The translations under genes were made by a program, and so were the position numbers. The notes beneath the pieces were generated by a model that ran no database searches, had not been told where the DNA came from, and saw nothing but the letters and a program-made list of their open reading frames with translations. From Planctomycetota bacterium (GTDB taxonomy: Bacteria; Planctomycetota; J058): DNA of 34,893 nt. Positions 1 through 34,893 of the stretch are shown here, in pieces. Every line of letters begins with the position of its first letter. The stretch's first letter is position 1. The stretch covers positions 1-34,893 of the forward strand of contig JAGQRJ010000487.1 in assembly GCA_020425635.1 (NCBI GenBank). The letters are read 5' to 3'.

Positions 1-117
1 CAGCGCGCCGAACACCAGCCACAGCGCACGCCGCAGGCCGTGGGTCACCCGCAGGCGACGCGCGCCGAGCGCGAGCTGGCGCCGCAACGCGTCTTCGGCG
101 TGGCGACCGTCGCTCAC
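1..117 (-). CDS. N-terminus of a probable membrane protein (partial)
   Basis: The frame opens with GTG at 117-115, overlapping the TGA stop of the upstream lipoprotein gene (116-114) in a GTGA junction, and runs off the left edge after 39 codons. The visible peptide begins MSDGRHAEDALRRQLALGAR, is rich in Arg and Ala, and ends in a hydrophobic stretch (ALWLVFGAL) that looks like the start of a transmembrane helix after a short cytoplasmic tail. The overlap indicates translational coupling to the YdjY-like lipoprotein, so the two products may work together at the membrane. Too little is visible to assign a family. The call rests on the stop/start overlap and the sensible codon composition. Confidence 0.55.
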   Translation of the reverse strand, partial: MSDGRHAEDALRRQLALGARRLRVTHGLRRALWLVFGAL

Positions 118-1286
118 TTGCCCTCGTCCGGGTCGGCCGGCTGCTCCGGCGGCGGCGCGTCGGCGGGCTGCGTCCCCTCGCCCGGATCGGCGGAGGCCGC
201 CGGGTCCTGCACGCGAATGTGCACGATCACCTTCGTGCCACGCTCGGGCAGCCGGCCCTCGTAGGGGACGTAGACCGTGTCGTCGCCCCCCTCGATCAGC
301 GGGGTGTCGAGGACGCAGTCGGGGTCGTGAAAGGTCGCCGCGATGTTCCCCGTGTAGCTGGCGGCGAACACCTCGTGCTCGGTCTTGAACTCGGGGGGCG
401 TGGGCACCATGACCTTGCGCGAGCCGGTAAAGACCCAGCCCGCGGGCTCCATGGCCGCGCCGCGACGCTTGTCCCAGATCAAGTCCTCGGCCCGGCGGGT
501 GACGCGGCCGTCGACCGCCGCGGGGGCGCTGGAGTCGAGGGCCGGGGTGTCTTCGGCGGCCCACGAGACCTCGACGACGACCCGCTCACCCTTGTCGAGC
601 TCGATCGCCTCGCCGAACTCGTTGACCTGCGGCGTCGGCGTGAGCCCGATCAGGATCAGCGCCAGCGAGATCTGCTCGGGCCCGTCCGTCGGGTCGAGGT
701 CGAGCAAGAGCAGGCTCTCGTGGGTCTTGCCCTTGCGGGTGCAGGCGAGCAGCTCGAGGGCCGGGCTGCGCTTGAGGCAGATCGAGCCTTCGATCTCGAG
801 CCGCCGCTCCTTGGTGTAGACCGTGATCCCGGGGAAGTGCTTGAGGATCCCCTTGGCGGCGAGCGCCTTCAGCTCCTCGGGGCTCAGCTTCGGCGCCGGC
901 GCCGGCTCGCTGGGGTCGCGCTCGTCCATGGGCTCGTCGTCGTCGCGCACGGCCGAGCCGTCCCAGGGCTCGTCCTCGCCTGCGGGCGGGTCGAGCACGG
1001 GTGCCCCGGTGTCGGGGTCGACCTGCACCGCGTCGAGCTCGGGGATCGTGTCGGCGGTCAGGAGCTCGTCGACCCACTCCTCGTCGTCCGGGGAGTCGCC
1101 GCCCGCGAACCCCGGGTCGCCCTCCGAGGGGTCCTCCGCGTCGTCACGGAACAGCGTCTCGCTGGTCTTGATCGTGTCCAGCTTGCCGATCGCCGCGCCC
1201 GGGTCCTTCCCCGAGTCCGCCGGGCAGCCGGCCAAGGTGAGCGCCGCCGCCCAGAGGGCGATCGCTCCAGTCGTGCCGCGGGTCAT
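114..1286 (-). CDS. YdjY-domain lipoprotein
   Basis: Predicted 390-residue lipoprotein. The ATG at 1286 follows a strong GAGGAGG ribosome site, and residues 1-21 form a lipoprotein signal peptide ending in the lipobox L18-A19-G20-C21. Residues about 25-150 are an acidic, proline-rich spacer. From about residue 150 the protein resembles the YdjY domain common in planctomycetes: a strand-rich start (GITVYTKERRLEIEG), the segment LACTRKGKTHESLLLLD, the ALILIGLTPTPQVNEFGEAI segment, and a late W-D-K/GWVFTGS stretch. The biochemical role of YdjY domains is not established. The C-terminal tail is Pro/Asp/Glu-rich. It lies 77 nt downstream of glyA and overlaps the next gene. Family membership is by motif memory, not a search. 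Confidence 0.8.
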   Translation of the reverse strand: MTRGTTGAIALWAAALTLAGCPADSGKDPGAAIGKLDTIKTSETLFRDDAEDPSEGDPGFAGGDSPDDEEWVDELLTADTIPELDAVQVDPDTGAPVLDPPAGEDEPWDGSAVRDDDEPMDERDPSEPAPAPKLSPEELKALAAKGILKHFPGITVYTKERRLEIEGSICLKRSPALELLACTRKGKTHESLLLLDLDPTDGPEQISLALILIGLTPTPQVNEFGEAIELDKGERVVVEVSWAAEDTPALDSSAPAAVDGRVTRRAEDLIWDKRRGAAMEPAGWVFTGSRKVMVPTPPEFKTEHEVFAASYTGNIAATFHDPDCVLDTPLIEGGDDTVYVPYEGRLPERGTKVIVHIRVQDPAASADPGEGTQPADAPPPEQPADPDEGK

Positions 1287-1363
1287 GGGGCCTCCTCGCC
1301 TTCGAACCCCGGGGGGTGACGTCTGGTTCCCTCTGGCTGAGACGGGCGCCCAGCGCGGATTGT

Positions 1364-2656
1364 TCACCGATCGGGGGTCCACAGGGGTCGAGCATGACAC
1401 ACCTCGCGCACCTCGGCGGCGACCTTTTGCCGCGCGCTGGGGTCGTCCTTGGCCGCCAGCGCCCGGTCGATCCAGTCCGCGATCCGGTCCATGTCCTCGA
1501 GCCCGAAGCCGCGGCTGGTCACGATCGGGGAGCCGATCCGGATCCCGCTGGGGTCCATCGGCTTGCGCGCGTCGTAAGGGATCATGTTCTTGTTGACCGT
1601 GATCCCGACCTCGTCGAGCAGCGCCTCCGCGTCCTTGCCGCCGAGGCCCTTCGAGGTCACGTCCACCAGGAACAGGTGGTTGTCCGTGCCCCCCGACACG
1701 ATGCGGAACCCGCGCTGGGCCAGGCCCTGGGCCATGCGTTGGGCGTTGGCGATCACCTTGCGTTGGTAGGCCTTGAAGCCCTCGCTCTGCGCCTCCTTGA
1801 ACGCGACCGCCTTGGCGGCGACCACGTGCCCCAGGGGCCCGCCCTGCTGCCCGGGGAACACGCTCTTGTCGAGGGCCTTGCGGTACTTCTTGCGGCAGAG
1901 GATCAGCCCGCCGCGCGGGCCACGCAGGGTCTTGTGGGTCGTGGTCGTGACGAAGTCGGCGTGCGCCACGGGGTTGGGGTGCTCGCCGGCGGCGACGAGG
2001 CCCGCGATGTGCGCGATGTCCGCGAGGAGCAGGGCGTCGACCGAGGCCGCGATCTCGGCGAAGCGGGCGAAGTCGATCACCCGGGAGTAGGCGCTCGCGC
2101 CGCACACGATCATGCGCGGCTTGTGCTCCGCGGCCAGGCGCGCCACCTGCTCGTAGTCGATCCGCTCGTCGCCCTCGGTCACCCCGTAGTTGACGATCGT
2201 GTAGAGCCGCCCCACGAAGTTGACCGGGTGCCCGTGAGAGAGGTGCCCCCCGTGGTCCAACGACATGGAGAGGATCGTGTCGCCGGGCTCGAGCACCGCG
2301 CCGTAGACCTCGAGGTTGGCCTGGGTCCCGGAGTGGGGCTGTACGTTGGCGTGCTCGGCGCCGAAGAGCTCCTTGGCGCGGTCCCGCGCCAGGCGCTCGC
2401 ACACGTCGAGGTGCTCGCAGCCGCCGTAGTAGCGCCGCCCGGGGTAGCCCTCGGCGTACTTGTTGGTGAACCACGAGCCGTTGGCGGCCATGACCGCGGG
2501 GCTGGCGGCGTTCTCCGAGGCGATCAGCACGATCGTGTCTTGCTGGCGCCGGAGCTCGGCGGCGAGGGCGTCGGCGACCTCGGGGTCCGAGGCGCGCACG
2601 TGCTCGAGCACCGGGCCGGCGTAGCCGCCGAGCGCGTCAGGGGAGGCTTGGGTCAT
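1364..2656 (-). CDS. glyA: Serine hydroxymethyltransferase
   Basis: A 430-residue PLP enzyme interconverting serine and glycine with transfer of a one-carbon unit to tetrahydrofolate; cytoplasmic. Landmarks: the early [20 protein letters not shown] segment, the [18 protein letters not shown] segment, the HSGTQAN segment, [20 protein letters not shown], and the PLP-lysine motif [14 protein letters not shown] with K242. The length is close to the usual 415-430. The frame is open well upstream (through prfB), but the ATG at 2656 was chosen because AGAGAGGA lies 7 nt before it and the protein then starts just before the conserved core. It sits 20 nt after the prfB stop, so both are probably cotranscribed. 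The short C-terminal extension ending PLWTPDR is not conserved. Confidence 0.97.
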
Positions 2657-2676
2657 GGCGAGGTCCTCTCTCACGA

Positions 2677-3783
2677 TCAACGTTCCTGACCGGCGGCCCA
2701 GCGCAGGTAGGCCTCCACGAAGCCCTCGATCCCCCCGTCGAGCACGCGCTGCACGTTGGTCTCCTCGTGACCGGTGCGCGAGTCCTTGACCAGGGTGAAG
2801 GGCTGCAGGGTGTAGCTCCGGATCCGGTCGGCGGCGCCGAAGCCCATGTTCGACTTGCTCGAGTAGCCGGCGGCGGCTTCCTTCTCGCGCTTCTCCAGCT
2901 CGACCTGGTGCAGGCGGTTCTTGAGCATCTGCATCGCCGTGCGCCGGTTCGCGTGCTGGTGCCGCTCGTTCTGGCACTGGGCCACGATCCCGGTCGGGAT
3001 GTGGGTGATCCGCACCGCGCTCTGGGTCTTGTTCACGTGCTGCCCGCCGGGGCCGCCCGCCGAGTAGGTGTCGACCCGCAGGTCGCTGTCGTTGATCTCG
3101 ACCTCGATCGCGTCGTCGAACTCGGGGGTCACGTCGACCGCGGTGAAGCTGGTCTGCCGGCGCTTCTGCGCGTCGAAGGGCGAGATCCGCACCAGGCGGT
3201 GCGTCCCGCGCTCGCTCTTGAGCCAGCCGAAGGCCCCGGGCCCCTTCACGTGCAGGGTCGCGCTCGAGATCCCCGCGGTCTCCGCGTAGTCGACGTCGAT
3301 CATCTCCACGCTGAACCCTTGCTGCTCCGCGTAGCGGGTCAGGAGCCGCATCAGCATCTCGGTCCAGTCGCAGGCGTCGACCCCGCCCGCCCCCGCCTGG
3401 AGGGTCACGAAGGCGGAGAGCCGGTCGTGGTCGCCGGTGAAGTAGGTGCGGAGCTGGAGCTTGTCGAGCTCGCTCTCGGCGGTCTCGAGGTCGCGCTCGA
3501 CCTCGCTCGCCGCGTCGGCGTCGCCCTCGCTCGTCGCCAGCTCGTCGAGCACCTCGAGGTCGTCCAGCCGGTTCTGGATCGCGCTGAAGGCGTCGGTCTC
3601 GCTCTTGACCGCCTTCAAGCGCTGCACGACCTCCTGGGCCGCGTCGCTGTTGTCCCAGAACCCCGGCTCGCCCATCTTGCCTTCGAGGGCCTGCCGCTCG
3701 GTGGTCAACGCGTCGACGTCGAGGGTCTTGCGCAGCTCGTCGTAGCGAGCGCGCAGCTCTTGGATCTTATGGCCGAAGCTCAC
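2677..3783 (-). CDS. prfB: Peptide chain release factor 2, unframeshifted
   Basis: A 368-residue class I release factor recognising UAA and UGA and triggering peptidyl-tRNA hydrolysis on the ribosome. Seen directly: the stop-codon recognition tripeptide S201-P202-F203 ([11 protein letters not shown]), which marks RF2 rather than RF1, and the catalytic G246-G247-Q248 in [20 protein letters not shown]. The N-terminal coiled domain ([20 protein letters not shown]) continues without a break. At the place where many prfB genes carry the CTT-TGA-C autoregulatory frameshift, this gene reads CTC GAC GTC in frame, so the frameshift is absent. The GTG start at 3783 has only a weak ribosome site (AGG directly adjacent). 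First gene of a probable prfB-glyA-lipoprotein operon. Confidence 0.96.
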
Positions 3784-3885
3784 CCTGGCTCGATCGCCCC
3801 CGCGGGGCGTTAGTGTTTGGAGAGGCGGGATTTGCGCTGCGACATTGAAACATGCCGGCGCGCGCCAGCCAAGGTTCCGAGCGCG

Positions 3886-5436
3886 TTAGCCCCCCAGCGA
3901 ATCGAAGCGCGCCCAGGGACTCGGGCCGTAGAGCGAGAGCACGCGCTTGCCCGCCTCGGGGGTCCCCCGCTGCGCGAGGGCCAGGCCCGCGTCGAGCACG
4001 CGGGCGCGGCGCCCCGCGCCCGTCGGAGGACAGAGCTCGAACTGCCGCAGGAGGTCGTCGTCGTCGACCTCGCGCCCGCAGCTCAGGGCGACGACGTCGA
4101 CCAGCTCTGCGTGCCAGGCGCCGGCGCGGAACAACTGCACACCCCAGGCGTCGAGGGCCTGGGGGATCGCCTCGTGACCGAGGCGCGAGAGGGCCTCGAG
4201 CGCGACCCCGCGCTGACCGGGGTCGTCGTCGGCCTCGAGCGCGATCTCCAGCACGCGGTCGGTGAAGCCCTGGAGCCCGAGCAGCCCCACCGACCACATC
4301 GCCACCGCCCGCGGCGCCCGCTCTTCGTGCTGCAGCCAAGGGCCCAGCAGGGCCGAGGCCGCCTCGAGGTCGCGCGACTCCGCCAGGCGAATCAAGGCCT
4401 GGGCGCGCAGCGCCGCGTGCGGCCCCTGGCCGTCGCGCGCCATGCCCAGCCAGCGCTCGAGGAGCTCGGTCGGCGTGCTCCCGGCGGCCGCGGGCGCCTG
4501 CTTGAGCAGCGAGGCCAAGAGCGCCGGGTCGTCGAGGCTGGCGAAGAAGCGCCACACGGCGTCGGCGAGCCCGCGGCGCATGAGTTCGTGCGCCGCGGCG
4601 TGGCGCACCGCCGTGCTGTCGCTGTGCTCGAGGGCGGCCTCGAGCAGCTCCTCGCTCTGCAGCGCGCGCGCCGCGTGCACGAAGAGCGCGACCCGCAGCT
4701 CGTGGTCGGGGTGGGCGCGGGTCATCTCGCTGACGCGCTCGCGCACGCTGGAGCGGGCGAAGCCGTTGCCCCCGAGGCCAACCAACCAGCGCCCGCTGCG
4801 GAGCACCGCGAGGCAGGCGCTCTCCGAGTCGAGGGCCTCGATCCGATCGAGCACGTCGTTGGCGGCCGACTCGTCGACGGCGCTCGCCGCCTGCACCGCG
4901 ATCGCGACCGCGGGCACGCGCCCGGCGTCTTCGCCGCGGAGCACGACCTCGACCTCCCCCGGCTTGCGGCTCTTGAGCACGGCGGTCAGCGCTTGGCGCA
5001 GCTCCTTGGTCGGCGGGGACTCGAGCTGCCCGAGGAGCTTGATCACCGCCGGAACGCCGCCGGGGTGCTTGCGGCGCGCGACCTCCTCGAGGGTCTCGAG
5101 GGAGCGCGGGTGCTCGGGGCGCCGCCAGGCGTGCTCCAGGCGGCGGGCCAGGTCGGCGTCGCCGAGGAGCGCCGCGGGGCGGTGCGGGGTCACGATCGGC
5201 GGGGTCCCGCTCGCGGTCTCGCGGCTGCCGTCGGCCAGCTCCACGGTCACGGAGACGTCGAGCAGGCCCTCCTCGAGGCCCACCACCTGACCTTCGCCGC
5301 CGGCGACGCGCACCCGGTCGCCGGGGACGGGCGGGATCGCGAACCCCGAGCGGAGGGCGCCTGTGCGGTAGCGGTAGAGGGCGCGGGGTTCGCTGCTCGC
5401 CGAGCGGCGCAGGCGCTTTAGTTCGGGGTGGATCAT
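3886..5436 (-). CDS. Helical-repeat (HEAT-like) protein of unknown function
   Basis: Predicted 516-residue cytoplasmic protein with no signal peptide. Residues about 35-75 (GDRVRVAGGEGQVVGLEEG) look like a small beta-rich domain reminiscent of SH3/KOW-type folds. The rest is a run of amphipathic helix pairs of 30-40 residues rich in Ala, Leu and Glu (for example VRHAAAHELMRRGLADAVW and GQRGVALEALSRLGHEAIP), the look of HEAT or Armadillo-type scaffolds. No catalytic motif was recognised. Its ATG (5436-5434) overlaps the TGA of the zinc-finger protein (5435-5433) in an ATGA junction, so the two are translationally coupled and probably functionally linked. HEAT-like assignment is from pattern only; other alpha-solenoids are possible. 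Confidence 0.8.
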   Translation of the reverse strand: MIHPELKRLRRSASSEPRALYRYRTGALRSGFAIPPVPGDRVRVAGGEGQVVGLEEGLLDVSVTVELADGSRETASGTPPIVTPHRPAALLGDADLARRLEHAWRRPEHPRSLETLEEVARRKHPGGVPAVIKLLGQLESPPTKELRQALTAVLKSRKPGEVEVVLRGEDAGRVPAVAIAVQAASAVDESAANDVLDRIEALDSESACLAVLRSGRWLVGLGGNGFARSSVRERVSEMTRAHPDHELRVALFVHAARALQSEELLEAALEHSDSTAVRHAAAHELMRRGLADAVWRFFASLDDPALLASLLKQAPAAAGSTPTELLERWLGMARDGQGPHAALRAQALIRLAESRDLEAASALLGPWLQHEERAPRAVAMWSVGLLGLQGFTDRVLEIALEADDDPGQRGVALEALSRLGHEAIPQALDAWGVQLFRAGAWHAELVDVVALSCGREVDDDDLLRQFELCPPTGAGRRARVLDAGLALAQRGTPEAGKRVLSLYGPSPWARFDSLGG

Positions 5437-6425
5437 GCGTTGAAGAAGAACCCCGTGGGTATGTCGACCTTGTTCTCGGTGAGCTGCGCGTTCGGCTGCG
5501 TCTCTTCCTGGGCCCGGGGCTTGGCGTCGAACAGCGCCAGCAGCCGCTCACCGAGCGGCGTGACGTCGTCGTCCTCGGGGTAGGGCGGGGGCAGGGCCGC
5601 GACGATCGCCTCGACCTGCTCGCGGGTGACCTCGGGGGGCGACTTGAGCACCATCAGCTCGAGCATGCGCGGGTGGAAGTCGTCGGAGCGCACGTAGGCG
5701 GCCACGGAGAAGTAGACCGGGCTGCGCCGCATGCCGAACACCTGCTGGCGGCTGATCCGCAGCTCGCCCTTGGCGATCTTCTCCTTGGTGTAGCGACACG
5801 CCGCCCGCCCGCTCGGGGCGACCTCGAGGGCCGGCAACCCGCCGGTGTCGCGCCAAGGCGAGCGCGGGGTCGGCGCGATCCCGGGAGGCAGCTGCTCTTT
5901 GAGGAAGGCGCGCACGTCCTCGGGCCAGCGCTCGGACGCCTCGGCCACGACCCGCTGACAGAGCCCCGGGGCGAGCTGCACCACGCAGCCGAGGTGGAGC
6001 CGGCGCTCGCCGTCGATCGAGAACGCGCGCACGGCGTGCTGGTGGGCGATCCCCGGCCCACCCGGCACCTCGACCCCGCAGAACGCGCAGTCCCCGTGCA
6101 TGTCGCGCTTGTCGTAGGAGAGGTCCAGGATCGGAGTGCGCTGGTAGGAGCGCGGCGAGGGCTCGACGTCCTTGTCGACGAAGCGCGCGAGGTCCGAGAG
6201 GGCCTGGGCAGGCCAGTCGGGGGCCTTGTCCTTGAGCTTGCGCGCCGCGAGGTCGGGCGCCTTGGTGGCGGCGCAGTCGAGGTGATACAGCTGCTCCTGC
6301 CCGAGAACGTTGATCGCCTTGACCCGGAAGCTCCCGCGGTCGATCTCGACGTCGCAGGCCTTGCACTTGGCCCGGCTGGTCGGGGAGACCTCACACAGCA
6401 AGTCGATGTATGGATTCCAGCGCAT
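5433..6425 (-). CDS. Tandem PARP-type zinc-finger-like protein
   Basis: Predicted 330 residues. Two modules keep a CCHC ligand pattern like eukaryotic PARP-type fingers: C21-x2-C24-x23-H48-x2-C51 (SRAKCKACDVEIDRGSFRV ... YHLDC) and C113-x2-C116-x27-H144-x2-C147. A third stretch near residues 205-250 (SGRAACRYTKEKIAKGELRI) keeps the SGRA-C-KI-KGELRI skeleton but has lost the second Cys and the H-x2-C end. No ADP-ribosyltransferase catalytic domain is seen. In PARP1 these fingers bind DNA breaks; here a nucleic-acid role is inference. The start was set at 6425 because GGAGGGG precedes that ATG by a few bases; a GTG 11 codons upstream is less well placed. It is coupled by ATGA overlap to the helical-repeat gene. 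Confidence 0.78.
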   Translation of the reverse strand: MRWNPYIDLLCEVSPTSRAKCKACDVEIDRGSFRVKAINVLGQEQLYHLDCAATKAPDLAARKLKDKAPDWPAQALSDLARFVDKDVEPSPRSYQRTPILDLSYDKRDMHGDCAFCGVEVPGGPGIAHQHAVRAFSIDGERRLHLGCVVQLAPGLCQRVVAEASERWPEDVRAFLKEQLPPGIAPTPRSPWRDTGGLPALEVAPSGRAACRYTKEKIAKGELRISRQQVFGMRRSPVYFSVAAYVRSDDFHPRMLELMVLKSPPEVTREQVEAIVAALPPPYPEDDDVTPLGERLLALFDAKPRAQEETQPNAQLTENKVDIPTGFFFNA

Positions 6426-6680
6426 TTCCCCTCCGGCCGCGTAGGGCAAGTGTCCCACCCTCGGCGGAGGAGCACCAGTCGCGTCGACCCGAGGCGGGGG
6501 GGGGCGACGGCTAAACCGAGGCCAGGCGGATGGTTGTGCGCCAAACCGCGGGACTGTACGCCGCCGTGACGGACTCGACCCAACACCCCCGCGTCCATCG
6601 CGTAACTTACCCGAGACCCGATCCTCGGCGCAGTCGCTTGCCGAGTGTGGGTGCCTTCGCGAAGGGGTGGATTAAACGCA
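6426..6680. promoter_or_regulatory. Divergent intergenic region
   Basis: This 255-nt gap separates the zinc-finger gene (minus) from the PDZ operon (plus), so it should hold promoters for both directions. I found no convincing -35/-10 pair. The only notable structure is a perfect 12-bp palindrome CCTTCGCGAAGG at 6654-6665, lying 15 nt before the ATG at 6681 and covering the only SD-like bases (AAGGGG) of that gene. It could be an operator or a small hairpin that limits ribosome access. Confidence 0.35.
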
Positions 6681-8615
6681 ATGAAACTAGCAGCTTATAC
6701 TGTCGCGGCGACCCTCCTGGTCGCCAGCTTCGCCCACGGCCAGGACACCCGCGCCGAGTTCGGGCGCGAGCTCAAGGGCCTCGGCTCCGCCACGGAGTGC
6801 GGCGTGGCCGCGCTCACCGCCGGACCGACCCGCGCCTTCCGCAGCCGCCTGGCCCTCGACGCCCAGGTCCGCGGGACCGCCTTCTGCGTGTCCAGCGAGG
6901 GTCACATGTTGACCTACTCGGGCTACGTCGCGGGTCGCCCGACGGTCGACCTGATCTTCCACCGCGGCGTGCGCGCCAAGGCCGACGTGCTCGGCTTCGA
7001 CCTGCGCTGCGGCGTGGCCGTGCTCAAGCTGCAAGACGTGGCCGGCCTCACCCAGCGCCTCGGCCGGCTCGACGTGATCTCCCTCGGCGACTCCAGCGGC
7101 CTGCGCGCCGGCGAGACCGTGTTCAGCTGCGGCAACGCCTACGACTCGATCGCGATCGACGGCGTCCCCGCCCTCTCGCGCGGGATCGTCACCACCCTCG
7201 GCCGCATGAACGACGCCGGGGTCTACGGCGGGTTCGCGATCGAGACCGACGCCGCGGTGAACCCCGGGAGCTTCGGGGGCCCGCTGGTCAACCGCGAGGG
7301 TCGCGCGGTGGGGCTGGTGATCCCGGTCTACTCCGAGCGGCGCTTCCTCGGCTGCGCCGTCCCCAGCAACCTGCTCCGCGCGAGCTATCAGGCGATCGTC
7401 GCGGGGACCCCCCTGCGCGCGCCCAAGATCGGCGTGCAACTCGAAGACACCGGCGGCGAGGCCAAGGGCGGCCTGAACGTGCTGAGCGTCGAGCCCGGGT
7501 CTCCTGCGGCCCTCGCGGGGCTCAAGGCCGGCGACCGGCTCGTGCGCTTCGACGGCGCCGCGATCCAGGACTCCGAGGACGTGCGCGCTCAGCTCGCCCA
7601 GCTCACCCCGGGCAGCCCGGTGACCCTGACCCTGGAGCGCGGCGCGCGGATCAACCTGCAGCTGGTGTTGGGCGAGGGCGAGCCCCTCGCTCCTCCGCCG
7701 GCGATCGCCCAGCGCCCGGAGCCCCGCCCGCAGCCCGCTCGCCCGCAACCGCCCGCCCGCCCGCAGCCCGCGCGCGGCGTGCGCCTCGGGGTCGAGGTCG
7801 CGGAGAAGGGCGGCGCGATCGAGGTGGTCGCGGTCGAGCCCAACTCACCCTGCGGCCGCGCGGGCTTGCGCGCTGGCGACGTGATCAAGAAGCTCGGCGG
7901 CAAGACCGTGGGCTCCCTGGACGACCTGGCGGCGGCCGTCGGCGCGCTGGGGAACGCCCCCAGCGCCCAGCTCACCCTCGAGCGCGGCGGCTGGTCGCGT
8001 GAGGTCACCCTGAGCTTCGGCGACGCGCCCCCGGCCGTGGCCGGCAAGGCCCTCCCGGTCGACCAGCGCGGCTACTTCGGCGTGTGGATGACCCCCGGCG
8101 ACGGCCAGGGCGGCGCCCTGCTCGACGGGGTCAGCAAGGGCTCCCCGGCCAAGAGCGCGGGCCTCATGGCTGGCGACCGGATCGTGATGGCCAACGGCAC
8201 CAAGATCTCGAGCTGCAACGACCTCGTGGCCGTGCTCGAGACCCTCGGCCCGGGCACGAACCTGATCCTGCGCGTCCGCCGCGGCGAGCGCGAGCAGCTC
8301 GTGCGCGTGCAGCTCGGCACCCGCCCTCAGACGACCCCGGAGGCCGACCTCGGCGGCAAGAGCCCCTACCTCGGCGCCAAGCTCGACGTCGCGCAAGGCG
8401 GGCTGAAGGTGCTCGAGATCGACCCGGAAGGCCCGCTCGCCGGCACCGGCCTGGCCGCCGGCGACCTGCTCTTGCGCTTCGGCGCGAAGCCGGTGCGCAG
8501 CCTGGAAGATTTGATTCAAGCCATGAACGGGAAGAATCCTGGAGACTCCGTCGAGCTCGAGGTCTCCCGCGACGGCTGGTCCAAGACCCTCACCGTTCGC
8601 CTGGGCGCGCGCTAA
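6681..8615 (+). CDS. Secreted HtrA-like pseudoprotease with four PDZ domains
   Basis: Predicted 644 residues with a signal peptide (MKLAAYTVAATLLVASFAHG, cleavage after the GHGQ-like region near residue 20). Residues about 55-235 follow the trypsin-like fold of HtrA/DegP, but every triad position is changed: the His position is G81 (LTYSGYVAG instead of LTNNHVVAG), the Asp position is G111 (RCGVAVLKL instead of DIAVLKL) and the Ser position is F198 (NPGSFGGPL instead of NPGNSGGPL). Four PDZ domains follow, near residues 248-333, 366-450, 465-550 and 558-644, with a Pro/Arg/Gln linker between the first two. It therefore cannot be a conventional serine protease and is probably a binding or scaffold protein in the envelope. 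The ATG at 6681 was chosen over upstream in-frame starts because it begins the signal peptide. First gene of a four-gene operon. Confidence 0.88.
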   Translation: MKLAAYTVAATLLVASFAHGQDTRAEFGRELKGLGSATECGVAALTAGPTRAFRSRLALDAQVRGTAFCVSSEGHMLTYSGYVAGRPTVDLIFHRGVRAKADVLGFDLRCGVAVLKLQDVAGLTQRLGRLDVISLGDSSGLRAGETVFSCGNAYDSIAIDGVPALSRGIVTTLGRMNDAGVYGGFAIETDAAVNPGSFGGPLVNREGRAVGLVIPVYSERRFLGCAVPSNLLRASYQAIVAGTPLRAPKIGVQLEDTGGEAKGGLNVLSVEPGSPAALAGLKAGDRLVRFDGAAIQDSEDVRAQLAQLTPGSPVTLTLERGARINLQLVLGEGEPLAPPPAIAQRPEPRPQPARPQPPARPQPARGVRLGVEVAEKGGAIEVVAVEPNSPCGRAGLRAGDVIKKLGGKTVGSLDDLAAAVGALGNAPSAQLTLERGGWSREVTLSFGDAPPAVAGKALPVDQRGYFGVWMTPGDGQGGALLDGVSKGSPAKSAGLMAGDRIVMANGTKISSCNDLVAVLETLGPGTNLILRVRRGEREQLVRVQLGTRPQTTPEADLGGKSPYLGAKLDVAQGGLKVLEIDPEGPLAGTGLAAGDLLLRFGAKPVRSLEDLIQAMNGKNPGDSVELEVSRDGWSKTLTVRLGAR

Positions 8616-8637
8616 GCGCCAGGCGAGGAGCACCACC

Positions 8638-9615
8638 ATGATTCGCAGCACTGGATTCCTGTTCGCGCTGGCCCTCGTCGCCAGCACGCACGCCGCAGCC
8701 GGGGGCTTCCTCGGCGTCTGGCTCAACAAAGACGCGCCGAGCGGCAAGGGCGCGCTGATCGAGGAGGTCGCTCCCGACTCGCCGGCCGCCAAGGCCGGGC
8801 TGCGCCCGGGCGACTACGTCGTCCAGGTCAACGGCAAGTCCGCGACCTCGAGCGCAGACCTGATCCAGGTCCTCGAGCGCGGCCAGGCGAAGCAGACCCT
8901 CGAGCTCATGGTCGAGCGCGACGGCTGGGGCAAGCGGGTCAGCGTGACCCTCGCCGCGCGCCCCGGCGAGAGCGCTCCGCCCAAGAGCGACGTGCCCCCG
9001 GCGACCCCCAACCGGCCTCGCGGCTTCCTCGGGATCATGCTCGCGCGGCCGTCGGCCGGCGAGTCGCGCCCGGTGATCAGCGGCGTCCAGCCCGGCAGCC
9101 CGGCCGCCCAGGGCGGCCTGCGCAACGGCGACGTGCTGACCCAGATCGGGAAGGTCGCGATCGAGGACACCGGCGACCTCATGCAGGCCCTCGCGGAGTA
9201 TGGGCCCGGCGACGCCGTCGCGATTCAGGTCGAGCGCGCGGGCAAGCAAGCGCAGCTGAAGGTGACCCTCGGCAACCCGCAGATCGAGGAGGAGACGCCG
9301 GAGCCTCGCGCCAAGCCGAGCGCGCGGACCCCCGCCTCGCCGGCCGAGAAGCTCCCGCCCTACCTCGGCGTGGCCCTCGACGACAGCGACGGGACCCTGA
9401 AGGTCGCCGAGCTCTCGGCGAACAGCCCCGCTGAGAAGTCTGGCCTGCGCAGCGGTGACGTCGTGCTCAAGGTCGACGACACCGCCGTGACCTCGATCGA
9501 GTCCTTCGTGAAGGCCATGGAGGGCCGCTACGCCGGCGACGTGATCGTGCTCCAGGTCACGCGCGACGGCTGGAAGAACGAAGTCCGGGTGACCCTCGGC
9601 AAGCGAGAGGAATAG
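8638..9615 (+). CDS. Secreted protein of three PDZ domains
   Basis: Predicted 325 residues. Residues 1-20 are a signal peptide (FLFALALVASTHAAAGG). The mature protein is three PDZ domains at about 22-110, 125-220 and 238-325, each with the typical carboxylate-binding start (GFLGVWL, GFLGIML, PYLGVAL) and the S-PAAKAGLRPGD type motif, separated by Pro/Ser-rich linkers. There is no protease domain. PDZ domains bind C-terminal peptides, and in HtrA proteins they recognise misfolded or tagged substrates; here they could present substrates or join partners. It starts 22 nt after the four-PDZ pseudoprotease and ends 1 nt before the next ATG, with GAGGAG as ribosome site, so it is part of the same operon. 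Confidence 0.9.
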   Translation: MIRSTGFLFALALVASTHAAAGGFLGVWLNKDAPSGKGALIEEVAPDSPAAKAGLRPGDYVVQVNGKSATSSADLIQVLERGQAKQTLELMVERDGWGKRVSVTLAARPGESAPPKSDVPPATPNRPRGFLGIMLARPSAGESRPVISGVQPGSPAAQGGLRNGDVLTQIGKVAIEDTGDLMQALAEYGPGDAVAIQVERAGKQAQLKVTLGNPQIEEETPEPRAKPSARTPASPAEKLPPYLGVALDDSDGTLKVAELSANSPAEKSGLRSGDVVLKVDDTAVTSIESFVKAMEGRYAGDVIVLQVTRDGWKNEVRVTLGKREE

Positions 9616-9616
9616 C

Positions 9617-10660
9617 ATGCGCACCTCGACCCTCCTTCCCCTGATCCTCGCGGCGGGGCTCGCGAGCGCCCTCGGCGACTCCACCGACTCGCCGCTGGCC
9701 GCGCTCGACGCGGCCACGCAGCAGGTCGTCGACCGGGTCCAGGCCGCGGTGGTCGGCCTCGACGTGGAGCGCACGAACTACGGTCCGCGCGACCTGACCG
9801 CCCCGGAGCGGCAGCTGCTCGGCGTGGTCATGCCCTACGACGAGCGCTACTTCGCGCGCCCCGAGGGCCCCTGCTCGGCGGTCGTGATCGGCCCGCAGCT
9901 CCTGGCGACCTCGTCCTACAACGTCGCCGGCGACGGTGAGATCACCGTCCACACCGCCGACGGTCGCGAGGTGCACGCGACTCGCCTGGGCACGGACAAC
10001 AACCTCGGCGTGACCCTGCTCAAGACCGAGCAAGACGTCGGCCCCGCCCTCGAGCTGCGCACCGATGAGCCGCGGGTCGGCGAGTTCGTCGTGCTGGTCG
10101 CCCGCAGCAAGGCCTCGACCCCCTACGTGACCCGCGGGATCGTGAGCGGCCTCGACCGCTTCGGCGGCGACGCCTTCGCGCACTCCGCGCGCACGAACTA
10201 CGTGAACACCGGCGGCGTGCTGGTGGGCCTCGACGGACGCGCGGTCGGGATCTCGACCCAGCACGGGCACCGCGCCCGGCAAGGGCAGAACTCGGGGGTC
10301 GGCTTCGCCGCCTCCTTCGCCGACCTCGCGCAAAACCTCGGCCAGCTCAAGGAGGGCAAGGACATCGCCAAGCGCAAGCTGCCCTTCCTCGGGATCTCCG
10401 CCGACCCGGAGACCTTCAACGGCGGCGAGCACGGCGTGCGGATCGGCCGCGTGGTCGAGGGCTCGGCGGCGAGCGAGGGCGGCCTGAAGGCGGGCGACTG
10501 GATCAAGATCTTCAACCAGGTCGAGGTGAAGAACTTCCTCGAGCTGCGCGAGGAGATCCTCAGCCTCAAGATCGGCCAGGAGATCCTGGTGACGATCGTG
10601 CGCGGCGAAGAGACGATCGACCTGACCGTGAAGCTCGGCAGTCGAGAGGAGCAAGATTGA
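9617..10660 (+). CDS. Secreted HtrA-like pseudoprotease with one PDZ domain
   Basis: Predicted 347 residues with a signal peptide (MRTSTLLPLILAAGLASALG). Residues about 35-240 align by eye with the HtrA protease domain, again without a usable triad: Y101 stands where the His should be (LLATSSYNVAG), G131 at the Asp position (NLGVTLLK, though D127 is nearby) and T198 at the Ser position (YVNTGGVLVGLDG for NPGNSGGPL). A single PDZ domain occupies about 255-343. The substitutions differ from those in the first operon gene, which suggests independent loss. Its stop (10658-10660) overlaps the next ATG (10660-10662), tying its translation to that of the intact protease. A Thr nucleophile is conceivable but the missing His and Asp argue against it. 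Confidence 0.87.
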   Translation: MRTSTLLPLILAAGLASALGDSTDSPLAALDAATQQVVDRVQAAVVGLDVERTNYGPRDLTAPERQLLGVVMPYDERYFARPEGPCSAVVIGPQLLATSSYNVAGDGEITVHTADGREVHATRLGTDNNLGVTLLKTEQDVGPALELRTDEPRVGEFVVLVARSKASTPYVTRGIVSGLDRFGGDAFAHSARTNYVNTGGVLVGLDGRAVGISTQHGHRARQGQNSGVGFAASFADLAQNLGQLKEGKDIAKRKLPFLGISADPETFNGGEHGVRIGRVVEGSAASEGGLKAGDWIKIFNQVEVKNFLELREEILSLKIGQEILVTIVRGEETIDLTVKLGSREEQD

Positions 10661-11922
10661 TGCGAACCCTGCTGATCGCCGCGGCGTTGGCCGCGTGCCC
10701 CCTGCTCGCCTGCGCGGAAGACGACGCCCTCGCGCGCGCCCTCGCGCTGCAGGCCGACCTGATCCAGCTCACCGACACGGTGTCGCCCGCGTTCGTCGCG
10801 ATCGGCGGCGGGTCGGGGGTGATCGTCTCCCCCGAGGGCGACGTGCTCACCAACCACCACGTCGCCGGCGGCCGCAAGGTCGGCGAGACGTGGCAGATCA
10901 TGGGTCAGGGCGGGAAGATCCTGACTGCGGTCATGGTCGGCACCGACGAGGGCGGCGACATCTCGCTGCTCAAGATCCAAGACGCGGGCCCGTTCCCCTT
11001 CGTGCCCCTCGGCGACTCGGACAAGGTCCAGGTCGGCGACCCGGTGGTCGCGCTCGGCAACCCCTTCGGGTTCAGCAAGGACGGCAGCCCGCACGTGACC
11101 ATGGGGATCGTGAGCGCCGTACACCGCTTCCAGGGGGGCTACTCGGACGCGATCCAAACCGACACCGCGATCAACCCCGGCAACTCGGGCGGTCCGCTGA
11201 TCAACTTCGACGGCGAGCTGATCGGGATCAACGGCAAGATCAACTTCCGCTGGGGCAACCGGGCCAACTCGGGGATCGGCTACGCGATCCCCGCCAACCA
11301 GATCCGGACCTTCCTCCCAGCCTTCCGCGCCAAGGGCGAGGTCGACCACGGCACGCTCAAGGGCGTGGGCCTGGGCGACACCCCCGACGGCGGACGCGGC
11401 TGCCTGATCCAGCGGATCAGCAGCTCCTCGAGCGCCTATCAAGCGGGGCTCCGCCAGGGCGACCTAGTGCTGCTCGCCGACGGGCGCGAGGTCCACAGCG
11501 CGGCGCGGCTGCGGGGGATCCTCGGGACCTTCCCGGCGGGCTCGAAGCTCGACCTGGTCGTGACCCGGGGCGACGCCAAGCACACCGTCTCGGTGGCGGT
11601 GGAGTCGACCGCGGTCGCTCAGCGGGTCGCGGTCCGGGGCGGGTGGCTCGGCGTGCGCATGCAGCCCCACGACGAGGGCGTGGAGATCGCGAGCGTGACC
11701 CAGGACTCACCCGCGGCCAAGGCCGGGGTCGAGGCTGGCGACGTGATCACCGCGCTCGAGAGCGAGGGCCAGCGCACCGAGGTCAAGAAGACCGTCGACT
11801 TCATCAAGGTGCTGGGCAAGCTCAAGCCCGGGGCGCAGCTGACGCTGATCGGCAAGCGCGGCGCCCAAGAGATCACCGTCGGGGTGACCCTCGGCGAGTG
11901 GCCGAAGCTCAACCGGCGCTGA
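10660..11922 (+). CDS. HtrA/DegP-type serine protease with two PDZ domains
   Basis: Predicted 420 residues; an envelope quality-control protease. All triad residues are present: H67 (VLTNHHVAGG), D100 (GGDISLLKI) and S176 (INPGNSGGPL). The oxyanion-loop neighbourhood GNPFG and the TMGIVSA segment are also conserved. PDZ domains lie near residues 225-310 and 320-412. The N-terminus MRTLLIAAALAACPLLACAEDD is a signal peptide; LLAC could be a weak lipobox (C19), so it may be membrane-anchored or freely periplasmic. The ATG at 10660 was preferred to the TTG one codon earlier because it overlaps the previous stop and has GAGGAG about 8 nt upstream. Last gene of the operon, followed within 30 nt by a strong terminator. 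It is the only member expected to cleave peptides. Confidence 0.95.
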   Translation: MRTLLIAAALAACPLLACAEDDALARALALQADLIQLTDTVSPAFVAIGGGSGVIVSPEGDVLTNHHVAGGRKVGETWQIMGQGGKILTAVMVGTDEGGDISLLKIQDAGPFPFVPLGDSDKVQVGDPVVALGNPFGFSKDGSPHVTMGIVSAVHRFQGGYSDAIQTDTAINPGNSGGPLINFDGELIGINGKINFRWGNRANSGIGYAIPANQIRTFLPAFRAKGEVDHGTLKGVGLGDTPDGGRGCLIQRISSSSSAYQAGLRQGDLVLLADGREVHSAARLRGILGTFPAGSKLDLVVTRGDAKHTVSVAVESTAVAQRVAVRGGWLGVRMQPHDEGVEIASVTQDSPAAKAGVEAGDVITALESEGQRTEVKKTVDFIKVLGKLKPGAQLTLIGKRGAQEITVGVTLGEWPKLNRR

Positions 11923-11949
11923 GGCCCGTCGAGCTCGATCGACCCCCGA

Positions 11950-11978
11950 GGACCCGGAGCAACGCTCCGGGTCCTTTT
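11950..11978 (+). terminator. Intrinsic terminator of the PDZ/HtrA operon
   Basis: A perfect 11-bp stem (11950-11960 with 11964-11974, GGACCCGGAGC pairing with GCTCCGGGTCC), a three-base AAC loop and a TTTT run at 11975-11978. It lies 27 nt after the protease stop codon, so it closes the four-gene transcript and separates it from the giant gene. Confidence 0.9.
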
Positions 11979-12099
11979 GCGTAGGGAGCTGTGCTAGAGT
12001 CGTTTACGTCGAGGGTATCGAATGGGTCGAGGCGTTGGAGTCGGGTCGAGGTCGTACGTCAGATCCGTGTCACGTCGGTCCCGCTCGCTACGGTTCGTT

Positions 12100-12140
12100 C
12101 TTTTCATGCCTTATGACTGGGTCACTTAGACCTTTTCATG
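12100..12140 (+). repeat. Direct repeat CTTTTCATG upstream of the giant gene
   Basis: CTTTTCATG occurs at 12100-12108 and again at 12132-12140, spaced 32 nt apart, about three helical turns. Each copy is preceded by a GTCAC a few tens of bases upstream (12069 region and 12121-12125). The area is less GC-rich than its surroundings and sits between the operon terminator and the GTG start, so it may be a regulator binding region. The 214-nt stretch 11979-12192 contains no gene that I can support. Confidence 0.4.
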
Positions 12141-12192
12141 GTTGGTCCGTCCGTTGCTCTTAGTGAGCTCTGAAGGACGATCGGAGGATTCG

Positions 12193-15100
12193 GTGCACAA
12201 GCGCTTCGCGACCGCTACGGTCATGCTCGCCCTGCTCGGCGGATGGGTTGGGGCCCAAGAGCCCCTCGACCTGCCCGAGCCCACCAACGAGCGCTTGTTC
12301 GGCTTCGAGTTCGAGTTCGCGGGCGCCCGGGACCGGATCCTCTCCTTCGAAGAGATGCCCTGGGAGAACTACGAGCGCCTGATGCGCGTCGTGGTCGAGC
12401 ACTACGGCGGCAACCCGGCGGACATTCGCAAGGTCGACTTCATGAAGGAGACCGGGAACCTCGAGAAGTGGCCGACCGGTGAGCGCCCGCTGTTCCGCGC
12501 GGAGTGGACCGACGCCAAGGGCCGCAAATGGAAGATCGAGCCCGAATACGTCCAGTCGACCGGCCTCGACGGCTACGAAATGGTCACCCCGCCGCTGGAC
12601 GACCCCAAGGACCTGCGCGAGATCATCGACAAGATCGCGGCCTCGGGCCTGGTCAAGGAGGGCCTCAAGTCGGGCGTGCACCTGAACCTCGACGGCCGGA
12701 GCCTGACCCACGGCAACGACGCGCGCGCGCTCACCAACCTGATCCTGATGCACGAGAGCTACGAGCCCATGCTGCGCCGGATGTTCCGTCCGGTGCGCGG
12801 CGGAAGCCCGACCAACCGCTTCGCGCGCTCGATCGCGACCGACCACGAAGACCTCCTGCGTGAGCTCGACGCGCTGCCCCAGGAGGAGCGCACCCGCGAG
12901 AAGCTCGAGGAGCTGTTCAGGGCGCGCACCGAGCGCGAGGCCGCGCTGCACGAGGCAGAGGTTCGCGGCGAGGGCTCCTGGACCAAGCTCTGGAAGTACC
13001 GCTCGCTGAACCTGGCGAAGGTGCTGGACATCAACGAGCTGCACAACGGCAAGGCGGGCGTCGTCGAGTTCCGCATGTTCGACCTCGACGTGTTCAAGAA
13101 CCCCGACGCCCACGAGATGCAGGCCAAGATCTACCGCGCCATGGTCCGCCAGGCCGAGCTCATGGCCGAGCGCGGCGAGACCTTCCGCTACCGCCCGCGC
13201 AACCCCGCCCCCGAGGGCGCGGATATCGCGGTCTACAACACCCCCAAGGATCCGGCGGAGGCCAAGCGCGCCGCCGCCGAGATGCTCCAGACCATGGGCC
13301 TCAACCCGGCGGAGTTCACGGACTACCTCGACCGGACCCTGGTCCGTGAGGTGCTCCCCACCCGCACCGGGATCGAAGACGCCCTCAACCGCCTGACCGA
13401 CGCCAAGCTCGTCCACAACGGCAAGCCCTTCACCTACGGCTTCGAATACGAGGGCCGCGGCGCAGACGCGGTGAAGATCATGGTCCCCACCGACGCCCAG
13501 GAGCGCGCCAGCTGGGACGCGAAGACGGTCAGCGAGAAGAAGGCCTACTACCAGCGGACCGTCGGCAACAGCCCCGAAACGATCGACTCCTACTTCGAGC
13601 CCGACACCCGCCTGTGGTGGCTCGACCCTTACTGGTACACCGAGGGCACCGGCAACTGGGAGATCCACTCCAAGGTCTTCGACAACCTTGAGGAGGCCAT
13701 GCGCGCCATGCGCGAGGCCAAGACCCTGGCCGGGGCCTCGGGCAAGGGCTTCCACCTCCACATGCGCGACAACGGCCCCGATTGGGAGAAGCTCGAGGCC
13801 CGCGGGAGCGAGTTCGCCGACTTCATCGAGCGCGCCTCCGACTGGGTGTGGCTCCAGCGCGCCCGCCGCCTGAAGACCATGATCGGGATCAAGTCGTGGT
13901 CGAACGCGCGCCTCTCCCCGGACGAGGTCAACAAGCTCTCCCAGCTCGGGAACACCGGCCGGGCCACGATCCGGACCCAGGTCAACCGCTCGGAGAACTA
14001 CATCGACGTCGAGATCCGCGGCCTGACCAAGTGGGTCGACGACATCGAGCTCCTCGCCAAGCTGATCAGCAACGGCCTGGTCACCGGCAACTTCGGCGAG
14101 TGGAAGCACACCGACAACCCGCTCAAGGGCAAGACCAAGGGCGAAGGCTCGGTGAACTTCGCCGACTTCATGGAGGACTACTCGCGCAACGTCGAGGGCA
14201 AGTCACTGAGCAACGCGGAGCGTCGCCTCTACGACCGTCTCCAGCACGACTACATCAAGGCTGGCGACGGCGGCAACGGCTGGGGCAGCTCGCGGATCTC
14301 CGCCACCCAGCTCAACGTGGCCACCCCGCTCCAGCCCTGGCACATGGACCAGGCCCTCGACCCCTACCTGCGGCGTGACCTCTACTTCCGCCAGCAAGAC
14401 TACGCCCGCAGCCTGCGCTACACGATGAACAAGGTCATGCGTGGTGAGTACGGCGTCGACATGGAGGTGCTCTCCCCCGAGGGCTTCACGAACACCATGG
14501 GCCTCGAGCCGGAGCTCGCCGAGAAGCTGGTCACCGCGCGGGAGCTCGCGGGCGGGACCCTCGGCGTGGAGGACGCGCTGCGCATGGTCGCCAGCGGCGA
14601 CCCCGAGGCCGTCTCGCGCCTGAGCCCGGTCGACGTCAACGCCAGCGACGCGATCGTCGCCGAGCGCTTGAAGCTGACCCCTGAAGAGCTCGCCAAGCTG
14701 CGCGCCCACGCCAACAACGGCGACATCGTCGAGGCCCTCGAAGCCGCGGGGCTCGACGAAGCGCGCGTGCTCGAGGCCGTCGAGCGCTCGGGCGTGATCG
14801 ACATGAACAGCGTCGAGGGTGAGGCCCTCGCCAAGCGCCTGGGGCTCACCCCGAGCGAAGTCACGCGCCTGCTCGCCTACCGCGACGCCCACGAGGTGAC
14901 CTCCGAGGAGGCCATGCGCGCCGCAGGAGTGAGCGAAGCCGGCGTCGAGCGCCTGCTCGAAGAGGCCACCCGCAGCGTCGACCTCTCGACGGCCAACCGC
15001 GCACAGCTCGTCGAGGCCGGGTTCACCCCCGAGGAGGCGAAGAAGGTCGTGGCGGCGCGCAGCGCGCAGTATTTCCGCACCTACGAGGACCTGGCCAAGG

Positions 15101-18100
15101 CCGGCGTCGGCTCGGACGCGATCGAGTCCCTGCGCGGCAGCGACCGGATCAACAAGCGTCAGCTCAACACCTTCAGCGCCGAGGAGCTCGTGGCCCGCGG
15201 CGGGATCTCCCAGCGAGACGCCGAGCGGATCGTGCGCTACCGCAGCGGGATCAGCGAGTTCACCCCCGAGCTCCTCTCGGAGGTCCTCGACGACGCCAGC
15301 CGCGCGCGGGAGCTCAGCGCCCGCACCCGGCCCCTGGACCTGCAGACCGCCAACGTCGACGAGCTCGTCGAGCGTGGGATCAACCAGCGTGACGCCGAGC
15401 GCCTGGTGCGCTACGCCCGCGCCAACAACCTCAGCACGCCCAGCGGGCTCGAGGGCTGGGAGTCGCTCTTCCAGCAGCTGCGCGAGAAGGGCGTGATCCG
15501 CGGCGCCCGCCGCGTCCGCGACCTGGCCCAGCGGGGCAACCTCGAGAGCATCGCGATCGAGAGCGCGCCCGTCGAGAGCCTGATGCGCTTCGGACTCAGC
15601 GAGGCCGAGGCCAAGGAGGTCGTGCGCCTGCGCGACAGCCAGCCGCTGAGCGCCGAGTCGCTGGTCGAGGGCGGCTTCAGCGAGGCCGAGGCCAAGCGCC
15701 TCGCCGGCTTGATGCACGAGATCGACCCGCGCACCGCGAGCTACGCCGAGCTCGAGGCCCGCACCGGGCTCTCGCGCGCCGAGCTCGCCCGGGTGATCGC
15801 GCTCAGCGGCACCCAGGTCGACGTCGCGCCGGCCGAGGTCCTCGCCGAGCGCTTCGGGATCGCCCCGGCCAAGGCCTCACGCCTGGTCGCGCTCCGCGAC
15901 GGCAAGACCTTCGCAGAGGCCCTGGCGGAGGTCGGCCACGCCGACAAGCTCGACGCGCTGGTCGACCAGGCCAAGGGCGTCGTGATCGGCAACGAGAGCG
16001 TCTCGATCGCCGAGCTCGCGCGCCGCCTGCAGATCAGCCGCGAGACCGCGCGCAAGATCGTGCGCTACCGCGACGCCCACGACCTCGACAGCGTCTCGGC
16101 GCTGCGGCAGGCGGGCCTCTCCCAGGCCGACGCCGAGCGGATCTTTCCCCTGCTGGGCGACGGCGAGGCCCTCCGCGTGGCCGACGCGCCCGCCGAGCTC
16201 GGCCTCAGCGCCGAGGAGGCCAAGCGCCTCGAGGTCGCCCGCACGGCGGTCGAGTTCGGGGCGTTCCCCGAGCTGGTCGGCCAGGGCGTCGACTTGACCA
16301 CCGTCCGCGCCCTCCAGAGCTCGGACCTCAGCACCCAGGACCTCAAGACCCTGAGTGTGGAAGAGGTCGCCGAGCGCGCGAACATCTCCCGCGAGCGCGC
16401 CGAGGCGCTCCTGCGCGTGACCCAGGTCCACGACGTGGAGTCCCTGCGCGGGCTGCAGTCGGTGCTCGGCGCCGAGCGCGGGCTCGAGGTCTACGCCAAG
16501 GCCAAGCTCCGCCGCAGCAGCGGCCTCGCCCAGCTGAGCGAAGTCTTCGGCGAGGCGACCGCCAAGAAGCTGGTCGACTTCCGCGAGTCGCACTCCTTCA
16601 GCGCCTACAACAACGAGTCCAGCGTGCGCGCCCTCGGCACGAACGGGATCGTGCGCAGCGACGTGGTCGACAAGATCCTCACCTTCTCGCCCAAGGTCGA
16701 CCTCGAGACCGTGACCGTGGAGGAGCTGACCGGGCCGCGCTTCAAGCTCCCCGAGCGCGTCGCCCGCCGCCTCGTGGCGCTGCGCGACAGCAAGCCCGTG
16801 CGCACCGTCGAGGAGCTGCGCGAGCTGGGCCTGACCAAGGCCGAGGCCACCCGGGTGCTCGAGCGTTCCAAGCCGGTGAACGTCGAGACCGCCACCGCCG
16901 AGGAGCTGCAGCGGGCCGGCTTCACCGAGAAGCAGGCCGAGGAGCTGCTCGAGTTCCGCACCAAGCTGCAGAACGCTCCGACGCTCGACGCCACCGAGAT
17001 CAGCCGCCAGGTGCGCTTCAAGGTCAAGAAATGGGCGCTCGAGAACCAGCTCTCCGAGGGCCTGCTGCGCTCGCTGATCCCCGAGGCACGCCCGGGTGAG
17101 GTCCGCTTCGCCAGCGAGCTCCCGACCGAGGTCGCCCCGACCGAGGTGACCGAGGCCCGCGAAGGCGAGGCCCGCCGCGGCGTGACCGACGTCCTCGAAG
17201 GCCGCGAGGGCACCGTGAGCGAGGCCGAGGTCCGCGAGGGCGAGGGCTTCTCGAACCGCCGCGAGCGCGCCGGCTCGAGCGAGGTCGACGCCCGCTCGGC
17301 CGACGCCATGAAGGGCGTGTTCAACGCCGTCCGCACCAGCGCGCTCGCGCGCTGGGAGGCCCGGATCTACGGCCTGCCCGAGGGCGCGGATCGCGCGGCC
17401 TTCGAGGCCGGGCGCGAGACCCTGCGCAACCTCGAGCTCGAGATCGTGCGCACCAGCGACGTGCTCGCGCAGATCAGCGGGACGAAGGTCCAGGTCTCGG
17501 TCGGGCTCTACAACGAGCTCCTGTCGCGCGCCCCCGCCGGCGCCAACGCGACCCGCTTCGCCCTGCGCGGCCTGGCGCTGATCCTCGGCCACGAGCTCGC
17601 CCACGCCGGCGGGGTCAAGGTCGAGCGCCCCGCGGACATCGAGGGCCTGCGGATCGCCCGCGACTCGGCGGTCGGTGAGGCCTCGGGCAAGTTCACCCGC
17701 GCCGAGATCCGCGAGACCCTGGGCGCCTTCGACAAGCCCCTCGGCGAGAGCCGGATCTCGAACGCGCTCTACCGCATGAAGAACCTGATGCGCTACGGCC
17801 GGGTGGCCGCGCGCACCAACGCCCTCGAGGCGGCCGCCGAGGGCTCGCCCGAGGCAGACCCCTACGCGCAGTATCGTCGCGCCGACGGCACCGTGCGCTG
17901 GTCGCGCGTGGCCCGCGCCCGCGCCGCGGGCGAGATCAAGGGCGGCGCCCACTTCGCCCTGGCCCTGTTCTTCAAGGAGGTCTCGGTGCTCGTCGCCAGC
18001 GGCGACCGCGAACGGATGAGCGAGTTCTTCGACTACCTCGCCTCGACCGACTTCTACAAGGACTACGGGCTGTTCGTGGCCGGCGCGCGCATGGGCGAGG

Positions 18101-19509
18101 TCGCCTACGTCAAGTCGCTGCAGCGCTACGTCAAGCCCAAGTTCGTCAACTCGCTGCTCAAGACGAGCCTCGTGCTCGGCGCCGGTATCGCGCTGCCCAT
18201 GATCGTGGAGGGCCACTTCGAGTGGAAGTCGTTCACGATCACCCTCGGCTCGCTCGGCCTCTCCAGCGCCCTGGTCAAGGGCGCGGTCAGCGGCGGCAAG
18301 AGGATCCGCGGCCTGATGACGATCAAGGAAGCCCAGACCGCAGGCAAGCTGGCGCGCGTCGGCAAGCTCGCGCGCCTGGGCGGCTGGGTCTACACCGCGG
18401 CCGAGCTGGCGGTGGTCCTGATCATCGCCGAGGAGATCGAAGAGGTCGTACACCACGAGCTCGACGAGCGCGCGGCCAAGGCCGAGCTGCGCGACGCCGG
18501 GCAGAAGCTGCTCGCGGCCGTGCGCGACCCCGGCGCGACCCCGGCCTCGGTCGAGGCCGCGGCCCGCGAATACCACGAGGTCTACGGCGCCTGGCGCAAC
18601 TTCCTCTACGCCCCGATCCAGGCCGAGGAGCTCTGGCTCGCCCAGAAGGCCGAGGGCATGGCCGAGAAGGCCAAGGAGGCCGAGGACAACCGGGCCGAGG
18701 CGCTCTCGCGGCTCGAGCGTCTGCCCCGCCTGAAGGCCAAGATCCTCGCCGACCACGGCTCGCTCGACGGCTACGTCGCGCACCTCGTGGCGGAAGACGA
18801 AGCCGAACTGACCGAGACCATGAACGGCTACCTCACGACCTTCAACCAGCGCCGCGAAGAGGGCCTGCGCGCGGTCTACGAGGATCACGAGCGCGGGACC
18901 CCGCTCGTCGCCCCCCTGGGCGGCGCCGCGCTCGACGCGCTGACCGCCCCCGCCGGCGCGGGCACGGCCTTCAGCCGCATGGCTCGCCCCGCCGAGGTCA
19001 AGCGCTTCGAGGACGCCCTCGGGACGCCGAGCAAGAACCGCTTCGAGACCTACGGCGACGAGGCCCTGCTCCTCGAGCAGCTCGAGGCCTCGCTGCGCGG
19101 CGCTGAGCGCGCCCCGCTCGCGGACGCGATCAAGACCGTGCGTGAGCTCGTCGGGCGGACCCTGATCAAGGATCAGGAGCTGGTCAACGGCAACGGCCAG
19201 GTCAACATGGGCGGCGCCGACGACGCCCCCGCGGGCCTCCCGGCCGTGCCGAGCCTGCCGGGCGACGGCGCGAGCGAGGGCCTGACCGAGGGCATGGAGG
19301 ACGTGCTCCCCGACTTCCCGGCGGTGGCCTTCCTCAAGAGCGAGGGCCGCGTGCTCAGCCGAGCCACCCAGGGCGCGACCGAGCTGGGCGTGGTCGAGGA
19401 GGGCGGCGCGATCTTCGCCACCGGGCCCGCGGCCAACGGCTTCGTCCCGGTCGAGTTCGACGGCAAGCTCGGCTACCTGCCCGCGGTCCAGGTCGACTTC
19501 CTGCGCTAG
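12193..19509 (+). CDS. Giant secreted amidoligase-like / HhH-repeat / HExxH protein
   Basis: Predicted 2438 residues, not recognised as a described protein. The GTG start at 12193 has GGAGGA 5 nt upstream and begins a clear signal peptide (MHKRFATATVMLALLGGWVG, then AQ); an in-frame ATG at 12142 would bury it. Order of domains: amidoligase-like I (G37-FEFEF-42, E129-MVTPPL, H163 in GVHLNLDG, E292-F-R294); amidoligase-like II (G416-FEYEG, E490-IHSK, H521/H523 in GKGFHLHM, E607-I-R609); about 14 ComEA-like helix-hairpin-helix repeats (770-1610); charged linker; HExxH (H1800-E1801-H1804); hydrophobic segments near 1989-2007, 2015-2035 and 2065-2083; coiled coil about 2090-2260; C-terminal SH3-like domain (2378-2438). 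I found no cysteine anywhere. Amidoligases join carboxyl and amino groups using ATP; an ATP-dependent step outside the cytoplasm would be odd, so either a binding role, an unusual location, or a misjudged signal is possible. Confidence 0.85.
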   Translation: MHKRFATATVMLALLGGWVGAQEPLDLPEPTNERLFGFEFEFAGARDRILSFEEMPWENYERLMRVVVEHYGGNPADIRKVDFMKETGNLEKWPTGERPLFRAEWTDAKGRKWKIEPEYVQSTGLDGYEMVTPPLDDPKDLREIIDKIAASGLVKEGLKSGVHLNLDGRSLTHGNDARALTNLILMHESYEPMLRRMFRPVRGGSPTNRFARSIATDHEDLLRELDALPQEERTREKLEELFRARTEREAALHEAEVRGEGSWTKLWKYRSLNLAKVLDINELHNGKAGVVEFRMFDLDVFKNPDAHEMQAKIYRAMVRQAELMAERGETFRYRPRNPAPEGADIAVYNTPKDPAEAKRAAAEMLQTMGLNPAEFTDYLDRTLVREVLPTRTGIEDALNRLTDAKLVHNGKPFTYGFEYEGRGADAVKIMVPTDAQERASWDAKTVSEKKAYYQRTVGNSPETIDSYFEPDTRLWWLDPYWYTEGTGNWEIHSKVFDNLEEAMRAMREAKTLAGASGKGFHLHMRDNGPDWEKLEARGSEFADFIERASDWVWLQRARRLKTMIGIKSWSNARLSPDEVNKLSQLGNTGRATIRTQVNRSENYIDVEIRGLTKWVDDIELLAKLISNGLVTGNFGEWKHTDNPLKGKTKGEGSVNFADFMEDYSRNVEGKSLSNAERRLYDRLQHDYIKAGDGGNGWGSSRISATQLNVATPLQPWHMDQALDPYLRRDLYFRQQDYARSLRYTMNKVMRGEYGVDMEVLSPEGFTNTMGLEPELAEKLVTARELAGGTLGVEDALRMVASGDPEAVSRLSPVDVNASDAIVAERLKLTPEELAKLRAHANNGDIVEALEAAGLDEARVLEAVERSGVIDMNSVEGEALAKRLGLTPSEVTRLLAYRDAHEVTSEEAMRAAGVSEAGVERLLEEATRSVDLSTANRAQLVEAGFTPEEAKKVVAARSAQYFRTYEDLAKAGVGSDAIESLRGSDRINKRQLNTFSAEELVARGGISQRDAERIVRYRSGISEFTPELLSEVLDDASRARELSARTRPLDLQTANVDELVERGINQRDAERLVRYARANNLSTPSGLEGWESLFQQLREKGVIRGARRVRDLAQRGNLESIAIESAPVESLMRFGLSEAEAKEVVRLRDSQPLSAESLVEGGFSEAEAKRLAGLMHEIDPRTASYAELEARTGLSRAELARVIALSGTQVDVAPAEVLAERFGIAPAKASRLVALRDGKTFAEALAEVGHADKLDALVDQAKGVVIGNESVSIAELARRLQISRETARKIVRYRDAHDLDSVSALRQAGLSQADAERIFPLLGDGEALRVADAPAELGLSAEEAKRLEVARTAVEFGAFPELVGQGVDLTTVRALQSSDLSTQDLKTLSVEEVAERANISRERAEALLRVTQVHDVESLRGLQSVLGAERGLEVYAKAKLRRSSGLAQLSEVFGEATAKKLVDFRESHSFSAYNNESSVRALGTNGIVRSDVVDKILTFSPKVDLETVTVEELTGPRFKLPERVARRLVALRDSKPVRTVEELRELGLTKAEATRVLERSKPVNVETATAEELQRAGFTEKQAEELLEFRTKLQNAPTLDATEISRQVRFKVKKWALENQLSEGLLRSLIPEARPGEVRFASELPTEVAPTEVTEAREGEARRGVTDVLEGREGTVSEAEVREGEGFSNRRERAGSSEVDARSADAMKGVFNAVRTSALARWEARIYGLPEGADRAAFEAGRETLRNLELEIVRTSDVLAQISGTKVQVSVGLYNELLSRAPAGANATRFALRGLALILGHELAHAGGVKVERPADIEGLRIARDSAVGEASGKFTRAEIRETLGAFDKPLGESRISNALYRMKNLMRYGRVAARTNALEAAAEGSPEADPYAQYRRADGTVRWSRVARARAAGEIKGGAHFALALFFKEVSVLVASGDRERMSEFFDYLASTDFYKDYGLFVAGARMGEVAYVKSLQRYVKPKFVNSLLKTSLVLGAGIALPMIVEGHFEWKSFTITLGSLGLSSALVKGAVSGGKRIRGLMTIKEAQTAGKLARVGKLARLGGWVYTAAELAVVLIIAEEIEEVVHHELDERAAKAELRDAGQKLLAAVRDPGATPASVEAAAREYHEVYGAWRNFLYAPIQAEELWLAQKAEGMAEKAKEAEDNRAEALSRLERLPRLKAKILADHGSLDGYVAHLVAEDEAELTETMNGYLTTFNQRREEGLRAVYEDHERGTPLVAPLGGAALDALTAPAGAGTAFSRMARPAEVKRFEDALGTPSKNRFETYGDEALLLEQLEASLRGAERAPLADAIKTVRELVGRTLIKDQELVNGNGQVNMGGADDAPAGLPAVPSLPGDGASEGLTEGMEDVLPDFPAVAFLKSEGRVLSRATQGATELGVVEEGGAIFATGPAANGFVPVEFDGKLGYLPAVQVDFLR

Positions 19510-19512
19510 GAC

Positions 19513-19535
19513 CCGCAGGGCCCCAGCGCCTGCGG
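19513..19535. terminator. Possible bidirectional terminator hairpin
   Basis: A 7-bp stem CCGCAGG / CCTGCGG (19513-19519 with 19529-19535) and a 9-base loop, placed between the convergent giant gene (stop 19507-19509) and tRNA-Ala. No T run follows on either strand, so termination efficiency is doubtful. Confidence 0.4.
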
Positions 19536-19542
19536 CGAAGAA

Positions 19543-19615
19543 TGGAGACGAGGGGGCTCGAACCCCTGACCTACGGCTTGCAAAGCCGTCGCTCTCCCAG
19601 CTGAGCTACGTCCCC
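19543..19615 (-). tRNA. tRNA-Ala(TGC)
   Basis: A 73-nt cloverleaf on the minus strand. Acceptor GGGGACG pairs with CGTCTCC and includes G3:U70, the alanine identity pair; the anticodon stem ACGGC/GCCGT encloses the loop TTTGCAA with anticodon TGC; the T arm is AGGGG-TTCGAGC-CCCCT and the discriminator is A. CCA is not encoded. It has its own promoter just upstream (19625-19652). Confidence 0.97.
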
Positions 19616-19624
19616 GAGACACGG

Positions 19625-19652
19625 ATTGTAGGCACGATCCTCCCCCAAGCAA
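19625..19652 (-). promoter_or_regulatory. Promoter of tRNA-Ala
   Basis: Reading the minus strand: -35 TTGCTT (19652-19647), 16-nt spacer, -10 TACAAT (19630-19625). A start site about 7 nt beyond the -10 lies 2-3 nt before the mature tRNA 5' end at 19615. The match is four and five of six to the sigma-70 consensus hexamers, which is notable in such GC-rich DNA. Confidence 0.7.
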
Positions 19653-19797
19653 GCCAGCGCCTACCTACGCGAAGCCTTCGCCGCCCTGCTGCGAAGGGGC
19701 GCGAAACGCCCTGCGCCTGCGGCCCCTTGGGGTGAGCTCGAGCGGCTTTGCCGCGAGAGCGAGGGCGCTCGGGACGAGCCCCCTGAGACACACGCAA

Positions 19798-19824
19798 CGA
19801 GGGCGGCCTGAAAGGCCGCCCTCG
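19798..19824 (-). terminator. Hairpin after tRNA-Ile
   Basis: A perfect 12-bp stem (19798-19809 with 19813-19824, CGAGGGCGGCCT) and a 3-base loop, starting 2 nt past the tRNA-Ile 3' end. On the minus strand it is followed by TTGCGTGTGTC, a weak T-rich tail. It probably ends the tRNA-Ile transcript, consistent with tRNA-Ala having its own promoter. The remaining 19653-19797 stretch has no feature that I can support. Confidence 0.65.
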
Positions 19825-19826
19825 TA

Positions 19827-19900
19827 TGGGGGTACCAGGATTCGAACCTGGGACCTCATCGTTATCAGCGATGCGCTCTAACCAGCTGAGCTATACCCCC
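19827..19900 (-). tRNA. tRNA-Ile(GAT)
   Basis: A 74-nt cloverleaf on the minus strand. Acceptor GGGGGTA pairs with TACCCCC; D arm AGCTCAGCTGGTTAGAGC; anticodon stem CATCG/CGATG encloses CTGATAA with anticodon GAT; T arm CCAGG-TTCGAAT-CCTGG; discriminator A. CCA is not encoded. It precedes tRNA-Ala in transcription order, as in many rRNA operon spacers, but no rRNA is present here. Confidence 0.97.
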
Positions 19901-19912
19901 TTGGGAGAGTGG

Positions 19913-19940
19913 AGTATAGCCCTCGGGCGGGGCGCGTCAA
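19913..19940 (-). promoter_or_regulatory. Promoter of tRNA-Ile
   Basis: Reading the minus strand: -35 TTGACG (19940-19935), 16-nt spacer, -10 TATACT (19918-19913), five of six matches in each hexamer to the sigma-70 consensus. The start site would fall a dozen bases or less before the tRNA 5' end at 19900. The -35 hexamer contains the TGA stop codon of the amidase gene (19939-19937). Confidence 0.8.
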
Positions 19941-20950
19941 TCCCCGCGAGGAGGAGCCGGGGTCTGCCGCGCGAGCTGGAGCAGGCGCTCCCACTGGAAG
20001 GCCGGCCCCGGGTCCTGCTTGCCCTCCGACACGTGGTAGTGGCCGATCACCCCATGGAACGCGTCGAGCTCGGCAGGGGTCAGCACCCGCCACAGGACCT
20101 CGCCCCCGGCGTCGCGGGGCACCTCCAGCTCGAGCCGCGGAAACAGGTGCGCCAGGGCGCCCACGAGCTTGCCCAGGGTCTCGTACTGCGCCTCGGTGAA
20201 GTCGTACTGGCTGTAGGGCTTGCCGTGGATCTCGCCTTGCACCGGGTCGGGCCGCGCGGGGCGGGCGACGAAGCCCGCGGGCAGGTCGCCCTCGAACGGG
20301 CCCAGGTCGAAGACCGCGCCCTCGGCGTCCTTCGAGTAGGCCGCGTCGATCGCCTCGCTCCCGAGCACCCCCGGGTGGGCGATCTCGATCCCCACCGAGT
20401 GGTCGTTGGCCGCCCCGGCGTGGCGCGCGCGCGCGGTGAGGTCGAGGGTCTGGTAGAGCGTGCCGTCGAGGTCGAGCAGGAAGTGGCAGCTCAGCCCGCG
20501 CTGGTCGTGCAGGACCTTGAAGCAGTTGCGCGAGGTCCACGCCGCGTCGTAGTGCACGACCACCTGGTGCACCTGGAGCGCGAGCAGCTCGGGGGTCCAG
20601 CCGCGCGCCTCGACCACCCGGGCCACGTCGGGTTGGATCCTGCGCCGCCCGCCGTCGGAGTAGCGCTTGGGCGTGTCGCAGCCCGGCGCGGGGGAGGTGG
20701 GCAGCGCCGCGTCGCTGAAAGCGCAGCGCTCGCTGTAACCGTCGTAGCCTGCTGCGTCCTTCCAGGTCACCACCGGCGCGCCGATGTCGAAGGGGACCCC
20801 AGCCACGACGATGCTCGTGCCCCGCGAGGGCTCAGGCTTGGAGGCGGACTCCTCCTCGGCGTCGGGCGGGGTCTGCTCGTCGTTGGAGGTGCAGCCCGAG
20901 GCGAACAGCGCCGCCGCGGTCACAGCGACCGTCGCCAAACTCAGCTTCAC
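19937..20950 (-). CDS. AmpD/AmiD-type N-acetylmuramoyl-L-alanine amidase lipoprotein
   Basis: Predicted 337 residues. The GTG start at 20950 follows GAGGAGG by 6 nt and begins a lipoprotein signal peptide with lipobox (FASGC, lipidated Cys near residue 20), then an acidic linker. The amidase_2 domain shows three zinc-ligand candidates: H133 (QVVVHYDA), H177 (RHAGAANDHSVGIEI) and D313, with H304 in the late GHYHVSEGKQDPGP motif (H304 and D313 correspond to the His and Asp of AmpD). Family members cut the amide bond between N-acetylmuramic acid and the stem peptide; a lipid anchor suggests work on wall fragments or sacculus in the envelope. It is longer than AmpD (about 180) because of inserts around residues 190-250. 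No terminator separates it from tRNA-Ile. Confidence 0.9.
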   Translation of the reverse strand: MKLSLATVAVTAAALFASGCTSNDEQTPPDAEEESASKPEPSRGTSIVVAGVPFDIGAPVVTWKDAAGYDGYSERCAFSDAALPTSPAPGCDTPKRYSDGGRRRIQPDVARVVEARGWTPELLALQVHQVVVHYDAAWTSRNCFKVLHDQRGLSCHFLLDLDGTLYQTLDLTARARHAGAANDHSVGIEIAHPGVLGSEAIDAAYSKDAEGAVFDLGPFEGDLPAGFVARPARPDPVQGEIHGKPYSQYDFTEAQYETLGKLVGALAHLFPRLELEVPRDAGGEVLWRVLTPAELDAFHGVIGHYHVSEGKQDPGPAFQWERLLQLARQTPAPPRGD

Positions 20951-21011
20951 GGGGAGCCTCCTCGCCGAGGCGCATTGTAGCGACCTGCTCCGCGCGCGCG
21001 GCTCGGTCGGC

Positions 21012-22175
21012 TCAGCCCACCGAATAGGGCAGCAGGCCGACCGCGAACTCAGTGGCCCGCGGGATCCGCTGCGCGGGGTCGGGCTCGACCGCCTGCTCGA
21101 TCAGCGCGATCAAGCCCGGGGCGAGGTGCTGCTCGCGCACCAGGGGAGTCAGGTCCGGCGGCTGCCCTTCGAGCTTGAGCCTGGTCAGGCGGTCTCCGAC
21201 CTCGACGTAGGGCCGCTTGCCGCTGAGCACCTCGCAGAGGATCACCCCCAGGGCGTAGAGGTCCGACTGCTCGGTCGTGGGCGCGCCGCGCAGCACCTCG
21301 GGGGCGACGTAGGCCAGCGTGCCGCCCCGCTCGCCGCCGCTGCGTCCGGCCAGGCCGAAGTCGATCAGCACGGGCCACTGCGGGCCGAGGACCACGTTCG
21401 AGGGCTTGAGGTCCCCGTGCACCACGCCCTTGGCCGCCAGGTGGGAGAGGGTCCCCGCGATGTGTCGGCACACCCGCGCCGCCTCGGGCGCGGGCAGCGG
21501 CCCGTGCTTGAGCCGCTCGGCCAGGGTCTCCCCCTCGATCAGGTCCATGGCGTAGTAGATCCGCCCGCCGTCTTCGCCCACGTCGCGGACGCCGACCACC
21601 CCGGGCACGTCGGCCAGGCTGCGTAGCAGCCGCGCCTCCGCGAGCAGGCGGTCGACCGCGGGCTGCGGCGCCGAAGGCGGGAGGGCCTTGATCACGCAGG
21701 GGGTCTCGTCGTCGAGGCGCCGCGCGCGATAGAGCACCCCCTGCGCGTTGCGGCCGAGCTCGCTCACGATCGCGTAGCGCTCCCAGGGGGGGCCCTCGGC
21801 GCTGCTCCGCCGGCGCAAGAAGAGGGTCACGCGGTCGCGCAGCTCGGGCAGCTCGATCGGCTTGGGGAGGTAGTCGTCTGCGCCGGCCTCGTAGGCGCGC
21901 GCGACGTCGTCGAGCCCGTCGCGCGAGCTGACCACGACGATCGGGAGCTGCACCCGCGGGTGCTGCTCGCGGAGCTTGGCGCAGAGCTCGATCCCGGTCA
22001 TGCCGGGCAGCATGACGTCGGTGACCACGAGGTCCGGGCAGCGCGTCTCGACGGCCTCCAGGCAGGCCTCGGCGCTGCCGAAGCGCACGAGCTCGGCGCC
22101 CAAAGGCTCGAGCCCGCGCTGGAGCTGCTCCTGGGTGGCGGGGCTGTCCTCGACCAGATAGATCAGCTCGCTCAT
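21012..22175 (-). CDS. Receiver-domain / Ser-Thr kinase fusion
   Basis: Predicted 387 residues, cytoplasmic. Residues 1-125 are a CheY-like receiver with acidic pocket E9-D10, phospho-acceptor D53 (VVTDVMLPGMTG), S83 and K105 (YLPKPIE). Residues 131-387 are a Hanks-type kinase: K163 (CVIKAL), catalytic D255 in HGDLKPSN, D272 of DFG and the APE motif (YVAPEVL). Two deviations: the glycine loop reads GRNAQG (second Gly replaced by Asn) and the catalytic loop is HGD, making it a non-RD kinase that may not need activation-loop phosphorylation. The fusion suggests that a histidine kinase controls the Ser/Thr kinase through D53. The ATG overlaps the stop of the large kinase gene (ATGA), so both are coupled. 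Confidence 0.93.
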   Translation of the reverse strand: MSELIYLVEDSPATQEQLQRGLEPLGAELVRFGSAEACLEAVETRCPDLVVTDVMLPGMTGIELCAKLREQHPRVQLPIVVVSSRDGLDDVARAYEAGADDYLPKPIELPELRDRVTLFLRRRSSAEGPPWERYAIVSELGRNAQGVLYRARRLDDETPCVIKALPPSAPQPAVDRLLAEARLLRSLADVPGVVGVRDVGEDGGRIYYAMDLIEGETLAERLKHGPLPAPEAARVCRHIAGTLSHLAAKGVVHGDLKPSNVVLGPQWPVLIDFGLAGRSGGERGGTLAYVAPEVLRGAPTTEQSDLYALGVILCEVLSGKRPYVEVGDRLTRLKLEGQPPDLTPLVREQHLAPGLIALIEQAVEPDPAQRIPRATEFAVGLLPYSVG

Positions 22176-25100
22176 CGCAGTCGCAGCGCCTCGAACAGCT
22201 CAGGGTCGCTCTGCAACGGCCCGAGCTCGGGGACGTTCTTCAGCTGGGCTTCGCGCAGGCTGCCCCCGCGAATCAGCTGCAGCAGCCGCCCGCGGGCCGC
22301 GTCGAGGTCCCCCGAGAGGGCGTCGAGGCAGGCGCGCCAGTAGCTGGAGAGCGGGCCGCCCTCGAGCAAGGAGTCGGCCTTGGCCAGGGCCGCGCGCGCG
22401 TCGTCCAGCCGGCGGACCTTGATGTAGCAGGCCGCTATGTAGCACTGCGCGACGTAGGAGCGCCCCCTGCACATGGCCTGCGCCTGCTCGAACCAGTCGA
22501 GGGCCTCGTCGTAGGAGCCGAGGCGGAAGAAGGCGTAGCCCTGGAGGAACCAGCCCACGGCGAAGTCGGGGCGGCTGACGCGGAGGCGCTGCACGCCGGC
22601 CTGGAGCAAGGGAAAGAGCTGAGGGAAGTTCAGCAGGCGCTGCTCGATCTCCCAGTAGTGGCGGGTCAGCTTGGGGTCGAGCTCGGAGGCCACGAACAGA
22701 TCCGCCACCGCGCCCGCGAGCTCGTCGGCGCCGTTCTCGATCCTGCTGTTCGAGCGCACCGTCCAGCCCAGGGGGGCGCGCGGGTCGGCGGCGATCCCGC
22801 GGTTGGCGAAGTGCGTGGCCTCGGGCAGGCGGTTGCGGACGTGCAGCTCGCGGGCCGCGGTGTTGAAGACCAGCGCCCGCCGTGGGTCACGGTAGCCCTC
22901 GTAGAACAGCTCGATCGAGCGCTCGATGGCGGCGGGCAAGGCCTCACTCTTCAGCGCGCGCAAGAGCTGGACGCGGAGGGTCGCGACGGCGTGGCGCGGC
23001 GGGCCGAGGGTCCGCTCGCGGTCGAGCTCGGTCAGCGCCTCTGCGTAGCGTCCGAGGCCCTGCAGGCAGCGCGCGCGCTCGAGCCTCAGCTCGGACTCGT
23101 CGCGCGGGCTCCAGGCGCCCCCCGCCAGGGCCTCGTCCATGATCTGCAGGCCCACGTCGGGCTGGCGCCGCAGGTCGCGCTCGATCGCCGCCAGGCTCAG
23201 CAGCGCGCGCACCCGGTGGGGGTCTTGCTCCGCGAGCACCGCGTAGTGTTCGGCGGCGGTCTCGTAGCGGCCCTGGAGGTAACACATGCTCCCGAGGTAG
23301 GCCCGGGCCTCCAGCAGGTTGGGGTCGAAGGCCAGCGCGCGGCTCAGCCACACCCGCGACGACTCGATCTCCCGCGCCCAGTCCACGCCAGCGTCGGACT
23401 CGAGCGCGCGCAGCAGGCGCACGAAGAACCGGCGGCCCTGAGCCGAGGACTGCTCGGCGAGCTCGAGCGTGTCGGTCGCCAGCGAGTGGGGCAGGAGCTC
23501 GATCCGCTGGTTGCAGCGAATGTGCTCCTGCTGGTCGGCGATCGCATCGGGGTCCCCCAGTTCGAGCCGCAGGCGGTAGCGATACCCGTAGGCCGCCGAG
23601 CGCTCGGGCGCAGCGACGATCGCGGCGTCGAGCTCGGCCCGCGCCTGGGTGAGGTCGCCCCGCGCCCAGGCCACGCGCCCCAGGCCCACGTGCCCGGCGT
23701 AGGCCCCGAGCGGGATCGCCTGCATCGCCTGGAACAGCCCCTCGGCCTCGTCGAGGAGCCCCTCGCGCAGGGCCAACTCGGCCAGGCCGCTCTGGGGCGC
23801 AAGGGCCCCTGGGGCGAGCTCGAGCGCGGTCTGAAAGCAGCTGCGCGCCTTGCTCGGCTGCGGGCGACGTCCGAGGAGCTCCAACCGACCGAGGATCGTC
23901 CAGGCGTTGGCCCGGTCCGCGGGAGCGATCGCGTCGCCCCGCAGCGCGTAGCGCAGGTCGGCCTCGGCGCCGGCGTCGGCGAAGTCGTTGGCGGCCACGT
24001 CGTGCACGAGGAAGCGGATCCGCCCGCGAAGCAAGCGCGCGGCGGGGAGGTCCTCGGCGTGATCGAGGTCCTCCAGCGCGGCGTTGTAGTCCTTGCCCGC
24101 GACGTGGACCTCCGCGCGCAGCGCGTAGCAGAAGGGGCTCGCGGGGTCGCGCCGCACGGCGCCATCGGCGATCTCCAGCGCCTCGGAGGCGCGACCCTGG
24201 GCGAGCAGGGCGCGGCAGAGCCCGAGCCTGGGCCGCGCGTCGTCGATCAACAGGCGGCTGGCCTCTTCGAGCAGCGCCGCGGCCTCGTCGAGCTCGCCGT
24301 CGGCGAGGCGCGCCTCCCCCAGGGCCAGCACCGCGAGGGGGTAGCGCCCGCCCACCGCGTCGGCGGCGCGGGCGGCCTTGATCGCCGGCGGCAACAAGCG
24401 CAGGGCCTCCGCCAGCCGCCCGTCGCGGTGCAGGAGCAGGCCCTCGGCGAGCGCGGCGCGCGGGTCCCCGGGGTCGGCGCGGGTGGCCGCGCGGAAGTCG
24501 GCGAGCGCCAACCCACGCTTGCCCTGGCTCTCGAGCAGCGCCCCGCGGGCCATCAGCCCGCCGGCGTTGCTCGGGTCGCGGGCGAGGGCCAGGTCGAGCT
24601 GCCGCAGCGCCGCGGGGACGTCGTCTCGCGCGAGGAGCAGGTTGGCCTTGCGCAGGTGGGCCTCGGCGTCGCTCGGCCAGAGCGCGATCGAGCGATCGAG
24701 CATGTCCTCCGCCTGCTCGAGGTCGCCCGCCTCCTCCAGACGAATCGCCTCCAGGAGCAGCTCCCCCGCGCTCCAGCGCCGCGACGCGGTGCGCGCGATC
24801 CACCCGGCCCCGAGGGCCAACACCGCCGCCAAGACCCCGATCGCCAGCGGGCCGCGGTAGCGGCGCAGGCGCCGCGCCAGGCGCCGCACGCGCCCGAGGG
24901 GTCGCGCGAGGGTCGGCTCGCCGCGCAGGAAGCGCCCCAGGTCTTCGGCGAAGGCCCCGGCGCTGGAGTAGCGTCGAGCGGGGTCGCGCTCGAGGGCGGT
25001 CTCGACCACCCCCGCCAGGGCCGCGGGGATCTCGGGGCGCAGCGCGCGCAGCGGCGGCGGGTCCTCCTTCACCAGGCGGTCGAGGACCTGGGCCGTGTCC

Positions 25101-25984
25101 ACCGAGCCTTCGAAGGGAGCGCGCCCGCTGAGCGCCTCGTAGAGGGTGACCCCCAGGCTGTAGACGTCGGTGCGCGCGTCGAAGGGCTCGCCCAGCGCTT
25201 GCTCGGGAGACATGTAGAGCGGCGTGCCCACGATCGTGCCCACCCGCGTCAGCGCGGCGTCCTGTTGCCGGCGCGCGAGGCCGAAGTCGGTGAGCACCGG
25301 CCGCCCGTCGCCGCGGAGCAAGACGTTGTCGGGCTTCACGTCGCGGTGCACGATCCCCTCGGCGTGCGCGCAGGCGAGGGCCTCGGCGATCTGCCGCCCG
25401 AGCTCGGCCGCGACCTGGGGCACCAGCCGCCCGTCCTGGTCGAGGGCCGCGCGCAGCGAGCGCCCTTCGACGAGCTCCATGGCGAAGTACAGCACCCCGC
25501 GGTCCTCGCCGATGTCGTAGATCGGAACGATCCCCGGGTGACGCAGCGAGGCCGTGGCCTCGGCCTCGCGCCGAAAGCGCTCACGCGCGGTGCCCACGAT
25601 CCCCTGGGTGCGCGGGAGGACCTTGAGCGCCACCCGGCGCCCGAGCCCGACCTGGACCGCCTCGTAGACCACGCCCATGGCCCCGCGTCCGATCTCGCGC
25701 TGGAGCCGGTAGGCGCCGAGGGTCTCCTGGCGCAGCGGCGCGGGGAGCTCCTCCATGTCGCTGTGAGTGTCCTGGACGGTGTGCGCGCGCGTCTTGCGCA
25801 GCACGAGCTGCCGCCAGGTGGTGGGGTCGAGCCCCGCCCGCTCGAAGAGCAGCTCGCGCAGCGAGACGTCCAGGCCCTCCCGCCGCTGACGACGACGCTC
25901 CTGCCGGCACTCGGCCAGGTCTTCGGCGCGGACAAACCCTTCGGCTACCGCACGTTCCGCGAGTCGCTCCTCGCTCTCGTCCAT
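22172..25984 (-). CDS. Membrane-anchored Ser/Thr kinase with TPR-like repeats
   Basis: Predicted 1270 residues. Residues 1-90 are a small helical region (AERAVAEGFVRAEDLAECRQ) of a type often found before planctomycete kinases. The kinase follows at about 93-360: Gly loop IGRGAMGVVY, K121 (VALKVL), D215 in HRDVKPDN, DFG (LTDFGLA) and SPE (YMSPEQA). It is an RD kinase with intact catalytic residues. A single transmembrane helix sits near 377-397 after a basic stretch (RRLARRLRRYRG). The remaining 870 residues are TPR-like pairs (for example EEAGDLEQAEDMLDRSIALW), presumably outside the membrane as a sensor or docking array. The ATG at 25984 was chosen because GGAG precedes it by about 6 nt; the frame is open further upstream. 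Coupled to the receiver-kinase gene. Confidence 0.93.
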   Translation of the reverse strand: MDESEERLAERAVAEGFVRAEDLAECRQERRRQRREGLDVSLRELLFERAGLDPTTWRQLVLRKTRAHTVQDTHSDMEELPAPLRQETLGAYRLQREIGRGAMGVVYEAVQVGLGRRVALKVLPRTQGIVGTARERFRREAEATASLRHPGIVPIYDIGEDRGVLYFAMELVEGRSLRAALDQDGRLVPQVAAELGRQIAEALACAHAEGIVHRDVKPDNVLLRGDGRPVLTDFGLARRQQDAALTRVGTIVGTPLYMSPEQALGEPFDARTDVYSLGVTLYEALSGRAPFEGSVDTAQVLDRLVKEDPPPLRALRPEIPAALAGVVETALERDPARRYSSAGAFAEDLGRFLRGEPTLARPLGRVRRLARRLRRYRGPLAIGVLAAVLALGAGWIARTASRRWSAGELLLEAIRLEEAGDLEQAEDMLDRSIALWPSDAEAHLRKANLLLARDDVPAALRQLDLALARDPSNAGGLMARGALLESQGKRGLALADFRAATRADPGDPRAALAEGLLLHRDGRLAEALRLLPPAIKAARAADAVGGRYPLAVLALGEARLADGELDEAAALLEEASRLLIDDARPRLGLCRALLAQGRASEALEIADGAVRRDPASPFCYALRAEVHVAGKDYNAALEDLDHAEDLPAARLLRGRIRFLVHDVAANDFADAGAEADLRYALRGDAIAPADRANAWTILGRLELLGRRPQPSKARSCFQTALELAPGALAPQSGLAELALREGLLDEAEGLFQAMQAIPLGAYAGHVGLGRVAWARGDLTQARAELDAAIVAAPERSAAYGYRYRLRLELGDPDAIADQQEHIRCNQRIELLPHSLATDTLELAEQSSAQGRRFFVRLLRALESDAGVDWAREIESSRVWLSRALAFDPNLLEARAYLGSMCYLQGRYETAAEHYAVLAEQDPHRVRALLSLAAIERDLRRQPDVGLQIMDEALAGGAWSPRDESELRLERARCLQGLGRYAEALTELDRERTLGPPRHAVATLRVQLLRALKSEALPAAIERSIELFYEGYRDPRRALVFNTAARELHVRNRLPEATHFANRGIAADPRAPLGWTVRSNSRIENGADELAGAVADLFVASELDPKLTRHYWEIEQRLLNFPQLFPLLQAGVQRLRVSRPDFAVGWFLQGYAFFRLGSYDEALDWFEQAQAMCRGRSYVAQCYIAACYIKVRRLDDARAALAKADSLLEGGPLSSYWRACLDALSGDLDAARGRLLQLIRGGSLREAQLKNVPELGPLQSDPELFEALRLR

Positions 25985-26118
25985 GACGCTCCAGCATACC
26001 CGCCACCCCGGCGAGCCGCTCGATCGATTCGCCCTAACTTCTTGGACGCCAGCCCGTTCATGGGCCGCGGAGGCGGCTCGGGCGGGCTCCAGCGAGGAGC
26101 GCGAACCAGAAAGCACGC

Positions 26119-26147
26119 TGGAAAGGGCTTCGGGGAGGTGCTAAAAC
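26119..26147 (+). promoter_or_regulatory. Possible promoter of tRNA-Gln
   Basis: TGGAAA (26119-26124), 17-nt spacer, then an extended -10 TGC-TAAAAC (26142-26147). The predicted start lies about 7 nt before the tRNA. The -35 match is only four of six. Confidence 0.45.
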
Positions 26148-26160
26148 CTTCCTCGCCAGT

Positions 26161-26232
26161 TGCCCGGTGGTGTAATTGGTAACACAGAAGTTTTTGGTAC
26201 TTCCATTTCTGGTTCGAGTCCAGGCCGGGTAA
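26161..26232 (+). tRNA. tRNA-Gln(TTG)
   Basis: A 72-nt cloverleaf. Acceptor TGCCCGG pairs with CCGGGTA, with the U1:A72 pair typical of glutamine tRNAs; D arm GTGTAATTGGTAACAC; anticodon stem GAAGT/ACTTC encloses TTTTGGT with anticodon TTG; T loop TTCGAGT; discriminator A; no encoded CCA. The 111-nt gap to glmU holds a 16-nt palindrome at 26257-26272 (CGCGTGCGCGCACGCG) without a T run. Confidence 0.95.
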
Positions 26233-26343
26233 TACAAACCATTCTTGTCACCTGCTCGCGTGCGCGCACGCGGGCCAGAGACCGCGGGTGACGTCGGCGG
26301 CTGAGCCGCTGAGATCCCGCAGTCGTTTTCTTCGGGGTCTTCG

Positions 26344-27609
26344 GTGTCGCTCGCTTCCATCATTCTCGCCGCGGGAAGGTCACGTCGGATGCAATCCGAC
26401 TTGCCCAAGGTCTTGCACCCCGCCCTCGGCTTGACCCTGGTCGAGCACGTCGCCCGCGCGGCAGCCGCGGTGGGCGCCCAGCGACAGGTGGTGGTGGCGA
26501 GCCCGGAGCACCAGGCCGCGATCGCCGCCGAGCTCGCGCCCTGGGCCGAGGCGGCCGGGGTGACCCTCGACGTCGTCGTGCAGCACGAGCCCAAGGGCAC
26601 CGCCCACGCGGTGCAGGCCGCGCAGGCGTCCCTCGCCGACTTCAGCGGGCGCGCGCTCGTGCTCATGGGCGACGTCCCCTGTATCTCTCCGGCCTCGCTG
26701 CAGGCCCTGCTCGACGGACACACCGGCGGCGTGACCCTGCTCTCCGGCCGCGTCGACGACCCCTTCGCCTACGGCCGGGTGGTGCGCGAGGGCGGCGCGC
26801 TGCGCGCGATCGTCGAGGAGAAGGACGCCGACGAGGCCACCCGCGCGATCCAAGAGATCAACGTCGGGATCTACGTGTTCGACCTGCCGCGCGCCTTCGC
26901 CTGGCTCGAGCGCGTGACCCCCTCGCCGCGGACCGGCGAGCTCTACCTGACTCAGCTGGTCGAGCTGGCCCGCGCCGACGGCGCGCCCACCGCGGCGGTC
27001 GAGGCCGCGACCCCCGAAGACATGCTCGGGGTGAACACGCGGGTGCAGCTGGCTCAGGCCACCGCGGCCCTGCAGGCGCGGACCAACCAAGCGCACATGC
27101 TCAATGGCGTGACCTTCGTCGACCCGACGAGCGCGTTCATCGACGTCCGCGCGACCATCGGCCGCGACGCCCGGATCGAGCCCTTCGTGGTGGTCGAGGG
27201 CGCGAGCCGAATCGGCCCCGGCGCGGTGGTCGGTCCCTTCGCACACGTGCGCGGCGACAGCGAGCTCGGCCCCGAGGCGCGGATCGGCAACTTCGTCGAG
27301 GTCGTGCGCAGCTCGGTCGGCGCGCGCGCGCGCGCGCTGCACCTCGCCTACCTCGGCGACGCGACCCTCGGCGCGGAGACCAACGTCGGCGCGGGCGTCG
27401 TGTTCGCGAACCACGACGGCGAGCGGCACCACGCCTCCCAGGTCGGCGAGCGCGTCGCGCTCGGGGCCAACTCGGTCGTGATCGGGCCCTCGCGCCTGCA
27501 CGACGGCGCGCGCACCGGCGCCGGCGCGGTGGTGAACCAGGCCGAGGTTCCTGCCGGAGAGACCTGGGTCGGTGTCCCGGCCTCGGTGATCTCGCGAGGT
27601 GTCCGGTGA
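26344..27609 (+). CDS. glmU: GlmU-type N-acetylglucosamine-1-phosphate uridyltransferase, divergent C-terminal half
   Basis: Predicted 421 residues. The N-terminal uridylyltransferase (1-225) makes UDP-GlcNAc, the cell-wall precursor: LAAGRSRRMQSDLPKVLH, KGTAHAVQAA, GDVPCIS, EEKDA, QEINVGIYVFD and GVNTR are all visible. The left-handed beta-helix acetyltransferase half (about 250-421) is shorter than in E. coli (456 in total) by about two coils and is altered: the catalytic His is kept (ALHLAYLGD), but the CNYDG site reads ANHDG and the basic residue after FVE is Val. GlcN-1-P acetylation may therefore be weak or have changed specificity. The GTG start at 26344 has only a weak ribosome site. 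Its stop overlaps the prs GTG (GTGA), so the pair is coupled. Confidence 0.92.
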   Translation: MSLASIILAAGRSRRMQSDLPKVLHPALGLTLVEHVARAAAAVGAQRQVVVASPEHQAAIAAELAPWAEAAGVTLDVVVQHEPKGTAHAVQAAQASLADFSGRALVLMGDVPCISPASLQALLDGHTGGVTLLSGRVDDPFAYGRVVREGGALRAIVEEKDADEATRAIQEINVGIYVFDLPRAFAWLERVTPSPRTGELYLTQLVELARADGAPTAAVEAATPEDMLGVNTRVQLAQATAALQARTNQAHMLNGVTFVDPTSAFIDVRATIGRDARIEPFVVVEGASRIGPGAVVGPFAHVRGDSELGPEARIGNFVEVVRSSVGARARALHLAYLGDATLGAETNVGAGVVFANHDGERHHASQVGERVALGANSVVIGPSRLHDGARTGAGAVVNQAEVPAGETWVGVPASVISRGVR

Positions 27610-28562
27610 CTCCGTTCTCCCCCGCCAACGCTCCGATGCTGCTGTTCTCGGGCAACTCCAACCGCTCGCTGTCCGAGGCGATCGCGAGCTACCTCGGCGT
27701 CTCGCTCGGCAGCTGCGAGGTCGGTCGCTTCCCGGACGGCGAGGTGCGGGTCAAGTTCAAGGCCGACGTCCGCGGCGCAGACGTGTTCCTGATCCAGTCG
27801 ACCTGCACCCCGGTCAACGACCACCTGGTCGAGCTCCTGATCATGGCCGACGCGCTGCGCCGCGCGTCCGCGGCCCGAATCACCGCGGTGATCCCCTACT
27901 TCGGCTACAGCCGCCAGGACCGCAAGGACGAGGGTCGCGTCCCGATCACCGCCAAGCTCGTCGCCGACCTCCTGCAGGCCTCGGGGATCAACCGCGTGGT
28001 GACCCTCGACCTCCACGCCGCTCAGATCCAGGGGTTCTTCAACATCCCCGTCGACCACCTCTACGCGTCGCGGGTGTTCACCAAGTACGTGCGCCAGCTC
28101 GAGCTGCCCGACCTCGTGGTCGCGAGCCCCGACGCCGGCGGCATGAAGCAGGCCTGGGGCTACAGCAAGCGCCTCGACGCCTACCTCGCCGTGGTCGAGA
28201 AGCGCCGGATCAGCGGCGAAGACGTCGAGGTCGGGTTCGTGATCGGCGACGTCGCGAACAAGAACGTGGTGATCATCGACGACATGATCAGCACGGGCGG
28301 CAGCGTGTCGAAGGCGGCGCAGCTGCTCAAGGAGAAGGGCGCGCGCAAGGTCTTCGTGATGGCGACCCACGCGATCTTCTGCGGCCGCGCGGTCGAGAAG
28401 CTGCGCAACGCCCCCTTCGAAGAGATCATCGTGACCGACACCATCCCGGTGACGGCGAACATCGAGCGCCTGAAGGTGCTCTCGGTGGCCGAGCTTCTGG
28501 GCGAAGCCGTCCACCGCATTCACAGCAACAAGTCCGTCAGCACGCTCTTCCAGCGGCTGTAG
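27606..28562 (+). CDS. prs: Ribose-phosphate pyrophosphokinase
   Basis: Predicted 318 residues; makes PRPP from ribose 5-phosphate and ATP for nucleotide, His and Trp synthesis. Conserved blocks: LLFSGNSNRSLSEAIASYLG, the catalytic flexible-loop neighbourhood PYFGYSRQDRKDEGRVPITA, DLHAAQIQGFFNIPVDHL, the SPDAGG segment and the PRPP-binding signature VVIIDDMISTGGS. The length is typical (310-320). The GTG at 27606 overlaps the glmU stop and has GAGG a few bases upstream; an ATG at codon 11 is an alternative start. glmU-prs order is common in bacteria. Confidence 0.97.
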   Translation: MTPFSPANAPMLLFSGNSNRSLSEAIASYLGVSLGSCEVGRFPDGEVRVKFKADVRGADVFLIQSTCTPVNDHLVELLIMADALRRASAARITAVIPYFGYSRQDRKDEGRVPITAKLVADLLQASGINRVVTLDLHAAQIQGFFNIPVDHLYASRVFTKYVRQLELPDLVVASPDAGGMKQAWGYSKRLDAYLAVVEKRRISGEDVEVGFVIGDVANKNVVIIDDMISTGGSVSKAAQLLKEKGARKVFVMATHAIFCGRAVEKLRNAPFEEIIVTDTIPVTANIERLKVLSVAELLGEAVHRIHSNKSVSTLFQRL

Positions 28563-28600
28563 CTCGCGGACCGACGGCCCGAATCAAGGAGTCCTCCGAA

Positions 28601-29269
28601 ATGAACCTCGACACCCCCCTTCAGGCGCGCACGCGCACCGGGCGCGGCACCCGCCAATGCCGCCGGCTCCGCCAGCAAGGCGAGGTGCCGGCCACGCTCT
28701 ACGGCGTGCTCTACAGCGGCGAGCAGCGCACCGAGGTCAGCGAGTCCCTCGCGGTCTCGGCCTACGACCTCTACCAGTTGATCGAGAAGGGCGTGCAGTT
28801 CGTCACCGTGCACCGCGACGGCAAGCAGCAGATCGCCGTGATCAAGCAGGTCCAGCGCGACACCTTCGGCGACGACGTGCTCCACGTCGACCTGAAGGCG
28901 ATCCAGGCCGACCGCCCGGTCGTCGTGCCGGTCGAGCTGACCGTCAAGGGCGTGGCCAAGGGCGTCAAGGACGGCGGCCTGCTCAAGATCGCCCTGCGCC
29001 GGATTTTGCTCTCGGCCCTCCCTGGCAAGATGCCGGAGCTCGTCGAGATCAACGTCGAGCACCTCCAGGTCAACGAGCGGATCCTGGTCCGCGACCTCGA
29101 CCTGGGCGACGGCGTCACCCCGGCGTCTCCCGGCGATCAGCTCGTCGTGCACGTCATGCCCGGCCGCGGCATGAAGGGCAAGTTCCCCAAGCGCAGCGCC
29201 TCGGCGCCGGGCGCTGACGCCGAATCAACCGAAACCGAAGCACAGCCAGCAGCCGCCGCGGCTGAGTAA
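28601..29269 (+). CDS. rplY: 50S ribosomal protein bL25 (CTC/TL5 type)
   Basis: Predicted 222 residues, the long CTC/TL5 form: an N-terminal 5S rRNA-binding domain (about 1-95, with ARTRTGRGTRQCRRLRQQG and VPATLYG) and a C-terminal beta domain (about 96-190, with VPVELTVKGVAKGVKDGG and LPGKMPELVEINVEHL), ending in an acidic Ala/Glu-rich tail. It binds 5S rRNA in the large subunit and has been linked to stress in some species. The ATG at 28601 has AAGGAG 9 nt upstream; it lies 38 nt after prs. The usual neighbour pth is missing between it and rpsF. Confidence 0.95.
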   Translation: MNLDTPLQARTRTGRGTRQCRRLRQQGEVPATLYGVLYSGEQRTEVSESLAVSAYDLYQLIEKGVQFVTVHRDGKQQIAVIKQVQRDTFGDDVLHVDLKAIQADRPVVVPVELTVKGVAKGVKDGGLLKIALRRILLSALPGKMPELVEINVEHLQVNERILVRDLDLGDGVTPASPGDQLVVHVMPGRGMKGKFPKRSASAPGADAESTETEAQPAAAAAE

Positions 29270-29292
29270 GCCGACAGGCGAAGGAGATCCTC

Positions 29293-29769
29293 ATGACTGA
29301 AGATGCGACCGCTGTCGCCGGCGCCGAGGCGCCCGCGACCGAGAAGAAGGAGAAGGAGCCGTTCAAGCCCCTGCTCCCCACCCTCTCCCCCGAGCTCGAG
29401 AAGTCGACTCGGCTCTACGAGCTGATGCTCCTCTTCGATCCGGCCGAGGCCAGCCGGACCTGGGAGAAGCTCGTCGAGTGGGTCAACGAGCTGATCAAGA
29501 CTCGCCTCGGGCAGCACGTGCTGCGCGTGGACAAGTGGGCGGACAGCCGCAAGCTGGCCTACGAGATCAAGGGCCTCAAGCGCGCGACCTACATGCTCGT
29601 GTGGTTCCGCGCGGAGCCCCGGGTGACCGCCGAGCTCGAGCTGCAGCTGCGCCTCGAGGAGCGGGTGATCCGGCACATGCTGTTGACGCACGAGAGCGAG
29701 CCGCCTGGCGTGGGCCAGTCGGCCGAAGACTTCGAGGCCGCGGCTCCCCCGCCGCCTGAGCGCTACTAA
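29293..29769 (+). CDS. rpsF: 30S ribosomal protein bS6
   Basis: Predicted 158 residues; bS6 pairs with bS18 on the 30S platform. The core (about residues 38-138) shows TRLYELMLLFDPAEASRTWE, DKWADSRKLAYEIKGLKRATYMLVWF and a late LRLEERVIRHML. An N-terminal extension of about 37 residues (TEDATAVAGAEAPATEKKEK, Ala/Glu/Lys-rich) and an acidic/Pro C-terminal tail make it longer than the common 95-135. AAGGAG lies 6 nt before the ATG. It is followed directly by rpsR with no ssb between. Confidence 0.94.
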   Translation: MTEDATAVAGAEAPATEKKEKEPFKPLLPTLSPELEKSTRLYELMLLFDPAEASRTWEKLVEWVNELIKTRLGQHVLRVDKWADSRKLAYEIKGLKRATYMLVWFRAEPRVTAELELQLRLEERVIRHMLLTHESEPPGVGQSAEDFEAAAPPPPERY

Positions 29770-29786
29770 GGACATAGGAGAAGACC

Positions 29787-30089
29787 ATGGGACGAGATTA
29801 CGAAGGTGGCGGCGGCGGCGGCCGAGACCGAGACCGAGACCGAGACGACAGGGACCGTGACCGGGACAGGGACCGCGGTCCCGGTGGGCCCGGCGGCAAG
29901 CGCCGGCGCAAGATGCGCCGAATCGACTTCGTCGACTACAAGGATGTTCCCACGCTGAAGAAGTTCCTCAGCCCCAACGGCAAGCTCCACTCGCGCAAGC
30001 GCAACATGGCCGACGCTAAGACCCAGAACAAGGTCCAGCTGGCGGTCAAGCGCGCGCGCTTCATGGGCCTGCTCAGCTACACCAACTAG
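29787..30089 (+). CDS. rpsR: 30S ribosomal protein bS18 with Arg-Asp repeat tail
   Basis: Predicted 100 residues. The conserved bS18 core begins near residue 38: RRIDFVDYKDVPTLKKFLSP, then a basic helix (VQLAVKRARFMGLLSYTN). It sits beside bS6 on the 30S platform. The first 37 residues are unusual: a Gly run (7-12), an alternating Arg-Asp tract (13-30) and a Gly/Pro linker. Such a mixed-charge tail resembles RNA-associated low-complexity regions. AGGAGA lies before the ATG. The usual zinc-type cysteines in some bS18 proteins are absent. Confidence 0.94.
   Translation: MGRDYEGGGGGGRDRDRDRDDRDRDRDRDRGPGGPGGKRRRKMRRIDFVDYKDVPTLKKFLSPNGKLHSRKRNMADAKTQNKVQLAVKRARFMGLLSYTN
29823..29876 (+). repeat. 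Arg-Asp (RD) codon repeat inside rpsR
   Basis: GAC alternates with CGA, CGT, CGG, CGC or AGG to encode residues 13-30, nearly all Arg-Asp pairs. The first part is an almost perfect CGAGAC hexamer repeat, the second has varied Arg codons, which argues that the amino acid pattern itself is kept. Confidence 0.85.
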
Positions 30090-30097
30090 GAGGACCG

Positions 30098-30559
30098 ATG
30101 CGACTTTTGCTACGCGAACAAGTCAAGGGCCTCGGGGCCCCTGGAGAGGTCGTCGAGGTCCTCAACGGCTACGGGCGGAACTACCTGATCCCGCAGCGCC
30201 TGGCCGTGCCCAACACCCCCGAGAACCGGCGCCTGGTCGAGGCCGAGCGGATCACCTGGATCCAGCGCGAGGCCAAGCGCAAGGAGCTGGCCGAGGTGGC
30301 CGCGGGCGCGCTGAAGAACGCCCTGCTGCAGGTTTACATGCGGGCTCAACCCGACGGGACCCTCTACGGCTCGGTGAGCCGGGCGGTGGTCGCCAAGGTG
30401 ATCGCCGACCAGATCAAGGTCGACGTCGAAGAGCGCTGGATCAACCTGGCCTCGCCGCTGAAGAAGATCGGCGACTACGACGTGTCGATCTCGCTGCCCA
30501 CCGAGGAGGAGGTCGCCTTCAAGCTGACCGTACTCCCCGAAGAGGAAGAGCCCAGCTAA
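30098..30559 (+). CDS. rplI: 50S ribosomal protein bL9
   Basis: Predicted 153 residues, the usual length. Two domains joined by a long helix: the N-terminal domain with MRLLLREQVKGLGAPGEVVE and GYGRNYLIPQRLAVP, a helix at about 45-75, and a C-terminal domain with GTLYGSVS. It binds 23S rRNA near the L1 stalk. AGGAGGA overlaps the rpsR stop region and precedes the ATG at 30098. The gene ends the ribosomal cluster and is followed by a terminator. Confidence 0.97.
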   Translation: MRLLLREQVKGLGAPGEVVEVLNGYGRNYLIPQRLAVPNTPENRRLVEAERITWIQREAKRKELAEVAAGALKNALLQVYMRAQPDGTLYGSVSRAVVAKVIADQIKVDVEERWINLASPLKKIGDYDVSISLPTEEEVAFKLTVLPEEEEPS

Positions 30560-30584
30560 CGCGGCTCGAGGGCTGACCCTCACG

Positions 30585-30622
30585 CACGAGACCCCGCCCG
30601 GCCCGCCGTGCGGGGTCTCGTG
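30585..30622 (+). terminator. Terminator of the glmU-rplI cluster
   Basis: A perfect 13-bp stem (30585-30597 with 30610-30622, CACGAGACCCCGC), 12-nt loop and a short T run (TTT at 30623-30625). It begins 25 nt after the rplI stop and lies before the convergent gene ending at 30635, so it may also work on the minus strand. Confidence 0.85.
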
Positions 30623-30634
30623 TTTGGTTCCGGC

Positions 30635-32164
30635 TCAAGGGGGGAAGCTCGCCAGCGCTCCGAAGTGGGTGTTGATGCTCTCCCGGGTCTTCGGCTCCAG
30701 TCGATCGAAGCGATCGAGCATGGCCTGGGCCGTGGCGCCCAGCATGAGCTGCTGCTCCGAGGCCTGCTTCGAGCCGCGGAGCTGGGCGTAGGTCGCCTTC
30801 CCCTGACCGATCTGGCTGAACGCGGCCTCGATCAACTTGCGCTGAGTGAGGAAGCCCGAAACCAGCGAGGCCCGGGCCGAGGTGATCGTCTCGTCCTGGG
30901 GCCGGGTGAGGCTGCCCACCGCGCGCTCCAGCGCGCCCATGTCGCGCTTGTAGTCGGCCTGGGCCTGGCTCATGTCGCCTCCGCGCTTGAGCGCGGCCAC
31001 GGCCCGGGCCTTGACCAGCGCCGCCTGGGCGACGTAGGTCATGGCCTGATTGACCCATTGCCGAAAGTCGGCGGGGACGTCCTCGAGGCTGCGCGGGTTG
31101 GGGAGCAGCACGATCGGCCGCGGGTAGGGCGCCTCCGCCGGCGGGGCGGCCAGGCTCTCGGGGTAGATGTTCGTGAAGTTCACGTGGCCGTAGTCGTCGC
31201 CGGGGTGGGCGCCCGCTGCGGGGGCGCTGGGCGTGGCCTCCTCGGCCTGGGGCGCGTGTTTGGCGTCGATGAACTTCTTGATGTAGGGGAAGAGCTGTTT
31301 GTAGTTCCGCGAGCGGAAGCGCACGACGCCGTCGGGGGACACGAGCAAGAAGATCCCGAACATGTCCTTGCTCAGCTCGAGGTGCTTGTCCGTGCCGACC
31401 CAGAGCTGGACGTTGCCGGCGCGGGTGTGACCGAAGTGAGCCGCCCACTCACCTGCCTGCTCGAGGGTCGGCGGGGTCTGCCCGTCGGGGCCTGCGAGCA
31501 GGAGCTGCACCACCACCAGATCGGGGTGGTTGGCGGGGACCCCCGCGTGGCGCGCGATCTGCTCCTGGACGCTCGCGACGTCGGGCTGCGGGGTCACCCC
31601 GCCGAAGCCGCCCTTCTGCTGGCCGCCGGCGTAGGCCTGCGAGTAGGGGTGGTGCATGCCCGCGATCTCGATCAGCACGACCTTCTCGCTGAGCGCCCGC
31701 GAGGAGACCGGACGCCCGAACTCGTCGCGGAAACCGGCCACCGAGAGCGGCTGATCTTGCTGGGGAGGCCAGCCCCCCGCGCCGCCGCGGGCGCCGGCCG
31801 CCCGGGGCGGGCCGCTGCCCGCGGGGAGGGTCTCGAGCTCCTTGCGGGCCGCGCTCGAGACCTGGGGGTCGGGGTCGTCGAGGGCGAGCCGAAACTGCTC
31901 ACGCGCGCGCTCGTAGTCTCCCTCGCGCGCGCGCTGTCGGCCCATGTCGAGGGCGGTCTGCCCCGCGCTCGTGCGCTCGATCCGCTCGATCAGCTTGCGC
32001 GGCAAGGGCACCCGCCCTCCTGGGGTCTTGACCACGACCTGGTCGTCGTTCTCGGCGATGACCTTGCCTTTGATCGAGCGCCCGTTCTTCAGGAAGACGG
32101 TGTCCGCAAACCCGCCGCCTGCCAGCAGAAGCCCCGCCAGCAGGCCCAACCAGAGCTTGTGCAT
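30635..32164 (-). CDS. Cysteine-free thioredoxin-like envelope protein
   Basis: Predicted 509 residues. A signal peptide starts at the ATG at 32164 (MHKLWLGLLAGLLLAGGGFA, cleavage near 20), with GGGAGGG just upstream; the frame is open earlier but that would bury the signal. Residues 22-66 (TVFLKNGRSIKGKVI) form a small SH3/Lsm-like module often seen in planctomycete secreted proteins. A Pro/Gly-rich linker follows, then a thioredoxin-fold-like stretch (about 145-300: KVVLIEIAGMHHPYS, FGIFLLVSPDGVVRFRS). Where thioredoxins have WCPPC, it has MHHPYS; I see no Cys in the whole protein, so no disulfide chemistry. The C-terminal 130 residues are helical. A metal or haem role through the His pair is only speculation. 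Divergent from the next kinase. Confidence 0.82.
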   Translation of the reverse strand: MHKLWLGLLAGLLLAGGGFADTVFLKNGRSIKGKVIAENDDQVVVKTPGGRVPLPRKLIERIERTSAGQTALDMGRQRAREGDYERAREQFRLALDDPDPQVSSAARKELETLPAGSGPPRAAGARGGAGGWPPQQDQPLSVAGFRDEFGRPVSSRALSEKVVLIEIAGMHHPYSQAYAGGQQKGGFGGVTPQPDVASVQEQIARHAGVPANHPDLVVVQLLLAGPDGQTPPTLEQAGEWAAHFGHTRAGNVQLWVGTDKHLELSKDMFGIFLLVSPDGVVRFRSRNYKQLFPYIKKFIDAKHAPQAEEATPSAPAAGAHPGDDYGHVNFTNIYPESLAAPPAEAPYPRPIVLLPNPRSLEDVPADFRQWVNQAMTYVAQAALVKARAVAALKRGGDMSQAQADYKRDMGALERAVGSLTRPQDETITSARASLVSGFLTQRKLIEAAFSQIGQGKATYAQLRGSKQASEQQLMLGATAQAMLDRFDRLEPKTRESINTHFGALASFPP

Positions 32165-32204
32165 GAGCCCTCCCCTCGGGAGTGTGCCTCCGCAGGTAAC
32201 GACA

Positions 32205-32224
32205 CGCAATCGGTTTGCATTGCG
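32205..32224. promoter_or_regulatory. Inverted repeat between divergent genes
   Basis: CGCAAT (32205-32210) and ATTGCG (32219-32224) form a perfect 6-bp dyad with an 8-nt spacer, in the 95-nt gap between the envelope protein (start 32164, minus) and the kinase (start 32260, plus). The size fits a dimeric regulator site for one or both promoters. Confidence 0.4.
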
Positions 32225-32259
32225 CACCGGGGTGTTTGGCTGCATGGTTAGGGAGCACA

Positions 32260-34893
32260 GTGGCTGACTCCTTAAGCACTAACGCGTCGAGTGACGGGCA
32301 CACCGTCGAGCTGCCTCAGGCCCCGAGCAGGGACTCCAAGCGGGGTCGCCCCTTCGGCGACTACATGGTCGAGCGCGAGGTCGCCCGCGGCGGCATGGGG
32401 ATCGTCTACCGCGCGACGCGCAAGGACACCGGGCAGGTCGTCGCGCTCAAGATCATCAAGCAGGGACCCCAGGCGAGCCCCCGCCAGGTGCGGCGCTTCC
32501 AGCGCGAGACCGAGGCCGCGCGGATCCTCGAGCATCCGGGGATCGTGCGGATCTACGAGATCGGGTGCTGCGAGGGCTACCACTTCTACACCATGGAGTT
32601 GGTCGAGGGCGAGAGCCTCTACGCGCTCTTGAAGCGCAAGACGCGCCTCGAGGTCGAGGCCGTGATCGACCTGGTCGCGCGCTCGGCCGAGGCGGCCCAC
32701 TACGCGCACGAAATGGGCGTGGTGCACCGCGACCTAAAGCCCGCGAACATCCTCCTGACCCCCGAGGGGCTGCCGAAGCTCACCGACTTCGGCCTGGCCA
32801 AGAAGGTCAGCGACAAGTCGCACCTGCGGCGCACCGACCACGTGGTCGGGACCCCGTATTACATGCCGCCCGAGCAGGCCCGCGGCGACATGGACCTCGA
32901 CCGCCGGGCAGACGTCTACGCCCTGGGGGTGATCCTGTTCGAGCTGCTCGCCCTGCGGGTGCCCTTCCAGGGCACGACCAGCATGGAGGTCTATCAGCAC
33001 GTCCTCAACACGAACCCGCCTTCGCTGCGCGAGCTCGACCCGCGCGTCGACCAACGCCTCGAGCGGATCGTCTACCAGACCCTCGCCAAGGACCTCGCCG
33101 ATCGCTACCCCACCGCCCTCGCCCTCGCCGAGGACCTGCGCCGCTACGTGGCGGGGGAGCCGATCGTGGCGCGCGCACCCGCCTGGGAGCGTCAGCGGGC
33201 CCGGCGCCTGCGCCGGCGCGTGGCGTTGTGGGGCGGGCTGGTCGTGCTCGCGTCGGTCGTGGGCCTGGTCGTGCTCCGCTCCAAGCGCTTGCCCGAGCCG
33301 AGCGCTCCGCCGCCAGCCCACGTCGACGAGCTCGCCGCCGAGACCAAGCGCCGCGAAGCCTTCGAAGGCGCGAGCGCGCTGCTCGAGGGCCTGTTCGCCG
33401 CGCACTCCCTGGAGGGGCTCCTCGCCGCTGAGGCGCGCCTGAGCGAGGTCGAGGCCACGATTCGCATGTTGGCCGAGGGCGGCCAGGGCTGGCAGGAGCG
33501 CAGCCGCAGCCTCGAGGCGGAGCGCAGCCTCGCCGCCGCGCGCCTCGCGCTGGCGATCGCGACCGCGCAGGGCCCCGCGGCGAAGTGGGGGGCCGTGGCC
33601 GAGCGCCTCGGCGCCGTGAACGCGAGCGAGCCCGGCCTGCAGGTCATGCGGGCGCGGGCCCTCGTCGGCGCAGACGAGCTCGACGAGGCGGGCGAGGTGC
33701 TCGACGCGGTGCTGGCCGCCGACCCCTACGCCCAGGAGGCCTCACTGGCCAAGGTCGAGCTCGACCTGTGGCGGGGCGCGGCCGACCAGGCCAGGGTCGC
33801 GCTCAAGGCGATCCTGACCCAGGACCCCGACTCGAGCGCGGCCCTCGAGCTGGCGACGCGCATGGCGCTCCGGCGCGGCGTGCTGCGGGAGGCGCTCTCG
33901 CACCTCGACACCTGGGCCCGCAGCGCCCCCCGTGACGCGAACGTGCAGTGGCTGCGCGCGCTGATCGCCTGGGAAGCCGGCGACACGCTGGCGCTCCAGC
34001 TCAGCCTCAAGCGCTTCAGCGCAGACGCAGACGACCCGCGCGGGCGCGCGATCGAGGCCGCGATCAAGCTCCTGAAGAACGACTGGGAGGGCGCCCGGGC
34101 CGGCTTCCAGGCGGCCCTGAACCTCGACCCTGGCCTCGCCTCCGCGACCCTCGGCCTCGGCCTCGCCCAGCACGGCGCGGGGTCGCAGGACGCCGGGTTG
34201 GAGACCCTCGCCCAGCTCGCCCAGCGCACCGACGCGCGCGGGCGCTGGCTGCGGTCGCGCGCGCTGGCCGCCTCGGCGCGGCTGCTCGTGCTCCCGGCCT
34301 GGCGCGAGCTCGCCGCCGGCGGCGATTCCCCGAGCGCGAAGCGGGCCGAGGAGCTGCTCGCGCGGGCCCACGCGTCCTCCCCGATCGCGGCGGAGGCCTT
34401 CCGCGGCTCCCTGGAGCTGGCCTGGCTCCGGCGCGACGCGGCGGCCCTCGAAGAGACCCTCGGCGCTGCGCGCGCCCACCTCGGCAGCGACGCGGTCGAT
34501 CCTTGGGCCGAGACGCAGCCCGACGCGGAGCCGGGGCTGGGGTGGCTCGCCTGCTGGGAGGGCGAGGTCCAGCGCCTGGCCGGCGACTCCAAGACCGCGC
34601 GCCGCGCCTTCGCGCAGGTGCGCAGCGGCCCGAGCAGCGCCTGGGCCTCGGCGGGGCGCGAGGCCGCGCCCGACACATGGAGCGGACCGCCGCTGGAGGC
34701 CGCGACCCTGGCGGCGCTGCCCCAGGAGGCCCCGCGCTGGCTCGGAGCCTTGCTCTGCTCGTCTCCCTCCGTGTTCCCGCGCGACCCGCTCGCCCGCCTG
34801 GCGCGAGACGGGACCTGGGAGGAGGTGCTCGCGGCGACGCGAACCCTGGCCCTGGCGCCCGCGCCTCGCGCCGAGGCCGGGCGCTGGTTGGGG
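32260..34893 (+). CDS. Membrane-anchored Ser/Thr kinase with repeats (3' partial)
   Basis: The frame opens at GTG 32260 (GGGAG 5 nt upstream) and stays open to the window edge, 878 codons. A Hanks-type kinase occupies about 35-300: Gly loop VARGGMGIVY, K64 (VVALKII), catalytic H156-R157-D158 in HRDLKPAN, D176 of DFG, and a PPE instead of APE motif (YYMPPEQA). A basic stretch (RARRLRRR) precedes a single transmembrane helix near 321-340. The remaining 530 residues are Ala/Leu-rich helix pairs of TPR type (for example EEVLDAVLAADPYAQEAS-like units), probably an extracytoplasmic sensor or docking array. The layout matches the large kinase at 22172-25984, but the sequence differs enough to be a separate paralogue. 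The stop codon lies outside the window. Confidence 0.92.
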   Translation, partial: MADSLSTNASSDGHTVELPQAPSRDSKRGRPFGDYMVEREVARGGMGIVYRATRKDTGQVVALKIIKQGPQASPRQVRRFQRETEAARILEHPGIVRIYEIGCCEGYHFYTMELVEGESLYALLKRKTRLEVEAVIDLVARSAEAAHYAHEMGVVHRDLKPANILLTPEGLPKLTDFGLAKKVSDKSHLRRTDHVVGTPYYMPPEQARGDMDLDRRADVYALGVILFELLALRVPFQGTTSMEVYQHVLNTNPPSLRELDPRVDQRLERIVYQTLAKDLADRYPTALALAEDLRRYVAGEPIVARAPAWERQRARRLRRRVALWGGLVVLASVVGLVVLRSKRLPEPSAPPPAHVDELAAETKRREAFEGASALLEGLFAAHSLEGLLAAEARLSEVEATIRMLAEGGQGWQERSRSLEAERSLAAARLALAIATAQGPAAKWGAVAERLGAVNASEPGLQVMRARALVGADELDEAGEVLDAVLAADPYAQEASLAKVELDLWRGAADQARVALKAILTQDPDSSAALELATRMALRRGVLREALSHLDTWARSAPRDANVQWLRALIAWEAGDTLALQLSLKRFSADADDPRGRAIEAAIKLLKNDWEGARAGFQAALNLDPGLASATLGLGLAQHGAGSQDAGLETLAQLAQRTDARGRWLRSRALAASARLLVLPAWRELAAGGDSPSAKRAEELLARAHASSPIAAEAFRGSLELAWLRRDAAALEETLGAARAHLGSDAVDPWAETQPDAEPGLGWLACWEGEVQRLAGDSKTARRAFAQVRSGPSSAWASAGREAAPDTWSGPPLEAATLAALPQEAPRWLGALLCSSPSVFPRDPLARLARDGTWEEVLAATRTLALAPAPRAEAGRWLG

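What the first reader, a model, noticed from the sequence alone, without database searches (positions are those of the whole stretch)
12193..19509. Undescribed giant secreted protein combining amidoligase-like, HhH-repeat, HExxH and SH3-like parts
One 2438-residue frame joins two amidoligase-like domains (both with the G-F-E-x-E start, an E-x-x-[TS]-[PK] element, a G-x-H-x-[NH] element and an E-[FI]-R element), a long HhH array, a metalloprotease-like motif, hydrophobic segments and a C-terminal SH3-like domain behind a signal peptide. The amidoligase families known from comparative work (glutamine-synthetase/GCS-like fold) act on peptides or amino acids with ATP. Fusing them to DNA-binding-type repeats and a putative protease outside the cytoplasm suggests a surface or envelope machine that ligates or cuts peptide bonds on a polymer, perhaps for wall modification, conflict or DNA handling. 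The function is inference; the domain order is read from the sequence.
Basis: partly seen in the sequence, partly recalled or inferred. Interest (0 to 1): 0.9.

Follow-up and report, generated by a model that had tools for sequence, protein, structure and literature searches.

The report
Exported enzyme heads on shared membrane tail
The giant gene is real and belongs to a previously unrecognised, much larger family in one planctomycete lineage: exported proteins in which at least ten unrelated enzymes (here an amidoligase) are each joined to the same C-terminal protease-plus-membrane module, as if one delivery or anchoring tail served many different cargo enzymes.

Summary
The 2438-aa frame is real, intact and not a chimera: separate assemblies carry the same domain order. 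Residues 33-279 match Pfam Amidoligase_2, and a predicted model of residues 22-761 matches YbdK and glutamine synthetase. The second amidoligase-like copy is more divergent. The HhH array is real (about 12 degenerate units, no DNA-binding GhG hairpin). HExxHxxGxxxExxAD is invariant in the 20 family members of this study's main set that carry the domain. The SH3-like end is specific to this copy.

It is joined to unrelated N-terminal heads: amidoligase, HD hydrolase, transglutaminase, M14, S8, amine oxidase, SelO-like, glutamate dehydrogenase, polyphosphate kinase, Fic and a PT-HINT-like domain. Many have clear signal peptides, including ATP- or NAD-using classes normally cytoplasmic. The zincin, when present, sits directly before the membrane module.

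Best reading (inferred, about 0.45): exported effectors in the order head, spacer, processing protease, membrane module, acting where ATP is available. Rival: enzymes anchored in the bacterium's own envelope. Polymorphic-toxin membership fails on polarity and immunity genes. No activity has been shown.

The parts
12193..12255 (+). signal peptide (residues 1-21, predicted cleavage VGA|Q)
   Evidence: KR + hydrophobic core + small-x-small; homologs have ALAQ/AYAQ/ARAQ sites at the same place
12265..13227 (+). first amidoligase domain (Amidoligase_2, GS/GCS fold), residues 25-345
   Evidence: Pfam PF12224 E 1e-7, phrog_2443 'amidoligase enzyme' E 4e-8, Foldseek YbdK/GS; E39, E41, E118, E129, H163, N273, E292, R294 invariant in 10 homologs
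13390..14427 (+). second, divergent amidoligase-like domain, residues 400-745
   Evidence: lies within the same GS-fold model; GFExE, GFHLH and EIR motifs kept in 9 of 10; occurs alone as the head of a second gene type in the same genomes; no Pfam match
14800..16965 (+). HhH-type repeat array, about 12 units of ~60 aa (residues 870-1591)
   Evidence: HHH_3 E 1.5e-31; units mapped and no GhG hairpin found; array length varies among homologs
17227..17844 (+). zincin metallopeptidase-like domain, residues 1679-1884
   Evidence: conserved in 20 members of the 73-protein set with very different heads, always directly before the membrane module
17590..17604 (+). HExxH zinc-site motif (residues 1800-1804), continued by GxxxExxAD
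   Evidence: invariant in 23 aligned zincin domains
17845..19221 (+). constant C-terminal membrane module (residues 1885-2343)
   Evidence: over 80 profile matches in 8 genomes, 5-17 per genome; 55-sequence alignment A2; no Pfam, NCBIfam or PDB relative
17890..18432 (+). hydrophobic half of the constant module: 4-5 moderately hydrophobic helices (residues 1900-2080)
   Evidence: family-averaged hydropathy
19333..19479 (+). SH3b-like C-terminal addition (core about residues 2381-2429)
   Evidence: 43% identity over 49 aa to the C-terminus of another exported protein of the same genome, L162; absent from the other full-length members

Best explanation
This is one member of a family of exported effector-type proteins. 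Shown: many members start with a clear signal peptide; an enzymatic head that differs from paralog to paralog follows (here two GS-fold amidoligase domains, the first with a complete motif set); some have a spacer (here a degenerate HhH array), some a zincin domain; nearly all end in the same membrane module. Inferred: the signal peptide takes the protein across the inner membrane; the constant module inserts into or across a membrane; the zincin cuts next to itself to free the head; the freed head acts in a compartment that has ATP or NAD, most likely the cytoplasm of another cell, where the amidoligase would use ATP to join a carboxyl to an amine on a peptide or amino acid. The order head - protease - membrane part is that of toxins that carry their own processing protease (general knowledge).
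For: One constant module with at least ten unrelated heads. Signal peptides on Fic, SelO-like, HD, amine-oxidase, M14, transglutaminase and glutamate-dehydrogenase heads, several of which use nucleotide cofactors scarce outside a cytoplasm. Motifs mostly intact: transglutaminase C-H-D, Fic HPFWDANGR, HD motif in most, amidoligase signature. Zincin motif invariant and always immediately before the membrane module. Links to conflict proteins: a PT-HINT-like head in the window's own genome (L084); distant module relatives with M28 and transglutaminase-elicitor heads, and the module's C-half at the C-terminal end of an RHS-repeat protein (L159). Orthologous heads of two genera (60-63% identical) sit on modules closer to same-genome paralogs. 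Secretins of the type II kind in all 12 genomes of the class.
Against: Nothing shows secretion beyond the periplasm, uptake by a target or toxicity. No immunity-type gene lies next to this gene, and no neighbour is conserved beside the SelO, dehydrogenase, M14, transglutaminase or amine-oxidase heads. Some gene pairs are stable: the single-amidoligase + HD pair is kept in several genera, in three genomes beside an oligopeptide ABC transporter, which suits a resident role. Head exchange is not firmly shown (AU p = 0.25 for SelO, 0.055 for dehydrogenase). The membrane module could not be modelled with confidence. Signal peptides were judged by eye and pattern, not by a trained predictor.
Confidence: 0.45

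Rival explanations
1. Resident envelope enzymes: the constant module is a sorting and anchoring tail that fixes many different enzymes in the periplasm or in an internal compartment of these large-genome planctomycetes, where they process peptides, amino acids and polymers taken up from outside; the zincin is a quality-control or maturation protease.
For: Signal peptides; stable orthologs across genera; the single-amidoligase + HD pair beside an Opp/Dpp-type oligopeptide transporter in three genomes; heads include digestive enzymes (S8, M14, M28, transglutaminase); HtrA proteases beside this gene and near two homologs.
Against: Fic, SelO-like, HD, polyphosphate kinase, dehydrogenase and amidoligase heads would lack ATP or NAD in an ordinary periplasm; RHS and PT-HINT links are unusual for housekeeping enzymes.
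Confidence: 0.35
2. A wall or surface machine specific to this gene: the amidoligase, repeats and protease act together on peptidoglycan or surface peptides.
For: Export signal; amidoligases make peptide-type bonds; an N-acetylmuramoyl-L-alanine amidase gene lies downstream on the other strand (19937-20950).
Against: The zincin and membrane module are shared with paralogs that have unrelated heads; the amidase and HtrA neighbours are not consistently kept; ATP would be lacking.
Confidence: 0.08
3. The heads are mostly inactive and serve as binding domains or surface decoys; the family diversifies as surface antigens or adhesins.
For: Some heads are degenerate: the HD-like head of L080 lacks its HD motif, and the second amidoligase copy is lost or degenerate in three members.
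Against: Most heads keep their motif residues.
Confidence: 0.07

Closest known systems
Pfam Amidoligase_2 (PF12224), the GS-like amidoligases of Iyer et al. 2009 (cited via PMC10945688), and YbdK-type carboxylate-amine ligases
   Same: Sequence family match above cut-off, GS/GCS fold, complete motif set in the first copy
   Different: Exported, duplicated, and fused to repeats, a zincin and a membrane module; phage relatives are small stand-alone genes beside gamma-glutamyl cyclotransferase
Bacterial polymorphic toxin systems (PMC3482391)
   Same: A constant part joined to many enzymatic heads, an export signal, a processing peptidase beside the constant part, a PT-HINT-like and an RHS case
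   Different: Polarity reversed (variable N-terminus, constant C-terminus); no immunity genes seen; several head types not typical toxins (dehydrogenase, polyphosphate kinase)
PVC-metallopeptidase of phage-tail-like (PVC) toxins (PMC3482391)
   Same: A zincin-type domain that is part of the constant region next to diverse effector domains
   Different: Signature HExxHxxQ-E there, HExxHxxGxxxExxAD here; here the zincin lies C-terminal to the head, and sheath genes do not track the family
Toxins with built-in processing protease and membrane-insertion part (general knowledge, e.g. large clostridial toxins)
   Same: Order: enzyme head, protease, hydrophobic membrane part
   Different: No sequence relationship tested or claimed; different protease class; no receptor-binding repeat domain at the C-terminus; target unknown
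ComEA-type HhH_3 repeats
   Same: Profile match (HHH_3, TIGR00426)
   Different: Long tandem array without the GhG DNA-binding hairpin

Membership tests
Amidoligase_2 (PF12224) | Profile match above the curated cut-off | tested here: met
   32.3 bits against 22 in the whole protein; all 10 aligned homologs match
Amidoligase_2 (PF12224) | Glutamine-synthetase/GCS fold | tested here: met
   model pLDDT 77.6; top Foldseek hits YbdK, guanidino kinases, GS
Amidoligase_2 (PF12224) | Conserved GxExE, ExxTP, GxHxxxD, RxxxN and EFR motifs | tested here: met
   invariant or nearly so in domain 1 and shared in part with a phage amidoligase
Amidoligase_2 (PF12224) | ATP-dependent carboxyl-amine ligation | not testable with these tools
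   needs biochemistry
Bacterial polymorphic toxin | Constant N-terminal trafficking region, variable C-terminal toxin | tested here: not met
   reversed: variable N-terminal head, constant C-terminal module
Bacterial polymorphic toxin | Adjacent immunity gene | tested here: not met
   none beside this gene; no conserved neighbour beside five head types
Bacterial polymorphic toxin | Processing peptidase between constant part and effector | tested here: met
   zincin directly before the constant module; one PT-HINT-like case just below its cut-off
Bacterial polymorphic toxin | Diversification by recombination of heads onto a constant part | tested here: inconclusive
   module closer to same-genome paralogs for several heads, but AU p 0.25 and 0.055
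PVC-metallopeptidase | HExxHxxQ-E signature | tested here: not met
   G replaces Q in all 23 aligned domains
HhH DNA-binding repeat (ComEA type) | GhG hairpin contacting DNA | tested here: not met
   no hairpin of this type in the array
Zincin metallopeptidase | HExxH plus downstream conserved third-ligand candidate | tested here: met
   HExxHxxGxxxExxAD invariant in 23 aligned domains; fold not confirmed by structure search

The most novel reading that the evidence does not exclude
The C-terminal zincin-plus-membrane module is a new, general-purpose delivery or docking unit, confined to one planctomycete order with distant partial relatives elsewhere in the phylum, which carries any enzyme placed in front of it across or onto membranes: a protein-delivery solution with the opposite polarity to known polymorphic toxins.
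Probability: 0.3. Interest if true: 0.88.

Novelty: new variant of a known kind. Interest (0 to 1): 0.7.

Why it matters
If right, one lineage of large-genome planctomycetes has an arsenal of up to 17 exported enzymes per genome on one shared tail. That includes enzyme classes (amidoligase, Fic, SelO-like, HD, polyphosphate kinase, dehydrogenase) that make sense outside a cell only if they are delivered into another cytoplasm or an ATP-containing compartment. It would make a concrete question about these uncultured bacteria testable: what does the shared C-terminal module do? It would also give a search model for effectors that current toxin searches, built on constant N-termini, would miss. 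The module has no Pfam, NCBIfam or PDB relative, and no earlier description turned up in the paper library; only open-licence papers were searched.

Tried and rejected
Chimera or frameshift artefact: rejected, same order in other assemblies. DNA-handling role from HhH: weakened, no GhG hairpin. Phage or plasmid origin: no match of the constant module in phages or plasmids, one weak amidoligase match in a phage. IMG/VR scan with A1: nothing. Solved relatives of the constant module: only weak helical matches (EsxA E 0.03, not trusted). eCIS or phage-tail carrier: two sheath genes in many relatives, but none in G008, which has the family, and present in G010 and G011, which lack it. HtrA cluster as functional partner: near two homologs only. 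Conserved immunity neighbour: none found beside lineage-specific heads; the genes kept beside the single-amidoligase type are an oligopeptide ABC transporter. Exchange of heads: suggestive, not significant. Model of the zincin and membrane module: zincin part about 85 pLDDT but the hydrophobic half below 50, fold search uninformative. G161 match to the module profile: judged a coiled-coil coincidence in an SMC-like protein. The wider-phylum search scored only four candidates per genome, so distant members may be undercounted.

Full report
The observation. The frame at 12193-19509 (+) is open for 2438 residues from a GTG start. It begins with a signal peptide (KR, hydrophobic core, VGA|Q). Searching its first 736 residues against related genomes found one to three copies in each of five other genomes and a second copy in the window's own genome. 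Two of these, L022 (1994 aa) and L025 (2025 aa), run through the whole order in one frame: two amidoligase parts, HhH array, zincin, C-terminal module. The gene is therefore not a chimera. All named relatives above 30% identity are Planctomycetota MAGs or an unnamed marine MAG.

Domains. Residues 33-279 match Amidoligase_2 above its cut-off, as do all ten aligned homologs; the phage family phrog_2443 matches too. The AlphaFold2 model of residues 22-761 (mean pLDDT 77.6) has YbdK as top PDB match with probability 1.00, followed by two-domain guanidino kinases, McsB and glutamine synthetase; all belong to the GS/guanidino-kinase class of folds. The E-value is modest (5e-4), but fold class, profile and motifs agree. 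E39, E41, E118, E129, H163, N273, E292 and R294 are invariant, and most of the motifs recur in a Terrisporobacter phage amidoligase. The second copy keeps its motifs in 9 of 10 aligned homologs and is lost or degenerate in L028/L038, L017 and L023; it also exists alone as the head of a second gene type. The HhH array is real (HHH_3, E 1.5e-31) but its units lack the GhG hairpin, and its length ranges from none to about 12 units, so I treat it as a spacer or binding array rather than a DNA-binding part. The HExxH belongs to a domain of about 200 residues with HExxHxxGxxxExxAD invariant in 20 members of the 73-protein set and in 3 more homologs. The end of the window protein, an SH3b-like stretch, resembles the end of another exported protein of the genome (L162).

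The larger family. Searching with residues 1678-2438 gave over 80 matches in eight genomes of the order: 8 in the window's genome, 17 in G002, 17 in G006, 14 in G004, 11 in G005, 10 in G003, 6 in G008 and 5 in G001. The shared part is residues 1885-2343. It has 4-5 moderately hydrophobic helices with conserved charges, then a hydrophilic helical half. It has no credible Pfam, NCBIfam or PDB relative. I collected 73 proteins with it. Their N-terminal parts fall into many unrelated groups. Pfam identifies HD_4, transglutaminase, S8 subtilase (module in the middle of the protein), M14/AstE, flavin amine oxidase, a SelO-like match (weak, just under cut-off), Glu/Leu/Phe/Val dehydrogenase, a full polyphosphate kinase and Fic, and a PT-HINT-like domain just below its cut-off in the window's own genome. 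Several heads have no Pfam match. Clear signal peptides precede the Fic, SelO-like, HD, amine-oxidase, M14, transglutaminase and dehydrogenase heads; the polyphosphate-kinase gene is cut off by its contig, so its start is unknown. Motif residues are mostly intact (transglutaminase C-H-D, Fic HPFWDANGR, HD), with one degenerate HD head in the window's genome. The zincin, when present, is always directly before the constant module whatever the head.

Distant relatives. Over 392 planctomycete genomes the constant module is strong only in this order. Weak, partial matches occur in G164, where tandem genes carry M28 and transglutaminase-elicitor heads, and in G033, where the module's second half forms the C-terminal end of an RHS-repeat protein. 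These are low-scoring but collinear, and they point to conflict-type proteins.

Evolution. Orthologous SelO-like, dehydrogenase and M14 heads of G002 and G004 are 60-63% identical, while their modules are 48-53% identical and closer to modules of other heads in the same genome. The module tree shows the same tendency, but tests holding the module pairs together do not reject that at 5% (SelO p 0.25, dehydrogenase p 0.055). Other groups are plainly co-inherited (amine oxidase, U11a). So modular exchange is suggested, not shown.

Context. Upstream lie four trypsin/PDZ genes (6645-11922); downstream two tRNA genes and an amidase gene on the other strand. No immunity-type gene is adjacent. HtrA genes recur near two homologs. 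The single-amidoligase + HD gene pair is kept in several genera; in three genomes it lies beside an oligopeptide ABC transporter. Secretins of the type II kind are in all 12 genomes of the class, and phage-tail sheath genes do not track the family.

How it most likely works. Shown: the export signal on many members, the differing heads, the conserved zincin motif, the shared hydrophobic module, and mostly intact enzyme motifs. Inferred: after export the constant module engages a membrane, the zincin releases the head, and the head works where nucleotide cofactors are present. An ATP-dependent amidoligase, AMP-transferring heads (Fic, SelO-like) and a dehydrogenase outside the cell make sense chiefly as effectors acting in another cell, and the order head-protease-membrane part matches toxins that process themselves. 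The main alternative is that these are enzymes anchored in the bacterium's own envelope or an internal compartment; stable gene pairs beside a peptide importer speak for that. I give the effector model 0.45 and the resident model 0.35.

Comparison with what is known. The head is a member of Amidoligase_2. The whole is not a polymorphic toxin by the tests applied: polarity is reversed and no immunity genes were seen, although it may work like one. The zincin lacks the PVC-metallopeptidase signature. The repeats match HhH_3 but not its DNA-binding hairpin. The module itself has no described relative in the libraries available here, and five paper searches of an open-licence library found no earlier description.

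Noticed in passing
window 6645-11922 (+): Four consecutive exported trypsin/PDZ genes (HtrA type, one PDZ-only) directly upstream of the giant gene; HtrA genes also lie near two homologs.
   Followed up: partly
window 5433-6458 (-): Protein with two PARP-type zinc-finger matches (zf-PARP E 7e-14), unusual for a bacterium.
   Followed up: no
window 19543-19900 (-): tRNA-Ile and tRNA-Ala close together without rRNA genes in the window: the usual rRNA-spacer pair outside an rRNA operon.
   Followed up: no
window 21012-26116 (-): Response-regulator fused to a Ser/Thr kinase, next to a very large kinase with TPR-like repeats; another kinase gene starts at about 32215 (+).
   Followed up: no
L162:138-1772 (-), same genome: Exported M64-like peptidase (by eye) whose C-terminal SH3b-like end is the nearest relative found of the giant protein's C-terminus.
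   Followed up: partly
L080, L081, L082, L083: Conserved tandem pair: single-amidoligase + zincin + module, then HD-like head + module; in L080, L082 and L083 next to an oligopeptide ABC transporter; the HD head is degenerate in the window's own genome (L080).
   Followed up: partly
L159:1054-5688 (-): RHS-repeat protein of another planctomycete family whose C-terminal end is related to the second half of the constant module.
   Followed up: partly
L156 and L160 (G164): Tandem genes sharing the hydrophobic half of the module, with M28 and transglutaminase-elicitor heads (Pfam) and, by eye only, nucleotidyltransferase-like and ADP-ribosyltransferase-like heads.
   Followed up: partly
L103, L114, L123, L131, L097, L134: Conserved tandem pair of module proteins with a large head family that has no Pfam match.
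   Followed up: no
L164 (PP197246.1): Terrisporobacter phage with two amidoligase genes beside a gamma-glutamyl cyclotransferase.
   Followed up: partly
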